A DNA stretch of 64,000 bases, from NCBI RefSeq assembly GCF_000374125.1, contig NZ_KB893625.1:716945-780944 (forward strand). Direction: 5' to 3'. Position numbers and translations under genes: made by a program. Below are positions 1 to 64,000 of this stretch, piece by piece. The notes beneath the pieces were generated by a model. The model saw only the letters and a list, made by a program, of their open reading frames with translations. It searched no databases and had not been told where the DNA came from. Numbering within the stretch: the stretch's first letter is position 1; every line of letters begins with the position of its first letter. The DNA is from Niabella aurantiaca DSM 17617 (GTDB lineage Bacteria > Bacteroidota > Bacteroidia > Chitinophagales > Chitinophagaceae).

Positions 1-1
1 G

Positions 2-709
2 GTGAACACTTCCCGGAACGGAAGAGGATTGCAGCTGGCCGGGTTGCATAACCATGATGCCGGCAACGGGTTTATACAGATAGGCGGCTTAAGCAATTAT
101 AGTCATTACAGCCTGTTGCAGCTGGCTGGCCTGGTCAACACATCGCGGCACGCCGGAAATCAGATCGCAGGCCTGGTGAATAAGGCCCGGACTGTCGAAG
201 GAGTTCAGCTATCGGGGCTCATCAATATCGCCGACAGCTCCCGGTATCCCATTGGCATTTTAAACTTTATCAGGCATGGTGAAAAGCAGATCGGGTTGCA
301 GGTTTACGATGATGTATCGGCAAGCCTGGTATTGCGTACCGGAAGTTATAAAACTTATGGTATCGTTGGGGCCGGGCTGGCAAAGGACCGGGGCCGGACC
401 GTGCTTCAGATGGAAACCGGGCTGGGATACCGCATACCTCTGACCAGGGGGATACGGGTGAATTCGGAAGCCGTGCTTATGGCACGCACCGACGTTCATA
501 ATTTTATCAGGCATACAGAATCATTGAGAACACTGCTTGGAATAAAGGTCACACCTGCTATAGAGCTCACTATCGGACCAGCCCTGTATATTACGGATCA
601 GTCGGATTCTGAATTGTTCTCCGGGCATTATATCTGGAAGATCAAAAAGCGGGAATCCGTGCTGCTGGTTGCCCCGGGAGCCATTGCCGGGATCAATATC
701 CGTCTCTAA
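2..709 (+). CDS. Repeat-containing surface/outer-membrane protein, 5' end cut by window edge
   Basis: The frame is open from the first bases (a GTG at position 2), so the true N-terminus probably lies outside the window. Residues 1-90 hold about five copies of a ~20-residue unit centred on QLAGL(V/H/I)N, such as LQLAGLHN, IQIGGLSN, LQLAGLVN, NQIAGLVN and VQLSGLIN. The remaining ~140 residues alternate hydrophobic and polar positions and end in a terminal aromatic-poor strand, as in small outer-membrane beta structures. Similar Gly-Leu-Val-Asn repeats occur in Bacteroidota surface proteins of unknown role. I cannot assign a function. Confidence 0.6.
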   Translation: MNTSRNGRGLQLAGLHNHDAGNGFIQIGGLSNYSHYSLLQLAGLVNTSRHAGNQIAGLVNKARTVEGVQLSGLINIADSSRYPIGILNFIRHGEKQIGLQVYDDVSASLVLRTGSYKTYGIVGAGLAKDRGRTVLQMETGLGYRIPLTRGIRVNSEAVLMARTDVHNFIRHTESLRTLLGIKVTPAIELTIGPALYITDQSDSELFSGHYIWKIKKRESVLLVAPGAIAGINIRL

Positions 710-745
710 TTATTTAATCAATCATTTATAAAAATCAAAACGAAA

Positions 746-1456
746 ATGAAACAGATCCTACCATTATCTCTTATGTTGTTAATGCTAGCCGCTTCCCAGG
801 GTTGTAAGAAAGTATATCCGGACGGGCCGGCAGTAAGGGAAACGCGGAGTGTAACCGGGTTTGATAAAATTGAAACAACGATTAGCGGTCATGTGGAATA
901 TACGAAAGGGACAGATACAAAAGTGGAAGTGCTCGCCGCCGATAATATACAGCGGTATGTGATTACAGAAGTGGTAGACGGGAAACTGGTGGTCCGTACG
1001 CCCAATAATGTGACCATTAAAAGAGGAAGTGTAACCGTATATGTGACGGTGCCTGAACTGAAAGCAATAACACTTACAGGCAGCGGCAATTTTACCGCTT
1101 TGGACGCAATAACGGCCGGTTCCATGGAGCTGAAACTTACCGGCTCCGGCAATATGTTCCTTGCAAAATTGTCGGCTGCGTCGCTGAAAACACAGATCAG
1201 CGGCAATGGTGATGTGACGATCAACGCCGGGCAGTGCAACAGTCAGGATGTAACGCTTACCGGGAGCGGAGACTATGATGCGCATCAGATGCAGAGCAAT
1301 GAAGCAAAGCTCCGGCTTACCGGTTCCGGCGATACCAACGTATGGGCAACGGATCATTTGAACGTAACGATCACCGGCAGCGGGGATGTACGTTACGTGG
1401 GCAACCCTGCAGTTTCGGCGGCGATCACCGGTTCCGGAACAGTTAAGGGATTCTGA
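746..1456 (+). CDS. Head GIN domain lipoprotein (DUF2807)
   Basis: A 236-residue protein with a lipoprotein-type leader ending in a Cys near residue 20 (ASQGCKK). The rest is a run of LTGSGN/ITGSGD motifs (at least seven copies of T/SGSG or SGNG), the hallmark of the DUF2807 'putative auto-transporter adhesin, head GIN' fold, a right-handed beta solenoid. These proteins are abundant, surface- or periplasm-exposed and mostly uncharacterised in Bacteroidota. It lies 36 bp after the repeat protein and may be co-transcribed. Family assignment is solid; the biological role is unknown. Confidence 0.85.
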   Translation: MKQILPLSLMLLMLAASQGCKKVYPDGPAVRETRSVTGFDKIETTISGHVEYTKGTDTKVEVLAADNIQRYVITEVVDGKLVVRTPNNVTIKRGSVTVYVTVPELKAITLTGSGNFTALDAITAGSMELKLTGSGNMFLAKLSAASLKTQISGNGDVTINAGQCNSQDVTLTGSGDYDAHQMQSNEAKLRLTGSGDTNVWATDHLNVTITGSGDVRYVGNPAVSAAITGSGTVKGF

Positions 1457-1665
1457 TATTTTTTCCGGAACGCGGCGCTTTATTGTATAAGCACCCGTCA
1501 GGCAGGTATTCTGTTTCTTTCAAAAATGTGTTAAGCTCATTTAAACGGTTCCTTAAAAAGTGTTAATGATAAAATCCTGTTGCCGGTTCACAAAAAAAAC
1601 CAACATCTTACCATGAAAATTATACGGCTCAGGCACTATTGTTTTTAAAGGGTTGCCGGCGCTGT

Positions 1666-1673
1666 TATGTTTG
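1666..1673 (+). promoter_or_regulatory. -7 promoter box (TATGTTTG) of the START/SDR/LytS-LytR operon
   Basis: Exact match to the Bacteroidota -7 consensus TAnnTTTG, ending 13 bp before the ATG of the START-domain gene, so the leader would be very short (about 8 nt). No clear TTTG at -33 at the usual spacing. Confidence 0.5.
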
Positions 1674-1686
1674 TAAAAAATAGTTT

Positions 1687-2316
1687 ATGAAAAAGATACT
1701 TTTTTTGATGTCGCTGTTCCTCTGCGGCAGTCTGTTAAGCGCAACGCCTTCCGGCGATTTTAAAATGGTGAAGACCTCCAATGGAATTGCCCTGTATGAA
1801 CGCTGGGTAATGCATAATGGCAATAAGGTGCGGGAGCTGAAAGTTTCGTTTGAGGTTGCCGGCGCGGGATTGACGGATGTGGTAACGCTTTTGAAAGATG
1901 CTGCAAAGGGAAGCCGCTGGAACGTAAAATCGAGCGCGTATAAAATAGCCCGCACCCGCGATGAGCATGTATGGCTGAACTACATCCGGTATGCGTTGCC
2001 CTGGCCTATGGAAGACCAGGACTGCAGCTTGAAATACTTTTACTATGCGCCCCAGGCACCGGCCCGTTCCAATACCATTTACTTCGAAAGTGTCCGGCAC
2101 CAGGCCTATCCACGGTTGAAAAATGTGACCCGCCTGGAAGGCACTTCGGGCAAATGGGTGATCGATCAGCTGGCGCACAACCAGTCCCGCATTACCTACC
2201 AGATCCTCACCAATAAAAGCGTTACGGTCCCACGCTGGGTTTCTGATCCCATTGTGTATGACAATATCCTTACCACGATGTCCCGTTTTAAATCATTGCT
2301 GCAACAACAATCTTAG
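1687..2316 (+). CDS. START-domain (lipid-binding) secreted protein
   Basis: A 209-residue protein with an N-terminal signal peptide (hydrophobic core FLMSLFLCGSLL, probable cleavage near residue 19) followed by a START/SRPBCC-type domain. Seen features include the N-terminal GDFKMVKTSNGIALYERW strand region, a central LKDAAKGSRWN segment and the RYALPWPMEDQDC segment typical of bacterial START proteins. START domains bind a hydrophobic ligand in a closed cavity. It is the first gene of a tight operon (3 bp to the next start) with two Rossmann dehydrogenase-type proteins and a LytS/LytTR pair, which suggests a lipid-related substrate shared with those enzymes. Ligand unknown. Confidence 0.8.
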   Translation: MKKILFLMSLFLCGSLLSATPSGDFKMVKTSNGIALYERWVMHNGNKVRELKVSFEVAGAGLTDVVTLLKDAAKGSRWNVKSSAYKIARTRDEHVWLNYIRYALPWPMEDQDCSLKYFYYAPQAPARSNTIYFESVRHQAYPRLKNVTRLEGTSGKWVIDQLAHNQSRITYQILTNKSVTVPRWVSDPIVYDNILTTMSRFKSLLQQQS

Positions 2317-2319
2317 ATC

Positions 2320-3114
2320 ATGAATAAAAAGTACACGCTGATCACGGGGGCCAGCAGCGGGCTGGGGAGCGCCTTTGCGCTTAGCTGCGCCCGTCTGGGT
2401 ATGAACCTGGTCCTGATCGCGCTTCCAGGAAGCGCCATAAAAAGAACGGGCGAGGAGCTGCGCCGCCTCTATGGGATCGATGTCCGTATTTTTGAATTTG
2501 ACCTGACCAACCGGGCGGCATTTGAATCGCATACGGCAATGATCAAAGCGATGTTCCCGGTCAATTTCCTGATCAATAATGCGGGCATGGGCGGAACAGT
2601 GTCGATGCTGGACAGCTCGCCGCAGCTGATCGATAAGATCATCCAGCTCAATATCGCTTGCACGGCGTTGCTTACCCGTGCGTTATTGCCCCGGTTGCTG
2701 GAGCATGAACAGAGCTTTGTATTGAATATTGCCAGCATGGCCGCGTTTTCACCCATTGCCTATAAAACGGTTTACCCCGCATCGAAGGCATTCGTTTCTT
2801 CTTTTTCACTGGGACTCCGGGAGGAAATGCAGGCACAGGGCGTATCGGTGAGCGTGGCCTATCCTGGGCCGATCATGACCAATTCCAACACCTCACAACG
2901 CATCCTGATGCAGGGGTATAAAGGGCGGCTGGGACTGTTTTCCACCGCAGACCTGGCCAACCGGATCCTCCGGCAAACACTGGCCGGCAGGGCTGTTATT
3001 GTTCCCGGCTGGTGGAACCGGCTGAATCAAAAGCTGATGGGCATTCTTCCATCTACAGTCAAAGTACGCCTGATCTCCGGGGCAATCAGACGGGAGTTGC
3101 AACTAACACATTAG
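2320..3114 (+). CDS. Short-chain dehydrogenase/reductase
   Basis: A 264-residue classical SDR. Visible motifs are the cofactor loop TGASSGLGSAF near residues 8-19, NNAGMGG near residue 87, and the catalytic YxxxK (Y152, K156, in YPASK). The short C-terminal extension carries several basic residues. It starts 3 bp after the START-domain gene and ends 3 bp before an NAD-dependent epimerase-like gene, so the three are almost certainly translated from one mRNA. The substrate cannot be read from sequence; hydroxyacyl or hydroxy-lipid oxidation/reduction is a reasonable guess given the START neighbour. Confidence 0.85.
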   Translation: MNKKYTLITGASSGLGSAFALSCARLGMNLVLIALPGSAIKRTGEELRRLYGIDVRIFEFDLTNRAAFESHTAMIKAMFPVNFLINNAGMGGTVSMLDSSPQLIDKIIQLNIACTALLTRALLPRLLEHEQSFVLNIASMAAFSPIAYKTVYPASKAFVSSFSLGLREEMQAQGVSVSVAYPGPIMTNSNTSQRILMQGYKGRLGLFSTADLANRILRQTLAGRAVIVPGWWNRLNQKLMGILPSTVKVRLISGAIRRELQLTH

Positions 3115-3117
3115 AAG

Positions 3118-4110
3118 ATGTCAAAAGTATTGATTACGGGTGCCAGCGGACTGCTGGGTTATAATGCCGCCCTTGAGTTTAGCCGGAACGGCTTTGAAGT
3201 ACGCGTGCTGATCCGGAGATCGGCAGACACAAGCCTGTTGAACGGCCTTTTTTGTGAGTGGTACTATGGAACCATAGAAAACGCCGCAGACGTGGAGGAA
3301 GCGGTTGCAGGCTGCGATTTTGTAGTACATACCGCTTCGCTTACGGGGCAATGGGGGATCAGGCGGAGCGCCTATGAAAAGGTGAATATCCGGGGAACGG
3401 AAAATGTTATCCGGGCATGCCTGAACCAGGGCGTAAAGCGGCTGATCTATATCAGTACGGCCAACACCATGGCACCGGGAACGCTTGAGGATCCGGGTAC
3501 GGAACTGAACCCTTTTTCGCTCTTTAAGATCAATTCCCCGTACATCAACACGAAATACATTGCTCAGCAAAAGGTACTGGAAGCCGTGGTGGAAAAAGGA
3601 TTGCAGGCCGTGATCCTAAATCCCACATTTATGATCGGGGCACATGATCTGAAGCCCAGCTCCGGCCGGCTCCTGAAATATGCGCTGAACAAAATGTTCC
3701 TGTTCTATCCTCCGGGGGGAAAGAATTTTGTACACGTCGGGGATGTAAGCCGCGCCATCGTTGCCGCGTGCCGGCATGGAGAAAACGGTGAATGCCTGCT
3801 GATTGCCGGGGAAAACCTGAGCTACCGCGAATTTTTCAGAATGGTGAACCGGCTGGCCCGGCAAAGCCCGGTAATGCTGGGCATTCCCCGGCTTCTGCTG
3901 AAAGCGGGTGGGCTGCTGGGAACGGCGATCGGCCGGCTAACAGGCAAACGGTTAAAGCTGAACTATGCATCGGCCTATCTCTTATGCCTGCATAATTACT
4001 ATTCGGGGCAGAAAGCCTCACGGGCACTTGGGCTCAGCTACACCCCGGTTTCTGTTGCCATTGAGGAAGCGTTGGAATGGTTCGATAAAAACAACAACAC
4101 CCGTATATGA
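3118..4110 (+). CDS. NAD-dependent epimerase/dehydratase (3-beta-HSD/extended SDR type)
   Basis: A 330-residue extended SDR. It has TGASGLLGYNAA near residues 7-18 (TGxxGxxG cofactor motif) and YxxxK at Y142-K146 (SPYINTK). It resembles the 3-beta-hydroxysteroid dehydrogenase/OleD branch more than nucleotide-sugar epimerases. Its stop overlaps the next ATG by four bases (ATGA), indicating translational coupling to the sensor kinase. Exact substrate unknown; in this operon it could act on the same hydrophobic molecule as the SDR and START proteins. Confidence 0.8.
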   Translation: MSKVLITGASGLLGYNAALEFSRNGFEVRVLIRRSADTSLLNGLFCEWYYGTIENAADVEEAVAGCDFVVHTASLTGQWGIRRSAYEKVNIRGTENVIRACLNQGVKRLIYISTANTMAPGTLEDPGTELNPFSLFKINSPYINTKYIAQQKVLEAVVEKGLQAVILNPTFMIGAHDLKPSSGRLLKYALNKMFLFYPPGGKNFVHVGDVSRAIVAACRHGENGECLLIAGENLSYREFFRMVNRLARQSPVMLGIPRLLLKAGGLLGTAIGRLTGKRLKLNYASAYLLCLHNYYSGQKASRALGLSYTPVSVAIEEALEWFDKNNNTRI

Positions 4111-5234
4111 TATTAGGCGCCATCATATTCCTTTTAAAAAAGATGAGCCGGCAGCAGCTGGAAGCGCTCCTGCAGCATCCCATGGTGAAGTATATTGCGC
4201 GGGTCGTGATCCTCTATGGCTTCAGCGTGGTGTTCCGTTCGTTTGATATGTCATTCGCCAATGCTGCGGGTTCTTCGTTTTTCCGGGAGCAATCCTTCAG
4301 CCTGATGTTTGTATCGCTGGGGCTGCTGATCTGGGTAGGCGGGGAGCGTCTTTCCCGTTTCCTGCAAAAGCGCACGGTCAAAAAAAGATTTCCCTATACC
4401 ATTGTGCTGCTTTGCCTGGGACTGATGCTGTTCGGTGTTTTTGCAGCCTTCCTTTTTGGCCTTACCTATTCTTTTTTTGATATTTATTTTTTTAACAATT
4501 ACGAAGCCTGGAAAAGCTTCAGCCGGCTGAGCTATGATCTTATTTTCGGCGCTTTTATCTTTTATCTTCTGATATTGAGTTTTAACGGCATCCTCTTTTA
4601 TTATAAGAACTGGCAGGAGGCCCGGCTAAATGCGGAACGGCTGAAAAGAGAAAATATGCAGGCCCGGTACGATGTGCTGAAAAGCCAGATCGACCCGCAT
4701 TTCTTTTTTAATTCGCTGAGCGTTTTAACAGGGCTGGTTTATAAGAGCGCGGATCTTTCCGCAGAATACATTACCCAGCTTTCAAAGTGCTACCGGTACA
4801 TTCTTGACCAGAAAGAAGAAAACCTGGTTTCACTTCAGACCGAATTGTCTTTTCTGGAGTCCTATTTGTTCCTGATCCGCATCCGGCATCAGAACAGTAT
4901 TTTATTTCATATGGATGTACCCTCCGAACAGCAGCAGCATTCGCTGCTTCCGCCTTCGGCCCTGCAGATGCTGGTGGAGAACGCGGTAAAACATAACCGG
5001 TTTGCGGCAAATGCGCCCCTGCATATCCGTATCCGTTTTACCGACGGGCACATCATTATTTCCAATGATCTCCGGAAGCGCAACGGGATCCGGTTTTCCA
5101 CGGGTATTGGCCTTTCCAATATCCGGAAAAGATATGAACTAATCACCGGCGAGCAGGTGGAGATCCGGGAAACCGGCGAGAGTTTTGTGGTAAAATTGCC
5201 CTTTCTGCCGGAAGCATTGAAAGACCAGTTTTAA
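4107..5234 (+). CDS. LytS/YehU-family sensor histidine kinase
   Basis: A 375-residue membrane kinase. About four hydrophobic segments lie between residues 20 and 165, followed by a short coiled linker and the HisKA_7TM/LytS-type dimerisation domain with QIDPHFFFNSL (phospho-acceptor H198). The ATPase part shows the N-box LVENAVKHN and the G-box TGIGLSNIRKRY. It would phosphorylate the LytTR regulator encoded 2 bp downstream. The ATGA overlap with the epimerase gene fixes the start at 4107. A kinase embedded in a metabolic operon suggests it senses membrane or product status. Confidence 0.9.
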   Translation: MILGAIIFLLKKMSRQQLEALLQHPMVKYIARVVILYGFSVVFRSFDMSFANAAGSSFFREQSFSLMFVSLGLLIWVGGERLSRFLQKRTVKKRFPYTIVLLCLGLMLFGVFAAFLFGLTYSFFDIYFFNNYEAWKSFSRLSYDLIFGAFIFYLLILSFNGILFYYKNWQEARLNAERLKRENMQARYDVLKSQIDPHFFFNSLSVLTGLVYKSADLSAEYITQLSKCYRYILDQKEENLVSLQTELSFLESYLFLIRIRHQNSILFHMDVPSEQQQHSLLPPSALQMLVENAVKHNRFAANAPLHIRIRFTDGHIIISNDLRKRNGIRFSTGIGLSNIRKRYELITGEQVEIRETGESFVVKLPFLPEALKDQF

Positions 5235-5236
5235 AC

Positions 5237-6025
5237 ATGCATACAGATATGAACATTGTAATATTTGAAGACGAAAAACTGAACGCAGATCGCCTGGTGC
5301 AATTGCTGGGCGGACTGGTGCCCGGGCTCCGGGTGCTCGGGATCATTGAATCGGTTGATGAGGGCAAAAAATGGCTGAACGACCCGGCAAACAATGCCGA
5401 TCTGGCGTTTATGGATATACAGCTTTCCGATGGCAATTGTTTTGAGCTGTTTCAGCAAACGGAAACCCGCATGCCGGTGATCTTTACCACGGCGTACGAC
5501 AAATTTGCATTGCAGGCCTTTAAGGTGCACAGCATCGATTACCTGATGAAGCCGATCGACCGGGAAGAACTGGAGCGGGCGCTACAGAAATTCAATTATC
5601 TTAAACCTCAGGTCAGTGCGCATCCGGCCCTGGATCTTTCCCGGATCGCCGAAGCGTTCTACCGGCAGGAAAACACACGGTTCATTGGCAGGGCGAACAA
5701 CCAGATCGTTTATGTAAAGTCGAAAGATATTGCCTGTATCTGTTATGCCGATGGAATTACAAAGGCGGTGACCCACACCGGGAGAAAAGTACCGTTGGAT
5801 TATTCGCTGGACCAGATGGATAAGATGCTGAACAAGACCCTGTTCTTCCGCATCAACCGGAAAATGATCGTTTGCATCGATGCCATTGCAAAGATCAACA
5901 GCTACTACAACAGCCGGCTCATCCTCCAGCTCAGTCCGGATGCGGATACCGATACGGTGGTAAGCCGGGAGCGGGTGGCCTTGTTCAAGAGCTGGCTGGA
6001 AGGCCGCGAGGCAGGGGTAGTTTGA
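5237..6025 (+). CDS. LytTR-family response regulator
   Basis: A 262-residue two-domain regulator. The N-terminal receiver contains the acidic pair E11/D12 and phospho-acceptor D60 (FMDIQLSDG), with K109-type conserved Lys in DYLMKPID. The C-terminal LytTR DNA-binding domain starts near residue 150 and includes FFRINRKMIVCIDAI. It is the cognate partner of the upstream LytS kinase. An alternative ATG lies four codons downstream (5249). Its targets may include the operon itself, but I see no clear direct-repeat LytTR site in the 230 bp before 1687. Confidence 0.9.
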   Translation: MHTDMNIVIFEDEKLNADRLVQLLGGLVPGLRVLGIIESVDEGKKWLNDPANNADLAFMDIQLSDGNCFELFQQTETRMPVIFTTAYDKFALQAFKVHSIDYLMKPIDREELERALQKFNYLKPQVSAHPALDLSRIAEAFYRQENTRFIGRANNQIVYVKSKDIACICYADGITKAVTHTGRKVPLDYSLDQMDKMLNKTLFFRINRKMIVCIDAIAKINSYYNSRLILQLSPDADTDTVVSRERVALFKSWLEGREAGVV

Positions 6026-6117
6026 CGTTTGAGATTTGAGGTTTGTAGTTGGGCCCGGTTTTATTGCCTGGTGTTGGATTTTCTTTCAAAAAGTCCGGGA
6101 TCCTCATTTTTATATTT

Positions 6118-6813
6118 TCAAATTCCAAATTGTTTCCGGTTTGCAAAAAACCTTACCAGGAACATACCGGCAAGAACCCCCCCGATATGTGCCGCGTACG
6201 CAACACCCGACTGCTCGCTGGCCCCGATCGTATTGACCTGGCTGACCACCTGCATCACGATCCAGAGCCCCAGGGTGATGACCGCCGGCACACGGAAGGT
6301 GAACAGCAATGCCCAGATACGGATCCTGTTCTTTGGAAAGAGCACCAGGTAACCACCCAGCACGCCGGAGATGGCACCGGAAGCGCCCAGGCTGGGAATG
6401 AGCAGACCATCTTCCAATACCAATGCCATAAACACATGCGAAAAGGAAGCCAGCACGCCGCACAGCAGGTAAAATACCAGGTACCGGAGATGCCCCATCG
6501 CATTTTCAATATTATCACCGAAAATCGACAGGTAAAGCATATTGCCCAGGATATGCGCAATGTTGCCATGCATGAACATGGCGGTGAAAATGGTCGTATA
6601 GACCGGCACCGGGGAGGGCCCGAGGTCATTGGTGCCCACGATGTCGGTACCGGTAAGGATCTCACCCGGCACGGTGGAGTAGCGCATCAGGAAATCGATA
6701 TTCGTTCCCAGTCGCTGGTAATAAATAAAAACAAAAATATTGATGGCGATTAACAGGTAGTTGATATAGGGAGTAAGCGTGCGACCGGAATTGTCGTCCC
6801 CGATTGGCATCAT
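6118..6813 (-). CDS. Rhomboid-family intramembrane serine protease
   Basis: A 231-residue polytopic protein with six predicted membrane segments. It carries the rhomboid catalytic dyad: Ser145 in GASGAIS and His209 in AAHIGG, plus the HxxxN motif H87-N91 in the second helix. Rhomboids cleave single-span membrane proteins inside the bilayer. It lies 33 bp downstream of the DnaJ-domain gene on the same strand, so the two are probably co-transcribed. An in-frame GTG/ATG near the N-terminus is the only start ambiguity (MMPIG, two adjacent Met). Confidence 0.9.
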   Translation of the reverse strand: MMPIGDDNSGRTLTPYINYLLIAINIFVFIYYQRLGTNIDFLMRYSTVPGEILTGTDIVGTNDLGPSPVPVYTTIFTAMFMHGNIAHILGNMLYLSIFGDNIENAMGHLRYLVFYLLCGVLASFSHVFMALVLEDGLLIPSLGASGAISGVLGGYLVLFPKNRIRIWALLFTFRVPAVITLGLWIVMQVVSQVNTIGASEQSGVAYAAHIGGVLAGMFLVRFFANRKQFGI

Positions 6814-6846
6814 AACGGATAAAGTTTAAAATTAACCAATAGGTTA

Positions 6847-7485
6847 TTATAAGGAATATGCGATGATGATGCAAAGTAGGATAATTAGCCCTAAAATCAA
6901 AAAGGGCTTATAGCGGCTGAAGCGGATCGACTGACGGATCTCGCGGCTCTTTTTTCCGATCAGGATACGGCTTTCTGCAGGGGCCAGGATCTTTTCCATC
7001 TGCTCCAGGATACGGAGCTGGTCTTCCGGATGTAATAAGAAAATACTATCAGCCATCCATTTCACCATTTCCCGGTTAATATCCTGCTGGTGGAACTGAT
7101 TCAGTATATCGATTTTAGCGGGGCTGATCAATTCCTGCAGCGTGGCATATACGCCTCTTTTATCCACCCGGTACACGTCGTAATGAATGAGCTGCTGGTG
7201 CACGCTCAGCAGGTCTTTCAACAGTTCCGGAGGCGTCGTAGCCGTTTTTTCCATGGGTGCCCCCATCGATTGTTGCAGCCAGCGTTCCTGAAGGTATTGT
7301 GTCTTCAGCTCCGGCCGGGTAAGCGTGTGATAGGCCTCCTTGATCAGGCTGAAATGCGCCGCCGCATACAGATTAGAGGGGTTTTTGTCGGGATGATACT
7401 GGTGCGCCAGCTTCCGGTAAGCCATTTTTATTTCTGCAATGGTGGCCGAAGGAGGAAGTCCCAGTATTTGATAATAATCCTTCAA
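6847..7485 (-). CDS. DnaJ-domain membrane-anchored protein
   Basis: A 212-residue protein with an N-terminal J domain (residues 1-~65, HPD at 31-33) and one C-terminal transmembrane helix (ILGLIILLCIIIAYSL). There is no G/F-rich or zinc-finger region, so it is a type III J protein that recruits Hsp70 to the membrane. The middle region is charged and helical and not recognised. It precedes the rhomboid protease gene in the same direction. The function of the pair is unknown; membrane protein quality control is an inference. Confidence 0.85.
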   Translation of the reverse strand: MKDYYQILGLPPSATIAEIKMAYRKLAHQYHPDKNPSNLYAAAHFSLIKEAYHTLTRPELKTQYLQERWLQQSMGAPMEKTATTPPELLKDLLSVHQQLIHYDVYRVDKRGVYATLQELISPAKIDILNQFHQQDINREMVKWMADSIFLLHPEDQLRILEQMEKILAPAESRILIGKKSREIRQSIRFSRYKPFLILGLIILLCIIIAYSL

Positions 7486-7845
7486 TAAAAATGACAGTTT
7501 TAATGCAAATGTACAGGGATCCGGGTTTAGAAGCGGTTAGGAGTCAGCTTTCAGCGATCACCCATCAGCAGGGCCTGGAGCTGCGAAATGCGCATCGGGC
7601 GGCAAATGGGAACCAAAGCTTAAACCTCAAACGTTAGTCCCGGAACATTGAACGACCTGAACCAAAGGCGTTAAACGGAAATGTTAATAAATTTTACTTA
7701 AATTTTTCATAACAATTGTTAGTTTGCCCGCTGTTTGCCAACTTCAGAAGTAAATTACCGTCTAATAAATTAAGAGAAAGCAACAGCACCAAATGCCTGC
7801 CGCCTCGGGTAACAATTTTAACTCAAAACAAAATAATTTTCAGAC
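7486..7845. other. Intergenic region between divergent dnaJ-like and DUF6600 genes
   Basis: Holds a minus-strand -7 box (TACATTTG on minus, 7505-7512) for the DnaJ gene, and a stretch around 7545-7640 of degenerate CAGCTTTCAGCGATCA / AAACCTCAAACG sequence that also appears in other gaps of this window. No gene recognised. Confidence 0.4.
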
Positions 7846-9381
7846 ATGAAACGACTTATTACCACATGGAGCTTTGGTTTATTCCTGGCGTTGGCTTTGT
7901 CGGTTTCTCAGAGGGCCGCAGCTCAGCCAAGGGTTGGGGTAAGCATTAATTTTCAGACATTCTATGATGAGCTGAGCCCTTATGGGGAATGGATCGATTA
8001 TCCGGATTACGGATATGCCTGGCGCCCACGCGTAGGCGGCGATTTCCGGCCCTACGCAACCAATGGCCGCTGGGTCTATGCAGATGGAGACGACTGGATG
8101 TGGGCCTCGGATTACGATTGGGGCTGGGCACCTTTTCACTATGGAAGGTGGTTCTATGATCCGTTTTACGGGTGGATGTGGGTGCCGGGCTACGAATGGT
8201 CTCCGGGCTGGGTAGCGTGGAGGGGTGGCGGCGACTACTACGGGTGGGCTCCGCTGAGGCCGGGGATCAGTATTAATATAGGTTTTGGCAATTATAACCC
8301 GCCGTACGATTACTGGACCTTTGCCCCCTGCCGGTACATGGGGTCGCGCTACATCAACCGGTACTATTATCCTTACCGGAACAACGTGACCATCATCAAT
8401 CATACCACCATCATCAATAATTATGGTGGCAGGAATTACCGGGGCCGGGGATACTACTCAAACGGACCGCGCCGCACGGATGTAGAACGGTATGCCGGAC
8501 GCATCCAGACCGTCAGGGTACGGGATGCAAACCGCCCCGGACGCACTTCCGTAGGCCGGAACGAAGTATCTGTATATCGCCCGGCTGTCCGGAGGAGCAG
8601 CGAGAACTCCCGCTATACTCCGAGGACAGTACAGCAATACAGCAGGGACGCTGCCCGGGTTGACCGGAGCAATACGAACCGCGGCAGCACCGCGGCAGGA
8701 AGAAGGAGCGATGCCGTACGTGAGCGGTATGGGAACCGGAATTCAGGAACAGAAAACCGGGATGCAGCCGGCGAACGCAGGAGCAGCAATAGCACCGGTG
8801 TATCCGGACGGCGTGCAACAGGCACACCGGCGAACCGCACCACCGGTGATGCAGCCGCTGACAGGAGAAGCGACCCGCAAAGACAGCGCCGGGGCAACCT
8901 GGAGAATGCGCGCAACAATGACGCAGCAACACGGCAAAGAGAACAACAGATACGCGATCAACGGAATGAGACCCGCAACCGGAGCGATGCACAGCAAGTT
9001 GAGCAGATGCGCCGCCAGCGCGACCAGCAGATGGATGCGCGCAGAAGTCAGGAAAATGCACAACGGGTAGAGCGGGCGCGCCAGCAGGAGCAACAGGAAA
9101 CTGCCCGCCGCAACCAGGAGAATGCACAACGGGCGGAACAGATGCGTCGCCAGCGCGATCAGCAGCAGTCAGAAGCACGGCGGAGCCAGGAGAACACGCA
9201 GCGTATGGAGCAAATGCGCCGGCGCGAAAGTGCACAGCGCCAGGAAGCATCCCGGAGCCGTGAAGTACAGGTACAGCGAAGCGCACCTGCAAGAAGTGAG
9301 AGCGGCGGTTTTTCGAGGGGGAGCGGGTCACGTGGAAATGACGGAAGCAGCCGCGGGCGTTCTGAAGGCAGAAGAAGATAA
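7846..9381 (+). CDS. DUF6600-like exported protein with YxWGxW-type repeats and Arg/Gln-rich repeat tail
   Basis: A 511-residue protein. After a signal peptide (cleavage near residue 27, QRAAAQP) comes a Trp/Tyr/Gly-rich domain (residues ~35-150) with YGEWIDY, WGWAPFHYGRW, YGWMWVPGYEW and YGWAPL, as in DUF6600/YXWGXW-repeat proteins. Residues ~150-340 are Arg/Tyr/Asn-rich and low complexity. Residues ~385-480 are a charged repeat array of QMRRQRDQQ...RRSQENAQR units, probably a basic coiled coil. The domain is widespread in environmental bacteria with no established function; binding to envelope polymers or DNA is only a guess. A GNRA-loop terminator follows at 9491. Confidence 0.8.
   Translation: MKRLITTWSFGLFLALALSVSQRAAAQPRVGVSINFQTFYDELSPYGEWIDYPDYGYAWRPRVGGDFRPYATNGRWVYADGDDWMWASDYDWGWAPFHYGRWFYDPFYGWMWVPGYEWSPGWVAWRGGGDYYGWAPLRPGISINIGFGNYNPPYDYWTFAPCRYMGSRYINRYYYPYRNNVTIINHTTIINNYGGRNYRGRGYYSNGPRRTDVERYAGRIQTVRVRDANRPGRTSVGRNEVSVYRPAVRRSSENSRYTPRTVQQYSRDAARVDRSNTNRGSTAAGRRSDAVRERYGNRNSGTENRDAAGERRSSNSTGVSGRRATGTPANRTTGDAAADRRSDPQRQRRGNLENARNNDAATRQREQQIRDQRNETRNRSDAQQVEQMRRQRDQQMDARRSQENAQRVERARQQEQQETARRNQENAQRAEQMRRQRDQQQSEARRSQENTQRMEQMRRRESAQRQEASRSREVQVQRSAPARSESGGFSRGSGSRGNDGSSRGRSEGRRR
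8998..9240 (+). repeat. In-gene tandem repeats (coding for RRSQENAQR...EQMRRQRDQQ units)
   Basis: Three to four degenerate copies of a 70-90 bp unit, e.g. GAGCAGATGCGCCGCCAGCG versus GAACAGATGCGTCGCCAGCG, each followed by a segment for ARR(S/N)QEN(A/T)QR. Differences are mostly synonymous, so the repeat is kept at protein level. Confidence 0.7.
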
Positions 9382-9490
9382 GGAGGGAAGGGCGTATAAC
9401 ATTTTATAAATCCGTAAAATGTTATGCACCTGGTGGGAGAAGATTTTAAGATGGGTAAGGTTTAGTTTTCATAATTTAAAGTGTATGAGG

Positions 9491-9518
9491 TCAGCCCCGG
9501 AAACGGGGCTGATTTTTT
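9491..9518 (+). terminator. Intrinsic terminator after the DUF6600-like gene
   Basis: Perfect 9-bp stem TCAGCCCCG / CGGGGCTGA closed by a GAAA tetraloop (9500-9503) and followed by six T. Confidence 0.85.
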
Positions 9519-10012
9519 CTGGGTGGCCCGGCATATTAATCAGCAGGAATGGGCCAAAAGAAACAGCTGCTATATATAGGAATGCGATAACAGATTCTCT
9601 TTTTAGGGTGACCCCCAAGCCGCTATTGTAATACTGTTCCGGAACTTCGCATTAGCGCCGAGGTGAGAAGAATCACTTCACGAGGAAGCATCCTGAAGAT
9701 CTTTTTTCCCGTTAAAAAGTATAGCGATTAAAAATAAGTAAGGGGCAAAGGCGCAGTGCGCCCGCTCCTTTTTGTACCCCGGAGTGCCTAAAGATCTTGC
9801 CAGCAGAGCCGCGGTAATATTGAGCACCAGTCTGTACCAACCGTGCCCTGTTACCGGTGCGCCGCACCTCCATTGTCGTTACTGCCATTGGCTAACAGGA
9901 TCGGCGCTGTGCTGCAGCTTCTGATAGCAAAACTAACCTGACATATATGCAAAGTCCGGGACTATTTTCTCTTCTTATCCGGGTCTCCTGAAAGGGACCT
10001 GATAAAGTATGG
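9519..10012. other. Intergenic region with no recognised gene
   Basis: About 490 bp between the terminator and the end of the minus-strand MG2/plug gene. I see no convincing coding frame, RNA gene or repeat here. Confidence 0.4.
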
Positions 10013-12421
10013 CTATTCCATATTCTCTTCATGATGGATCAGCTTTCCGTCCAGCGTCATTCCCTGGATCACTACCCGGAAGGCGTCGGTGACGTCGTTG
10101 TTATAGAAGGACACCATTACCTGTTTCTTTTTGGGGTCGATGACCACATTGGGATTCCAGTAAATGGTGGTGCGCACATCTTTATCCGCGTCCGGAGCCA
10201 CAAACTCGCTGTAATACTTGGGTACGTAAAATTCCCTGATGGCAGTATAGCCTTCAATACGGCTTGCAGACATGCCTTTCCCGGGCTCGGGCTTCACATC
10301 ATCACCGCGCCGGGTATAGATGGCAATGGCCCCGTTGGCACCATTGGATCCACCCATAAACGGCGGACGGAATGCTTTGATATAGGCTATGTCATTCACA
10401 TTAATGGATGAGGCAAAGCTCACATCCGCAGGCATTTCATCAATATAGATCTGAGGGGCGCCACCGCGCCAGCTTAAGGACGCATTGGAGCCGGATCCGG
10501 AGATCTGGAGTCCCGCCACTTTTCCTTGCAGGTAGGTGAAAATGTCCATTGCGCTTTTGGCGAAGGGATCGTTCAATACATCTAACTGAACGGAATTCAT
10601 ATCGCCTTTAAACAGGCCGGAAGCATATTTATCGTCCAGTATCTGGACCGGCGTTTTGGTTTTAGCAGCAACGGTAACAGCTTCCAGCTCCTTATACCTG
10701 TTTTTTTCTGCAATGGCATTGGCCGCAGCGGCAAGCCTGAGGTGGTAGGCGCTTCCCGCCGTATCTGCTTTCAACAAGCTTTTCCATCCCTCTCCCGGAT
10801 CCGGCACCCGGAGTTTGTCCGGCATGAACTGGACCATTGATCCGTCGAGCGTTTTATCCTGTATCTTATAGGCAACCCGTGCAGTGTCAAAGAATATGGA
10901 CGATGGATCATTAAAGCGCCCGTCCTTTGTAATGGGCATCATCAGCACTTTACCCTCTGTATCTTTTTGTTTCATCATCACAATAATGGAGGAGGCTGGT
11001 GAGATGGAGGCTGGCATGATGCCTGCCAGTTTCCCGGAAACAGAGATATAGGCGGAGTCCCTCGGATACCGCACGGCAGGCAGCTCGCCGGCGATCAGTT
11101 GCTGCCAGTTAAAACGGCGCCAGCCATTGGTAAGCATCACCAGATCGAGGTGCTGCTGTGTAGTCAGGGAACTGTCTTTAAAGTAATAAGCCGGGTTGTA
11201 CACTTTTCCCTTCAGTTCGCCGGTGAGCATCAGGCCCGAAAGGATGTTTTCCGTACTGTCTCCGCCAATGGCCAGGTCGGTAACGGCGATGGACAGCGAA
11301 GCGGGGACTGCCTCGGACAGCGAGATGATGAGCTCATTTCTTCCACGGTGGCTCAGTCCCCAGTGTTCTACCTCCATCATCGCGGGGCGGGAATAGGCCT
11401 GGTTGTTATCAACATAAGTGATCCTTTCCGCCAGTGGCTTCCAGTTCTGATCGAAGACCGTGATCGTTAAAATGCCATAAGGCAGGCTTTCCAGCGGAAT
11501 ACTGCCGGTGACCGGACCCGGTTTTATGGCCCTGCTGATATTGAATATGGCATGCTGGTACATCGTGCCGATGATGTGTACACTATCGGCACCGGCCGCA
11601 GCACTGGCCAAAACTTCAAAGTTCCGTTTGCCGGGAGCAAGGGCAATTTTTAAAGCGACCCCTTCGGCTTTTATTGCCGGGAGCGGTGTCGTGTATGCCG
11701 TCTTCTTGTCGTCCTTCCATTTGGCGGTATATTTTGCGTTGGGTTTGGGAATAAGCAGGATATATCCCATGCCGTCGTGCATGTTCCGGATACTGTCCAC
11801 AAACTTTCCTGCTTCATCCACCACGGTACCCGTGATCTTTACCGGGTCGCCAAAAGCGTCGACCGCTTTATAAGCAATTTTGTTCTGAAGGCCGGCAATG
11901 GCGTCTCCGCCCTCGGGAAAAAAGGTCAGCGTGGGTTTCAGGTCGGCGCCTGTTTTGTCCGGTGCAGGTGGTGCATTGTTTACAACCGGTATCTTTTTCG
12001 TATAGAGAAAGGCGGCATCAAAGTTCAGCATCCAGCTGGTATAGGCTTTTACGGTGAGGGACTTGCCCGTATAACCGACCGGAAGCTCAAACTGGCCGTT
12101 GGTCATGCCATTCACCAGCGGGCTGGTCGTGTGCTGCAGGATCTTCCCTTTATCATCGATCCAATCGATATAAAAGGTCTTGCTGGCCTCAGCCGGCGCA
12201 ATTTCTGCCAGCAGGTAGGCCTTAAACCAGATGGTTTCCCCGGGAGAATAGCTGCTCTTGTCGTAATGAATATAAGCGCGTTCCGGGGTAAAAGAACTTG
12301 CAAAACGCTCAATTTTTCCCATCACATCCTGTGCGTTCAGTGACGCAAATGCACTGCCGAGGACCAGCAACAACAGGAAGTTTTTTTTATAACAGGCTGA
12401 ATGCTTTAATCTTATCATCAT
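10013..12421 (-). CDS. MG2-type/TonB-plug domain protein without beta-barrel
   Basis: About 802 residues from the ATG at 12421 (a second ATG is adjacent). The frame extends upstream to 12463, but only the shorter form puts the signal peptide (NFLLLLVLGSAFASLNAQ) at the N-terminus. Residues ~25-120 match the alpha-2-macroglobulin MG2-like module (AYIHYDKSSYSPGETIWFKAY). A TonB-receptor plug lies near residues 620-720 (LQGKVAGLQI...YIDEMP...GANGAIAIYTRRG). There is no 22-strand barrel after the plug; the last ~80 residues carry the TTIYWNPNV motif typical of this Bacteroidota family. Role unknown; such proteins are thought to be periplasmic or surface-associated. Confidence 0.8.
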   Translation of the reverse strand: MMIRLKHSACYKKNFLLLLVLGSAFASLNAQDVMGKIERFASSFTPERAYIHYDKSSYSPGETIWFKAYLLAEIAPAEASKTFYIDWIDDKGKILQHTTSPLVNGMTNGQFELPVGYTGKSLTVKAYTSWMLNFDAAFLYTKKIPVVNNAPPAPDKTGADLKPTLTFFPEGGDAIAGLQNKIAYKAVDAFGDPVKITGTVVDEAGKFVDSIRNMHDGMGYILLIPKPNAKYTAKWKDDKKTAYTTPLPAIKAEGVALKIALAPGKRNFEVLASAAAGADSVHIIGTMYQHAIFNISRAIKPGPVTGSIPLESLPYGILTITVFDQNWKPLAERITYVDNNQAYSRPAMMEVEHWGLSHRGRNELIISLSEAVPASLSIAVTDLAIGGDSTENILSGLMLTGELKGKVYNPAYYFKDSSLTTQQHLDLVMLTNGWRRFNWQQLIAGELPAVRYPRDSAYISVSGKLAGIMPASISPASSIIVMMKQKDTEGKVLMMPITKDGRFNDPSSIFFDTARVAYKIQDKTLDGSMVQFMPDKLRVPDPGEGWKSLLKADTAGSAYHLRLAAAANAIAEKNRYKELEAVTVAAKTKTPVQILDDKYASGLFKGDMNSVQLDVLNDPFAKSAMDIFTYLQGKVAGLQISGSGSNASLSWRGGAPQIYIDEMPADVSFASSINVNDIAYIKAFRPPFMGGSNGANGAIAIYTRRGDDVKPEPGKGMSASRIEGYTAIREFYVPKYYSEFVAPDADKDVRTTIYWNPNVVIDPKKKQVMVSFYNNDVTDAFRVVIQGMTLDGKLIHHEENME

Positions 12422-12554
12422 AGTAAAGGCGAAAATTAAGATTTGTACCGTAATTGCAGGCACTTCTTACCCCCAATTTTATGATAATTTTAATGAAGCG
12501 CCAGGATAAATGAGTATTTTTACCGGGAACAATGCCGGATTTCAATTATTTGCT

Positions 12555-12562
12555 TACCTTTG
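12555..12562 (+). promoter_or_regulatory. -7 promoter box (TACCTTTG) of rpmI-rplT
   Basis: Exact TAnnTTTG match inside TTACCTTTGCATCCC, the same extended sequence found before fusA and the DUF177 gene. It predicts a ~100-nt leader before rpmI. Confidence 0.6.
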
Positions 12563-12566
12563 CATC

Positions 12567-12631
12567 CCGTTTGAAAAAACGGAAACATTACTGAAGAGGT
12601 TCAAAAAGGGTGGCGCCCGGGCGTCAACACC
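12567..12631 (+). promoter_or_regulatory. Structured 5' leader of rpmI-rplT
   Basis: Two potential hairpins in the predicted leader. The first is CCGTTT-GAAA-AAACGG (12567-12582) at the very 5' end. The second is a GC-rich element with outer GGTG/CACC pairing (12609-12612 with 12628-12631) around a GCGC-ccgg-GCGT stem. This may be an r-protein autoregulatory site; it does not match a leader I can name. Confidence 0.35.
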
Positions 12632-12662
12632 TCAAAGGTATCACAAGAAAATAAAGGTAAAA

Positions 12663-12860
12663 ATGCCTAAAGTAAAAACAAACTCCAGTGCAAAGAAACG
12701 TTTTAAAGTAACGGCTACTGGTAAGATCACCCACCAAAAAAGTTTCAAACGTCACATTCTGACCAAAAAATCAACCAAGCGTAAACGCGGTATGCGGATC
12801 GACGGTGTTGTTGCAAAATCCAACATGAATTTTGTACAGCGCCTATTGCGTTTAAAATAA
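12663..12860 (+). CDS. rpmI: 50S ribosomal protein L35
   Basis: 65 residues starting [17 protein letters not shown], the canonical L35 N-terminus. The open frame extends 51 codons upstream, but the family length and the promoter at 12555 fix the ATG at 12663. The protein is very rich in Lys/Arg and binds 23S rRNA in the large subunit. It is followed after 49 bp by rplT. The usual upstream partner infC is absent here; a divergent minus-strand gene occupies that place. Confidence 0.97.
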
Positions 12861-12909
12861 GCGATTGCTTGATTCTTATTTTATCATTTACAATTAAAAT
12901 TATTCAGAT

Positions 12910-13254
12910 ATGCCACGTTCAGTAAACTCCGCAGCTTCTAAAGCCCGCAGAAAAAAAATATTAAAACAAGCCAAAGGCTTTTATGGCAAACGTAAAAACG
13001 TATTTACCGTTGCCAAAAACGTTGTAGAAAAAGGGATGACCTATATGTATGTGGGTCGTAAATTGAAGAAAAGGGATTACCGTGCTTTATGGATCGCGCG
13101 GATCAACGCTGCCGTTCGTGAAGAAGGCCTGACCTACTCCGTTTTTATCAACAAGCTGAAAGAAAAACAAATTGACCTCGACCGCAAAGTATTAGCGGAT
13201 CTGGCCATGAACAACCCCGAGTCGTTCAAGGCGCTGGTTGCTTCTGTTAAGTAA
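12910..13254 (+). CDS. rplT: 50S ribosomal protein L20
   Basis: 114 residues, full length, starting [24 protein letters not shown], with the characteristic [14 protein letters not shown] and [12 protein letters not shown] segments. L20 is an early assembly protein of the 50S subunit and in other bacteria represses its own operon. It is second in an rpmI-rplT operon, with an intrinsic terminator 24 bp after the stop. Confidence 0.97.
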
Positions 13255-13277
13255 GCTGTTTTTTTACAATACTGTGA

Positions 13278-13303
13278 GCCTGCCGGAAACGGCGGGCTTT
13301 TTT
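13278..13303 (+). terminator. Intrinsic terminator of rpmI-rplT
   Basis: Stem GCCTGCCG / CGGCGGGC (one T-G pair) with a GAAA loop at 13286-13289, followed by six or more T. Confidence 0.85.
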
Positions 13304-13617
13304 GTGGGTTGCGGTCCTTGCGGATCCCTGGTGCACTTCACGGGCTAAGTTTAAACGCAAGGAGGGCTAAAAAAGGAGTGATAAAGAAAGCAGTATTTTC
13401 TGGTGCGTCATAAAGAAGTTTTGATTGCTACGGAATTAAGGAAATTCTAATTGAGGACAGGACGATGCTGGGATCACTACAGGACGCTTGACCGGCTGTT
13501 GCTCCGGGTTAAAAACATTTTCAACTTTTCAAATTGGCCAATTGCATAATTCAGTAATTTAGCGGGCAATTTTAAAAAAACTTAAAAGCTGCCGGCATTC
13601 ACCGGATTTGTTGAGTA
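13304..13617. other. Intergenic region before arginine decarboxylase
   Basis: No gene seen. A possible promoter precedes the downstream gene: TTG at 13534-13536, an 18-bp spacer, then TAATTTAG at 13555-13562 (seven of eight to TAnnTTTG). Confidence 0.35.
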
Positions 13618-15090
13618 ATGAATAATTCATACTTAGGCTTAGTAGACCAGACCTTTAACTTCCCGCAGGAAGGAATTGAAGTAGAGGGCGGGTATTTGAA
13701 ATTTAACGGCATCGACCTGAAAGCCCTGATCAAAAAGCACGGCACTCCCCTCAAGGTCAGCTATCTGCCCAAGATCGGGATCAACATCAACAAGGCAAAG
13801 CAATATTTTGCCACGGCAATGAAGCGGCACAAATACGAGGGAGAATATTTTTATTGCTACTGCACCAAGAGCTCGCATTTCTCTTTTGTAGTTGAGGAGG
13901 CGTTGAAGCACAATATCCATCTGGAAACTTCTTTTGCTTATGATATCGATATCATCAACCAGCTTTATAAAAGAAGGAAGGTCACAAAGGATATCAATAT
14001 TGTTTGCAACGGCTTTAAGCAAAAAGCCTACACCTCGCGCATCGCAAAGCTCATTAACAGCGGCTTTAAGAATGTGATCCCGGTGCTGGATAATAAGGAG
14101 GAACTGCAGATGTACCGGCGGAGCATAAAAAGCAAAGAGCCGTTTAAGCTGGGGATCCGCATTGCAGCGGAAGAGGAACCTACTTTTCCCTTTTATACCT
14201 CGCGCCTGGGCATCCGGGCCAAAGATGTGCTGGAATTTTACGTGGATGAAATCGAAGGGAATGAGGAAAAGTTCCAGCTTAAGATGCTCCATATCTTTTT
14301 AAACAAGGGGATCAAAGATGATATCTATTACTGGAGCGAGCTGCGCAAAAGCATCAACCTTTACTGTCAGCTGAGAAAGATCTGTCCCGAGCTGGATTCC
14401 ATTAACATCGGCGGCGGTTTTCCCATCAAGCACAGCCTGGGTTTTGAGTACGACTACCAGTTCATGATCAACGAGATCATCAGCAACATCAAATCTGCCT
14501 GCAAAAAAGCAAAAGTGCCGGTACCCAATATCTACACCGAGTTTGGCAGCTTTACGGTAGGGGAGAGCATGGCGCATATTTACAGCGTGATCGGCGAAAA
14601 GGTACAGAACGACCGGGAAACCTGGTACATGATCGATTCTTCCTTCATTACGACCCTGCCGGATACCTGGGGCATCGGTGAGCGCTTTTTAATGCTGCCG
14701 ATCAATAAATGGAACAATGAATACCAGCGGGTGGTATTGGGTGGCATTACCTGCGACGGGCATGACTACTATGATTCCGAAGAGCATATCAATGAAGTAT
14801 TTCTCCCCAAGATCAAAAATGATAATGGGGTTGGTGGTTTGGGCGTTCCGGCCATTGAAGCCACGCCCAAAAATGCGGAAAGCGATGCGGAACCCTTATA
14901 CGTCGGTTTTTTTCATACCGGCGCTTACCAGGATCAGATCAGCGGATATGGGGGCATCAAACATTGCCTGATCCCCTCGCCCAAGCACATCATCCTCGAA
15001 TACGATAAAAACGGCAAATTGATTGAATGGGTATATGCCAAGGAGCAGTCTTCACAAAGCATGCTGAAGATACTGGGGTATCTGCGGTAG
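13618..15090 (+). CDS. speA: Arginine decarboxylase (Bacteroidota-type, PLP fold III)
   Basis: A 490-residue PLP-dependent decarboxylase of the alanine-racemase fold. The PLP-binding Lys is K84 in YCTKSSHF, and the glycine loop INIGGGFPI lies near residue 265. It resembles the Bacteroidota group annotated as arginine decarboxylase and is shorter than the ~630-residue enterobacterial SpeA. It would make agmatine from arginine as the first step of polyamine synthesis in the cytoplasm. It stands alone between an rplT terminator and a minus-strand lipoprotein gene. Substrate could also be a related diamino acid; arginine is the family-based call. Confidence 0.8.
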   Translation: MNNSYLGLVDQTFNFPQEGIEVEGGYLKFNGIDLKALIKKHGTPLKVSYLPKIGININKAKQYFATAMKRHKYEGEYFYCYCTKSSHFSFVVEEALKHNIHLETSFAYDIDIINQLYKRRKVTKDINIVCNGFKQKAYTSRIAKLINSGFKNVIPVLDNKEELQMYRRSIKSKEPFKLGIRIAAEEEPTFPFYTSRLGIRAKDVLEFYVDEIEGNEEKFQLKMLHIFLNKGIKDDIYYWSELRKSINLYCQLRKICPELDSINIGGGFPIKHSLGFEYDYQFMINEIISNIKSACKKAKVPVPNIYTEFGSFTVGESMAHIYSVIGEKVQNDRETWYMIDSSFITTLPDTWGIGERFLMLPINKWNNEYQRVVLGGITCDGHDYYDSEEHINEVFLPKIKNDNGVGGLGVPAIEATPKNAESDAEPLYVGFFHTGAYQDQISGYGGIKHCLIPSPKHIILEYDKNGKLIEWVYAKEQSSQSMLKILGYLR

Positions 15091-15154
15091 GAAAGATCGC
15101 ACCCTGTAAAGAGCGGCAGCTGTATCCGGCGTCCATTAAATCACAAATACCGGT

Positions 15155-15727
15155 TCATTCCGTAATCCTTTTATAGGTTTTATATCCATCCATGTCCACC
15201 ATACATTTGGGAGCCGCAATGGTAAGTACCGGACTGACCGGATCGGAAATACTAATTGTGGAGCTGAGGTAGAAGAGGGGGAACGAAGTACTCGATTTTT
15301 TTGCATTTTCTATTGATGCTACGTCCTCAAAAAGGAATGTTTTTTCGGCGGCAGTGCTACCACAACGGTAATCATACCGAATGTTATAGGTGCCTGTGAA
15401 ATAAACAGTATCGCTTCTGATCCGCTCGTATTGCCCGTTCCTCCGCAGTGTAAGGATTTCGGTGGTATCCGGCTTTCGCGGGTCCACTCCGCAGGTGCCG
15501 CAAACAAATACGGTAAGTCTCCAAACTCCGGCAAATTTTTCGTAGTTGCTATCGATCGCTTTTGTTGTATCTGTCAGGTATGATTGATTGATGATCACCT
15601 TTGTTCCGATCCCGGTTTTTACACCAGGCTCTTTTTGAGATTGAGGTTGTTCCTGTGTTGGAGTGCCTTTTTCACAGGCGTACAGGCCCGCAGCCAGGAG
15701 GAAGAAGAGCATCAATTTGAATTTCAT
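15155..15727 (-). CDS. Lipoprotein of unknown function
   Basis: 190 residues with a lipoprotein leader (LMLFFLLAAGLYACEKG, Cys near residue 18). The mature part begins with a Pro/Gln/Lys-rich linker, then a domain including the CGTCGVD motif and an extended beta-type pattern with short turns, reminiscent of small lipocalin-like Bacteroidota lipoproteins. I recognise no named family. A perfect -7 box (TATATTTG on minus) lies at 15775-15782. Confidence 0.65.
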   Translation of the reverse strand: MKFKLMLFFLLAAGLYACEKGTPTQEQPQSQKEPGVKTGIGTKVIINQSYLTDTTKAIDSNYEKFAGVWRLTVFVCGTCGVDPRKPDTTEILTLRRNGQYERIRSDTVYFTGTYNIRYDYRCGSTAAEKTFLFEDVASIENAKKSSTSFPLFYLSSTISISDPVSPVLTIAAPKCMVDMDGYKTYKRITE

Positions 15728-15774
15728 TAGTTTTAGTATTTATTTGACAGGATCCGCGGTTAGGATATGTATTG

Positions 15775-15782
15775 CAAATATA
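15775..15782 (-). promoter_or_regulatory. -7 promoter box (TATATTTG) of the 15155-15727 lipoprotein gene
   Basis: Exact TAnnTTTG on the minus strand, 48 bp before the start codon; predicted leader about 40 nt. Confidence 0.5.
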
Positions 15783-15809
15783 TGATATATGGGCCATCTA
15801 ATAAGAAGT

Positions 15810-16940
15810 ATGAAAATAAAACGAATATACCCGCTGCTGCTGACCACCGTCATTATTGCCGCCTGTAGCCGCAATACGGCACCCCTGGTAAGTACATTGC
15901 ATACGGAAGCCCTGCATCATAAATGGGAGATCCTGGAGATGAGCGGACAGTATCCGGAGAAGAAAATGTTCCTGGACCTGAGGGATGTAGCCCGTTCCGG
16001 TTTTATATCCGGGAGTGATACCCTGGTACTGACACCCAGGTTTGGTCATCACCAGCGGATGGAGCTGGATATGAGCCGGTCGCTCAATATGATCCACTCC
16101 AATGATGCTGTCTACCGGCAATTACTGAAGAACGTATACCGTTTTTCAGTAGACCCCGGCCAGATCAGCCTGTTCGACAGGCAGGGACGCCGCCTCCTTA
16201 GAGCGGGGATCGCTGATGATGATGAGATGGATGATCCCGCACGTAAATGGAATATTATAAAACTGATCAATGCTCCGTCAGACAGTCTGATGAAGCGGCA
16301 GGCTTTTATTGACCTGACCAGCCTGGAGACCTCCAGGGCTTTTGTAGGCTGTAACCAGATCCGTTTTGTGACAAAAACGCGTGGCGCGCCGGCAATGACA
16401 TTCAGCAATATAAACAGCGCGAATGGTGATTGCAAAACAGCTGGGGATCTTGAATACATTCTTGCCAAAGCACTGCCCCTGGCTGCAAAATACCAGGTGA
16501 TCGGCAACCGGCTGAAGCTGTTTGATAAAGAGGATGTATTGCTGTTGGAGGGGGTGGCGGATGCCGGGAAAAAAGAGCCTCCGGCCGGTAGCTGGAACCC
16601 CCTGCGCAGGGAATGGATGCTGAAAAAACTGGAAGGGGCAGATGGCGCTCTGGTGATAGAGTCACGGGCCTCTATTAACCTTACGGATCTCGCGCGTACC
16701 GGCGGGATGGCCGGCTGCAACAAGGCCGTGTTTGCTACCAGCACCGGGGCGGGGACGGAAATCGGCTTTTCTTCAATCGCCGCCACCAAAAAATTCTGTG
16801 CGGAATTTATGAAAGTGGAGAACGCCTATCTGAAAGTGTTGCCGCAGATCCGTTCATATATGATCAACGGCCATTTTATAAAATTTAAAGATGCCGCAGG
16901 AAGGATCCTGGCAGAAGGCGTGGCAGCGGATTGGGATTGA
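15810..16940 (+). CDS. Lipoprotein with three META-type (DUF306) repeats
   Basis: 376 residues from the ATG at 15810 (MKIKRIYPLLL, lipoprotein Cys in IIAACSR). The frame is open seven codons further upstream but that would precede the signal sequence. Three similar units follow, each opening with a (K/E)W-(E/N/M)-(I/L)-hydrophobic strand and closing with ...LL(R)AGIAD/LLEGVAD/LAEGVAA. Units two and three keep the META signature with GCNQ/GCNK and a second Cys (GDC, KFC). The first is degenerate and lacks it. META domains occur in heat-shock lipoprotein HslJ and relatives; function here unknown. Confidence 0.75.
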   Translation: MKIKRIYPLLLTTVIIAACSRNTAPLVSTLHTEALHHKWEILEMSGQYPEKKMFLDLRDVARSGFISGSDTLVLTPRFGHHQRMELDMSRSLNMIHSNDAVYRQLLKNVYRFSVDPGQISLFDRQGRRLLRAGIADDDEMDDPARKWNIIKLINAPSDSLMKRQAFIDLTSLETSRAFVGCNQIRFVTKTRGAPAMTFSNINSANGDCKTAGDLEYILAKALPLAAKYQVIGNRLKLFDKEDVLLLEGVADAGKKEPPAGSWNPLRREWMLKKLEGADGALVIESRASINLTDLARTGGMAGCNKAVFATSTGAGTEIGFSSIAATKKFCAEFMKVENAYLKVLPQIRSYMINGHFIKFKDAAGRILAEGVAADWD

Positions 16941-17322
16941 TCCCAGGTTGAAACATTCTTTATTTTACCGGATCGGATAACATGGTGATGTTGCATTTAC
17001 AGGATATTTCCCGTTCAAGCAATTAAAACCGGCAATATGAGAAATGTCCATCCTTTTTTTCTTTCAGCCTTTGGACACTGTTTTACTGTAGGCAAATAGA
17101 GAACCGACTCCATAGCCCCTTACTGCAAAAATCCGGGTTTTTTACACGCATGCCACAATTAATCCACATTTAAGGTGATTCAAATCGATTTTTTGTGATA
17201 TTTTCTTACCTTTGCAGCCTTAAATTCCATTTTTTTGCTCAGACAGGTATTTTTATTTTTTAAAGTATTGAAAATGAGCAAAGTGGGGTTTTAAAATAAA
17301 TAATTTCAACTATAGCAAAATC
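16941..17322. other. Intergenic/leader region before fusA
   Basis: No gene seen. Contains the fusA -7 box at 17207-17214, giving a leader of about 100 nt. Confidence 0.5.
17207..17214 (+). promoter_or_regulatory. -7 promoter box (TACCTTTG) of fusA
   Basis: Exact TAnnTTTG within TTACCTTTGCAGCC, nearly identical to the rpmI promoter. A TTTTTTG lies at 17189-17195 but is closer than the usual -33 spacing. Confidence 0.6.
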
Positions 17323-19470
17323 ATGGCAGATTTAAAATTTCAAAGGAACTTTGGTATTGCCGCGCACATCGACGCTGGTAAAACCACTACAACGGAACGT
17401 ATTTTACGTTACACCGGTATGATTCACAGGATTGGTGAAGTACACGAAGGTGGTGCTACTACCGACTGGATGGAGCAGGAAAAAGAGCGTGGTATTACCA
17501 TTACTTCTGCTGCCGTTAGCTGTAAATGGAACTTCCCTACTGATAAGGGTAAGGCTACAAATGCAACTAAAGAATATTCTTTTAACATTATTGATACTCC
17601 GGGACACGTGGACTTTACCGTAGAGGTGGAGCGTTCCATGCGTGTACTGGATGGTCTGATCGCTTTGTTCTCTGCGGTTGACGGGGTAGAACCTCAGTCG
17701 GAAACCGTATGGCGCCAGGCAAACCGTTACCGCGTTCCCCGGATCGGTTTTGTAAATAAAATGGACCGTTCCGGTGCTGATTTTCTGAACGTGGTAAAAC
17801 AGGTTCGGGAAATGCTGGGTGCAAAAGCGGTGCCCCTCCAGCTGCCCATCGGCGCAGAAGACAATTTTAAGGGAGTGGTGGACCTGATCAAGAATATCGG
17901 GATCATTTGGGATGATGCCACAGAAGGGATGACCTATACGGAGATACCGGTTCCTGATGATATGAAAGAGGAAGTGGAAGAGTGGAGAGCACACCTGATC
18001 GAAGCTGTTGCGGAATATGATGATCAGCTGATGGAGAAATTCTTTGAAGATCCGAATACGATCTCTGAGGACGAGATCCATGAGGCCATCCGTAAAGCAG
18101 CCATCGACCTGAGCATCGTTCCGATGATGTGCGGTTCTTCTTTCAAAAATAAAGGCGTACAAACAGCACTGGATGCGGTTTGCCGCTACCTGCCTTCTCC
18201 TGTGGATGTTGAAGCCATCGAAGGTCATGACCCCGATGATCCTGAAAAAGTATTGACCCGGAAGCCGGATGCAAAAGAGCCGTTTGCTGCATTGGCCTTT
18301 AAGATCATGACCGATCCGTTTGTGGGCCGCCTGGCGTTCTTCCGTTGTTACAGCGGTCACCTGGATGCCGGTTCTTATGTGCTGAACGTAAGAAGCGGTA
18401 AGAAAGAGCGGATCAGCCGTATCATGAAAATGTTTGCCAACAAGCAAAACCCGGTTGATTTTATTGAAGCGGGTGATATTGGTGCGGCGGTTGGATTTAA
18501 AGAAATTAAAACAGGGGATACCCTTTGCGACGAGAACCACCCGATCGTTCTGGAAAACATGTTTATTCCGGAACCGGTGATCTCCGTAGCGGTGGAGCCT
18601 AAAACACAGGCCGATGTGGATAAAATGGGTATGGCCATTGCGAAGCTGGTAGAAGAAGATCCTACATTGCGTGTAAAGACCGATGAAGATACTGGCCAGA
18701 CCATCCTGAGTGGTATGGGAGAGTTGCATCTGGAGATCATCATCGACCGGATGAAACGTGAGTTCAAAGTGGAAGTAAACCAGGGCGCGCCCCAGGTAGC
18801 TTATAAAGAGGCTTTCAACACAACCATAGAGCACAGGGAAACCCTGAAAAAACAAACCGGTGGTCGTGGTAAATTTGCAGATATCCAGTTTAGCCTGGGG
18901 CCGGTGGATGAAGACTGGAAGAAAGAGAACCCCGACAAGAACTACCAGTTCGTAAACGACATTTTTGGTGGTGCTATTCCGAGAGAGTTTGTTCCCGCTA
19001 TCCAGAAGGGTTTTGAAACCTCTATGACCAATGGTGTGCTGGCCAACTACCCGGTAGACAATATGAAGATCCGTGTATTTGACGGAAGCTTTCACGCGGT
19101 GGATTCGGATTCTATGTCGTTTGAGCTTTGCGCCAAGCAAGGCTTCCGCGAGGCTGCCCGTAAAGCAAAACCTGTGCTGCTGGAGCCCATCATGAAGGTA
19201 GAGGTAACCACGCCTGAACAATACATGGGTGATGTGACCGGTGACCTGAACCGTCGTCGTGGCATGATGGAAGGTATGGATACCCGTGCGGGTGCGCAGG
19301 TGATCAAAGCCCAGGTGCCGCTGAGCGAAATGTTCGGATACGTAACGCAGCTGCGTTCGCTGACTTCCGGCCGTGCTTCCAGCACCATGGAGTTTTCACA
19401 TTACACTCCGGCTCCTACCAATATTGCCGAAGAAGTGGTTGCAAAAGTGAAAGGGAAAGTAACTGCTTAA
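17323..19470 (+). CDS. fusA: Elongation factor G
   Basis: 715 residues, full-length EF-G. The GTP-binding G1 loop is [13 protein letters not shown] near residues 13-25, switch II is DTPGHVDF, and the NKMD motif follows at about residue 145. Domains II-V are complete, including the domain IV tip sequence GGRGKFAD. It drives ribosomal translocation. It is transcribed alone here, with its own promoter and terminator, rather than in an rpsL-rpsG-fusA cluster; a second EF-G elsewhere in the genome cannot be excluded. Confidence 0.97.
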
Positions 19471-19497
19471 TAACAGTTACCCAATGGAATAATGAAG

Positions 19498-19521
19498 CCC
19501 CGGCTATGGCCGGGGTTTTTT
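19498..19521 (+). terminator. Intrinsic terminator of fusA
   Basis: Perfect 7-bp stem CCCCGGC / GCCGGGG with loop TATG, followed by six T. Confidence 0.9.
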
Positions 19522-19582
19522 AATGGGGGTTGCTGATGTGTTTATTTTGGAGTACATTTAATAACAACAATTAAAACAGGCA

Positions 19583-19867
19583 ATGGAGATCATACAGGAG
19601 GAAGACGGAAAAAAGGGCGTATTTAAGGCCATCAGCGGGGAAGTAGTTGCCGGGGCCATGACCTATGTTTGGGCCGGTGATGCAAAGTTTATCATCGATC
19701 ATACGGAAGTGAACCCCGCATTTGCCGGGCAGGGTGTGGGCAAAAAACTGCTGATGAAGGCGGTGGATTTTGCAAGGAGCCGCAAGGTAACGGTCATTCC
19801 GCTTTGTCCTTTTGCGCGGTCTGTGTTTGAAAAGCTAAAAGAGATCAGGGATGTTCTGTCTCTGTAG
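19583..19867 (+). CDS. Small GNAT-type N-acetyltransferase (YjdJ-like)
   Basis: 94 residues, the short GCN5-related family (GNAT, PF14542-like). The acetyl-CoA loop is seen as NPAFAGQGVGKKLL near residues 50-63, followed by a conserved CPFARSVFEK near the C-terminus. Substrate unknown. Its last 23 bases overlap convergently with the end of the minus-strand MORN-type gene. Confidence 0.8.
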   Translation: MEIIQEEDGKKGVFKAISGEVVAGAMTYVWAGDAKFIIDHTEVNPAFAGQGVGKKLLMKAVDFARSRKVTVIPLCPFARSVFEKLKEIRDVLSL

Positions 19868-20993
19868 AAGATGGGTACTTAAAACGCAATGGCTTATGAA
19901 ATGTTTTGCGAACCACATACTCGGGTATCTGTATCTTATGATTATCGACCAGGACAGAAAAGAAAAAATCTGCTTCAATTTTTTCATCCCTGAGAAAAGA
20001 GGGCTTCCATTTCCGGAACTTCATAATGCTGTTATAAACATACCTTTCAAGCAGCGTATCGTTAATAGTGGAAGCAACGTTCAGGTTTAGCAGGTCCTTT
20101 TGGGTGCCGATCTTCAGGCCAACGATCAACCATTGATCTTTGGGGGATAAAGAGCAGGTGTCAAATGTCGCCTGTAGACTATTGGTAAGTGTTGACAGCC
20201 AAAAAACATCTCTGGTATGCCTGTTATAATCACCCGGACAGGTAATTGAACTTTGAATCAGCTGGAGAACTTCGTTCCCGTAGTATACCGATAAGCCTGT
20301 ATTAGGTGTTTCAGTATAGTCTTGGTCATTCGCCCTTGAATGGATATAGTTTCCATCTTTGTATAATTCTTCAGAGACCGGCTTCCTCGCATCAAGGTTC
20401 GAGAAGGTCCAGAAGCCGGATCTTTTCCCATTGATCAGGTTCCCCTCCGTTTCAAATTTTATACAGGCAGAACGTTTGCTGAATGCCGTTTTAAAATGGC
20501 CGTTCCCGTCTTTTACGATCTGCCTGTTGTCTGCTGTAAATGCTTCCATAACCAGGGGAAACCCATTTTCATAGAAATACACTTTTTGCGGGATCCCGGT
20601 TGGGTAGTAAAATCTCCAGGTCCCGGTTCTGATCCCTTCTTTATATTGTCCCTCTTCCTTTAATTGTCCGTTGGAATAATAGTATCTGGCAGGACCCTCC
20701 AGACTGCCGTTCTTTACTATAGCGTCCAGATATACTTTCCCATTCATAAAGTAATCATGAAAACGCCCGGTCACATTAAGATATAGAGGGTCTAATTTAC
20801 CTACCCTGTAATAATCTGCGCAACGTTTACCTGTTATGCCTCCGAAGCAACTGAAGTAGATCCTAACGCTGTCAGAAGCGTAGACCTCGGCAAAATCGCC
20901 GATACTGAAGTTGTCCGGGAGCGTACCTTGCCCGCGGACGCTCCCTGTATTTAGCAGCAGCATTATCAAAATAAACAGGAAGGGACCTTTCAT
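19845..20993 (-). CDS. MORN-repeat exported protein with TonB-C-like tail
   Basis: 382 residues with a signal peptide (FLFILIMLLLNTGSVRGQ). Residues ~85-160 contain MORN_2/YwqK-type repeats (NGKVYLDAIVKNGSLEGPARYYYSNGQLKEEGQ is read as two overlapping units with YYxNGxLKxEG). The last ~110 residues (KFRKWKPS...ADFFFSVLVD) resemble the energy-transducer/TonB C-terminal fold common behind MORN repeats in Bacteroidota. It starts 3 bp after the stop of the upstream 161-residue gene, so the two form an operon. Function unknown. Confidence 0.65.
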   Translation of the reverse strand: MKGPFLFILIMLLLNTGSVRGQGTLPDNFSIGDFAEVYASDSVRIYFSCFGGITGKRCADYYRVGKLDPLYLNVTGRFHDYFMNGKVYLDAIVKNGSLEGPARYYYSNGQLKEEGQYKEGIRTGTWRFYYPTGIPQKVYFYENGFPLVMEAFTADNRQIVKDGNGHFKTAFSKRSACIKFETEGNLINGKRSGFWTFSNLDARKPVSEELYKDGNYIHSRANDQDYTETPNTGLSVYYGNEVLQLIQSSITCPGDYNRHTRDVFWLSTLTNSLQATFDTCSLSPKDQWLIVGLKIGTQKDLLNLNVASTINDTLLERYVYNSIMKFRKWKPSFLRDEKIEADFFFSVLVDNHKIQIPEYVVRKTFHKPLRFKYPSSTETEHP

Positions 20994-20996
20994 AAG

Positions 20997-21482
20997 TTAT
21001 TGTTTGAATTGTATGATCTTTTTTACAAAACCGGGAAGGCTGCTGTTATTTACCGGATAATGGTTTAGTGAGAGCAGGAGGATCATGATCTGCTTGTTGA
21101 CCGGCATAGATACATAAATGGAATAGCTCTCTTTATCATCGTCTATAAATGTAAGAATGCTTCCCTGTACCTGTTTATTATGGATCAGAAATTGAGCCTT
21201 CTTTTCTTTAACCTTATATCCCACGGCTTTCATAAAACCTACATAAGGCCTTTTTGTAGAAGGATATCGCCCTTTGTTATGGTAGCTCCATTCAATGCTC
21301 CAATCCTTACCCGCAACGCTGTGTTTTGTTTTTGCAACACAGGTGTCAGGAACAGCCATCGTTAGCGAGCAGAATGAGACGGAGTCAATAATAAATCCTT
21401 CCTGGGCAAATAACCGCTGATTCAAAAATAATAAAAGGAAGAGCGCTGTTGTCCGGTATGTGATAGTCTTCAAAATAATCAT
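20997..21482 (-). CDS. Exported protein of unknown function
   Basis: 161 residues with a signal peptide (TALFLLLFLNQRLFAQEG). The mature part has two Cys and a strand-rich pattern with WSIEWSYHNKGRYPSTKRPYVG. It is not recognised as a known family. It forms a two-gene operon with the downstream MORN-type protein. A perfect -7 box precedes it. Confidence 0.6.
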   Translation of the reverse strand: MIILKTITYRTTALFLLLFLNQRLFAQEGFIIDSVSFCSLTMAVPDTCVAKTKHSVAGKDWSIEWSYHNKGRYPSTKRPYVGFMKAVGYKVKEKKAQFLIHNKQVQGSILTFIDDDKESYSIYVSMPVNKQIMILLLSLNHYPVNNSSLPGFVKKIIQFKQ

Positions 21483-21513
21483 TAAGGTTTAGCCCAATGT
21501 CCTGGTCAGGTCA

Positions 21514-21521
21514 CAAAGATA
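21514..21521 (-). promoter_or_regulatory. -7 promoter box (TATCTTTG) of the 20997-21482 / MORN operon
   Basis: Exact TAnnTTTG on the minus strand, 32 bp before the start codon. Confidence 0.5.
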
Positions 21522-21815
21522 AAAAAAATACCAACAACCGGCCATTTAACAGGATTTTGCTTTTGGAGGCAGGATTGTTGTTGCACCCGCCGGATAAAAT
21601 CCACAAATAAATGTATTATATTTATCAAAGGATATCGGCTATGGCTGAAATTGAATGATCGGGCAGGTAATGGGTATTAATTATTTGAGGGGTCAGTATT
21701 GGACCAGGCAGGGCAGTAGTAAATGGCCTGACCATGACTCCCGCAAAAAAAAACCGGATGCAGGGTTTAAACCCTTTTATTTGATTATATTGACCCCAAA
21801 AATCTCCGTACGAAT

Positions 21816-22565
21816 ATGGGCAAACGAACCGGCCGCCTCAGAAACGTAAATATTGTAAGGAAGTTTGTTCATTTTACGGTAGGATTATTTACATATCCGG
21901 GTATTGCCATCATGAACAAGCTGCGGATTCACGGGATGGAGCACCTTAAAGACCTTCCTTCCCACAATGTGCTGTTTGTGAGCAACCATCAGACCTATTT
22001 TGTGGATGTGATCACGTTCTTTCATATTCTTTCCGCGCACAAATGGGGGAAGAAGGATCGGTTAGGGGTTCCTTATTATTTTCTGAACCCCTATACCAGG
22101 GTCAACTATGTGGCGGCGGAGCAAACGATGAAGAGCAGCTGGCTGAGCCGGCTGTTTTTACTGGCTGGCGGGCTTACGGTAAAACGGACCTGGAACGAGC
22201 ACAGTAATGAAAAACGCACAGGCCTTGATCCCTCCGATACGCGAAAGATTCAGCGGGCACTGGATAAGAACTGGGTGATCACGTTCCCGCAGGGCACGAC
22301 CACTCCTTATGCCCCGGCACGAAAAGGTACGGCACTGATCATCAAACATCATAAGCCGATCGTGATCCCCGTGGTCATCAGCGGATTTTCCCGCGCATTC
22401 AATAAAACGGGCATTACCCTCAAAAGGAAGGGAACCCCGCTTTCCGTAACCTTTAAGCCACCCCTGCAGATCGATTATGAAGCTTCTGCCCTGGAGATCA
22501 CCTGCCAGATCATGGATGCCATTGAGCAAAGCAAAGAGTATATGCCGGAGGTATTGCAGCATTGA
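21816..22565 (+). CDS. 1-acyl-sn-glycerol-3-phosphate acyltransferase-like protein
   Basis: 249 residues of the PlsC/LPLAT family. The first block reads NHQTYFVD (H58, D64), i.e. H-x5-D instead of the usual H-x4-D. The third block reads FPQGTT in place of FPEGTR. This pattern is common in Bacteroidota PlsC relatives as far as I recall, so activity on an acyl-glycerol-like acceptor is likely but the acceptor is uncertain. A hydrophobic N-terminal stretch (FTVGLFTYPGIAIM) would attach it to the membrane. It stands alone, divergent from the exported-protein operon. Confidence 0.8.
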   Translation: MGKRTGRLRNVNIVRKFVHFTVGLFTYPGIAIMNKLRIHGMEHLKDLPSHNVLFVSNHQTYFVDVITFFHILSAHKWGKKDRLGVPYYFLNPYTRVNYVAAEQTMKSSWLSRLFLLAGGLTVKRTWNEHSNEKRTGLDPSDTRKIQRALDKNWVITFPQGTTTPYAPARKGTALIIKHHKPIVIPVVISGFSRAFNKTGITLKRKGTPLSVTFKPPLQIDYEASALEITCQIMDAIEQSKEYMPEVLQH

Positions 22566-22664
22566 GCAAACAGCGGTCAGCATCAACTGCTAATGGCCAA
22601 TAGGCCTCAGGCAGGAAGCGGATTTAACGGGAAACCTTGAACTTTAACCTCAAACCAAAAAAGG

Positions 22665-25250
22665 TTACCGTACCCGGTTCAGCCGTATCCTACGGGCCAT
22701 GCTGATCAATGTGCCGATAACGGTAATGATCACTCCGCCCCAAAGCAGGTTGATATAAGGGAATTTGTAAGCCTTTAAAGTGACATATTCCATTACACTG
22801 GAAGATTCTTTTACCCCGATCTGCGCCGAACCGTTGTGAACATCATTGAGCTGCAGCACCAGGCTTTGTGCCATAACAGTGTCCTGCGACTGGAACAATA
22901 CCTGTCCCTTACCCTTGATGAGCAACAGGTCTGACTGGTAGGAGGGGCCGTTGATGGATTGTACTTTTAATGAGGCCGTATAGCCGGTATCGGACCGGTC
23001 AAAGTTCTTCAGCGGGAGGTTGTCTTTCCCGATCAGCTTTTCCAGTACAATAAATCCGCGGCTGTAATAGATGGTATCACCGGTCTTTTTGGTGCTCACG
23101 GCAAACTGGGCCGTGTCCCTATTCTTCGTCGGGTCCGGTAATGCCGAAACATAGGTAAATACATCATGATCCCAATAATGCCGGGCAGAAGGGTTGGCCA
23201 TCAGGCCTTCATTTCCTTTGTAATTAATGAATGCATTCGGGTATAAGGTAAAGCTGTCTTCCGGTGATTTAAAGTGGATCTTGAAATAGGTGAGCGCTTT
23301 TTTGGGATGCGCAGAATCCCCTGTATAGGTTACTTTATATTGCCCCATTGTCATGGGTACGCCTTTAATTAATGTGAGATTTTCCCCAGAGATCTCCTTG
23401 CTTTCCTTTCCAAAGTCAATGGCAATGCCGCTGGTATTGTGCGACAGTACTTCTTTTTTTCCCGAAGAAAGCAGGATACCCACCAGGACCAGGCCAAAAC
23501 CAAAGTGCGCAATAGAGCCACCGCTGTTCCGGATATTGCCTTTAAGGCTGGTGAGCATATAAGTGATGTTGGCCACAACGGCGTAAACACCCGCCACCAG
23601 GGCGATCCAGATATTGATCAGGAATCCCAGCCCTTCCTTATCATAGTTGATCTTTATGACCACAAGGATAAATGTAGCTACCACCGCACTGATCAGCGTA
23701 GGCAGGGCGATCTTCTTTAAAAAGATATTCCCGGGAGTACTTTTGTACCGGAAGTACTGGGCTACTGCTGTCAGCACACCAATGATGATCGCCACCAGCA
23801 CCTGGATCTGGTTATAAGCAAATTCGCTATTCTCCCCCGGCGCGGTATTTAATTTGTAAAGCTTGTTGAAAACCGGCAGCGAGGTTTGAAAAATAATGAT
23901 CAGTGAAGACAGGAATAAGACCAACGCCCCGATAAACATCCAGAACTCCCTGGAGCTGGCGCTTTCTTCTTTTTTTACGGCGGGTACCTGCTTGTTCATC
24001 AATACAATGAACGTGATGATGCCCGCGAGGATTACGTACAGGGGAAATCCGGGGATCACTTCGGCAAGAAAATAGGTGCCTATAGAAAGCGCAGTTGCCA
24101 CCAGGGCAATGATGGCGCGCTGGCGGTTGGTGGTGGCTGCCACAAAAGGCATCAGCCATACAAACACCAGCAGGAACAGAAAGAGCTGGCCATTCATCCC
24201 GATGTCAGCAAACGCGTGAACCGATGCCTCGCCCAATACCCCGCTTTTAGTGAGGAAGGTCGAATAGAGTACAAAGATGAATTCTAAGCCGAAGAACAGG
24301 AAAGTGGCTCTCAGCGAAAAGCCGGTATGCTTGAAGACCAGCAAGGTGTGCACGCCCGCAACCAGGATCAGCCAGGGAACAAGCGACGCGTTCTCCACGG
24401 GGTCCCAGGCCCAGTAGCCGCCGAAGTTCAGCGACTCATAGGCCCATTTGGCACCCATCATGATCCCCAGTCCGAAGATGGCGACCGAGAAGAGCGCCCA
24501 GGGCAATGCTTTGTGGATCCATTCCTTTGTTTTTCCGGTCCACAGCCCCGCCATTGCATAAGCAAAAGGAAAGAGGGTAGAGGCAAATCCAAGAAACAGT
24601 ACCGGTGGGTGGATGGTCATCCAGTAATTCTGCAGCAGCGGGTTCAGGTCGTTCCCGTCTTTGATCAGTGTCATATAATCCGGGCGTATAGGATTTGCGG
24701 TATCAAACCCCACGTGCATCACCGGAGCATTGTCCAGAACACCGGACTCTCGTAAGAGTATAAACGGATTGGAGCCGATCTTTACATCAAAAATATAAAT
24801 ACCCAGGATCATGGTAGCCAGGAAGAACTGGGCAAAACTAACGATCATCATTACCGGCGCTTCCCATTCCTTGTCCTTACGGATCACGATCAGCCCCAGG
24901 ATGCAATGCCAGATGGTCCAGAGCAGGGTACTGCCTTCCTGGCCCTCCCAAAAGGCGCTCAGGATGTATTTCAATTCAAGGGAGCGGCTGCTGTGCTGCC
25001 ACGCATATTTATATTCAAACAGATGATGGTAAAGGATGTGCAACAGTGCGGCAAAAATAATAAAGACAGAAGCGACTTCTATAATGAACGCACCACGGGC
25101 CAGCTTTAGCCAGCGGCGCCGGTCCTCAGGCACAAGGGCTTTTGTAGCTTTGAAATAACTGAAACTGGCCGCCAGGGAAGCAACAAGGGATACAATTACA
25201 AAAAAATGTCCTACTTGTCCGGGCAGTAAATCCTCACCAATGTAATTCAT
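22665..25250 (-). CDS. ccmF: Cytochrome c heme lyase CcmF/CcsA-type
   Basis: 861 residues with about 15 membrane segments. The heme-handling WWD motif is seen as GGYWAWDPVENASLVPWL near residues 275-292. A large periplasmic domain (~residues 630-830) precedes a final C-terminal helix. CcmF joins heme delivered by CcmE to apocytochrome c at the outer face of the cytoplasmic membrane. It starts 6 bp after the ccmE stop, forming a ccmE-ccmF operon. The other ccm genes of this window lie 37 kb away. Confidence 0.9.
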   Translation of the reverse strand: MNYIGEDLLPGQVGHFFVIVSLVASLAASFSYFKATKALVPEDRRRWLKLARGAFIIEVASVFIIFAALLHILYHHLFEYKYAWQHSSRSLELKYILSAFWEGQEGSTLLWTIWHCILGLIVIRKDKEWEAPVMMIVSFAQFFLATMILGIYIFDVKIGSNPFILLRESGVLDNAPVMHVGFDTANPIRPDYMTLIKDGNDLNPLLQNYWMTIHPPVLFLGFASTLFPFAYAMAGLWTGKTKEWIHKALPWALFSVAIFGLGIMMGAKWAYESLNFGGYWAWDPVENASLVPWLILVAGVHTLLVFKHTGFSLRATFLFFGLEFIFVLYSTFLTKSGVLGEASVHAFADIGMNGQLFLFLLVFVWLMPFVAATTNRQRAIIALVATALSIGTYFLAEVIPGFPLYVILAGIITFIVLMNKQVPAVKKEESASSREFWMFIGALVLFLSSLIIIFQTSLPVFNKLYKLNTAPGENSEFAYNQIQVLVAIIIGVLTAVAQYFRYKSTPGNIFLKKIALPTLISAVVATFILVVIKINYDKEGLGFLINIWIALVAGVYAVVANITYMLTSLKGNIRNSGGSIAHFGFGLVLVGILLSSGKKEVLSHNTSGIAIDFGKESKEISGENLTLIKGVPMTMGQYKVTYTGDSAHPKKALTYFKIHFKSPEDSFTLYPNAFINYKGNEGLMANPSARHYWDHDVFTYVSALPDPTKNRDTAQFAVSTKKTGDTIYYSRGFIVLEKLIGKDNLPLKNFDRSDTGYTASLKVQSINGPSYQSDLLLIKGKGQVLFQSQDTVMAQSLVLQLNDVHNGSAQIGVKESSSVMEYVTLKAYKFPYINLLWGGVIITVIGTLISMARRIRLNRVR

Positions 25251-25256
25251 TCGTTT

Positions 25257-25709
25257 CTATTGTTTGCCCCCGGTAGCAGATGGCCGGGTATTAATATATG
25301 TCGTTTTTGTATCTCCCTGCGGAACGTGTTTGGAGGGATCCTGGTCTTTATATTTGCTCGGACATTTGGTTTGAATACTCTGGCATTCAAAAACATTGCC
25401 GGTATATTTTCCTTTCATCACCAGGCGCTCACTTAGTTCAAAGTTTTCGGGCTTGGGATTGTGATATACTACGCTGATCTTTTGACCCAGGCTGTCAACG
25501 GCGGTAAATGCCAGGTAGTTGGGATTTTTAACGGCGTCGTATTCCAACGGTTCGCTTTTGTCCCATTTGGCCATCAGATGCACAAATTTACCCGGTTTGG
25601 CCTTGGCTGTAGCCACCGTATCATAGGTGGTAGTGGTTTGTAGAAAGCTTACCAGAACAGCAATGGCGGCTGCCACAAGGATCAATAGAACGATATGAAT
25701 TTTTTTCAT
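25257..25709 (-). CDS. ccmE: Cytochrome c maturation heme chaperone CcmE, Cys-type
   Basis: 150 residues with an N-terminal signal anchor (IVLLILVAAAIAVLVSFL) and an OB-fold periplasmic domain. The heme-attachment motif of CcmE is normally HxxxY; here it reads CPSKY with Cys116 and Tyr120. Cys-type CcmE proteins (CxxxY) are known from archaea and some sulfate reducers in the 'system I*' variant of cytochrome c maturation. The C-terminal tail is flexible and rich in Lys/Asp/Thr. A -7 box TACCTTTG precedes it on the minus strand. Confidence 0.88.
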   Translation of the reverse strand: MKKIHIVLLILVAAAIAVLVSFLQTTTTYDTVATAKAKPGKFVHLMAKWDKSEPLEYDAVKNPNYLAFTAVDSLGQKISVVYHNPKPENFELSERLVMKGKYTGNVFECQSIQTKCPSKYKDQDPSKHVPQGDTKTTYINTRPSATGGKQ

Positions 25710-25730
25710 TACCGGGGTTTAAAATTTTGG

Positions 25731-25738
25731 CAAAGGTA
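25731..25738 (-). promoter_or_regulatory. -7 promoter box (TACCTTTG) of ccmE-ccmF
   Basis: Exact TAnnTTTG on the minus strand, 22 bp before the ccmE start codon. Confidence 0.55.
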
Positions 25739-25988
25739 CATCAATTGCCCTCATATTTTACACTAACATTACAATTGGGGAATTGTTGCAGCAACGTTAA
25801 AAAATTATTGATTGGTAGCCGCTGGGCATTGAAACACCGGGTATTGGCAACGATCGGAATGGGAGGTTATGGAATGTCATGGCTGCTTTGCGGGAAAACG
25901 TCATCCGCAAAGTCTCTGTGTTTCAGTACTTCTGTGGCTATCCGGTACATCAGCAGCAAAGTGGGCATAAAATGACTAATTTTGTAAA

Positions 25989-26336
25989 ATGGAAAATAGC
26001 GTAGCAGAAGCACCGGTAACACTTACCGAAGGTGCTGTAAAAGAAATAAAAAGGCTGATGAGCTCTCCAGGGTTTGAAGCGGATCTGTATCTGCGTGTGG
26101 GAGTGAAGGGAGGCGGGTGCTCCGGGTTGAGTTATATGCTGGGCTTTGACAAAAAAGAGGCCAACGACAGGATATTTGAAGTGGAAAGTATCCCCTGCAT
26201 TATCAATAAAGCCCATGAGCTCTATCTTGCCGGTATGGAAGTAGACTGGTCGGACGGGCTCAATAACCGTGGTTTTACATTTTCTAACCCCAATGCTTCC
26301 AGCACCTGTGGTTGCGGAACCAGTTTTGCCGTTTAA
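25989..26336 (+). CDS. Iron-sulfur cluster assembly/carrier protein (IscA/ErpA family)
   Basis: 115 residues of the A-type carrier family. The three conserved Cys are C44 (GGGCSGL), C107 and C109 (TCGCGTSF). It carries or inserts Fe-S clusters. It is followed without any gap by a methyltransferase gene (ATG directly after the stop). A TAATTTTG box ends only 5 bp before the ATG, so the message may be leaderless if that box is used. Confidence 0.93.
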   Translation: MENSVAEAPVTLTEGAVKEIKRLMSSPGFEADLYLRVGVKGGGCSGLSYMLGFDKKEANDRIFEVESIPCIINKAHELYLAGMEVDWSDGLNNRGFTFSNPNASSTCGCGTSFAV

Positions 26337-27251
26337 ATGGATCGGATGCCCCAGGTACATTACAATGCCTGCCCGGTTTGCGGCAGCCCGCAGATCCGGC
26401 CGGTCTTTTTAGTAAAGGACTATACCGTTAGCGGTGAAGTATTTCCGGTAGAGGAGTGCCGGTCCTGTTCGCTGCGGTTTACCCAGGATGTCCCGGATCA
26501 GGAGTCGATCGGGCCCTATTATAAATCAGAGGATTATATATCCCATTCCAATACCAGCAAAGGGATCATCAGCCGGATCTATAAACGCGTGCGCGCCCGT
26601 ACAATGCAGCAAAAGGCTGTGCTTGTAGAGCGGTATGCTCAAAAGCGCACGGGGCGATTGTTGGACCTGGGCTGCGGAACGGGAACTTTTTTGGATACGA
26701 TGAAAAACAGGGGCTGGCAGGTGGCCGGCCTTGAACCGGATGCGGATGCACGCAGCATGGCAAAGCAACTTTATAACCTGGAAGTAGCACCATCACATGA
26801 GCTATACGAGCTGGCAGAAGACCAGTTTGACGCGATCAGCTTATGGCATGTGCTGGAGCATGTGCATGCGCTGCATGCCTATATGGACCAGCTGAAGCGT
26901 GTATTGAAACAAAGCGGTGTACTGCTGATCGCTGTTCCCAACTATACCAGCAGGGACGCCGATATTTACGAGCAGTATTGGGCGGCATATGATGTGCCCC
27001 GGCATCTCTACCATTTTTCACCGGAAGCCATGAAAGTGTTAACGGCACAACATGGGCTGCGCATAGAAAAATTGTTGCCCATGTGGTTCGACAGCTTTTA
27101 TGTAAGCCTTTTGAGCAGTAAATACAAATACGGAACCACCCGTTATATCGGTGCGGGGCTTCACGGGCTTTCTTCCAATATCAATGCTGCCGGCAATACC
27201 CAAGAATGCAGTTCGGTGATCTATGTGATCCGCAAGGAGCAGAAAGGTTGA
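26337..27251 (+). CDS. Class I SAM-dependent methyltransferase with zinc ribbon
   Basis: 304 residues. An N-terminal zinc-ribbon-like segment has two Cys pairs (CPVCGS and CRSCSL, residues ~11-45). The Rossmann methyltransferase domain carries LLDLGCGTGTFLDTM near residues 108-122, the acidic GLEPDADA loop and SLWHVLEHV. It matches the Bacteroidota/Cytophaga family of Methyltransf_23 proteins whose substrates (often sugars or lipids) are unknown. It abuts the IscA-type gene, so it is translationally linked. Confidence 0.85.
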   Translation: MDRMPQVHYNACPVCGSPQIRPVFLVKDYTVSGEVFPVEECRSCSLRFTQDVPDQESIGPYYKSEDYISHSNTSKGIISRIYKRVRARTMQQKAVLVERYAQKRTGRLLDLGCGTGTFLDTMKNRGWQVAGLEPDADARSMAKQLYNLEVAPSHELYELAEDQFDAISLWHVLEHVHALHAYMDQLKRVLKQSGVLLIAVPNYTSRDADIYEQYWAAYDVPRHLYHFSPEAMKVLTAQHGLRIEKLLPMWFDSFYVSLLSSKYKYGTTRYIGAGLHGLSSNINAAGNTQECSSVIYVIRKEQKG

Positions 27252-27263
27252 AAGCCTGAAACG

Positions 27264-28100
27264 TTAGTTCCCAAACTGCACCTCATACAATTCAGGCCAG
27301 TTCTTTCCCGTGATGTAGATCTTTTTGGTATCATGGTCGTAGGCGATCCCGTTGGGGACATTCTCTGCGTTGGCGGAGTCCTGGCTTTTTAAGCGGTCCC
27401 AGATGGAGGTCAGGTCAACTTTCCCCACCACCAGCCCGTTGGCCGGGTCGATCTTAAAAATAACGGGATAGGTCCATTTGTTTGCATAAACGTACCCGTC
27501 AATATATTCCAGCTCATTAATAGAGTCTACAAAATCACCATCCATGGTTATCGATTGTGTCCGGAGCAATTGAAAAGTGGTCGGGTTATAATAGTAAAGG
27601 TTGCTGGATCCGTCGCTTACGATCAGCTCCTTTCCATCTGTAGTGATGCCCCAGCCTTCGGTGTTGATGGGAAACTCCTTTACTTTTTTCATATCAGGAA
27701 GGGTGTAAACAAATACGACCTTTTCTTTCCAGGTAAGCTGGTAAACGGTATCGTTCAGTACCGTGATCCCCTCGCCAAAATACTTATCTGCCAGGGTAAC
27801 GGTTTTTTCCGCTTTTCCGGTCTTCAGGTTCACTTTCATCAGCTCGGAAGCTCTTCCCTCCGGGGCATAAGACGCTCCGCCGGTACCTTCGTATAACTGC
27901 CCTTTATGGATCACCAGGCCTTGCGTAAATGAGCCCGTGTCGTGCGGATAGGTATTGATAACGGAAATGCCGATATTCTTTATGGTGTTTGCCGCAGGTG
28001 CATCTGTTGGCGAAGCGGGGGTTTTATCATTTTCATTACAAGAGATCAGCAATGCGATCAAAGCAATAGCCGGGAAAGAACAGAAATTTTTTTTTATCAT
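27264..28100 (-). CDS. Glutaminyl-peptide cyclotransferase (plant/bacterial type)
   Basis: 278 residues, a lipoprotein (LIALLISCNEND, Cys near residue 21). The mature protein is a five-bladed beta-propeller of the glutamine cyclotransferase family, with FTQGLVIHKGQLYEGTGG near residues 58-75, conserved repeats of LTWKE and a NELEYIDGYVYAN segment. The enzyme converts N-terminal Gln of exported proteins to pyroglutamate. It faces the upstream methyltransferase gene convergently with 12 bp between stops. Confidence 0.88.
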   Translation of the reverse strand: MIKKNFCSFPAIALIALLISCNENDKTPASPTDAPAANTIKNIGISVINTYPHDTGSFTQGLVIHKGQLYEGTGGASYAPEGRASELMKVNLKTGKAEKTVTLADKYFGEGITVLNDTVYQLTWKEKVVFVYTLPDMKKVKEFPINTEGWGITTDGKELIVSDGSSNLYYYNPTTFQLLRTQSITMDGDFVDSINELEYIDGYVYANKWTYPVIFKIDPANGLVVGKVDLTSIWDRLKSQDSANAENVPNGIAYDHDTKKIYITGKNWPELYEVQFGN

Positions 28101-28130
28101 AATGGATCATTTATCGCCGAAAGGCGGATG

Positions 28131-28138
28131 CAAAAATA
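28131..28138 (-). promoter_or_regulatory. -7 promoter box (TATTTTTG) of the glutaminyl cyclotransferase gene
   Basis: Exact TAnnTTTG on the minus strand within TTATTTTTGCATCC, 31 bp before the start codon. Confidence 0.5.
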
Positions 28139-28241
28139 AAGAAACTTCAAAAGAATGCAGCTCCGCTTCCCTGCTTTAACAAAGATTAATAAAAGCGGAT
28201 CTGAACAAACTGCGATAAATATTGTATATTTTAGAATAATG

Positions 28242-28267
28242 TTCTGATTTTTGTATTCAGATCAGAA
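28242..28267 (+). promoter_or_regulatory. Inverted repeat over the lrp-like promoter
   Basis: TTCTGAT (28242-28248) and ATCAGAA (28261-28267) form perfect 7-bp arms around a GATTTTTG -7-like box (28246-28253). The gene for an Lrp/AsnC regulator starts at 28294. Lrp-family proteins commonly autoregulate, so this is a likely operator. Confidence 0.5.
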
Positions 28268-28293
28268 TATAATTAAATTTAAAAATACAAATA

Positions 28294-28755
28294 ATGGAAA
28301 TAAACCTCGATGAAACGGACCTGATCATTTTGCGTTTGTTACAGGAAGATGCCCGGATCACTAATGTGGCGCTGGCCGCACAGCTGAAAATGGCCCCTTC
28401 GGCAACGCTGGAGCGGGTGCGGAAGCTTGAAGAAAAAGGAGTGATCCGGGGATACAGTGCAGGAATTGACCCACTGGCGGTGGATAAGGACCTGCTGGTT
28501 TTTATTTTTATTAAAACCAAAGACAGTTTTGCAGATGATAAATCTGCCCGGTCGCTGGCGGCCATTCCCCAGGTAATGGAAGTGCACCACATTGCAGGGG
28601 ATGATTGTTATTTGATAAAGGCAAGACTTTCCAGTCCTACGGAACTAATGGAACTCAAGCGGTCGCGCTTTAGTAAGATCGCCAACATTGTCTCTATGCG
28701 TACCACGATCGTTCTGGAAACGGTAAAAGAATCTACTCACATTTCAATTGATTGA
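28294..28755 (+). CDS. Lrp/AsnC-family transcriptional regulator
   Basis: 153 residues, full length for the family. An N-terminal winged HTH (LDETDLIILRLLQEDARITNVALA) is followed by the RAM/AsnC ligand-binding domain with HHIAGDDCYLIKAR. It probably senses an amino acid. It ends 4 bp before the DMT transporter start, so the two form an operon and the transporter is the likely regulatory target. A palindrome over its promoter suggests autoregulation. Confidence 0.93.
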   Translation: MEINLDETDLIILRLLQEDARITNVALAAQLKMAPSATLERVRKLEEKGVIRGYSAGIDPLAVDKDLLVFIFIKTKDSFADDKSARSLAAIPQVMEVHHIAGDDCYLIKARLSSPTELMELKRSRFSKIANIVSMRTTIVLETVKESTHISID

Positions 28756-28759
28756 TCTT

Positions 28760-29737
28760 ATGACTCAGAAAAAAGCACCTGCTGTTCTGCTGGTGGTGCT
28801 GGCATTTGCCGCAGTATATCTTATTTGGGGATCGACCTACTTTTTTATTGAACGTGCGGTGAAGTTCATTCCCCCGATGCTGCTGGGTGGACTTCGTTTT
28901 GTTACGGCAGGCATCATCATGCTGGTATGGGTAGCGCTGAGGGGGGAGCGTGTATGGAACCGGTCGGCTATCCTGCATTCTGTGGCCAGCGGGGTGCTGA
29001 TGCTTTTTGTGGGAAATGGAGCCGTTATATGGGCAGAGCAGTACCTGCACAGCTCTTTTGTGGCCATTTTCCTGGCGTCTGCGCCGATCTGGTTCCTGGT
29101 CTTTGATAAACCCAACTGGGCCGATAATTTTACCAACCGGTACACCCTGCTGGGAGTATCCGTGGGGCTGATCGGGGTTATTGCCCTGTTTTATGAAAAA
29201 ATAACCGGGGATAACAGCAAACAGGGACTGGTGCCCTTACTGGCCATTTTTATCGGCAACATCGGATGGGTACTGGGATCCCTGTATTCGAAATACAAGG
29301 TAAAAGATGTATCGCCTTCGGTGAATTCTGCCTGGCAGATCCTTTCTGCAGGACTGGTATTTTTTATCATCGGTTTTGGAGACGGCAGTATTGCACGGGT
29401 AAACTGGTCAACCATTCCTGCCGAAGGCTGGGGATCGCTCATTTATCTGATCGTTTTCGGATCGATCATCGGATACAGCGCCTATGTATTCCTGCTCAGT
29501 GTGCGGAGTGCCGCCCAGGTAAGCAGCTACGCTTATGTAAACCCGCTGGTGGCGGTACTTTTGGGCGTATGGTTCAACGGGGATCATCTGACCACGTTGC
29601 AACTGGCAGGGTTGGTGATCATACTGGGGAGTGTATTCTTCATCAATCTTGCCCGGAAGGAGCGGGCAAGAAAACATACCCGGCTGCATACCCCGGAAGG
29701 ACAGAATGACCGTGCCATGGAGCGCCGGAGTGCCTGA
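28760..29737 (+). CDS. EamA-family drug/metabolite exporter
   Basis: 325 residues from the ATG at 28760; an in-frame TTG at 28748 overlaps the lrp gene and is less likely. It has ten membrane helices in two EamA repeats, with WGSTYFFIE at the start of repeat one and a matching helix pattern in repeat two. The C-terminal ~25 residues are basic and polar. It probably exports an amino acid or related metabolite under control of the adjacent Lrp regulator, as in YddG/YedA-type pairs. Confidence 0.88.
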   Translation: MTQKKAPAVLLVVLAFAAVYLIWGSTYFFIERAVKFIPPMLLGGLRFVTAGIIMLVWVALRGERVWNRSAILHSVASGVLMLFVGNGAVIWAEQYLHSSFVAIFLASAPIWFLVFDKPNWADNFTNRYTLLGVSVGLIGVIALFYEKITGDNSKQGLVPLLAIFIGNIGWVLGSLYSKYKVKDVSPSVNSAWQILSAGLVFFIIGFGDGSIARVNWSTIPAEGWGSLIYLIVFGSIIGYSAYVFLLSVRSAAQVSSYAYVNPLVAVLLGVWFNGDHLTTLQLAGLVIILGSVFFINLARKERARKHTRLHTPEGQNDRAMERRSA

Positions 29738-29840
29738 ATGGAGACCGGACAGCATCATAAAATTCTTTGCAGAAATTGAAGCCGGCAAATCCGCTGATTG
29801 CAAATTATGATTATCTTACAAGCTGTAAAAATACTTGACT

Positions 29841-31571
29841 ATGGATAATGTGATTCAGCAGAAGATCGATCAATGGTTGCAGGGCAATTATGATCCGGAT
29901 ACAAAAAAGGAAATTGAAAAGCTGCAGCAAGAAGACCCCCGGGAGCTGGAGGATGCGTTCTATCAGAACCTTGAATTTGGAACGGGTGGCCTCAGGGGTA
30001 TTATGGGGGTAGGCACCAACCGGATGAATAAGTACACCGTGGGAATGGCTACCCAGGGCTATGCCAACTACCTGCTGCAATCCTGGCCCGGTGAAGAAGT
30101 GCGTGTGGCCATTGCTCACGATAGCCGCAATAACAGCCGTTTTTTTGCGGAAACGACCGCCCATGTTTTTGCCGCCAATGGAATTAAGGTATTCCTTTTT
30201 GAGTCGCTGCGGCCCACCCCCGAGCTTTCGTTTGCCATCCGCACATTAAAATGCCAGGGAGGTGTTGTTTGTACGGCATCGCACAACCCCAAAGAATATA
30301 ACGGCTATAAGGCATACTGGAACGACGGGGGGCAGCTGGTGCCACCGCATGATAAGAATGTAATTAAAGAAGTGGAAAAGATCGCTTCGGTGGATGATGT
30401 GAAATGGAGCGGAGGTGATGCCAATATCACGCTGATCGGGAAAGACATCGATGAGCAGTACATCGAAATGGTAAAAGAGCTGAGCGTATTTCCTGATGTG
30501 ATCGAAAAACAGAGCGATCTTAAAATTGTGTACACGCCCATACACGGTACCGGCATCACCCTGGTACCGCAGGTGCTGGAGCGCTTCGGGTTTAAGAATG
30601 TACAGATCGTAGCAGAGCAGAAAACCCCGGATGGGAATTTTCCCACCGTGGCCTACCCCAACCCGGAGGAAAAAGAAACCATGAGCATCGGGCTGGCAAA
30701 AGCCAAGGAGCTGGATGCCGATATTTTGCTGGGTACGGATCCGGATGCAGACCGGGTGGGCATCGGCATTAAGAACAACCATGGAGAATGGGTGCTGATG
30801 AACGGGAACCAGACAGCGGTGCTGGCCTTTAATTACCTGCTGGAAGCACGTAAGGAAAAAGGAATTGCGCAGCCCAATGACATGATCATTACAACCATCG
30901 TAACCACCGGTATGGTAGACGACCTGGCGGCCGGCTATGACGTACATTGTTACCGGGTGCTGACCGGCTTTAAATGGATCGCCGAAATGATCCGGGAAAA
31001 AGAAGGCAGGGAGCATTATATTACCGGGGGAGAGGAAAGCTTTGGTTTAATGATCGGCGATAAAGTGCGCGATAAGGATGCGGTGAGCGCCGTAGCCTTG
31101 CTTTGCGAAATGGCGGCGTACGAAAAGAACAACGGGAAAACCCTGTTTGATAAATTAATTGAGCTGTATATCAAGTTTGGCTTTTATAAAGAGAAGCTGA
31201 TCTCCATTACCAAAAAGGGGATGGATGGCCAGCAGCAGATTGCTGCCATGATGCAGGACTACCGGAACAACCTGCCCAAAACGATCAACGGCGTAAAAGT
31301 AACGCGTGTGCTGGATTACCAGAGCCGTAAATCAACAGACCCACACACGGGTGATGCGGCAGAGATCCTTCTTCCCCAATCCAATGTGTTGCAGTTTGTG
31401 CTGGAAGACGGCAGCCTTGTGTCTGCCCGCCCCAGTGGTACGGAACCCAAGATAAAATTCTATTTCAGCGTAAAAGAAAAACTGGAAAATGCCGCACAGT
31501 TTGACGCGGCAGATCAACAGCTGAACGCAAAAATTGAGGGCATCATTGCGGATATGAAATTAGATTCGTGA
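29841..31571 (+). CDS. Phosphoglucomutase/phosphomannomutase family enzyme
   Basis: 576 residues from the ATG at 29841 (an in-frame TTG two codons upstream is unlikely). The phosphoserine loop is seen in TASHNPKEYNGYK near residues 145-157, the metal-binding loop is DPDADRVG, the sugar-binding loop is GGEESFG and the C-terminal phosphate site is RPSGTEPK. It interconverts hexose 1- and 6-phosphates. It stands alone and is transcribed convergently with the glutamate synthase-like gene downstream. Confidence 0.93.
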   Translation: MDNVIQQKIDQWLQGNYDPDTKKEIEKLQQEDPRELEDAFYQNLEFGTGGLRGIMGVGTNRMNKYTVGMATQGYANYLLQSWPGEEVRVAIAHDSRNNSRFFAETTAHVFAANGIKVFLFESLRPTPELSFAIRTLKCQGGVVCTASHNPKEYNGYKAYWNDGGQLVPPHDKNVIKEVEKIASVDDVKWSGGDANITLIGKDIDEQYIEMVKELSVFPDVIEKQSDLKIVYTPIHGTGITLVPQVLERFGFKNVQIVAEQKTPDGNFPTVAYPNPEEKETMSIGLAKAKELDADILLGTDPDADRVGIGIKNNHGEWVLMNGNQTAVLAFNYLLEARKEKGIAQPNDMIITTIVTTGMVDDLAAGYDVHCYRVLTGFKWIAEMIREKEGREHYITGGEESFGLMIGDKVRDKDAVSAVALLCEMAAYEKNNGKTLFDKLIELYIKFGFYKEKLISITKKGMDGQQQIAAMMQDYRNNLPKTINGVKVTRVLDYQSRKSTDPHTGDAAEILLPQSNVLQFVLEDGSLVSARPSGTEPKIKFYFSVKEKLENAAQFDAADQQLNAKIEGIIADMKLDS

Positions 31572-31772
31572 CCACAGGGTACCCTCTTTGAAGTTGCGGT
31601 CGGATTTACTCAATGTTTACACGGTTTCGATGTTCAGCTCTTGTTTCCGGATGTAGTGGGCCGGTTGAATGTGGTTAGGATTGTTGAATGTTGAGATCCG
31701 ATCCGTGTTTATGCTCCGATCTCAAACCGGAGCTCTCAGGTCCTGTTCCTCAATTCTGACGGCTCATGGTTG

Positions 31773-33413
31773 TTAGCTGACAGCTTTATCCTTTGTTCCT
31801 TCTTCGCTCCAGCTGCCAATGCTGGGCCATCCCCAATGGTGCTCGTCTGCGTAGGCAAAATCGTGCTTATGCTTTTCCGGGATCTCTCCTTTGACCAGGG
31901 CGCCGGGCGGGATCGAAGGGTAGATCTCTTCAAACGTGAACATGGAGGTTAAACTGATCCTCCGGTAAACATGCGAACGCGTGATGTCCTGCATCCTGTT
32001 CAGTCCGGCAGCGCCCATCAGCTCAACAAATGTTTTTACGGTGTATTTATGGTAATTGGCCACACGCAATTTCTTATCTTCCACAACCAGCCCCTTTGTC
32101 AGTTTGGGATCCTGGGTGGCAACGCCGGTAGGGCAGCGGTTGGTATTGCATTGCAGAGCCTGGATGCAGCCAACAGCCAGCATCATGGCCCGGGCACAGT
32201 TGCAGGCATCGGCACCCAGCGCGGCCGCCCGGGCAATATGAAAGCCGGTCATGATCTTACCGGAGGCAATGATTTTGATGTGCTGCCGGATGTTCAATCC
32301 CCGTAATATATCGTCTACAAAAGCAAGTCCGTCCAGCAGGGGCGCCCCCACATAATTGGAAAATTCCTGTGGAGCTGCACCGGTACCGCCTTCCCCGCCG
32401 TCTACAGTAATGAAATCGGGATAGGTATCCTGGCTGATCATGGCCTTGCAAACAGCAATGAACTCGCTTTTATGGCCAATACACAGTTTAAAGCCGACAG
32501 GTTTGCCTCCAGAAAGCGCGCGCAGCTGCTTTATAAAAAGGATCAGCTCCTTTGGAGAACTGAAGGCCGTGTGAAAGGGAGGCGATTCTACCGTTGTGCC
32601 GGGTTGTATATGCCGGATGCGTGCAATTTCCGGAGTGTTTTTTGCGGCTGGTAAAATACCACCGTGACCGGGCTTGGCTCCCTGGGAGATCTTGATCTCG
32701 ATCATCTTTACATTCGGGATCCCGGCTTTTTGGGCAAAAAGCTCCGGTGAAAAATTGCCCTCCTCATCCCGGCAGCCAAAATAGCCGGTACCGATCTGCC
32801 AGATGATATCGCCGCCTTGTTTGAGGTGATAGTCGCTCAAACCACCCTCGCCGGTATTATGGGCAAAGTTGCCGATCTTCGCACCCCCGTTCATCGCTTC
32901 AACAGCGTTTGCGCTCAAAGAGCCGTAGCTCATGGCAGAAATATTTAGGATGCTGCCGCTGTACGGCTGTTGGCAATCCTTGTTCCCGAATGCCACACGC
33001 GGATTGTGGTCGAGGGCTTTAAAGTTTTTGGGCGCAATGGAATGGCAGATCCACTCATAACCCGGGGCATATACATCCAGCTGCGTACCAAACGGCATGG
33101 TATCGTTATCCAGTTTGGCGCGTTGGTACACGGTAGACCGGTCGATGCGGTTGATGGGGCGTCCGTCAATATCCGATTCAATAAAGTATTGATAGATCTT
33201 CGGGCGCAGTTCTTCCATTACATAACGCAAACGGCCAAAGATGGGATAGATCCTCCGGATGGTATGTTTGGTTTGCAACATATCATAGTAGCCCATAACG
33301 GAAAGTATGAGCGTGATCCCGAATACAACATACCAGTTCTTGCTGATGTACCAGGAAAGAAGGAACGAAATGACCAGTATGATAATGGAAATGACCAGGA
33401 ATGTACGCCTCAT
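31773..33413 (-). CDS. FMN-binding glutamate synthase-family protein
   Basis: 546 residues. Two N-terminal membrane helices (residues ~5-45) are followed by a complete FMN-binding glutamate synthase (GltB-like) barrel. Visible are GGKIGNFAHNTGEGG, the substrate loop FITVDGGEGGTGAAPQEF and the Cys motif CNTNRCPTGVATQ. It lacks the glutamine amidotransferase and other GltB domains, as in the stand-alone membrane-linked family common in bacteria. The physiological reaction is not established. Its promoter may be TACATTCG at 33441-33448 on minus. Confidence 0.9.
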   Translation of the reverse strand: MRRTFLVISIIILVISFLLSWYISKNWYVVFGITLILSVMGYYDMLQTKHTIRRIYPIFGRLRYVMEELRPKIYQYFIESDIDGRPINRIDRSTVYQRAKLDNDTMPFGTQLDVYAPGYEWICHSIAPKNFKALDHNPRVAFGNKDCQQPYSGSILNISAMSYGSLSANAVEAMNGGAKIGNFAHNTGEGGLSDYHLKQGGDIIWQIGTGYFGCRDEEGNFSPELFAQKAGIPNVKMIEIKISQGAKPGHGGILPAAKNTPEIARIRHIQPGTTVESPPFHTAFSSPKELILFIKQLRALSGGKPVGFKLCIGHKSEFIAVCKAMISQDTYPDFITVDGGEGGTGAAPQEFSNYVGAPLLDGLAFVDDILRGLNIRQHIKIIASGKIMTGFHIARAAALGADACNCARAMMLAVGCIQALQCNTNRCPTGVATQDPKLTKGLVVEDKKLRVANYHKYTVKTFVELMGAAGLNRMQDITRSHVYRRISLTSMFTFEEIYPSIPPGALVKGEIPEKHKHDFAYADEHHWGWPSIGSWSEEGTKDKAVS

Positions 33414-33794
33414 AAAAAAACAGGTTATGAATTCACCTGCGAATGTAGTAAGAAACGAACAATTATTAGTTTTTGGTTGAAAGCCTGTTTGAAGTTCCGG
33501 GCTGGGCCCCTGTTTTGTTGCGCATGGATCACAGGTCCTGTTAAGGTCCCCTTATTATGGCTCTTCGTGTTGAGCTGGAATTAGCTGGTCCGGCAGCTTG
33601 TCTGTTATCTAAAATCTATGGCCCGTCGTTTTTAAAAGTTTGCGTTTCTTTACTGGTGAGCTACCCGTAGCCAATGGCGCTCGGGTGACGGGGCTGCCTC
33701 GAGGGGCGATTTATATTGTTTCACGTCAGATCCGTTTCCTGTTTGACGTTCTATTGACAGATTTCCACATTTTCAAATTCTGAACTGATAACGC
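33414..33794. other. Intergenic region with no recognised gene
   Basis: About 380 bp between two minus-strand genes. Apart from the weak -7-like sequence near 33441 I see no coding frame, strong hairpin with T-tract or repeat. Confidence 0.4.
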
Positions 33795-34487
33795 TTAATC
33801 AAACATGCCTTCATCCGCAAAACTATAATAGCCCTCATCGCTTACAATGATATGGTCCATCACCCGGATGTCGAGAAATTTTGCCGCTTCACGGATCTTG
33901 TGGGTAAGGAATGCATCGGCCTTGCTGGGTGAAAGATTGCCGGATGGGTGATTGTGTGCCAGGATGATGCCCACTGCGTTTTTTTCAAGTGCTTTTTTCA
34001 GGATCACGCGCGGGTCAGCCACGGTTCCGGTAATACCTCCTTTGCTCACCACTTCAAAGTGGATGGCTACATTGTTCTGATTGACGAAGATAACGGCAAA
34101 AACTTCGTGCTGCAGGTCTTTCAGCCTGCTCCGGAGGTATTCCCCGATCTGTTTACTGGTATTCATCAGTGGCCGTTGCAGCAGTTCACCGCTTTGCCTC
34201 CGGCGACCCAGTTCCAATGCAGCACTGATGGTTACGGCTTTGGCCTTGCCGATACCCTTTATTTGCATAAAGCTGGCAAGGGTTTGTTTGCCCAGTTCAT
34301 TCAGGTTGTCGTTGCTGAGTTTGAGGATCTCTTTGGCAAGATCCAGCGCTGATTGTTCCGGCGTACCATTCTGGATCAGTAAGGCAAGCAGTTCAGAATT
34401 GCTGAGAGTGTGGGCTCCGCGATTGATAAGTTTTTCCCGGGGCCGGTCGTCCTTCGCCCAGTTCCGGATGGTATTCGTGTTTTTCAT
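33795..34487 (-). CDS. radC: DNA repair protein RadC homologue (JAMM/MPN+ domain)
   Basis: 230 residues, full length. An N-terminal helix-hairpin-helix-like part (residues ~1-95, with MQIKGIGKAKAVTI) is followed by the JAMM metal-binding domain with HNHPSGNLSPSKAD near residues 178-191. Despite the name, the role in repair is not proven. It stands alone, divergent from prs. Confidence 0.95.
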   Translation of the reverse strand: MKNTNTIRNWAKDDRPREKLINRGAHTLSNSELLALLIQNGTPEQSALDLAKEILKLSNDNLNELGKQTLASFMQIKGIGKAKAVTISAALELGRRRQSGELLQRPLMNTSKQIGEYLRSRLKDLQHEVFAVIFVNQNNVAIHFEVVSKGGITGTVADPRVILKKALEKNAVGIILAHNHPSGNLSPSKADAFLTHKIREAAKFLDIRVMDHIIVSDEGYYSFADEGMFD

Positions 34488-34594
34488 CGTCTAATTTACA
34501 AATTCTTCTCCGGTGAAAAAATTTTTTTAATGATCCGATTTTGCTTGGAATTTTGCCAAGGTTATTAATATCTTCGCCGCTCATTTAGTAACAA

Positions 34595-35569
34595 ATGGAG
34601 TCCCCACTTTTCAATATGCATTCAGCCAAAATTTTTGCGGGTACGGCATCCCGTGCGTTAGCAGAAGAAATATGCCAGAGGTACGGCTGCCAGTTAGGGC
34701 AGATACATACGCAGCGTTTCAGCGATGGAGAGATCTATGTCAACTTCCTGGAAAGCGTTCGTGGCGATTATGTATTCCTGGTGCAAAGCACCTACGCGCC
34801 CTCGGACAATCTTATGGAATTGCTTTTGATGATCGATGCAGCCAAGCGGGCGTCGGCGTACAAGGTGATCGTGGTAATGCCTTATTACGGGTATGCGCGC
34901 CAGGATCGCAAGGACCGCCCGCGGGTAGCGATTGGCAGTAAGCTGGTTGCCAATATGTTAACTGCTGCGGGGGCCGACCGGATCATTACGATGGACCTGC
35001 ACGCCCCTCAGATCCAGGGCTATTTCGACATTCCGGTGGATCATTTGGACAGTCATGCAGTTTTTATCCCATATGTAGAGCAATTACGGCTGGAAAACCT
35101 TACCTTTGCAGCCCCTGACGTGGGGGCAACCAACCGGATACGGGAAATTGCCACCTATTTTAACGCAGAAATGGTGATTTGTGATAAGCACCGGAAACGG
35201 GCAAATGAAATTGCCAGCATGCGGGTGATCGGTGAGGTGGAAGGCAGGAACGTGGTCATTATCGATGATATCTGCGATACCGGCGGTACACTGGCAAAAA
35301 GCGCCGGGCTGTTGATGGAAAAAGGCGCAACAAGCGTGAGGGCGATGATCACGCACCCTATATTGAGCGGAAAGGCCTACGAAAATATAGAGAGCAGCGT
35401 ATTGAAAGAGCTGGTAGTGTGTAATACCATCCCGCTCCAGAAAACCAGTCCGAAGCTCCGGGTGATTTCCGTAGCCGACTTATTTGCAATAGCAATTAAG
35501 CACGCGTTTGAAAATAAGAGCATCACAAGCCTTTTTGTGCACTCAAATTTAAGAACGTCCAATCCTTAG
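34595..35569 (+). CDS. prs: Ribose-phosphate pyrophosphokinase (PRPP synthase)
   Basis: 324 residues (317 from an alternative ATG at 34616). Motifs are FSDGEIYVNF near residue 45, the catalytic flexible loop YYGYARQDRK near residue 98, DLHAPQIQGYF and the PRPP-binding loop VVIIDDICDTGGTL near residue 222. It makes PRPP from ribose 5-phosphate and ATP for nucleotide and His/Trp synthesis. It is followed after 21 bp by the L25 gene. A likely promoter is TTG at 34545-34547, a 21-bp spacer and TATCTTCG at 34569-34576. Confidence 0.96.
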   Translation: MESPLFNMHSAKIFAGTASRALAEEICQRYGCQLGQIHTQRFSDGEIYVNFLESVRGDYVFLVQSTYAPSDNLMELLLMIDAAKRASAYKVIVVMPYYGYARQDRKDRPRVAIGSKLVANMLTAAGADRIITMDLHAPQIQGYFDIPVDHLDSHAVFIPYVEQLRLENLTFAAPDVGATNRIREIATYFNAEMVICDKHRKRANEIASMRVIGEVEGRNVVIIDDICDTGGTLAKSAGLLMEKGATSVRAMITHPILSGKAYENIESSVLKELVVCNTIPLQKTSPKLRVISVADLFAIAIKHAFENKSITSLFVHSNLRTSNP

Positions 35570-35590
35570 TAAATTAAAACAATATCATAA

Positions 35591-36169
35591 ATGAAAACAA
35601 TTACAATCGAAGGACAACTGAGGACCGAATTTGGCAAAAGAGCCACCCGCCAGGTTCGCTCTCAGGGCGCTGTGCCTGCTGTAATTTACGGGGGTGCTAA
35701 AGAGATCAATTTCAGCGCGCCTGCAGCAGCGTTCAAAGGACTGGTTTATACACCAAACTTTCAGCTGGCCGAAGTAAAGCTGGACGGCGCTATGTACAGG
35801 TGCATTCTGAAAGACCTGCAGTTTGACAAAGTGACCGATGAGCTGATCCATGTGGATCTTTTGGAGCTTTCCGAAGACAAAAAAGTGATCGCTACCATTC
35901 CCCTGAAATTCACCGGCTCGGCAAAGGGTGTAAAAGATGGCGGACGCTTTGTATCCAAGATCAAGGCATTAAAAGTAAAAACGCTTCCTAAACACCTTCA
36001 GGAAGTGATCGAAGTGCCCATTGATGCATTGGAGATCAATGAAAACATCCGCGTGGAAGACGTGAAGGCCGAAAACATGGAGATCCTGAACTCTCCGCGT
36101 ATTCCCATCGCTTCTATCGTAATGACAAGGCAGTTGAAGCAGGAAGAAGCGGCTGCAGCTAAGAAATAG
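35591..36169 (+). CDS. rplY: 50S ribosomal protein L25 (general stress protein Ctc type)
   Basis: 192 residues, the two-domain long form. The N-terminal L25 fold (residues 1-~95, GKRATRQVRSQGAVPAVIYG) is followed by the C-terminal TL5/Ctc domain. It binds 5S rRNA. The order prs-rplY-pth is a widely conserved bacterial cluster and is intact here; a terminator stands between rplY and pth. Confidence 0.96.
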   Translation: MKTITIEGQLRTEFGKRATRQVRSQGAVPAVIYGGAKEINFSAPAAAFKGLVYTPNFQLAEVKLDGAMYRCILKDLQFDKVTDELIHVDLLELSEDKKVIATIPLKFTGSAKGVKDGGRFVSKIKALKVKTLPKHLQEVIEVPIDALEINENIRVEDVKAENMEILNSPRIPIASIVMTRQLKQEEAAAAKK

Positions 36170-36193
36170 TTTTTTTAATAAAGCATAAAAAAG

Positions 36194-36221
36194 CCTGCAT
36201 CAAATTGATGTAGGTTTTTTT
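36194..36221 (+). terminator. Intrinsic terminator after rplY
   Basis: 9-bp stem CCTGCATCA / TGATGTAGG (one G-T pair), 3-nt loop AAT, then seven T. It sits between rplY and pth, so some pth transcription must come from read-through or a promoter within this gap. Confidence 0.85.
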
Positions 36222-36246
36222 ATTTTTGATATTTTTGATAAACGGG

Positions 36247-36822
36247 ATGAAATATTTATTAGCAGGCTTAGGAAATATCGGAAATGAATATGCGCATACC
36301 CGGCATAATATTGGGTTTGATATCATCGCCGCATTTGTTCGCAAACATGGCGGGGAATTTAGAAGCGACCGACTGGCTTATGTGGCAGATGTAAAAATAA
36401 AAGGCCGTACCGGTATTTGTATTTGTCCAACGACCTATATGAATTTGAGCGGTAAAGCGCTGAAATTCTGGTTGGAAAAAGAAAAGATCCCTTTGGAGCG
36501 CTCCTTAACAGTTTTGGATGATCTGGCACTGCCCCTGTCGAAAATGAGGATAAAGCCTGCGGGGAGTGATGGGGGGCATAACGGGCTGAGGAGCATACAG
36601 GCATTGCTGAACACAACAGCCTATCCAAAATTAAGATTTGGGATCGGCAGCACTTTCCCAAAGGGGATGCAGTCCGAGTTTGTGCTGGGCAGATGGCAAA
36701 AGGAAGAAGAAGCAGTGGTAAAAGTCAAAATTGAAAAAGCGGTAACCGCCATTGAAATATTCATGTTTCAGGGCATTGAGGCTGCGATGAACGAAATAAA
36801 TAACAAAGAATTTACGTTGTAA
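36247..36822 (+). CDS. pth: Peptidyl-tRNA hydrolase
   Basis: 191 residues from the ATG at 36247 (MKYLLAGLGNIG, the canonical N-terminus). The frame is open back to a TTG at 36226 that lies in AT-rich terminator-distal sequence. Active-site residues are N10 and H20 (HTRHNIGFD), with the substrate-binding CPTTYMNLSG and DDLALPLSKMRIKPAGSDGGHNG (read in two parts) conserved. It recycles stalled peptidyl-tRNA. It lies 77 bp after rplY. Confidence 0.95.
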   Translation: MKYLLAGLGNIGNEYAHTRHNIGFDIIAAFVRKHGGEFRSDRLAYVADVKIKGRTGICICPTTYMNLSGKALKFWLEKEKIPLERSLTVLDDLALPLSKMRIKPAGSDGGHNGLRSIQALLNTTAYPKLRFGIGSTFPKGMQSEFVLGRWQKEEEAVVKVKIEKAVTAIEIFMFQGIEAAMNEINNKEFTL

Positions 36823-36850
36823 TTAGACAGATTTAAAATCCTACTGTATT

Positions 36851-37462
36851 ATGAAAATTATTTGTATCGGGCGAAATTATGCAGCGCATGCCAGGGAATT
36901 GGGCAACGAGATCCCTGAAGATCCCGTGGTGTTCCTGAAACCCAAGAGCGCCCTGTTGCGGCCTCACCTGCCGTTTTATTATCCCGAATTTACCAATGAA
37001 TTGCACTATGAATGCGAGCTGGTGATCAGGGTTTCCAAGAACGGGCGGTACATCAACCGACGATATGCCAACCAGTACTATGATGCGATCACACTGGGCA
37101 TCGATTTTACCGCACGTGATCTTCAAAATGAATTGAAAAAGAAAGGGTTGCCCTGGGAAAAAGCAAAGGCCTGGGACAATTCTGCCGTGATCGGGAAATG
37201 GCGGCCGGTAAATGATTTTGAGAACCCCAAAAATATAAATTTCGGGTTGTATAAGAACGAGGAGCTGGTACAGCATGGCAACTCTTCAAAAATGATTCAC
37301 AACTTTGAATCGATCCTGTCGCATGTTTCCAAATACTTTACATTGAATATTGGTGATATCATTTTTACCGGAACCCCGGAAGGTGTTGGTGAAATTGTAA
37401 CCGGGGATGCCCTTGAAGGAATCCTGGAAGATGAAAGTGTATTCCAGGTAACCGTTGAATAA
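36851..37462 (+). CDS. Fumarylacetoacetate hydrolase-family enzyme
   Basis: 203 residues, the short stand-alone FAH/FAHD1-type fold. Metal ligands are in LHYECELVIRV (E-x-E) and a downstream Asp in LGIDFTARDLQ; the segment FTGTPEGVGEI near the C-terminus is diagnostic. Relatives include acylpyruvases and oxaloacetate decarboxylases. Substrate unknown here. It starts 28 bp after pth. Confidence 0.9.
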   Translation: MKIICIGRNYAAHARELGNEIPEDPVVFLKPKSALLRPHLPFYYPEFTNELHYECELVIRVSKNGRYINRRYANQYYDAITLGIDFTARDLQNELKKKGLPWEKAKAWDNSAVIGKWRPVNDFENPKNINFGLYKNEELVQHGNSSKMIHNFESILSHVSKYFTLNIGDIIFTGTPEGVGEIVTGDALEGILEDESVFQVTVE

Positions 37463-37500
37463 AAATTACCATTTTATTTCGGTGTAAGAGAAGATACTGC

Positions 37501-37508
37501 TATTTTTG
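37501..37508 (+). promoter_or_regulatory. -7 promoter box (TATTTTTG) of the small protein/TonB receptor pair
   Basis: Exact TAnnTTTG, 18 bp before the TTG at 37527. Because it overlaps the other possible TTG at 37506, that codon cannot be the start if this promoter is used. Confidence 0.5.
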
Positions 37509-37526
37509 CAACAAGGATTCAAAAAA

Positions 37527-37865
37527 TTGAAAAAGCGCAAGCGGATACATCATTTTCTGGGCTGGGTCATGCTGGTAGTATTTACTATGGGCATCACCCC
37601 AAAGATCTATCTGCATGATGCGTTTACACACCATAAAGATCAGCTTTTCAGCAGCGCCGGCAAACAACAGAAAAGCATAGGCGCTTTTGAGTACAGCTGC
37701 GGATTCATCAATATTGAAGGTACTGCTCCGTTCCTGGGGCCCGATTGCTTTACGGAACCGTTTGTGCCCCTGCCGGTAAATGAATGCCCGGTAGAAAAAA
37801 CAGCGGACCTGCTTCACCGGTTTTTACCCCATGTTACCTTAAGAGGGCCTCCCTCCATCATTTAA
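37527..37865 (+). CDS. Small membrane-anchored protein upstream of a TonB receptor
   Basis: About 112 residues from the TTG at 37527 (alternative ATG at 37569 gives 98). The N-terminus is basic (KKRKRIHHF), then one hydrophobic segment (LGWVMLVVFTMGITPKIYL). The mature part has HDAFTHHKDQ near the membrane and two Cys (SCGF, DCF). It lies 74 bp before a TonB-dependent receptor and its own -7 box suggests the two are co-transcribed. Small His/Cys-containing proteins before TonB receptors suggest a metal or cofactor link, but I recognise no named family. Confidence 0.55.
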   Translation: MKKRKRIHHFLGWVMLVVFTMGITPKIYLHDAFTHHKDQLFSSAGKQQKSIGAFEYSCGFINIEGTAPFLGPDCFTEPFVPLPVNECPVEKTADLLHRFLPHVTLRGPPSII

Positions 37866-37939
37866 TAATAGAACAGCTGACTGCGGAACACACCGGTTAA
37901 TGGCTTGTAAAAGCCACATTCTTCTATTTATTAAATGTA

Positions 37940-40324
37940 ATGATGCAAAAAAAACTATTGGGACTTTTGGTCCTGCTACAGATCGTTTTTATTGGAAACG
38001 CTGCCCCGGTGATTGATGAAGAGGCCCCGGGCGGCTCACTTAAGGGCATTGTAACAGATGCTTTAACAGGACAACCGTTGCCGGAAGCAACTATTTCGTT
38101 CCCGGACTTAAAAGTAGATGTTACGGCCGGCAAGGACGGCGCCTACTCCATCCGTTCCCTGCCCAATGGCCGGTTTATGACAACGGTCTCTTATGTGGGA
38201 TACCGGTCCTTTGTGGGAATGGTTGTGGTCAGCGGTGCCACCGTAAAGGATTTCAAGCTGCAGATGTCTGTGGTGGAGAATGAAGCGGTGGTGGTTACCG
38301 GGATGTCTTCATCGACACAGCTGAAACATGCGCCCATACATATATCCGTCCTGTCGCAGCGGCAGCTGCAACAGTCTTCGGGAACCGGACTGCTGGATGC
38401 CGTTGCCAAAGTGCCGGGTGTGTCTATCATCACTACGGGCCCGGCGATTGCCAAACCTTCCATAAGAGGGCTTGGCTACAACCGGGTGGTAACGCTGAAC
38501 GACGGTGTACGGCAGGAAGGCCAGCAATGGGGCGATGAGCATGGGATAGAAATGGATGAATACAGCGCCCAAAAGATTGAGATCCTTCGCGGCCCCGCTT
38601 CGCTGATGTATGGGAGCGATGCGATCGGAGGCGTATTGAATATACAGACCAATATTCCGGTACCCGAAAATACGGTAAAGGCCAACCTGTCGGGCAGCCT
38701 GAATGGCAACAGCAATATGCGGGGAGGCTATGCCAATGTTGCCGGAAATATAAACGGGTTCAACTGGAACGCATACGGGAGCTTAAAAAGTGCCGGCGAC
38801 TACCGGAACCGATATGATGGCAATGTGCTCAACAGCCGGTTCAACGAAAAAAATGTTGGAGGGTATCTGGGCCTGAACAAGGAGTGGGGATATACGCATT
38901 TGATCTTTTCAAACTTTAACCAGCATGTAGGGCTGGTGGAGGGCGAACGGGATGAGGACGGCCGCCTGGTTTTGGAAGGATACGACCAAAATAACGGGCA
39001 GCCGGAGGGCCGGAGTCCGCTGATCCCAAACCAGCATATCCAGCATTTTAAAGTGGCGCTGGATAATAGTTTTACGCTGAGCGACGGAGGTCGTATCACG
39101 GTATTGGCCGCCTTACAGCGGAACCAGCGAAAAGAGTTTGCTGATATAGAGCAACCTGCTGATCCCGAAGCCTATTTTGACCTGCGCACCTTCAACTACA
39201 GCGCAGCCTATCATCTTCCGCTGATCGGTGGCTGGAAAACCTCGTTTGGAGCAAATGGCATGAGCCAGCAAAATAAAAACAGGGCAGCGGAAGCCCTCAT
39301 CCCCGATTACAGCCTGCTGGATATCGGTGTTTACGGCTATGCCTCCAAAACCATCAGCAAAGCCACGGTCAGCGGCGGACTGCGGTTTGACCACCGTGCA
39401 ATGAACAGCAAGCAGACCTTTGAAGAAGGGGAAGAAAAGTTTCAGGCCTTTACAAAAAAACTGTCCAGTTTCTCCGGCAGCCTGGGACTGGCATACGATT
39501 TCAGCGATCAGGTTACGTTCAAGGCGAATATCGGCAAAGGATTCCGGGCTCCCAATATGGCAGAGCTGGCGGCCAACGGCGTACACGAGGGAACCTTTCG
39601 CTACGAGATGGGGGACCAGGACCTGAAAAGCGAAGACGCCTACGCATTTGACCTGGGCCTGGATGTAAATACACAGCATGTTTCCCTGAATATCTCTCCC
39701 TATTTCAACCAGATCAACAACTATATCTACTATCAGAAATTACTGGCCGGATCGGGGGGCGATTCGATGATCAACGAGGTGACCGCTTATAAATTTACGC
39801 AGCAGAACGCCCGCATACTTGGAGTAGAAGCCACATTGGATATACACCCGCACCCGCTGGATTGGCTGCACTTTGAAAACTCATTCAGCTGGACAAGCGG
39901 CCGGTTTGCCCGGGCAGTTGACGGGTCGGCCAACCTGCCGCTGATTGCGCCGTTAAGACTGCTGACAGAGCTGAGGGCCGAGTTTCCGGCGCAGCTGAAG
40001 GCATTCCGAAATTTTTATGCAAAAATTGAAATGGACAATGTAGCCACCCAGGACCGTTTCTTTTCCGGTTATCATACAGAAACAACAACGCCCGGTTATA
40101 CGCTTTTTAACGCAGGGCTTGGAACCGACGTGTTTTTGGGCGGACAAAAAAGAGCCATAGTGGTTTTAGCTGTGAACAATATCGGGGATGCCGCTTATCA
40201 GCAGCACCTGAGCCGGTTGAAATATGCACCGGAAAATCCGGCAACCGGACGTACAGGGGTCTTCAATATGGGCCGCAATTTTACGGTAAGGCTGATCCTG
40301 CCTTTTGTGTGGAAAATAAAATAA
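37940..40324 (+). CDS. TonB-dependent receptor with carboxypeptidase-like N-terminal domain
   Basis: 794 residues (two adjacent ATGs at the start). After a signal peptide (LVLLQIVFIGNA) comes a carboxypeptidase regulatory-like domain (residues ~35-110, GIVTDALTGQPLPEATISF). The plug (~120-235) shows SIRGLGYNRVVTLNDGVRQ and QWGDEHGIEMDEY, then EILRGPASLMYGSDAIGGV. The 22-strand barrel follows to a terminal Trp/Lys. It imports a ligand across the outer membrane using TonB energy. The ligand is unknown; the plug type and the His-rich small protein upstream make a metal complex possible. It is not a SusC (no SusD follows). Confidence 0.9.
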   Translation: MMQKKLLGLLVLLQIVFIGNAAPVIDEEAPGGSLKGIVTDALTGQPLPEATISFPDLKVDVTAGKDGAYSIRSLPNGRFMTTVSYVGYRSFVGMVVVSGATVKDFKLQMSVVENEAVVVTGMSSSTQLKHAPIHISVLSQRQLQQSSGTGLLDAVAKVPGVSIITTGPAIAKPSIRGLGYNRVVTLNDGVRQEGQQWGDEHGIEMDEYSAQKIEILRGPASLMYGSDAIGGVLNIQTNIPVPENTVKANLSGSLNGNSNMRGGYANVAGNINGFNWNAYGSLKSAGDYRNRYDGNVLNSRFNEKNVGGYLGLNKEWGYTHLIFSNFNQHVGLVEGERDEDGRLVLEGYDQNNGQPEGRSPLIPNQHIQHFKVALDNSFTLSDGGRITVLAALQRNQRKEFADIEQPADPEAYFDLRTFNYSAAYHLPLIGGWKTSFGANGMSQQNKNRAAEALIPDYSLLDIGVYGYASKTISKATVSGGLRFDHRAMNSKQTFEEGEEKFQAFTKKLSSFSGSLGLAYDFSDQVTFKANIGKGFRAPNMAELAANGVHEGTFRYEMGDQDLKSEDAYAFDLGLDVNTQHVSLNISPYFNQINNYIYYQKLLAGSGGDSMINEVTAYKFTQQNARILGVEATLDIHPHPLDWLHFENSFSWTSGRFARAVDGSANLPLIAPLRLLTELRAEFPAQLKAFRNFYAKIEMDNVATQDRFFSGYHTETTTPGYTLFNAGLGTDVFLGGQKRAIVVLAVNNIGDAAYQQHLSRLKYAPENPATGRTGVFNMGRNFTVRLILPFVWKIK

Positions 40325-40364
40325 CGGCAGGCATATTTCAAATTGACGTCCTGTTCTGATAAGA

Positions 40365-40396
40365 GAACGGCAATCCGCTATAAACAGGCTTTTGGG
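40365..40396. repeat. Dispersed 32-bp repeat, copy 1
   Basis: Starts GAACGGCAATCCGCTATAAA. A second copy with three mismatches lies at 43501-43532. Both are in intergenic DNA. Confidence 0.6.
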
Positions 40397-40469
40397 CCAG
40401 ACCGGCCGGCGGAAGTGTTCTTTCGCCAGGTGCCCACACCTGCTATTCCATCACAAAAATAGTATACAA

Positions 40470-40495
40470 AATCACAGATCCACAGATCTGTGATT
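40470..40495 (+). promoter_or_regulatory. Palindromic operator before the thioredoxin-fold/DUF4442 genes
   Basis: Perfect 11-bp inverted repeat: AATCACAGATC (40470-40480), 4-nt spacer CACA, GATCTGTGATT (40485-40495). The sequence CACAGATC is also repeated directly (40473-40480 and 40481-40488). It ends on the first base of a perfect -7 box at 40495-40502, so a bound protein would block RNA polymerase. Confidence 0.7.
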
Positions 40496-40502
40496 ATATT
40501 TG
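40495..40502 (+). promoter_or_regulatory. -7 promoter box (TATATTTG) of the thioredoxin-fold gene
   Basis: Exact TAnnTTTG, 22 bp before the ATG at 40525; leader about 17 nt. Confidence 0.6.
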
Positions 40503-40524
40503 TTGTGGTCATCAACTTATCAGC

Positions 40525-41019
40525 ATGAAGCAATTTTTATTTTCCATAATGGCGCTTGTTACTGTCATTGTAACGGGTGCGCAGGATCTTAAACCCTTTC
40601 GCGTCTATAACCCGGAAGCCAACGCCCGGGAAGATCTGAAAAAGGCGGCGGCGAAGGCGAAAGAGCAAAACAAGCACGTACTGGTGCAGATCGGAGGCAA
40701 CTGGTGCATCTGGTGCGCCCGGTTTGACCGGTTCACAAAAACAGATCCGGTGGTCGATTCATTGTTGCGGCGCTCTTATGTGGTGTATCATCTTAATTAC
40801 AGCAAGGAAAATAAGAACCTGCCTGTTCTTGCAAACTATGGATTTCCCCAACGCTTCGGTTTTCCCGTGTTCCTGGTGCTGGACCAGCAGGGCCGGCTGC
40901 TGCATATACAGAACTCGGCATATCTGGAAGAGGGGAAAGGATATAGCAGCGAAAAGGTTTCCGGTTTTCTGGTGAACTGGGCTCCGGACGCGCTGAAGCC
41001 GGAAAAGTATAAAGAATAA
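40525..41019 (+). CDS. Exported thioredoxin-fold protein
   Basis: 164 residues with a signal peptide (FSIMALVTVIVTGAQD). A thioredoxin-like fold follows with the redox motif WCIWC (C61, C64) and the cis-Pro region YGFPQRFGFPVFLVLD. The CIWC centre is unlike CGPC of TrxA and is seen in DUF255/thioredoxin_7-type proteins of Bacteroidota. It acts in the periplasm, probably as a disulfide reductase or isomerase for an unknown client. A strong palindromic operator covers its promoter. DUF4442 follows after 20 bp. Confidence 0.85.
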   Translation: MKQFLFSIMALVTVIVTGAQDLKPFRVYNPEANAREDLKKAAAKAKEQNKHVLVQIGGNWCIWCARFDRFTKTDPVVDSLLRRSYVVYHLNYSKENKNLPVLANYGFPQRFGFPVFLVLDQQGRLLHIQNSAYLEEGKGYSSEKVSGFLVNWAPDALKPEKYKE

Positions 41020-41039
41020 ATTCTGAACAGATCCGCCAT

Positions 41040-41519
41040 ATGAAAGCCGTTACATTTTTTAAGATCTTAAAACATCCTGTAAAATTCAGGATGTTTTTGT
41101 TGTCAAAGCTGCCCCTTGCCTTGATCGCAGGTTTGCGCATCCGGGAGATCGACCCGCAAAAATGTGTGGTGTCTGTACCGTACGGGTGGATGAATAAAAA
41201 TCCTTTCCGGTCTACCTATTTTGCGGCATTGGCAATGGCTGCGGAGCTGAGCACCGGTGTGCTGGCGATGGCAGCCACACTGGACCGCCCGGTAAAAGTG
41301 GCACTGCTGGTAGTAAAACTGGAATCAGAGTATTTTAAGAAAGCGACAGGCATTACCCTGTTTACCTGTGCCGACGGGGAAGCGTTAACCCATACCGTTC
41401 AACAGGCGATCGATGAAAACCAGCCGCAGCAGTTTACCGCGACTTCCACCGGTGTTAATGAGCAGGGTGTGCCGGTTGCTGTATTTCGCATTACCTGGTC
41501 GTTCAAGGCCAGGAGCTGA
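41040..41519 (+). CDS. DUF4442 (hot-dog fold) protein
   Basis: 159 residues of the DUF4442/thioesterase-like hot-dog family, with GWMNKNPFRSTYFAALAMAAELSTG near residues 50-75 (read in two parts). No catalytic residues can be assigned. It is 20 bp after the thioredoxin-fold gene and probably shares its promoter and operator. A terminator-shaped hairpin lies inside codons 11-20. Confidence 0.8.
   Translation: MKAVTFFKILKHPVKFRMFLLSKLPLALIAGLRIREIDPQKCVVSVPYGWMNKNPFRSTYFAALAMAAELSTGVLAMAATLDRPVKVALLVVKLESEYFKKATGITLFTCADGEALTHTVQQAIDENQPQQFTATSTGVNEQGVPVAVFRITWSFKARS
41071..41098 (+). terminator. Terminator-like hairpin inside the start of the DUF4442 gene
   Basis: Perfect 9-bp stem AACATCCTG / CAGGATGTT, 7-nt loop, then T-rich TTTG. 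It lies within the coding region, so it may attenuate transcription between the two genes or be a by-product of the peptide sequence. Confidence 0.35.
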
Positions 41520-41817
41520 GAGATCCTGTGTTTCTTCCAGGTGAAGTTCAACGTTTAATGTAAGATCCGGTTTTATGCTTCATCAGGCCACTGGGGAGCT
41601 TCATTTTACTTTTCAACGGCGGGTTTAAGGTTGTTAAAAATTATTGGAAGTGCCTGAAGGCTGTCCTCTGATAGCTGAAGGCTGATAACTGATAGCTAAA
41701 GACTGCCCGCTGATCATTGAAAGTCCGAAAATGAATTAAAATGATGAACATTATAAAATTCTTTCTTTATCTTGTTAGATAATAATAGAATCGTATCCAA
41801 AAAATAAAGTAAACAAT
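41520..41817. other. Intergenic region with degenerate GCTGAAGGCTG repeats
   Basis: CTGAAGGCTG occurs at 41654-41663 and 41675-41684, followed by related CTGATAACTGATAGCTAAAG. Similar CAGCTTTCAGCGATCA strings are found around 7545 and 31770. No gene recognised. Confidence 0.4.
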
Positions 41818-43221
41818 ATGAAGATTGCTTTTCATGGTGCGGCCCAAACGGTTACGGGCTCAAAGCACCTGATCACCTTAAAGAACGGGAAAAAAATATT
41901 GCTGGATTGCGGGATGTACCAGGGAATGGGCGACCGCACGGATGCCCTGAACCGGGACTTCGGGTTTGTCAGCAGTGAGGTGGATGTGATGATCCTTTCC
42001 CATGCACATATCGATCATTCGGGCCTGATCCCCAAACTGGTAAAAGAAGGATTTCGCGGCCGGATATTCTGCTCGCCCGCAACAAAGGACCTGACCCATA
42101 TTTTGCTTATGGACAGTGCCGAGATACAGGAAAGTGATATGCGGTTCATGGAGCGGAAAAGACAGGGCGCTTCGCCCGAACTGTTACAGCCGCTTTATAC
42201 CATTGAAGATGCGAAAAAAGCAATGGAACTGTTCGAAGCCCGGGAATATGGTACCTGGTTTGATGTAACGGATGGCGTACAGGTACAGTTTACGGATGCC
42301 GGTCATATTATCGGAAGCCAATGTGTGCATTTACGGATCCGGGAGGAGGGAAAAGAAACCCGGATCACCTTTAGCGGTGACCTGGGCAGGTACCGGGATG
42401 TGATCCTGAGGTCTCCGGAAGTATTTCCGCAGGCCGATTACATCATCATGGAATCTACCTATGGCAACAGCTTGCATGAAGACATAAAAGATACCCCCGA
42501 GATGCTGCGGGAGTGGATCAATAAAATTTGCCTCGAACGAAAAGGCAAGCTCATTTTTCCTGCCTTCAGCGTAGGGCGCACACAGGAGATCCTTTATGCG
42601 CTCAACCAGCTCAGTGCGCAGAATCTGCTTCCGAAGATCCCGTTTTATGTAGACAGCCCGCTAAGCATTGAGGCAACGGACGTGGTCAAGCGCTTTCCCC
42701 AGTACTTCAACCGCCAGATCCAGCATGTGCTCAAAAATGATGATGATCCGTTTAGTTTCCCGGGGCTTACCTATATCAAATCGGTTGACGAATCCAAGTC
42801 GCTCAACTTTAAAAACGGACCGCTGGTGATTATATCGGCGAGCGGGATGGCCGATGCCGGCAGGGTAAAGCACCACATCAGTAACAATATTGAAAACTCA
42901 CGCAACGCGATCGTAATGACCGGGTATTGTGAACCACACTCGCTGGGCGGCAGGTTGCTGGCCGGCATAAAGGAGGTAGGCATCTTTGGGGTGGAGCACC
43001 AGGTAAATGCCGAGATCGGCCAGATCAGAAGCATGAGTGCTCATGGGGATTATGAAGATATGAGCCAGTGGCTGGCCTGCCAGGATCCAAAAGCTGTAAA
43101 GCAGCTGTTCCTGGTACATGGTGAGCCGGATGTGCAGGTAGACTTTAAAAAGCGATTGGTAAAAAAAGGATTCGTGGATGTATTGATCCCGGAACGGCAT
43201 TTTGAGGTAGGGCTGGCATAG
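41818..43221 (+). CDS. MBL-fold/beta-CASP metallo-hydrolase (RNA-specificity domain)
   Basis: 467 residues. The metallo-beta-lactamase core shows SHAHIDHSGL near residue 60 and downstream His/Asp ligands (TDAGHIIGS, FSGDLGRY). The beta-CASP insertion is followed by the conserved ESTYGN, PAFSVGRTQEIL and the C-terminal RMMBL/'RNA specificity' segment with SAHGDYEDM. This architecture is that of CPSF-73-like ribonucleases and relatives, so an RNA-processing role is likely but not proven. It stands alone. Confidence 0.92.
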   Translation: MKIAFHGAAQTVTGSKHLITLKNGKKILLDCGMYQGMGDRTDALNRDFGFVSSEVDVMILSHAHIDHSGLIPKLVKEGFRGRIFCSPATKDLTHILLMDSAEIQESDMRFMERKRQGASPELLQPLYTIEDAKKAMELFEAREYGTWFDVTDGVQVQFTDAGHIIGSQCVHLRIREEGKETRITFSGDLGRYRDVILRSPEVFPQADYIIMESTYGNSLHEDIKDTPEMLREWINKICLERKGKLIFPAFSVGRTQEILYALNQLSAQNLLPKIPFYVDSPLSIEATDVVKRFPQYFNRQIQHVLKNDDDPFSFPGLTYIKSVDESKSLNFKNGPLVIISASGMADAGRVKHHISNNIENSRNAIVMTGYCEPHSLGGRLLAGIKEVGIFGVEHQVNAEIGQIRSMSAHGDYEDMSQWLACQDPKAVKQLFLVHGEPDVQVDFKKRLVKKGFVDVLIPERHFEVGLA

Positions 43222-43423
43222 GAACGGAATATCTGTTCGGTGTTGGGAATAATTGAGGCAGCCTTGCATGTGGGTAGGGGGATGCGGCTATACGCATGCC
43301 CGCTTTTTTATTGAGATCCTTTCTCATGATCTCTAATATAATAAGAAAGGTCGTGGGCCCGGATTTGTATAACCGGTGGCGACCAAAAAATCGTTATTGT
43401 CATGCTGACCTGAAAATTCGGGA

Positions 43424-43473
43424 TTGTTTCAGCATCAAAAGCGATAACTGATTGCCAATAGATGCTGAAACAA
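43424..43473. repeat. REP-like inverted repeat
   Basis: TTGTTTCAGCATC (43424-43436) and GATGCTGAAACAA (43461-43473) are perfect 13-bp arms around a 24-nt loop. The left side continues into CATGCTGACCTGAA (from 43401), a string I associate with dispersed Bacteroidota palindromes of the GTCATGCTGAA...TTCAGCATC type. Confidence 0.6.
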
Positions 43474-43500
43474 CCATCCGATGATCCGATGGCGCGTTTA

Positions 43501-43532
43501 GAACGGCAATCCACTATAAACAGGTTTTTAGG
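43501..43532. repeat. Dispersed 32-bp repeat, copy 2
   Basis: Starts GAACGGCAATCCACTATAAA; 29 of 32 bases match the copy at 40365-40396. Confidence 0.6.
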
Positions 43533-43697
43533 CTCTCCAAAGCGTGTAGACAACCCGTTGGGGGAGATCGGCACGATGCATTCCCCGCATAAGGATTCGT
43601 GTGTATGAATACTGTGCATATGCGTTGCTTTTCTCTTAAGTTGGCAGTTATAGTACAGATGCAAAGCACGGTGCTGGTCAAAAAACCATTATTGCCT

Positions 43698-43720
43698 TAC
43701 TTTTGCACAAACGTTATCAC
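43698..43720 (+). promoter_or_regulatory. Promoter and LacI-type operator of the regulator gene
   Basis: -7 box TACTTTTG (43698-43705) directly followed by CACAAACGTTATCAC (43706-43720). The same TTTTGC-n-C-n-AACGTTATC-n-C arrangement lies before the ribokinase gene at 44992. The operator covers the predicted transcription start. Confidence 0.65.
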
Positions 43721-43722
43721 AG

Positions 43723-44745
43723 TTGAAAAATGTTACCATTAAAACTATTTCGGAGGTTACAGGGCGCTCTCTGACAACCGTTTCGCGCGTACTAAATGGT
43801 TCCGCAAAAAAGTACAGGATAAAAGAAGAAACGCAAAAGCTTGTGCTGGATGCGGCTCATAAGCTGAACTACGCACCGAACCAGGCGGCGGTAAGTTTAC
43901 GGCTTAACCGGAGTCTTTCCATCGGATTGGTCATACCTACGCTTTCCAATCCTTATTTTGCCGATGTGGCAAGCCTGGTAAGTCATTCGTTAAGAACAAA
44001 AGGATATTCCGTTTTGCTGATGGATTGCGATGAAAAGGAAGCTGCGGAAATTGAGGCGGTCAGATTGCTGGCGGCTCAAAATGTAGGAGGGGTAATCATT
44101 ATTCCTTCGGGTTCCCAGAGCGCGCATATTGAGGTCTTGCTGAAAAGAGGCATTCCCGTGGTCTGTATCGACCGGTACCATGAGAACATACCGGTGTCCT
44201 ACGTGGCAACCAACCATTATGAGGGCGCGTATGCCATGACGCAATACCTGATCAGTTGCGGTCATAAGCGCATCGCCTGTCTTCAGGGCAGTCATGCCGT
44301 AATATCCAATAACCTCCGGGTAAAAGGATACCGGGATGCGATGGGCGCCGGTAACCTGCCTGTTTATAGCGTTGCAGGGAATAGCTTTACACGGGAAAGC
44401 GGGTATATAGAAACAAAGCTGTTATTACAAAAAAAAGAAAAGCCTACTGCTGTTTTTGCCTTGAGCGACACCATCCTCCTGGGTGCTTTAAAGGCAATAA
44501 AAGAAGAAAATATAAAAGTGCCTGCCGATATATCCGTGGTTACTTTTGACAATTCTTCTTACCTGGATTTTTTGGCCTGCCCGGTTACCAGTATCGAGCA
44601 GCCGGTGGGGGATATTGCCAACATGTCTATTAAGTTATTGCAGGACAGGATAAAATCCCATAACCGGGAAGCAGCGGAGCAACAGATGAAGGTGCTCATT
44701 AATCCCAGGATCGTTTTCAGGCAATCGGTAAAAATGCACAAATAG
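43723..44745 (+). CDS. LacI-family transcriptional regulator of the ribose/nucleoside locus
   Basis: 340 residues. The N-terminal HTH reads VTIKTISEVTGRSLTTVSRVLNG, followed by the hinge helix and a periplasmic-binding-protein-like effector domain (GLVIPTLSNPYFAD, PTAVFALSDTILLGALKA, VTFDNSSYLDFLACP). The start is a TTG at 43723; no ATG or GTG is possible upstream, as the frame runs into the promoter. A shared operator before its own gene and before ribokinase points to repression of both, relieved by a sugar. Ribose or a nucleoside-derived sugar is the inferred effector. Confidence 0.92.
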   Translation: MKNVTIKTISEVTGRSLTTVSRVLNGSAKKYRIKEETQKLVLDAAHKLNYAPNQAAVSLRLNRSLSIGLVIPTLSNPYFADVASLVSHSLRTKGYSVLLMDCDEKEAAEIEAVRLLAAQNVGGVIIIPSGSQSAHIEVLLKRGIPVVCIDRYHENIPVSYVATNHYEGAYAMTQYLISCGHKRIACLQGSHAVISNNLRVKGYRDAMGAGNLPVYSVAGNSFTRESGYIETKLLLQKKEKPTAVFALSDTILLGALKAIKEENIKVPADISVVTFDNSSYLDFLACPVTSIEQPVGDIANMSIKLLQDRIKSHNREAAEQQMKVLINPRIVFRQSVKMHK

Positions 44746-44832
44746 TTGTTACACCCGATCCTGTCAAACAGGAATATTGCTTAAGGCAATTTACAACGTC
44801 TGCAGGCATGCGCAATGCAGGTATTGAAGTAA

Positions 44833-44854
44833 GGCGGCGGATTGCCGCCGTTTT
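44833..44854 (+). terminator. Hairpin terminator between the regulator and ribokinase genes
   Basis: 6-bp GC stem GGCGGC / GCCGCC, 5-nt loop, then GTTTT. It separates the regulator transcript from the ribokinase operon, which then depends on its own promoter. Confidence 0.6.
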
Positions 44855-44969
44855 CCGGTTGTATAAAATTTTCAACTCTCTATACAATATTACCATTATT
44901 TAATTCACACGAAGTTGATAAACAATTAGTTGTGGGATATTCCCATATTCCGGGACTGAACAGGCCTTT

Positions 44970-45011
44970 TTTGGGTTGGATTTTTTTTCTATTTTGCGCT
45001 AACGTTATCGC
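44970..45011 (+). promoter_or_regulatory. Promoter and LacI-type operator of the ribokinase operon
   Basis: TTTG at 44970-44973, a 16-bp spacer, then TATTTTG (44990-44996) and the operator GCTAACGTTATC (44998-45009), with palindromic core TAACGTTA. The sequence TTTTGC-n-C-n-AACGTTATC-n-C is shared with the regulator gene's own promoter. Confidence 0.7.
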
Positions 45012-45042
45012 TAATGGATCGATAAAAAACCACAGCTTGAAT

Positions 45043-45954
45043 ATGAATAAAAGGGTCGTCATCATTGGTAGTTCAAATACGGATATGGTTGTCAGAACAC
45101 CTCATTTCCCTGCCGGGGGAGAAACGCTGATGGGGACAGATTTCCTGATGAACGCCGGTGGAAAGGGAGCAAACCAGGCAGTAGCAGTAGCAAGATTGGG
45201 GGGAGAGGCTACTTTCATCTGCCGTACCGGTGATGATCTGTTTGGTAAGAATGCGGTTGAGCTATTTGCTACGGAAGGTATCAACACCGCCTATATTACC
45301 GAGGATGCGGGAACTCCTTCCGGTATCGCCATCATTACGGTGAACAATGCGGGAGAAAATACCATCGTTGTCGCTCCGGGCGCTAACGCGCAGTTGAGCG
45401 TGCCCCAGGTCGAAGCCGCGCATGAGGCCATCGCATCGGCTGGGTTTGTATTGATGCAGCTGGAGATTCCGATGCATACGGTTCTGTATGCGGCAAGGAT
45501 GGCATTCGGGAATCGGGTGCCTATCGTATTAAATCCGGCACCCGCAGTGTCCCTGCCGGACGAACTCTACCAAATGATTTCCATTATTACACCCAATGAA
45601 AAGGAAGCCTCCCTGCTGAGCGGCATAACAATAGTTGACCAGGCAAGCGCGCGAAAAGCAGCAGCGGTTCTGGCCGGCAAAGGTGTTGGCACCGTGGTCA
45701 TCACGATGGGAAGTGAAGGCGCCCTGCTATACGATGGCGGCGCATTTACCCATATCGGCGCTCCGGCCGTTGTAGCAGTGGATACGACCGCAGCGGGAGA
45801 TGTTTTTAATGGGGCGCTCGTGGTGGCACTAAGTGAAAGAAAGGAACTTGCGGAGGCCGTATTGTTTGCCTGTCAGGCTGCTGCCCTGTCTGTTACAAGG
45901 TACGGCGCCCAGAGCTCGGTGCCTTACAGAAGCGAGCTGTCGCCTGTCGCCTGA
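45043..45954 (+). CDS. rbsK: Ribokinase
   Basis: 303 residues from the ATG at 45043. The frame is open 67 codons further upstream, but those codons span the promoter and operator. PfkB-family motifs are clear: NAGGKGANQAVA (residues 38-49) and the catalytic loop DTTAAGDVFNG (247-257, base D253), which matches true ribokinases very closely. It phosphorylates ribose to ribose 5-phosphate in the cytoplasm. It heads the catabolic operon, with a sugar permease 43 bp downstream. Confidence 0.94.
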   Translation: MNKRVVIIGSSNTDMVVRTPHFPAGGETLMGTDFLMNAGGKGANQAVAVARLGGEATFICRTGDDLFGKNAVELFATEGINTAYITEDAGTPSGIAIITVNNAGENTIVVAPGANAQLSVPQVEAAHEAIASAGFVLMQLEIPMHTVLYAARMAFGNRVPIVLNPAPAVSLPDELYQMISIITPNEKEASLLSGITIVDQASARKAAAVLAGKGVGTVVITMGSEGALLYDGGAFTHIGAPAVVAVDTTAAGDVFNGALVVALSERKELAEAVLFACQAAALSVTRYGAQSSVPYRSELSPVA

Positions 45955-45997
45955 TGTCATTGAATTGTTTTTGCCATATATAAAAAATGAACCTGCT

Positions 45998-46996
45998 ATG
46001 TTTATTGTACACAATTACACGCTTGCCGTAATTTTTTGTTTTATTACCATGCTGTGCTGGGGCTCCTGGGGCAATACTCAGAAACTTGCGGCACGGACCT
46101 GGAGGTATGAACTGTTTTACTGGGATTATGTGGTTGGGGTATTACTGTTTTCTCTAATTGCTGCTTTTACGTTGGGCAGTATCGGAAATGAGGGCAGAAG
46201 CTTTTTGGCGGACTTGATGCAAGCCAGTGGCAGTAATATGCTGAGTGCCTTTGTGGGGGGGATCATATTTAACGCTTCCAATATCCTGCTGTCGGCGGCG
46301 ATTGCTATTGCGGGTATGTCGGTAGCCTTTCCGCTTGGGGTAGGTATAGCCCTGGTATTGGGAGTTGTGGTTAATTATATAGGTGCACAAAAAGGAGACC
46401 CGATGCTTTTATTTCTGGGGGTGACTTTGATCGTTGTTGCCATTATACTGAATGCGCTTGCCTACAGATCCAAAGGCGAAACACAAAAGAGCTCTTTCAA
46501 AGGGATCCTGATCTCAGTCATTGCCGGGGTACTGATGGCCTTCTTTTACCGGTTCATTGCGGGATCCATGGACCTGGATAATTTTTCGTCGCCTGCAACC
46601 GGAAAAATGACGCCGTATACTGCTGTTTTTATTTTTTCGACCGGGATATTTGCCAGCAATTTTATTTTTAATACGCTGCTGATGAAGCGCCCTTTCGTTG
46701 GTGCTCCTGTTTCCTATAAAGATTATTTCTCCGGAAATTTTTCAACCCATCTTACGGGCGTCCTTGGGGGCCTGATATGGGGGTTGGGCAATTCGCTCAA
46801 CCTGATTGCTGCAGGTAAGGCGGGTGCCGCAATATCCTACGGTCTTGGACAGGGTGCTACGATGGTGGCCGCTTTCTGGGGTGTATTTATCTGGAAAGAG
46901 TTCAGAGATGCCAGGAAAAATGTAAATGGAAAACTGGCTCTGATGTTCCTGCTGTTTATCGCAGGCATCGTCCTGATCATTGCAGCCGGGAAATAG
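45998..46996 (+). CDS. GRP-family (glucose/ribose porter) sugar permease
   Basis: 332 residues from the ATG at 45998 (the longer frame overlaps the ribokinase gene and is rejected). It has ten hydrophobic helices in the arrangement of the DMT-superfamily sugar transporters RhaT and GRP. Signatures include MLCWGSWGNTQKL near the N-terminus, a mid-protein AMSVAFPLGVGIALVLG-type helix, and GGLIWGLGNSLNLIAAGKAG. The GRP family includes ribose permease RbsU of lactobacilli, which fits the adjacent ribokinase. It would move the sugar across the cytoplasmic membrane. Confidence 0.85.
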   Translation: MFIVHNYTLAVIFCFITMLCWGSWGNTQKLAARTWRYELFYWDYVVGVLLFSLIAAFTLGSIGNEGRSFLADLMQASGSNMLSAFVGGIIFNASNILLSAAIAIAGMSVAFPLGVGIALVLGVVVNYIGAQKGDPMLLFLGVTLIVVAIILNALAYRSKGETQKSSFKGILISVIAGVLMAFFYRFIAGSMDLDNFSSPATGKMTPYTAVFIFSTGIFASNFIFNTLLMKRPFVGAPVSYKDYFSGNFSTHLTGVLGGLIWGLGNSLNLIAAGKAGAAISYGLGQGATMVAAFWGVFIWKEFRDARKNVNGKLALMFLLFIAGIVLIIAAGK

Positions 46997-47109
46997 GATC
47001 GCGCTTCGGATCGACGCGCCTTACAGCGGGTCTGTAAAATGACTGCCCGGGTAGCGCTGACTGATTTTTTTGATAACGATGAACAACTTGTTCTTAAAAT
47101 GAAAGGTTT

Positions 47110-48159
47110 ATGAGATTTATTACGACAATGATCGCTGGATTATTACTGCTGGCATCTTTAGCATCTGCCCAGCAAAATGCGGTGCTGAAGAATGAGTATC
47201 TGTTTGACAAAGCACCTTTTGCTGAATGCCATGCCTCCACAATAGCGCAAACGCCCGGGGGGGTGGTTGTGGCCTATTTTGGTGGAACCAAAGAGCAAAA
47301 CCCGGATGTGGAAATATGGGTGCAGCGGCGGGTGGCCGGTCGCTGGAGCGCGCCGGTTTCGGTGGCCAACGGTATTCAACATTCAAAAAAGAGATACCCT
47401 TGCTGGAATCCCGTTTTATTTCAGGTGCCCGGTGGCGAATTAATGCTTTTTTATAAAGTGGGACCAAGCCCTCAAACCTGGTGGGGAGAGCTGATCCGGT
47501 CAAAGGACAATGGTAGAACCTGGTCGGAACCCAGACGGCTTCCGGAGGATATCCTGGGCCCGGTAAAGAACAAACCGGTGCTATTGCCGGATGGCACGCT
47601 GTTGTGTCCGTCGAGCACAGAAGTGAAATCTGATCAGGGTTGGAAACTGCATTTTGAAATGACGAAGGACTGGGGCAAAACCTGGACCATCACAGAAAAG
47701 ATCGATACGGCGTCGGCTGTTGATGCGATCCAGCCAAGTGTACTGTTCCACAAGGGCAACAGACTGCAACTACTTGCCAGAAGTAAAGATGATGGTGTGG
47801 TCACCAGCTGGTCGGATGATAACGGTGTTACATGGTCCAAAATGGAAAAGAACATCCTGCCAAATCCAAACTCCGGTACGGACGCCGTTACCCTCGGGGA
47901 TGGCACGCAGTTGCTTGTATATAACCCCACGGGAAAAACAGCGAACCGGTGGGGCGGTATGCGCTCCCCGTTAAACCTGGCGATGAGCAGAGACGGCCTG
48001 CATTGGGAAAGTGTAGCAACGCTGGAAAGCGGAAAGGGTGAGTTCTCTTATCCCGCGATCATCCAGGGTGCAGACGGCCGGGTCTATATCACCTATACCT
48101 GGAACAGGAAGAATATAAAATTTGTAATCATTGATCCTTCCAAATTGAAAGGGAAATAA
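47110..48159 (+). CDS. Secreted BNR/Asp-box repeat protein (sialidase-superfamily fold)
   Basis: 349 residues with a signal peptide (MIAGLLLLASLASAQ). Three Asp-box motifs are seen: SKDNGRTW near residue 130, KDWGKTW near 185 and SDDNGVTW near 237, so it has the six-bladed propeller of the BNR_2 group. The conserved FAECHASTI and GGTKEQNPDVEIW near the N-terminus fit this group. It should not be called a sialidase, since the Arg triad cannot be assigned with confidence. A lone half-site GATAACG lies at 47072-47078 before it. The next gene starts 12 bp downstream. Confidence 0.8.
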   Translation: MRFITTMIAGLLLLASLASAQQNAVLKNEYLFDKAPFAECHASTIAQTPGGVVVAYFGGTKEQNPDVEIWVQRRVAGRWSAPVSVANGIQHSKKRYPCWNPVLFQVPGGELMLFYKVGPSPQTWWGELIRSKDNGRTWSEPRRLPEDILGPVKNKPVLLPDGTLLCPSSTEVKSDQGWKLHFEMTKDWGKTWTITEKIDTASAVDAIQPSVLFHKGNRLQLLARSKDDGVVTSWSDDNGVTWSKMEKNILPNPNSGTDAVTLGDGTQLLVYNPTGKTANRWGGMRSPLNLAMSRDGLHWESVATLESGKGEFSYPAIIQGADGRVYITYTWNRKNIKFVIIDPSKLKGK

Positions 48160-48171
48160 AAAAGAATAAAT

Positions 48172-49134
48172 ATGAAACAGCTTTACTTGTGTTTACTGGC
48201 AATCTCCTTTGGCCTTTTTGTTCAAAGTCGGGGACAGGTGCCGCTTAAAGTGATTTTTGATACGGATATGGGACCCGATTATGATGATGTGGGTGCTATG
48301 GCCGTATTGCATAGTTTCGCTGATCAGGGAAAAATCGATATCAAAGCGGTCATGTCATCCAATGCTTTTGATCTTACCGGTCCTACCATCCAGATCCTCA
48401 ACGAATATTTTCATCGCCCGGGTATTCCCGTGGGTGTGCCCAAAGGCAAGGCGCTTAATTATAAATCTCCCTTTTGCTGGAATGAATACCTGGTTGCCCG
48501 GTATCCGGTCAAAAGAAAAAATTATGAGGACGCAGTTGCTTTATACAGAAAAGTATTATCTGAGGCGGCCGATAAAAGTATTACCATAATAACGGTGGGA
48601 TTTTTAACGAACCTTTCGGATTTGCTGGATAGCAAGGCGGACTCCTCTTCAAACCTCACGGGGCGCGAATTAGTGGCCAGGAAGGTCCGGAATTTATATT
48701 GTATGGGAGGCCGTTTTCCCCAGGGAAAGGAATATAACATACGAAGGGATCCCCTTGCTTCTAAAAATGTAGTTGATAACTGGCCTGCTTCGATCTATTT
48801 CCTGGGCTTTGAAGTGGGGATAAAAATATTGACGGGAAAAGAGTTCCTTACGGATTATTCGATAAAGAACAGCCCCATAAAGGATGTGAATATCATTGTT
48901 CTTCCGCAGCGTGATGAAGATGCAAACGGCAGAATGAGCTGGGATCAGGCTACCGTGCTGGCTGCTGTTGATAACGAAAGAAAATATTTCAATGTTGTGA
49001 GGGGCGATTTTTTATTAAATGCCGATGGGGCTAATTCCTGGAAGGATAATGCTGAGGGGAATCATTATTATTTCACTCCGAAGGCTTCCATAGAAGCGAT
49101 CACCAAAGCGATAAAACTACTGATGTACCGGTAG
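48172..49134 (+). CDS. Secreted nucleoside hydrolase (IUNH family)
   Basis: 320 residues with a signal peptide (LCLLAISFGLFVQSRGQ). The catalytic Ca2+-binding cluster reads VIFDTDMGPDYDDVGAM (D30, D32, D36, D38, D39). The family hydrolyses N-glycosidic bonds of nucleosides to base and ribose; export means it acts in the periplasm or at the surface. With ribokinase and a GRP permease in the same operon it completes a nucleoside-to-ribose 5-phosphate route. Some family members act on other ribosides, so the natural substrate is uncertain. Confidence 0.9.
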   Translation: MKQLYLCLLAISFGLFVQSRGQVPLKVIFDTDMGPDYDDVGAMAVLHSFADQGKIDIKAVMSSNAFDLTGPTIQILNEYFHRPGIPVGVPKGKALNYKSPFCWNEYLVARYPVKRKNYEDAVALYRKVLSEAADKSITIITVGFLTNLSDLLDSKADSSSNLTGRELVARKVRNLYCMGGRFPQGKEYNIRRDPLASKNVVDNWPASIYFLGFEVGIKILTGKEFLTDYSIKNSPIKDVNIIVLPQRDEDANGRMSWDQATVLAAVDNERKYFNVVRGDFLLNADGANSWKDNAEGNHYYFTPKASIEAITKAIKLLMYR

Positions 49135-49259
49135 TAGCATAACGACGGCGGAAACGCCGGGAGATCGGAGAAGATCGCAATCGCGATGGCGTTTGCGCAA
49201 CGGGAACCTTTGCTATTGTGTCAACCAGGCTTTTTTACATTTCTTAATCAGATATAAAA

Positions 49260-52200
49260 ATGAAAATTTATTTTTCTAAACGGTTCTGCCTGCTGGGAGC
49301 CCTGCTGTTGTCAGGTACCCTTTACGGATATGCTCAATCCGTTTCAATTAGAGGAACGGTGATCAACAGCTCCGGGGAACCGCTAAAAATGGCAACAGTT
49401 GCCAATGTGAATTCAAAATCTAAAACGGTTACAAACGATAAAGGGGCATACACCATAAAAGGCGCCGAAAACGATGAAGTAGCGATCTCGTTTGTGGGAT
49501 ACCTGACCAGGGTATTCAGGATCACCCGGAAAGACCCGGTGGTCGATATCATATTATACCCGGCAGGCGATTCGCTCAATGAAGTGGTTGTGGTGGGGTA
49601 TGGCGTTCAGAAAAAGGCGAATTTAACCGGTGCTGTTGCAGAAATAAAGGGCGCGCAGATCGCCAATAAAGTAGCTGTTAACCCCCTGGAAGCCTTGCAG
49701 GGAGAATTGCCTGGCGTTGTAATTACTCAAACGAACGGACAGCCGGGAGATGAAGGACTGGACGTAACCATCCGCGGGGCTTCTTCTGTAAACGCCTTTG
49801 CGCCCCTGGTATTGATCGATGGTGTAGAAGGCGACCTGCAAGGTATTAATCCGCAGGATATCGAATCTATTTCTGTTTTGAAAGATGCATCATCTGCTGC
49901 GATATTTGGTTCAAGGGCCGCCGGGGGGGTCATATTGGTGAAAACGAAAACGGGCACAACGGCCGGCAAGGCGAAAGTATCCTATTCCGGCCAAACAACC
50001 ACGACCTGGCAGGGCCGCCTTCCGGACCGGTTGAACTCCTGGGATGAGGTAAGCCTTTCGCAATATGCCAATTCGAGGGTTATGAACCCGCAGACCCTGA
50101 ATTGGCTGAAGAACCCCAATTTGAACGCCATTTTACAAAATGAAACAGGGATAGACTTTGCCGATAACACCAACTGGCTGAGAGTGGCTACCAAAGACTA
50201 CAGCAGCATCAACAGGCATTCCATTAACGTACGGGGAGGAACAAAGCCCCTGAATTACATGCTGTCCGGAGGCTATTTTAACGACCAGGGATTCATGAAA
50301 TACGGGCCGGATAATAATGAGATATACAATGTACGATTCAATCTGAATGCCCAGGTGAGTAAAAACCTTGCTGTATTTTTGGGGCTGAGTGATAATTATA
50401 TCGAAAGGCAGGAAAATGCTTTTGGAAATAAATCGTTGTATGAATGGATGCTAAGGGTCAGGACAACCGGGCCCATATACTACCCTAAAGACGAAGATCC
50501 GGTTCCCAACCCGAGTGAATACGCCGGTTCAACAGGCCAGAATATTATTGATGTACAGAAAAACGGAGGTGTCCAGAAACAACAGCTCAATGACCTCACA
50601 GGGCAGCTACGCGTTCGGTTGTCAAATTTTGATTTTTTAAAGGGATTCTCGATAGATGTCACCGGGTCAAGGCGGTATCTGACAAGCAGTTTGAACAAAT
50701 ATTACCACCGGCTGGAATGGTACGTAAGGGGTGGTAAAAAGGCCCCGCGTGTTCTGGGACAAACGGATTATTTATATAAGCAGCGGAACGTGGCCATTAC
50801 CGATAAATTTAATGCGGTTGCCAATTATGAGAAAACGGTTTCCCGCAATCATAATATTTCCGGACTGGCCGGGATTGAATACCTGAATTATCAGTTCGAC
50901 AGGGTCTATACCCAAAAGAACTACGTACCGGAAAACCGGCAGTCATTAAATTTTGGAGAAGCGAGTTCCGCAAGTAACGGGGATCTGATAGAAACGGAAA
51001 AGCTCTTTTCAATCTTTGGGCGATTGAACTATAATTTTAAAGGGAGGTATTTGCTTGAAGGAAATATCCGCAAAGACGGCAGCTCGCGCCTGTCGCCCCA
51101 GAATCGATGGAAGACTTATGCTTCGGCATCCGCAGGCTGGGTGATCAGTAAGGAGGGTTTTTTCAGGGATCTGCTTCCCGTTGTCAATAATTTCAAGATC
51201 AGAGGATCCGTAGGACAACTGGGCAACTCGGTACTGCTTGGTTACTACGATTATCTGCCACTGATTTACAGGGGGCAGACCTATTTCAACGGAACAGCGC
51301 AGGATGCGTATTATATAAGAACCCTGCCTTCGGCGGATCTGACCTGGGAGGATATTGAAAATCGAAACCTGGGTATTGATCTGAGCATGTTTGGTAATAA
51401 GCTTTCTTTTGTTGGAGATATATACCGCAAGAAGAATGTTAATATGCTGGCGGCAGATGTAAATGTGCCATCAATGATAGGGGTAGGGGTTTCATCCAGG
51501 AATTCGGGAGTGCTGACAACGAATGGATGGGAATTTATGATAGCGTATCATAACAAAGTGCAGGCATTTAAATATAATGTTTCGTTCAATTTATCTGATA
51601 GTCGGAATATGCTTACGAAATATAGCGATGCCAATGTCATTTCCGAGGGAAATACAGCGCTGCTCGAAGGCTATCCTATCAATACGATCTGGGGATACAG
51701 AACCGACGGGCTTTTTCAGGTGGACCCGACAAACGCGGATAAAACATTTCAGATCGGTAAATCTGCTATAACGATCGGCGATCTGAAATATGTGAACCTG
51801 GATAAGGACCCGAATATCAATGGGGGGGATTACACAAAAGAGAACCACGGTGATCTGATCTATTATGGTACATCAGACCCGCGATATACGTTTGGCTTCA
51901 ACCTTGGAGGGGAGTACAGGAATTTCAGCTTTAATATCTTTTTACAGGGCGTTGGCAAAAGGGAATTTATGGTGGGTGCTGAAACGTTGAACCCTACAAG
52001 CGGCACCCTGTACCAGCCGATGAGTTTTCATCTTGACTATTGGACCCCGGAAAATACAGACGCGTTTTTCCCAAGACCCCATTATACTTCGGGGGGATAT
52101 AATTACAGACCGGCGGATCGCTGGATACAGGACGCAAAATATTTAAGGATTAAAGAAGTGCGTCTGCAATACAAACTGTTCAAATTGAAGCAATACTTCG

Positions 52201-52349
52201 ACGTTTTTGAGATATACTGCTCCGGTAAAAACTTATATGAGTTTACGAACACCTGGAAGGTCTTCGATCCGGAATCCCCTTCCTTAACTACAACCACATG
52301 GTATCCCTATAACCGTTCGGTTACAATTGGTCTAAACTTAACCTTTTAA
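49260..52349 (+). CDS. susC: SusC/RagA-type TonB-linked outer membrane protein
   Basis: 1029 residues. A signal peptide (LLGALLLSGTLYGYAQ) is followed by a carboxypeptidase-like domain (GTVINSSGEPLKMATV), the SusC signature SLNEVVVVGYGVQKKANLTG near residue 100, a plug with PLVLIDGVEGD and SAAIFGSRAAGGVI, and the long barrel ending in a Phe. It forms the outer-membrane importer with the SusD protein 20 bp downstream. Its place behind ribokinase, permease and nucleoside hydrolase suggests uptake of a ribose- or nucleoside-containing compound. A weak -7-like AACCTTTG lies at 49205-49212. Confidence 0.95.
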   Translation: MKIYFSKRFCLLGALLLSGTLYGYAQSVSIRGTVINSSGEPLKMATVANVNSKSKTVTNDKGAYTIKGAENDEVAISFVGYLTRVFRITRKDPVVDIILYPAGDSLNEVVVVGYGVQKKANLTGAVAEIKGAQIANKVAVNPLEALQGELPGVVITQTNGQPGDEGLDVTIRGASSVNAFAPLVLIDGVEGDLQGINPQDIESISVLKDASSAAIFGSRAAGGVILVKTKTGTTAGKAKVSYSGQTTTTWQGRLPDRLNSWDEVSLSQYANSRVMNPQTLNWLKNPNLNAILQNETGIDFADNTNWLRVATKDYSSINRHSINVRGGTKPLNYMLSGGYFNDQGFMKYGPDNNEIYNVRFNLNAQVSKNLAVFLGLSDNYIERQENAFGNKSLYEWMLRVRTTGPIYYPKDEDPVPNPSEYAGSTGQNIIDVQKNGGVQKQQLNDLTGQLRVRLSNFDFLKGFSIDVTGSRRYLTSSLNKYYHRLEWYVRGGKKAPRVLGQTDYLYKQRNVAITDKFNAVANYEKTVSRNHNISGLAGIEYLNYQFDRVYTQKNYVPENRQSLNFGEASSASNGDLIETEKLFSIFGRLNYNFKGRYLLEGNIRKDGSSRLSPQNRWKTYASASAGWVISKEGFFRDLLPVVNNFKIRGSVGQLGNSVLLGYYDYLPLIYRGQTYFNGTAQDAYYIRTLPSADLTWEDIENRNLGIDLSMFGNKLSFVGDIYRKKNVNMLAADVNVPSMIGVGVSSRNSGVLTTNGWEFMIAYHNKVQAFKYNVSFNLSDSRNMLTKYSDANVISEGNTALLEGYPINTIWGYRTDGLFQVDPTNADKTFQIGKSAITIGDLKYVNLDKDPNINGGDYTKENHGDLIYYGTSDPRYTFGFNLGGEYRNFSFNIFLQGVGKREFMVGAETLNPTSGTLYQPMSFHLDYWTPENTDAFFPRPHYTSGGYNYRPADRWIQDAKYLRIKEVRLQYKLFKLKQYFDVFEIYCSGKNLYEFTNTWKVFDPESPSLTTTTWYPYNRSVTIGLNLTF

Positions 52350-52369
52350 TCAAAGAAACAATAGTTATC

Positions 52370-54010
52370 ATGAAAATAAATTGGTTTAATATTTCGCTGA
52401 TAGGGCTGTTGATCGGGAGCCTGCAGGCATGTGAAATAGATACCTTCCCTGAAACGAGTATCACAGAAGCGAATTTTTGGGTTTCGGAAAAAGATTTTCA
52501 GGGAGCTGCAAATCAGTTATACGCTTTGTTAAATGCCGAGCAGCTTGAGGATATGCGCGCGGATGACATCAACAACGGAAAAACCCCGGATGTTGTGAGC
52601 GCGGGTACCCGGGTGGCACCCGCTACGAGCAATGATTGGACAAGGCCCTATAATTCAATATTTGTTGCGAACAGGATCATAGAACATGCGCCGGCCATTT
52701 CGGGCGAGCTGACACCTGCCGAAGTAAAAATAATGCAATACGTATCAGAGGCCAGGTTTTTCAGATGCTATTACTATTTTAACCTGGTGAAGAAATTCGG
52801 AGATGTGCCTTTAATGACACGGTCTGCGGTCGATTCAAGAGACCCTGTTTTGTACACCCCAAGAACCTCCAGGGATTCGATTGTGCGGTTTATTTACCGG
52901 GACCTGGATTCGGCGATTCAATACCTGCCGCTTCCTTCCACGCAGGGAGTTGCTGAATATGGCAGAATTACCAAAACCGCTGCATGGGGCCTGAAAGCCA
53001 GGGCCGGTCTATACGAAGGAACGCGGGCAAAATACCATGGTTATAATGAAAATTATAAGGAACATTTGAAAATGTCCTACGAGGCCGCTTACGAAGTGAT
53101 CCGGTCCGGGCAGCATGGCTTGTATAAAAATGGAGCCACCCCTTATCATGAGCAATTTTTATACGCAGGGGAGGGGCCTGCCAATAAAGAGAACATGCTT
53201 GTAAAAATATACGGGTATCCGGATAATATTTATATAACGAATAACTATCCTTATGATTACTATTACCGGTTTGGCCCCACCCGTAATTTTTTAAATTGCT
53301 ACCTGAGATCGGATGGCACGCCGTTTATTGATAATGCTGGAACAGAACCCTCGTACAATACATACCTGGAAAACCGGGACCCGCGCCTGGCTCAAACGGT
53401 GATGAAGAATGGGGAAACGGGATATATCAACAGCGTTTTCAGGCCTTACCAGGAATCAAAAACGGCCTTCGGCTTTAAAAAATATGTACCGCTGAACAAT
53501 ATCCTGGATAATCCGAGCACCGTGGATATAACCTTAATGCGGTATGCGGAGGTCCTTGTGAGCTATGCAGAAGCAAAATATGAGTACAATGGCGCTATCT
53601 CCGATGAGGATCTGAATCTTTCGATCAATCAGCTGAGGGACCGGGTGCATTTTGTGCATCTTACCAACTCGTTCGTGGAGACTCATGGCCTGAACATGCT
53701 TGAAGAGATCAGAAGGGAGCGATCTGTGGAGCTGGCGTTTGAAGGATTCCGGTATGACGATATTATGAGGTGGAAGAAGGCGGAGGAGCTGCTGCCGGTG
53801 GAGCTACTTGGAGCCAGGTATAATGCGGATGATTGGTATTCGGGGGCTGATCCGGGTAATATAATCAGCAGGTTAAATGATGAGGGCGTCTTAATAATTG
53901 AAAGTAAAGACAACCGGTTCTTTAACCCGGACAGAGACTATTTATATCCGATTCCATATAACGACGTTGCAAACAGCAGGCAAACGTTAAAACAAAATCC
54001 TAATTGGTAA
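52370..54010 (+). CDS. susD: SusD/RagB-type nutrient-binding outer membrane lipoprotein
   Basis: 546 residues. A lipoprotein leader ends in Cys (IGSLQACEID). The N-terminal SusD-like domain with TPR-type helices (VSEARFFRCYYYFNLVKKFGDVP) and the C-terminal RagB/SusD domain (EEIRRERSVELAFEGFRYDD) are both complete. It sits as a lid on SusC and binds the extracellular ligand. The gene is 20 bp after susC and its end overlaps no other coding start. Confidence 0.95.
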   Translation: MKINWFNISLIGLLIGSLQACEIDTFPETSITEANFWVSEKDFQGAANQLYALLNAEQLEDMRADDINNGKTPDVVSAGTRVAPATSNDWTRPYNSIFVANRIIEHAPAISGELTPAEVKIMQYVSEARFFRCYYYFNLVKKFGDVPLMTRSAVDSRDPVLYTPRTSRDSIVRFIYRDLDSAIQYLPLPSTQGVAEYGRITKTAAWGLKARAGLYEGTRAKYHGYNENYKEHLKMSYEAAYEVIRSGQHGLYKNGATPYHEQFLYAGEGPANKENMLVKIYGYPDNIYITNNYPYDYYYRFGPTRNFLNCYLRSDGTPFIDNAGTEPSYNTYLENRDPRLAQTVMKNGETGYINSVFRPYQESKTAFGFKKYVPLNNILDNPSTVDITLMRYAEVLVSYAEAKYEYNGAISDEDLNLSINQLRDRVHFVHLTNSFVETHGLNMLEEIRRERSVELAFEGFRYDDIMRWKKAEELLPVELLGARYNADDWYSGADPGNIISRLNDEGVLIIESKDNRFFNPDRDYLYPIPYNDVANSRQTLKQNPNW

Positions 54011-54027
54011 TTAAAATTTTGTGTTTC

Positions 54028-54657
54028 ATGAAAAAGATAATTTTTGCTATTGCAGTCTTGGTCGTGCTAACCCCGATGATATCATGTAAAAAAAAGTATA
54101 TCAATTACCCGGATGGTTATGATCATATGTACTATGTATTTTTCGATTACAATTACGATAATCCGGCTAAGTATAATGCAAATCTCACCGTCAATATTAA
54201 AAGGAACTACGCCGAATTAACGCCTATTAAGGTGAAATTCATGTCGGAGTTTATTCGCGACTATGATGTGGCCGTCAAAATGTATGTGCAGCAATCGGAT
54301 AGTTTTTATGTGGGCGTTAAAGCGACCACGATCAACCTGGCCCGGCCGAATGTGGATTATCAATTACTGGATTCAAATAATAGGGTGTTGGACCCCATTG
54401 AAGAGAACGGAACGGTCTGTTATCTGGCCAACTTTCCGCATGCTCAAAAAGGGGTGCAGACCTTTTATCTTAAAATGCTGAATAACACAGCCGACGATCT
54501 GAATAAGACCTTTTTCTTTTCCTTTACTCCAACTACGATCAACACGGGCGGGACCGAAGCAGAATTCATACAATCGGCAACCGTGAATAGGACCCCGGTT
54601 TATTCTGTATTGTCCTATTCCAGCTCCTATTTTCGCCGGTTTAATATTAATAAATAA
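54028..54657 (+). CDS. SusD-linked lipoprotein (DUF4843-like)
   Basis: 209 residues from the ATG at 54028 (MKKIIFAIAVLVVLTPMISCKKK, a lipoprotein leader). The earlier in-frame GTG/ATG would start inside the upstream intergenic gap. The mature part has an all-beta pattern, with the FPHAQKGVQTFYLKML segment typical of DUF4843 proteins that follow susCD. These are thought to be surface glycan-binding accessory proteins. It starts 17 bp after susD and ends 1 bp before the next gene. Confidence 0.7.
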   Translation: MKKIIFAIAVLVVLTPMISCKKKYINYPDGYDHMYYVFFDYNYDNPAKYNANLTVNIKRNYAELTPIKVKFMSEFIRDYDVAVKMYVQQSDSFYVGVKATTINLARPNVDYQLLDSNNRVLDPIEENGTVCYLANFPHAQKGVQTFYLKMLNNTADDLNKTFFFSFTPTTINTGGTEAEFIQSATVNRTPVYSVLSYSSSYFRRFNINK

Positions 54658-54658
54658 A

Positions 54659-57025
54659 ATGATGCATATTATGAAACCGATCCATAGAGCTGTATTCCTT
54701 TTTGCCTTTCTCTTTTCCTGCTACTCCATGAAGGCTGAAAGCGTTGCCACACTAAATTTGAACGGGTCGTATCTTGAAGTGGCTGGAAATGGTGCCATAG
54801 TGAAGAAAGCCGCCCTTATCCTGGATAAGGAAATATACGACCGGGCCGGCATTCATCTTCTGAACGCTCAAAAGGATGTGAACCAGATCCGGTTGGTAGT
54901 GGGTTTGGAGTCTGAAATAAAAAGGGCCTGCCCGGAAGCAGCCCCGTTATATCTGAATCTTCCCGGTGAGGATACCGACGGCTATAAAATAATGTATTCG
55001 GAGGTACAGAAATTGCTGATCATAAGCGGAAATGACGATCGGGGCGTGCTGTATGGCGTTGGCTATTTATTGAGGAAATCCGGAATTGCAAATAATGCCA
55101 TCCTGTTTCATTATTCAGGGAATGTTTATTCCCATCCTGAGAAGGAATACAGGGGCATCGGACTTCGGGCAAATGTAAAATATGAATCCTTTGAAGACAG
55201 GCTCCGGTATTTTGATGACTATGTAAAAGATCTTGTTCTCTTTGGTCTGAATAGCGTGGATCTGACAATCGGATATAACCCGGAATATATAAAAACGGCA
55301 ATGTCCTATGGTTTAAAAATAGGTATTGTAAGCTTTGATAATGGTAAAGACTTTGTCACGACTGAAGGTGTATATAATGAATTAAGAAAACGGGAGCAAT
55401 TTTTTGAAGCCTGTCCCAGGATCGATAATTATACGATTAAATCCGGTGACCCCGGTAATCTTTCAGCTAAAGATTTTTTTGAGTTTACAAAAAAAGAGAT
55501 CATCCTGTTAAAAAAATATCATCCGGAGGCAAAGGTTTGGATAGCTCCGCAGAAATTTAACGGTGGAACAAGATCGTATTTTGACGAATTTATTACGGAA
55601 ATTCTGAAATACGATTGGATCGACGGCCTGGTTTATGGACCATGGGCCAGGTTTTCACTGGATGCGTACAGAAGCAAGCTGGGTGGATCAAAGTCCATCC
55701 GGCATTTTGTTGATATCGGACATATTTATAGTGCTCAGTATCCCATTAACTATTTGGATCTTCCATGGGCCATTTCGTATGGAAGGATCGTAATAAACCC
55801 GAGGCCGGTGGCGATGAAGAACATCCACGACCGGCTTTCAGCGGGCACCGTTGGATCCATTCAATATTCAGAAGGTTCGAATGATGATGTGAACAAATTT
55901 GTCTGGACCTCTTTAGAGTGGAACCCAGGTGCGGATATTGATGACGTATTGTTAGATTATAGCCGGTTTTTTATAGGACCTGGATATGCAGGTGATTTTT
56001 GCAGAGGACTGAAATACGAGGAAGCTTCGCTGGAAGGCCGGATCGATAGCAATCGCTCCGTTAATAAGGCATATGCTATTTTTGGCAAATTAGATGCGGA
56101 TACAAAAAATGGATCTGATGTGTATCACCAAACGCGCTATAGAATGGGTTTGCTGAGAGCATTTTTTGATCAATACGTAAAACTCCGGTACCTGTATGAG
56201 ACCCAGGTAGAGCGGGAGTTTGTCAATTATCTCAGGACCTCCGGCGGTGGGTTTAAAAAGGCGGTTGCGCTGGAAATATTGAACAGGGAGAACCCTTCAT
56301 CTGAGTTCCGTTCCCTGAAGGAAAAGTGCCATAAACTTTATTCATTGGTTTATACGGGCGAGGAGGGGATGTGGACCGATGAAGGCCAGAAATGCATACT
56401 GAATGCTCAGATGGATCTGCCTTTGAATAACAGGGATTGGTATTTATACAAACTATCCGGATTTAATAATGAAGGGAAAGAAACTGCAAAAGAAGCGAAG
56501 ATCCTGAAAGAGCTGAGAGCGGTGGCTTCTAAAGATCAGCGGGGTGCTTACTTTAATCTGGGCTCATTTGAAAACGGGCTGATCGAAGATGCCGGATCGG
56601 GTTACGGCGATGATCCTTATTACCTGATGCATCCTTATATCGGCTACGGCGTGCAGATGGATCGGTTCCGGATCACCCGCAAAGATTTTAATAACCGGCC
56701 CATCAGAAATGAATGGCTCACCCAGCTGGGCAGGTATTATGATGAGCCTTTACAGTTGGAGTTCCCGATAAAGCACCCGGAAGAGAAGTATAAGCTGAAC
56801 ATCACTTACGCCGGGGAAGCTACCCGCTATAAGGTAAAGGTCCGGTTGATTGCCAACGGCTCTTATGTGGTGCATGATTTTATGACCCTGTCGCCCGATA
56901 AGTATGCTTATCAGTTCAAGATCCCGCCCCGGTTGTATAAGGATGGGAAAATCACACTAACCTGGATCTGCGGGCCGGGCGAACGGGGTGTTAATGTGGC
57001 CGAAGTGTTTTTTGAGAAGGAATAA
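54659..57025 (+). CDS. Unclassified glycoside hydrolase-like protein of the ribose/nucleoside locus
   Basis: 788 residues with a signal peptide (AVFLFAFLFSCYSMKAES, from the Met at 54671 onwards). The N-terminal ~150 residues match the small alpha/beta domain found before the barrels of GH20/GH67/GH84/GH115 enzymes (DDRGVLYGVGYLLRKSG). A TIM-barrel-like region follows (~residues 160-420) with YGPWARFSLDAY and NDDVNKFVWTSLEW, then an all-helical region and a C-terminal beta domain. I cannot place it in a GH family or name the catalytic acids. It is the last gene of the operon; the context suggests release of a ribose- or nucleoside-type ligand. Confidence 0.7.
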   Translation: MMHIMKPIHRAVFLFAFLFSCYSMKAESVATLNLNGSYLEVAGNGAIVKKAALILDKEIYDRAGIHLLNAQKDVNQIRLVVGLESEIKRACPEAAPLYLNLPGEDTDGYKIMYSEVQKLLIISGNDDRGVLYGVGYLLRKSGIANNAILFHYSGNVYSHPEKEYRGIGLRANVKYESFEDRLRYFDDYVKDLVLFGLNSVDLTIGYNPEYIKTAMSYGLKIGIVSFDNGKDFVTTEGVYNELRKREQFFEACPRIDNYTIKSGDPGNLSAKDFFEFTKKEIILLKKYHPEAKVWIAPQKFNGGTRSYFDEFITEILKYDWIDGLVYGPWARFSLDAYRSKLGGSKSIRHFVDIGHIYSAQYPINYLDLPWAISYGRIVINPRPVAMKNIHDRLSAGTVGSIQYSEGSNDDVNKFVWTSLEWNPGADIDDVLLDYSRFFIGPGYAGDFCRGLKYEEASLEGRIDSNRSVNKAYAIFGKLDADTKNGSDVYHQTRYRMGLLRAFFDQYVKLRYLYETQVEREFVNYLRTSGGGFKKAVALEILNRENPSSEFRSLKEKCHKLYSLVYTGEEGMWTDEGQKCILNAQMDLPLNNRDWYLYKLSGFNNEGKETAKEAKILKELRAVASKDQRGAYFNLGSFENGLIEDAGSGYGDDPYYLMHPYIGYGVQMDRFRITRKDFNNRPIRNEWLTQLGRYYDEPLQLEFPIKHPEEKYKLNITYAGEATRYKVKVRLIANGSYVVHDFMTLSPDKYAYQFKIPPRLYKDGKITLTWICGPGERGVNVAEVFFEKE

Positions 57026-57554
57026 CGCTGCCTCGGCAATTCCGGTCTTTTTATCTGTGGAAGAAGAGGGGTGGAGGATCGCCTGTATAATAAAGATGCC
57101 GGCAGGATGCGGGGTTTATGTCACTTTAACAAATGCCCGGATCTTTCGGAAGTTGTTTCAGATTTTTCAATATGTCGCTCCGATGGGGCTTAAAAATCGT
57201 ATGACCGTTTTTTTAGCGGCACACGGCGCTATGGGCCAGCCCGGTTAGGGCGTTATGCCGGTAATATGGATCAACAAAGCAGCAGAAAGCCCCGTCGGGG
57301 CAGCCTGCTTGCCACCATCCGAAACGTTTAAACAACTCCAAAAACAGCATTATCCGGAAATGATTGAACCGACCTGTTTTTAAACAGTTCCCTGGAACGG
57401 ATGGGTTTACAGGATCGTCAAGTTCAATACGAACGCAGCGAAAGCGGGTTCTGACCGGCCGTACCCGGTCTTCAGGAACCACCTGTAAAAATACTGGTTT
57501 TCCTGTATTTCCTGGTGTAGCAACGAGGGGTATTTTCGCATTAAAATGTAAACC
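57026..57554. other. Intergenic region between the nucleoside locus and the vWA lipoprotein gene
   Basis: About 530 bp with no accepted gene. Contains the palindrome element at 57165-57310 and a near-match -7 box TATTTTCG at 57531-57538 for the downstream gene. Confidence 0.4.
57165..57310. repeat. Intergenic element with three short palindromes
   Basis: GCTCCGATGGGGC (57177-57189), GCCCGGTTAGGGC (57239-57251) and GCCCCGTCGGGGC (57289-57301) are 4-5-bp-stem palindromes of similar composition spaced 50-60 bp apart. This pattern resembles dispersed intergenic repeats common in Bacteroidota genomes as I recall them. Confidence 0.5.
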
Positions 57555-58562
57555 ATGCGAATGAATTACCCCGGCGGGTTCTTAAACCTGCGTCTTGCTG
57601 CGGCCCTTGTTGCGGTTATGCTGTTCTCCTGTAAAAAGGATGATACCATAAAGATCACCCCCCCGCTGAATGACAACTCACTGCCCTCCGCTGCGGTGTA
57701 TAACGTAAAAATACTGGAAGGAAGCGATAAGAAGGTCCGCTTTTCCGTGGATCTTGCCCTGTTCAAGGATTCCAGGAATATGGAATATGGTTTTGACGCC
57801 CGGCATTTTTGGATCGATACCTTTCTGAATGCTTATGCCTTCAAAGCAATAAAGACTTCGCTGACTGGCGGAGGGGGAGCCTCCCGCTACGCTTCCATCA
57901 TGCTGATGGACCAGAGCGGAAGCACCAACCAGACGGATCCTGATGACCTGCGGATCGATGCCGGCAAGATCTTTTGCTGGAATATGGGACAGGGCAACGA
58001 TTCCTGGGTATGGTGGTTCTCTTCCGGCTATTATAAAATAGGCCCGGGCTTTACTTCCGATACGGCGCAGCTGGTGAAAGACGTGGAGCTGGTGCGCAAC
58101 AAACCCAAGAATCAAACCCTGCTTTATGATTCGCAATATGAGTCCGTCAACAGCCTTTCCCAAAGTGCCACCAAACCTGTGAAGGCCTTGCTTACGTTCA
58201 CAGACGGGCAAAACAATGCCGGAAGCAAAAGCAGTACAGCCGTGGTCAATGCCGCAAAAACAGCAAACGTACGTCTTTATAATATTGGATTGGGCGCGTC
58301 ATCCGATGCGTACCTCTATGATCAGGCCGTTGCAACCGGTGGCGCGTTTATGTATGCAAAAGACGCAAAACAGCTGATCAGTATGTTTGGTAACCTGGGG
58401 AAATTGCTGGAGGGGTCGGCTAAATTCTATTCTGTGGAATGGGAGATGACGCCCGTGGGGAACGGTTCAGTTATTGGAAAAGGTGTCTACGATGTTGTAT
58501 TGAAAGTAGTGACACCGTACAACTACACCATTGACGTTCCGGTTACGGTACGGTACCAGTAG
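57555..58562 (+). CDS. von Willebrand factor A-domain lipoprotein
   Basis: 335 residues with a lipoprotein leader (LVAVMLFSCKKDD, Cys near residue 26). The vWA domain shows the MIDAS metal site DQSGSTNQT near residue 120 and the second conserved segment LLTFTDGQNNAG near residue 215. A C-terminal beta part (~residues 290-335) follows. vWA domains mediate metal-dependent protein contacts. The gene stands alone, so partner and role are unknown. Confidence 0.8.
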   Translation: MRMNYPGGFLNLRLAAALVAVMLFSCKKDDTIKITPPLNDNSLPSAAVYNVKILEGSDKKVRFSVDLALFKDSRNMEYGFDARHFWIDTFLNAYAFKAIKTSLTGGGGASRYASIMLMDQSGSTNQTDPDDLRIDAGKIFCWNMGQGNDSWVWWFSSGYYKIGPGFTSDTAQLVKDVELVRNKPKNQTLLYDSQYESVNSLSQSATKPVKALLTFTDGQNNAGSKSSTAVVNAAKTANVRLYNIGLGASSDAYLYDQAVATGGAFMYAKDAKQLISMFGNLGKLLEGSAKFYSVEWEMTPVGNGSVIGKGVYDVVLKVVTPYNYTIDVPVTVRYQ

Positions 58563-58591
58563 AACGGGTCAGCGGAAACTTTCGAAGCGGT

Positions 58592-59545
58592 TTAATCTTG
58601 TTGAACCGCTTCTTTTAATTTTTGCAATACACCTGTCTGCAGCATTTTTTCTGCCACGTAGATCATATTGCAGAAGGCGGTGGCCTTTGAAATGCCATGA
58701 CCGATGATGACCGGCTTTTCGATCCCTAATACAGGTGTGCCGCCATAGATCTCAAAATTGAACCGGTTTAAATAAGCATTTTCCAGTTGTTCATTCTGCG
58801 CGATATCATAGATGGACTCTGCCAGCTTTAAAATGATGTTGCCGGTAAAACCATCGCAGACCATCACATCCGCTTTTTCATTAAAGGTATCGCGGCCTTC
58901 AATGTTACCGATGAAATGAATGGCTTTGTTGGCTTTCAAAAGGGGATAGGCGCCCTGGGTCAGCAGGTTGCCTTTGCCTTCTTCTTCGCCTACATTTACA
59001 AGACCCACTTTAGGCTCCGGAATATCCAGGATGTGCCGGGCATAAACGGCGCCCAGGGTGGCAAACTGGTTCAGCTGCTCCGGTTTGCAATCGGCGTTCA
59101 GCCCCACATCGAGGATCAGGCCGGTACCGCCTCCCTGCTTGGGTATGATGGAGGAAATAACGGGGCGCAGGATCCCTTCAATGGTCTTCAGGTTAAACAG
59201 TGCACCCACCAGCATGGCACCCGTATTACCGGCGCTGATGAACGCGTCAGTCCGGTCTTTAGCCAGATAATGAAAGCCGGTGGCAATGGATGAATGCGTT
59301 TTTTCTTTTAACGCTTTTGTAGGGTGCTCGTGCATATCAATGACCTGGGTCGTGGGAACGATCTGTATGCGGCCGGCGGGTAGGTTTTCTTCGGTGATGA
59401 TGGCATTCAGAAGGGCTTCATCTCCAAACAGGGTTAGCTGTACGTTGTTTTTGCCGTTATTTTCAGAAAGGTATTTTTTAATCCCTCGCAACGCTTCAAG
59501 AGGAGCAAAATCTCCCCCCATAGTATCAATTCCAATATTCATCAT
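58592..59545 (-). CDS. plsX: Phosphate acyltransferase PlsX
   Basis: 317 residues from the ATG at 59545 (MMNIGIDTMGGDFAP, the canonical start; a longer frame to 59587 is unlikely). It has the GIDTMGGD N-terminus and conserved SAGNTGAMLVGALFNL and VCDGFTGNIILK segments. It makes acyl-phosphate from acyl-ACP for phospholipid synthesis. It is third in the DUF177-rpmF-plsX cluster that is conserved in many bacteria. Confidence 0.96.
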   Translation of the reverse strand: MMNIGIDTMGGDFAPLEALRGIKKYLSENNGKNNVQLTLFGDEALLNAIITEENLPAGRIQIVPTTQVIDMHEHPTKALKEKTHSSIATGFHYLAKDRTDAFISAGNTGAMLVGALFNLKTIEGILRPVISSIIPKQGGGTGLILDVGLNADCKPEQLNQFATLGAVYARHILDIPEPKVGLVNVGEEEGKGNLLTQGAYPLLKANKAIHFIGNIEGRDTFNEKADVMVCDGFTGNIILKLAESIYDIAQNEQLENAYLNRFNFEIYGGTPVLGIEKPVIIGHGISKATAFCNMIYVAEKMLQTGVLQKLKEAVQQD

Positions 59546-59643
59546 ATACGGACTAAAATTAAAAATTCCAAATACATTACCAACCAAAGGTCGTCAATGA
59601 ATTTGGAATGAACAAGTTAAGCAGCTCGGACTTAACGTTTTTT

Positions 59644-59838
59644 TTAAGCTTTTGAAGGCGCCTTTTCAGCAACAACTTTTCCTTTGTAGATCAGTTTTCC
59701 CTCATTTACATAAGCGCGATGGCGCACATGCGTTTCGCCGGTTGCGGCATCTGTTGTTAAAGTTGCCGAAGTGGCTTTATAGTGGGTTCTGCGTTTTGCG
59801 CTTCTTTGCTGGCTGTGCCGGCGTTTCGGATTTGGCAT
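59644..59838 (-). CDS. rpmF: 50S ribosomal protein L32
   Basis: 64 residues starting MPNPKRRHSQQRSAKRRTHY, typical L32. It lacks the four zinc-binding Cys of the other L32 class, so it is the zinc-free form. It lies between DUF177 (53 bp upstream) and plsX (98 bp downstream). Confidence 0.96.
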   Translation of the reverse strand: MPNPKRRHSQQRSAKRRTHYKATSATLTTDAATGETHVRHRAYVNEGKLIYKGKVVAEKAPSKA

Positions 59839-59891
59839 AACTAATGAAATTAAATAGTTCTAAATTATTTTTTTCTTCTTTTTACACAAAC

Positions 59892-60443
59892 TTAATTGTC
59901 CAGGTCCCTGAATTTTTCCAGATCCTTCCAAAGAGGATTGTCCTCTTTTTTGGATTTGACTTCAGCATCCAGCTTATTCAGCATTTTCAACGCTTCGGAG
60001 TTGCACTGCGGCCCGTCCGCATTATCAAAACCACAGGTCTTGTGCATCGGGATGCTCAGATTTATGAATTCATAGATCCAGTCTTCCACATTCAGATGAC
60101 TTTCCCCCCGGCTGATATAGTACACATCCGGATCATCTTCCTGGTCATTCATCAGTTCCGGCTCCTCCACCATTTTCACGGTAATGACGAACTCGTCCCA
60201 CAGGTCCAGGGAAATGGTGTTGTTGCAGCGGTCGCAAACCACATCCAGTTTGCCACCCACTTCAAACTTCAGCATCATAAAACTGCTTTTTTTATCAAGC
60301 GACAGCTTTATGTGGGCTTTAGGATTTGTAAAGTCCTGCTGTTGAAATGCTTCAAAGAACCGGTCTGTTATTTCATAATTGAACTCATGAACTCCTGGTT
60401 TTAACCCCACAAAAGCAATATCATACACTCTTCTGTAAGCCAT
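59892..60443 (-). CDS. DUF177 (YceD-like) protein
   Basis: 183 residues. The family signature CDRCNNTISL (Cys pair) lies near residue 72, with acidic stretches VKMVEEPELMNDQEDDPD and a C-terminal PQCNSEALKML. YceD/DUF177 proteins are linked to 23S rRNA/ribosome assembly in plants and bacteria and are nearly always next to rpmF, as here. It is the first gene of the rpmF-plsX cluster and carries the -7 box at 60473. Confidence 0.92.
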   Translation of the reverse strand: MAYRRVYDIAFVGLKPGVHEFNYEITDRFFEAFQQQDFTNPKAHIKLSLDKKSSFMMLKFEVGGKLDVVCDRCNNTISLDLWDEFVITVKMVEEPELMNDQEDDPDVYYISRGESHLNVEDWIYEFINLSIPMHKTCGFDNADGPQCNSEALKMLNKLDAEVKSKKEDNPLWKDLEKFRDLDN

Positions 60444-60472
60444 GGCTCAACTCCTCCCTTTATTTTGGGATG

Positions 60473-60480
60473 CAAAGGTA
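60473..60480 (-). promoter_or_regulatory. -7 promoter box (TACCTTTG) of DUF177-rpmF-plsX
   Basis: Exact TAnnTTTG on the minus strand within GTACCTTTGCATCCC, the same extended sequence as the rpmI promoter; 30 bp before the start codon. Confidence 0.6.
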
Positions 60481-60525
60481 CGTAATATATCTGAAACGGC
60501 CTAAAAAGACCTGTTCGGTTTCAAA

Positions 60526-60540
60526 AAACCTAATAGGTTT
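60526..60540 (-). terminator. Weak hairpin with T-tract after the glutamate dehydrogenase gene
   Basis: On the minus strand AAACCTA / TAGGTTT (one unpaired base at the centre, effectively a 5-bp stem) runs into six T, 13 bp after the stop codon. Confidence 0.4.
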
Positions 60541-60553
60541 GACTATTGCCCGG

Positions 60554-61972
60554 CTACGGGAAAATGCCTAATTCTGCGTAAGTTGTAGCTACTTTATTGA
60601 TAGCCACTACATAAGCTGCAGTCCGCATGTCCGGGATCCCCGGGTTGCTGCGCCATTCTTCCATAATTTCCCTGGTGGCGCCAATCATGGTTTCTTCCAG
60701 TCCGCTGTACACCAGGTCCACCTCGTCCGCTCCGTGCATAATCATTTTCCGGTTCTTTTCGGTAACTCTTTTTCCGGAAAGGCTTTCCAGCTCCTCCAGA
60801 ATGGTGGTATTTACGTTCTCGGTGAACCGTTTTTCCAGGCGGCCGTACCGCACGTGGCTCAGGTTTTTCAGCCATTCAAAATAGGAGACGGTAACCCCGC
60901 CCGCATTCAGGTACATATCGGGCACTACCAGTACGTTCCTTTTCAGGAATACCTCATCGGCTTCGGGGGTCAGTGGGCCGTTGGCGGCCTCGCCGATGAT
61001 CTTTGCATTGATCCGGGGCGCGTTGTTCTTGTCGATCACGTTTTCCAGGGCTGCCGGAATGAGGATGTCGCACGCAAGCTCCAGCGTTTCCAGCGAGTTC
61101 TTATGGTTCACAGCTCCGCCAAAATCGAGGATGGAGCCGGTCCGCCTCCGGTGCTGGAACACTTCCTCCACATCCAGCCCGTTCTCATTGCTGATGCCGC
61201 CTTCGTATTCGGCGATGCCTACAATGAGGGCGCCGGCCTCCTGAAAAAACTTGGCAGTGTGGTACCCTACATTACCCAGCCCCTGCACGATCACTTTTTT
61301 TCCGGCAACACCCGTGGCCAATCCCAGTTTTTGCATTTCCTCCGGCATATTGCATACTTCCCGGATGCCGAAGAACACGCCCAGGCCGGTAGCTTCCCTG
61401 CGTCCGCGTACACCGCCCTGGCTCACGGGCTTGCCTGTTACGCAGCCCGCGGCATCGATCTCCTGGGGATTCATGGCACTGTAGGTATCTACGATCCAGG
61501 CCATTTCCCGTTCACCCGTCCCATAGTCGGGCGCAGGCACATCCGTGGCCGGCCCGATGAAGTTTTTCTTGATCAGTTCGGATGTATAGCGCCGGGTTAT
61601 TTTTTCCAGCTCATATGGTGTGTAATTTTTGGGATCGATCTTAATGCCGCCCTTGCCCCCGCCAAAGGGAACGTTTACAATAGCGCATTTATAGGTCATC
61701 AGCGCTGCCAGGGCCATTACCTCGTCCTGGGTTACCTGCATGGAGAAACGGATCCCTCCTTTGCAGGGCGTCTTATGATGCGAATGCTGTACACGGTAGG
61801 CTTCGATCACTTCAATGGCTCCATTCTCCCGTTTGATGGGGAAACGCATCCGGTACACCGAATTACAGGCGCTGATCTGTTCCAGCAATCCCTTGTCCCA
61901 TTTGGTAAATCTGGCTGCTTTATGAAAGCTTTTTTCCACAGCCTCAAAAAAATTGTATTGGACTTCAGACAT
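60554..61972 (-). CDS. Glu/Leu/Phe/Val dehydrogenase (glutamate dehydrogenase family)
   Basis: 472 residues. The substrate-binding segment reads [14 protein letters not shown] near residues 100-113 (catalytic Lys), followed by [15 protein letters not shown] and the NAD loop [14 protein letters not shown]. It is the longer of the common lengths for this family and probably a glutamate dehydrogenase linking 2-oxoglutarate and ammonia. It lies between the ccmD and DUF177 genes on the same strand, with its own start. Confidence 0.92.
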
Positions 61973-62031
61973 AGTTGATTATTTTCAAATTAGCAATTTA
62001 CGCAACAGTTATCCGGGGGTGCTCTCCGGGA

Positions 62032-62247
62032 TCAGTTCTGGTGCTCTTTCTCCAGTTTTTTCAGTTTCCGTTCTACCCGGAACAGATAGAGGAATATACC
62101 CAGCAGGATCACCAGCAATACGGCGATAACCACATAGATCCTTCCGTTGCTTCTCATAAGGGAATCGGCACCCGACTGCGCCATGGCCAGGCAGGGGGAG
62201 GATAGCAATAGTAAGAAAGCGAAGAAACGGTTGATAGCTTTTTTCAT
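62032..62247 (-). CDS. ccmD: CcmD-like small membrane protein
   Basis: 71 residues. A signal-peptide-like N-terminus (FFAFLLLLSSPCLAMAQS) is followed by one transmembrane helix (IYVVIAVLLVILLGIFLYLF) and a basic tail with KKLEKEHQN. This is the Bacteroidota CcmD-type architecture, larger than the ~60-residue E. coli CcmD because of the added leader. It overlaps ccmC by four bases and completes the ccmB-ccmC-ccmD order. CcmD stabilises the CcmC-heme-CcmE complex in other bacteria. Confidence 0.78.
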   Translation of the reverse strand: MKKAINRFFAFLLLLSSPCLAMAQSGADSLMRSNGRIYVVIAVLLVILLGIFLYLFRVERKLKKLEKEHQN

Positions 62248-62939
62248 TTTTTTAAGAGCGATTTTTCTTTCAGTAAATTGATCCGGATCTTAAGCGTGGC
62301 GATCCAGACGCCCAGCAGAGCCCATCCGATAAACGCCGGAAATTCGACCATCCGCATTTGGGAGCTTACGTCATTGAAATTCAGGGCCGGGTTTCCTTCC
62401 TGGCCCGGGTGCAGACTGGGAAGCAGCCGGGGCACAATAAATATGGTAGGGAAGAGCATCGCAAAGGCAAAAATGTTATAGACCGCGCTTACCCTTGCTC
62501 TTTTGTCCAGGTCATTTATGGAATCTCTTAAGATGAGGTAGGCAAAATAGATCAGCAGGCCAACAGCGGTTCCGATCAGTTTAGGCTCCCGGGCAACAGC
62601 GCTGAACGACTGAAAGGCCGGGTTATTGGGGTCCGCCCAGGTGTAGCTGGCCCAGATGGCACCCGTAGCATAACCCAGCAACCCAAAGAAAATACCCACC
62701 GTAGCATAGTTTTTTGCAGCAATGTCATACTTCAGGTTCATCGTTCGCAGGTACCTGATGGAGTGCACCAGGGAACAGACAAAGAGCACCATCATCGCCG
62801 CCCACATACCCACATGGTAAAACAGGTTGCGACTGGTTTCTCCGAGAATAGGAAGATTGGGAACTTTAACAAGCAGTCCTGCTACAAGAGCGTACACCAA
62901 CAGGATGACACAAAGGATTTTCCACCACGTTTTATACAT
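62244..62939 (-). CDS. ccmC: Heme exporter/handling protein CcmC
   Basis: 231 residues with six membrane helices. The periplasmic WWD-type region reads GAIWASYTWADPNNPAF near residue 100, a variant of the consensus. CcmC loads heme onto CcmE. A good promoter (TTTG-N22-TACTTTTG) precedes it, so it can be transcribed independently of ccmB. Its stop overlaps the ccmD start by four bases. Confidence 0.9.
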   Translation of the reverse strand: MYKTWWKILCVILLVYALVAGLLVKVPNLPILGETSRNLFYHVGMWAAMMVLFVCSLVHSIRYLRTMNLKYDIAAKNYATVGIFFGLLGYATGAIWASYTWADPNNPAFQSFSAVAREPKLIGTAVGLLIYFAYLILRDSINDLDKRARVSAVYNIFAFAMLFPTIFIVPRLLPSLHPGQEGNPALNFNDVSSQMRMVEFPAFIGWALLGVWIATLKIRINLLKEKSLLKK

Positions 62940-62980
62940 ATGCGAATCTTAACAGTACACCTTAGTAAAGTACTAAAACA

Positions 62981-63014
62981 CAAAAGTAAGCGTAAAGTTG
63001 TTTCATAGACCAAA
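62981..63014 (-). promoter_or_regulatory. Promoter of ccmC-ccmD with -33 and -7 boxes
   Basis: On the minus strand, TTTG (63011-63014) is followed by a 22-bp spacer and TACTTTTG (62981-62988). Both elements match the Bacteroidota consensus and it is 42 bp before the ccmC start. Confidence 0.65.
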
Positions 63015-63159
63015 TTTGCAAATTGCATAAAGAAAACAGAGTTCTTATAGAAATTCGGTAAGACTTGGAAGCCGTTCCCCGGTTTTGATCAACAAAAAAT
63101 CAGAAATGCTGATCCCGGCCCTGGACGGAACGGTCCGGCTGCCGTTTTTGAGCAGGGGA

Positions 63160-63810
63160 TCAGTCCCTCCATAGAAAAGGAAAGAGAATAACGGCGAGGA
63201 TGGCCACCAGCAGATCCAGCGAAACAAGCAGGGCAATATCGTTCCACAAAATGGGAACGGCGGGGTTAAAGGCCGCGGTGGTGATCTTCATCAGTAACAT
63301 CAGCTGCGGCACTACGATGGGAAATCCCAGTATGGCCATAATGGCTGCATTTTGCTGTGCCTTGGCTGCAATGGCGGCTAAAAAGGTAAAAACCATACTG
63401 AGGCTCCAGCCCCCCAGCAATACCAGGCCGGTGAAGGGCAGGACCTTCTGAACCGGGTTGCCCAGCAGCGCAAAAAAAAGCAGCAGGCTGATCAGGGACA
63501 TCAGCAACATCAGCACCGAATTGAACAGCAGCTTGGCAAGCACAAAATGAACCGGAGCGGAGATGGTATAAAAATAAAGCATCCGTCCCCGGCTTTCCTG
63601 TAAAAAGCTTTTGGCCACCGCATTGATGCAGATAAATAACTGGATCACCCAGAAGAGCCCGTTCCATATATTGCCTTCCGGCTCATCAATCACCAGGAAG
63701 AGTACAAATACGGTTGCCGCTATGTATAGCAGAATGCCATAAAAACTGTACTGCTGCCTGATTTCCAGGAGCAGATCTTTTTTTATTAATGTTGCAATTG
63801 AGTGAAACAA
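63160..63810 (-). CDS. ccmB: Heme exporter subunit CcmB
   Basis: 216 residues from the TTG at 63810; the frame continues to an ATG at 63876 (238 residues) but that would overlap the thymidine kinase gene by 47 bp. The TTG gives the usual CcmB length and lies 20 bp after the tdk stop. Six hydrophobic helices and the CcmB segment IKKDLLLEIRQQYSFYGILLY are seen. It is the membrane part of the CcmAB transporter. ccmA is not in the window. Confidence 0.85.
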   Translation of the reverse strand: MFHSIATLIKKDLLLEIRQQYSFYGILLYIAATVFVLFLVIDEPEGNIWNGLFWVIQLFICINAVAKSFLQESRGRMLYFYTISAPVHFVLAKLLFNSVLMLLMSLISLLLFFALLGNPVQKVLPFTGLVLLGGWSLSMVFTFLAAIAAKAQQNAAIMAILGFPIVVPQLMLLMKITTAAFNPAVPILWNDIALLVSLDLLVAILAVILFPFLWRD

Positions 63811-63829
63811 GGCTTTAAATGTTAGGAGT

Positions 63830-64000
63830 TTAAACTTTATCAAAATAGCATTTACGGCAACGGGGTTCATAGGCATCTGTGGCGCCCAGCATGATCTGCT
63901 CTTCGTCCGGAATTTTACGGTAAGAATAGTTGGCGATGTTGCCGCATTTTACACAGATCGCATGGAGTTTGGTGATATAGTCTGCCTTTGCCAGCATAAA
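63830..64000 (-). CDS. tdk: Thymidine kinase, 3' part only
   Basis: The last ~56 residues, with the rest lying beyond the right edge. The reading frame carries two Cys pairs of the zinc-binding lasso: CVKCG and CRKCY, and ends YFDKV. The sequence KLHAICVKCGN...YSYRK matches the type II (TK1-like) thymidine kinase C-terminus. It is directly upstream of ccmB on the same strand. Confidence 0.88.
   Translation of the reverse strand, partial: FMLAKADYITKLHAICVKCGNIANYSYRKIPDEEQIMLGATDAYEPRCRKCYFDKV

What the first reader, a model, noticed from the sequence alone, without database searches (positions are those of the whole stretch)
43698..57025. Ribose/nucleoside-scavenging PUL with LacI control, a possible Chitinophagaceae version of the rus system
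One locus joins a LacI regulator, true ribokinase (DTTAAGDVFNG loop), GRP-family permease, exported nucleoside hydrolase, exported BNR protein, SusC/SusD, a SusD-linked lipoprotein and a GH-like protein. Established knowledge: B. thetaiotaomicron has a rus locus combining ribokinases, nucleoside hydrolase and SusC/D for ribose scavenging. Here there is a single ribokinase and a LacI regulator. Inference: extracellular nucleosides or a ribose-bearing compound are bound by SusCD, hydrolysed, and ribose is taken in and phosphorylated.
Basis: partly seen in the sequence, partly recalled or inferred. Interest (0 to 1): 0.82.

Follow-up and report, generated by a model that had tools for sequence, protein, structure and literature searches.

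The report
Ribose-scavenging gene cluster, LacI-controlled variant
A soil-type bacterium carries a gene cluster, apparently inserted, that very probably collects ribose; it is a variant of a ribose-scavenging system already known in gut bacteria, with a different switch protein and two extra exported proteins whose target is unknown.

Summary
In detail: window 43723-57025 is a co-directional cluster lacI, ribokinase, permease, exported BNR_2 protein, exported nucleoside-hydrolase-fold protein, susC, susD, lipoprotein, GH-like protein. By gene context it is a ribose-utilisation (rus) system: among 77 named loci with an orthologous permease, 61 have a ribokinase within 2.5 kb and 50 have nucleoside-hydrolase- or ADP-ribosylglycohydrolase-like genes. 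One ribokinase is usual, and LacI occurs in 13 of 77, so neither is special. Specific here: (1) an exact 16-bp operator candidate upstream of rbsK in 4 of 4 LacI-type loci of the genus (inferred: Niabella), absent within 3 mismatches from 10 of 10 other permease loci there; (2) the cluster looks like a ~14.3-kb insertion: its flanking genes are adjacent in 5 of 8 congeners examined; (3) the "nucleoside hydrolase" has the variant motif DXXXDXDD, as do 38 of 38 relatives of its class in rus-type loci, so nucleosides as substrate are not assured; (4) BNR_2 and GH-like genes occur in 0 of the 77 loci; the GH-like protein has a GH115/GH84/GH67-type fold and many changes at family-invariant positions. 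Verdict: new variant of a known kind.

The parts
43222..57486 (.). Apparent inserted cassette holding the whole locus; flanking genes are adjacent in five relatives
   Evidence: Nucleotide homology to 5 relatives ends at 43216-43221 (43205 in G846) and resumes at 57487-57488 (57619 in G846)
43704..43720 (+). Candidate LacI operator upstream of lacI (3 mismatches)
   Evidence: similar site upstream of lacI in G704 and G867/L243, not within 3 mismatches in G872/L233
43723..44745 (+). LacI-family regulator (TTG start as listed; start uncertain)
   Evidence: Pfam LacI 39.6 bits and Peripla_BP_3 108.5 bits; 72% and 75% identical to LacI of two congeneric loci
44996..45011 (+). Candidate LacI operator GCGCTAACGTTATCGC upstream of rbsK
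   Evidence: Exact in 4 of 4 LacI-type loci of the genus, absent within 3 mismatches from 10 of 10 other permease loci of the genus; within 2 mismatches one further place in the genome, and the backward control pattern also gave one
45043..45954 (+). Ribokinase (RusK-like)
   Evidence: TIGR02152 and PRK11142 above cut-off
45998..46996 (+). Inner-membrane permease, RusT-like
   Evidence: Pfam PF07168/PF06800; relatives near a ribokinase across Bacteroidota
47110..48159 (+). Exported BNR_2 (sialidase-like propeller) protein with three Asp-box-like motifs
   Evidence: PF13088 2.2e-91; motifs at residues 131, 185, 235; 73-78% identical copies in the three other LacI-type loci of the genus
48172..49134 (+). 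Exported nucleoside-hydrolase-fold protein with variant DXXXDXDD motif
   Evidence: PF01156 58 bits; AF2 pLDDT 92, the 50 PDB hits listed are nucleoside or riboside hydrolases; motif
49183..49199 (-). Weak third operator-like site in the NH-susC gap (3 mismatches)
   Evidence: no counterpart in L233, and in L243 the third site falls inside susC
49260..52349 (+). SusC/RagA TonB-dependent transporter
   Evidence: TIGR04056 766.5 bits
52370..54010 (+). SusD-family surface lipoprotein
   Evidence: PF07980 129.7 bits
54028..54657 (+). Small lipoprotein after SusD, no known family
   Evidence: No family over cut-off; lipobox-like start (reading by recall); no match at E<=1e-3 among the loci compared
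54659..57025 (+). Exported GH-like protein (GHx), GH115/GH84/GH67-type fold, divergent pocket loops
   Evidence: AF2 pLDDT 81.5; best PDB match GH115 4c90, E 1.2e-19, TM 0.47, 12% identity; 42 departures from columns invariant in 16 homologues

Best explanation
This is a LacI-controlled ribose-utilisation (rus) locus, probably acquired as a cassette, in a bacterium that I infer to be a Niabella species. Proposed working: without ligand LacI sits on the site upstream of rbsK (and on a weaker one upstream of its own gene) and represses. When ribose or a derivative binds LacI, the operon is expressed. SusC/SusD bind and import a ribose-bearing compound; the exported nucleoside-hydrolase-fold enzyme, helped by the BNR_2 and GH-like proteins, frees ribose; the RusT-like permease brings ribose into the cytoplasm; the ribokinase makes ribose-5-phosphate. 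Shown here by sequence: gene content, kinship of the kinase-permease core to other rus-type loci, the conserved operator candidate, the occupied and empty site, the folds. Inferred: ligand, direction of regulation, substrate, enzyme activities, export.
For: Ribokinase over curated cut-offs. Permease relatives at E<=1e-30 in 13 of 395 phylum genomes, 34 of 295 genomes of the order of G578 and 12 of 17 genomes of the genus (the first and last counts include the window's own genome). In 77 named loci with the permease ORF: a ribokinase-like gene in the locus in 65, within 2.5 kb in 61, an NH- or ADP-ribosylglycohydrolase-like gene in 50, SusC in 32. Published B. thetaiotaomicron rus (BT2803-2809) is required for ribose use and RusT is proposed to import free ribose (PMC12596196, passages); BT2804-2809 are listed as ribokinase, TonB-dependent receptor, SusD, DUF4969 protein, nucleoside hydrolase and DMT permease (PMC10434189, passages). 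Operator candidate exact upstream of rbsK in 4 of 4 LacI-type loci of the genus and absent within 3 mismatches from 8 of 8 RusR-type and 2 of 2 other permease loci there.
Against: No RusR-like gene and no ADP-ribosylglycohydrolase gene in the cluster. The hydrolase lacks the classical NH motif and has W257 where a PDB relative aligned has histidine. SusC and SusD are only about 28-31% identical to those of other rus-type loci, so substrate carry-over is unproven. Outside the genus only 3 of 13 LacI-containing named loci have an operator-like site within 3 mismatches, against 3 of 67 without LacI. The genome has five other PfkB-family matches (6 in all). 12 of 77 named permease loci show no ribokinase-like gene, some because contigs end. 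No expression or biochemical data.
Confidence: 0.8

Rival explanations
1. The locus takes ribose from a ribose-decorated glycan or glycoconjugate rather than from nucleosides: the GH-like protein and the BNR_2 protein trim the glycan and the NH-fold enzyme removes ribose.
For: Two glycosidase-type accessory proteins, absent from 77 named permease loci; GH115/GH84/GH67-type fold and divergent pocket loops of GHx; several close BNR_2 paralogues sit beside or fused to rhamnosidase-like proteins (names by recall); variant NH motif.
Against: Ascertainment: the best 80 of 580 permease relatives may miss loci with such genes, and many loci are cut by contig ends. The nearest GHx relatives found are 27-37% identical, so its substrate cannot be inferred. 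The three other LacI-type Niabella loci lack GHx.
Confidence: 0.3
2. Reading of the first reader: nucleoside scavenging, the NH-fold enzyme splitting nucleosides outside the cytoplasm.
For: NH fold and conserved positions E187, N189, D258; ribokinase and RusT-like permease beside it; B. thetaiotaomicron rus contains a nucleoside hydrolase.
Against: 38 of 38 distinct enzymes of this class in the loci held carry DXXXDXDD and none the classical DXDXXXDD. HopQ1, described with this motif, showed no NH activity in that study (PMC3608555, passages). Nucleosides would need neither GHx nor BNR_2.
Confidence: 0.4
3. The sugar is another pentose (for example apiose, arabinose or a deoxyribose) and the ribokinase-family enzyme acts on that.
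For: PfkB kinases can be promiscuous (recalled); accessory proteins are glycan-type.
Against: The kinase passes ribokinase equivalog cut-offs; such kinases lie near RusT-like permeases in 61 of 77 named loci.
Confidence: 0.08
4. A degenerate or silent cassette without present function.
For: Apparent insertion with lower third-position GC than its flanks.
Against: The nine frames are open; the operator candidate is kept; the three other congeneric copies keep the core, although G867 shows split lacI and susD frames and a shortened permease frame in a less complete assembly.
Confidence: 0.05

Closest known systems
Bacteroides thetaiotaomicron ribose-utilisation system rus, BT2803-2809 (Glowacki et al. 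2020, seen only through citing papers; the paper itself is not held)
   Same: Ribokinase, DMT/RusT-type permease, nucleoside-hydrolase-type protein, SusC/SusD in one cluster; loci with the same kinase-permease-NH core in Bacteroides faecichinchillae (L114) and Parabacteroides (L100)
   Different: LacI in place of RusR; one ribokinase (two in B. thetaiotaomicron is recalled; two in L114); extra BNR_2 and GH-like proteins; no ADP-ribosylglycohydrolase; Chitinophagaceae genome
LacI-type rus loci of the same genus (G704 L205, G872 L233, G867 L243)
   Same: LacI, RbsK, permease, BNR_2, NH-fold, SusC/D, identical 16-bp site
   Different: They carry a 704-721-aa protein after the permease (BNR_2 domain in L205) and SusC about 28% identical to the window's; no GHx, no small lipoprotein; gene order and flanks differ
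Sphingobacterium faecale LacI locus (L137)
   Same: LacI, RbsK, permease, NH-fold, SusC, SusD in the same order and strand
   Different: No BNR_2, no GHx; LacI 50% identical, NH 33%
GH115 / GH84 / GH67 glycoside hydrolases
   Same: Overall fold of GHx by Foldseek; GH67-like first domain in the family profile
   Different: About 8-14% identity; the window protein passes no family cut-off
HopQ1-type NH-like proteins (PMC3608555, passages)
   Same: Aspartate motif DXXXDXDD
   Different: Window protein is an exported PUL protein, not an effector; no sequence comparison was made

Membership tests
rus ribose-utilisation system | True ribokinase in the cluster | tested here: met
   Two equivalog cut-offs passed
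rus ribose-utilisation system | RusT-like inner-membrane permease related to those near ribokinases | tested here: met
   62-75% best-segment identity to 80 named loci; ribokinase within 2.5 kb in 61 of 77; not compared with the B. thetaiotaomicron protein itself
rus ribose-utilisation system | Exported ribose-releasing enzyme gene | tested here: inconclusive
   NH fold present, classical motif absent, activity not testable here
rus ribose-utilisation system | SusC/SusD pair in the cluster | tested here: met
rus ribose-utilisation system | RusR regulator (B. thetaiotaomicron form; variable among relatives) | tested here: not met
   LacI instead; RusR-like gene in 19 of 77 and LacI in 13 of 77 named loci, so treated as a variable trait
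rus ribose-utilisation system | Two ribokinases (B. thetaiotaomicron form, recalled) | tested here: not met
   One here; one in 64 of 80 named loci, two in 1 of 80, none found in 15, so not treated as defining
rus ribose-utilisation system | Required for growth on ribose and induced by it | not testable with these tools
   No culture data
Classical nucleoside hydrolase | Nucleoside-hydrolase fold | tested here: met
   Model pLDDT 92; the 50 hits listed are nucleoside or riboside hydrolases, TM about 0.64-0.76
Classical nucleoside hydrolase | N-terminal DXDXXXDD motif | tested here: not met
   DTDMGPDYDD at residues 30-39; definition from PMC3608555
GH67 / GH84 / GH115 | Sequence-family cut-off | tested here: not met
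   Best Pfam GH67N 15.9 bits, cut-off 24.3; 15 of 17 homologues match GH67N at E<=0.1, best 8.3e-7
GH67 / GH84 / GH115 | Fold | tested here: met
   Foldseek E 1.2e-19 to GH115 4c90, TM 0.47; the high rmsd (19.5) shows that domains are placed differently
GH33 sialidase | Catalytic sialidase residues | not tested
   Only BNR_2 membership, weak PDB sialidase matches (best 3.6e-7) and Asp-box-like motifs were seen

The most novel reading that the evidence does not exclude
The cassette attacks a ribose-bearing glycan or glycoconjugate, not nucleosides: GHx would be a ribosidase, or a glycosidase acting next to a ribosyl residue, built on the GH67/GH84/GH115-type fold with a rebuilt pocket, and the rus 'nucleoside hydrolases' with DXXXDXDD would be a separate enzyme class of ribosyl hydrolases that acts on non-nucleoside or modified ribosides.
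Probability: 0.17. Interest if true: 0.7.

Novelty: new variant of a known kind. Interest (0 to 1): 0.42.

Why it matters
rus loci are known and diverse (recalled from the 2020 abstract), but how they swap regulators, move and gain new substrates can rarely be watched closely. Here one genus shows RusR- and LacI-type loci, an occupied and an empty site, a defined operator candidate and a cassette with accessory genes not seen in 77 other loci, so regulator replacement and substrate change become testable. The shared DXXXDXDD motif also gives a genetic context (ribokinase, ribose permease) for a hydrolase class whose substrate is uncertain.

Tried and rejected
Ordinary nucleoside operon: rejected as a complete account because of SusC/D, GHx and BNR_2 and the variant motif. 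Window SusC/D as orthologues of RusC/D: not shown, about 28-31% identity to the best rus-type copies. GHx function from neighbours: its homologues lie in varied settings (sulfatase-like, HpcH/HpaI-aldolase-like and other genes; names by recall), no ribose link found. Close GHx homologues: best identities 33% in 248 order genomes (5 with a match, E<=1e-10), 27-37% in 294 family genomes (15 with a match, E<=1e-30; the 37% match is partial, full-length ones reach 35%) and 33% in 17 genus genomes (2 with a match, the window's own included) (the sets overlap). The primary rus paper is not held. Paper searches: searches found nothing, searches gave unrelated papers and some papers that cite or mention the system; I read passages of four. 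I make no claim that LacI-type rus or GHx is undescribed. The careful permease tree did not finish; the quick tree is used. Three of 80 loci (L123, L126, L150) lost the permease ORF in my ORF picking and were left out of the 77. Many named loci end at contig ends, so absences count only what was held. Gene names given as GH78-like, GH2-like, RhaT-like, kinase-like, DHDPS-like, esterase-like were read from sequence starts and are recalled, not tested.
Full report
What is there. Searches confirm nine open frames on the + strand from 43723 to 57025: LacI regulator, ribokinase, permease, BNR_2 protein, nucleoside-hydrolase-fold protein, SusC, SusD, a small lipoprotein and a GH-like protein (GHx). 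The ribokinase passes two curated ribokinase cut-offs; its frame is best started at 45043 (sequence). The permease matches Ureide_permease better than Sugar_transport.

Is it rus? By gene context, yes. The permease was searched in 395 phylum genomes (13 with E<=1e-30), 295 genomes of the order of G578 (34) and 17 genomes of the window's genus (12); the first and third counts include the window's own genome. A scan of named genome contigs with a 12-row permease alignment kept the best 80 of 580 relatives. In the 77 of these 80 in which I recovered the permease ORF, a ribokinase-like gene lies in the locus in 65 and within 2.5 kb of the permease in 61; an NH-type gene in 26, an ADP-ribosylglycohydrolase-like gene (ARH) in 32, at least one of these or of a second NH class in 50, SusC in 32, SusD in 35, a RusR-like gene in 19, LacI in 13, BNR_2 in 0 and GHx in 0. 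The ARH label rests on one Pfam test (126.5 bits) plus similarity. RusR-like is named by position and by likeness among loci; neither it nor the permease was compared with the B. thetaiotaomicron protein. Bacteroides faecichinchillae (L114) has RusR-like, two ribokinases, permease, NH and ARH, with no SusC/D called in the stretch held. The content of the B. thetaiotaomicron cluster I took from passages of PMC10434189 and PMC12596196. From recall only: the abstract of the 2020 paper says that such systems are broadly represented in Bacteroidetes and have diversified.

What is not special. One ribokinase is usual: 64 of 80 named loci have exactly one at 35% identity or more, 15 none, 1 two. LacI lies in 13 of 80.

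Regulation. Between lacI and rbsK lies GCGCTAACGTTATCGC (44996-45011), a near-perfect palindrome. The 17-mer with up to 3 mismatches gives 4 matches in the window (two are one palindrome on both strands), against a mean of 0.16 in shuffles. In the whole genome, within 2 mismatches, one further place is found; the pattern read backwards also gave one, so that place may be chance. In the genus the 16-mer is exact upstream of rbsK in 4 of 4 LacI-type loci (window, G704, G872, G867) and absent within 3 mismatches from 8 of 8 RusR-type loci and 2 of 2 loci without a regulator call. A weaker copy lies upstream of lacI in the window, G704 and G867, but not within 3 mismatches in G872. Outside the genus support is thin: 3 of 13 LacI loci against 3 of 67 others.

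Origin. The permease tree (quick method; the careful one did not finish) clusters regulator types: the LacI label needs 9 changes against a shuffled mean of 16.0, as low in 0 of 500, though near-copies help such a result. The window permease falls, with the other LacI-type Niabella copies and Sphingobacterium faecale, in a 41-row set (SH-aLRT 95) whose other 36 rows are largely named as Bacteroidales groups; the order within is unresolved. The RusR-type Niabella copies lie outside this set, in three places. The window permease is 86% identical to that of G872 while plsX is 69% identical to G872 and 88-91% to five other congeners. Against a simple transfer from a G872-like donor: LacI (72%), ribokinase (73%) and NH (49%) are not clearly closer to G872 than plsX is.

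Empty site. In 5 of 8 congeners whose plsX region I fetched (G862, G863, G868, G870, G846) the two genes that flank the cluster here, the MBL gene (41818-43221) and the VWA gene (57555-58562), are directly adjacent; in G865, G872 and G704 the region is arranged otherwise. DNA homology stops at 43216-43221 for 4 of 5 (43205 for G846) and resumes at 57487-57488 for 4 of 5 (57619 for G846). Third-position GC is 0.46-0.56 in the nine cluster genes and 0.585-0.606 in four nearby genes. No integrase or end repeat was searched for. Loss in the relatives is not excluded, but insertion is simpler. Of the five, four carry a RusR-type rus locus elsewhere (L234, L239, L240, L241) and G846 has two permease loci with no regulator call; the window genome has one permease copy. 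Replacement of a RusR-type locus by a LacI-type cassette is my reading.

The genus is inferred: L107 is Niabella drilacis with a contig of 107332 bases, equal in length to G865:C38, and the two permeases are identical.

The hydrolase. Its model is confident (pLDDT 92) and the 50 PDB matches listed are nucleoside or riboside hydrolases. E187, N189 and D258 line up with E, N and D of known enzymes in the profile alignments, and W257 with a histidine (roles recalled); W257 and D258 are kept in 14 of 15 aligned rows. The N-terminal motif is DTDMGPDYDD. Among 43 distinct NH-class proteins of at least 250 aa in 106 loci, window not counted, 38 of 38 of the window's class carry DXXXDXDD and 5 of 5 of a second class carry DXXXEXDD; none has the classical DXDXXXDD. 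They were found by similarity to the window protein, so a classical enzyme could have been missed. PMC3608555 (passages) calls DXDXXXDD the hallmark, reports DXXXDXDD in HopQ1, found no NH activity there and proposed other ribose-containing substrates. So cleavage of nucleosides by the window enzyme is plausible but not assured.

The accessory proteins. BNR_2 relatives are common in the family (43 of 147 genomes, E<=1e-30, window's own included) and several lie beside or fused to rhamnosidase-like proteins (names recalled). BNR_2 copies 73-78% identical sit in the three other LacI-type loci of the genus. GHx relatives are rarer: 15 of 294 family genomes, 27-37% identity. The model (pLDDT 81.5) resembles GH115, GH84 and GH67 enzymes (TM by query length 0.37-0.47, 8-14% identity, with high rmsd). 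Against 16 homologues the window copy departs at 42 columns that are otherwise invariant; the next highest row has 3. Many of these lie between residues 167 and 377, the barrel part, while D264, D352, H355, E405, D409 and D410 are kept. The window row is an outgroup to most of the others, which inflates the figure, and a rebuilt pocket is an inference.

Verdict. A rus system in gene content, with a LacI switch, apparently acquired as a cassette, and with unusual accessories: new variant of a known kind. The nucleoside reading stays the leading single substrate guess (0.4), the glycan reading second (0.3); both are readings inside the rus explanation (0.8).

Noticed in passing
window 41818-43221 and 57555-58562: These two genes are neighbours in five congeners; the site between them holds the 14.3-kb cassette here.
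   Followed up: yes
L216 (G704:C1:60001-70200): Upstream of the G704 LacI-type rus locus lie rhamnosidase-like, RhaT-like, sugar-kinase-like, SSS-symporter-like and DHDPS-like genes; DHDPS-like and symporter-like frames also precede the loci of G872 and G867. Names by recall.
   Followed up: partly
L193, L194, L196, L200, L203 and L211: The BNR_2 relative lies in 1112-1277-aa frames; in L211 the frame starts like an alpha-rhamnosidase (name by recall), suggesting a fused enzyme.
   Followed up: no
L233 and L238 (G872): One genome of the genus carries both a LacI-type and a RusR-type rus locus.
   Followed up: partly
L036 (G057:C55): A rus-type locus with three tandem NH-fold genes next to ribokinase and permease.
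   Followed up: no
L106, L118, L126, L128, L145, L146: A recurrent form with three tandem ADP-ribosylglycohydrolase-like genes and one or two esterase-like proteins of about 520-540 aa before the permease (the permease ORF was not recovered in L126; esterase by recall).
   Followed up: no
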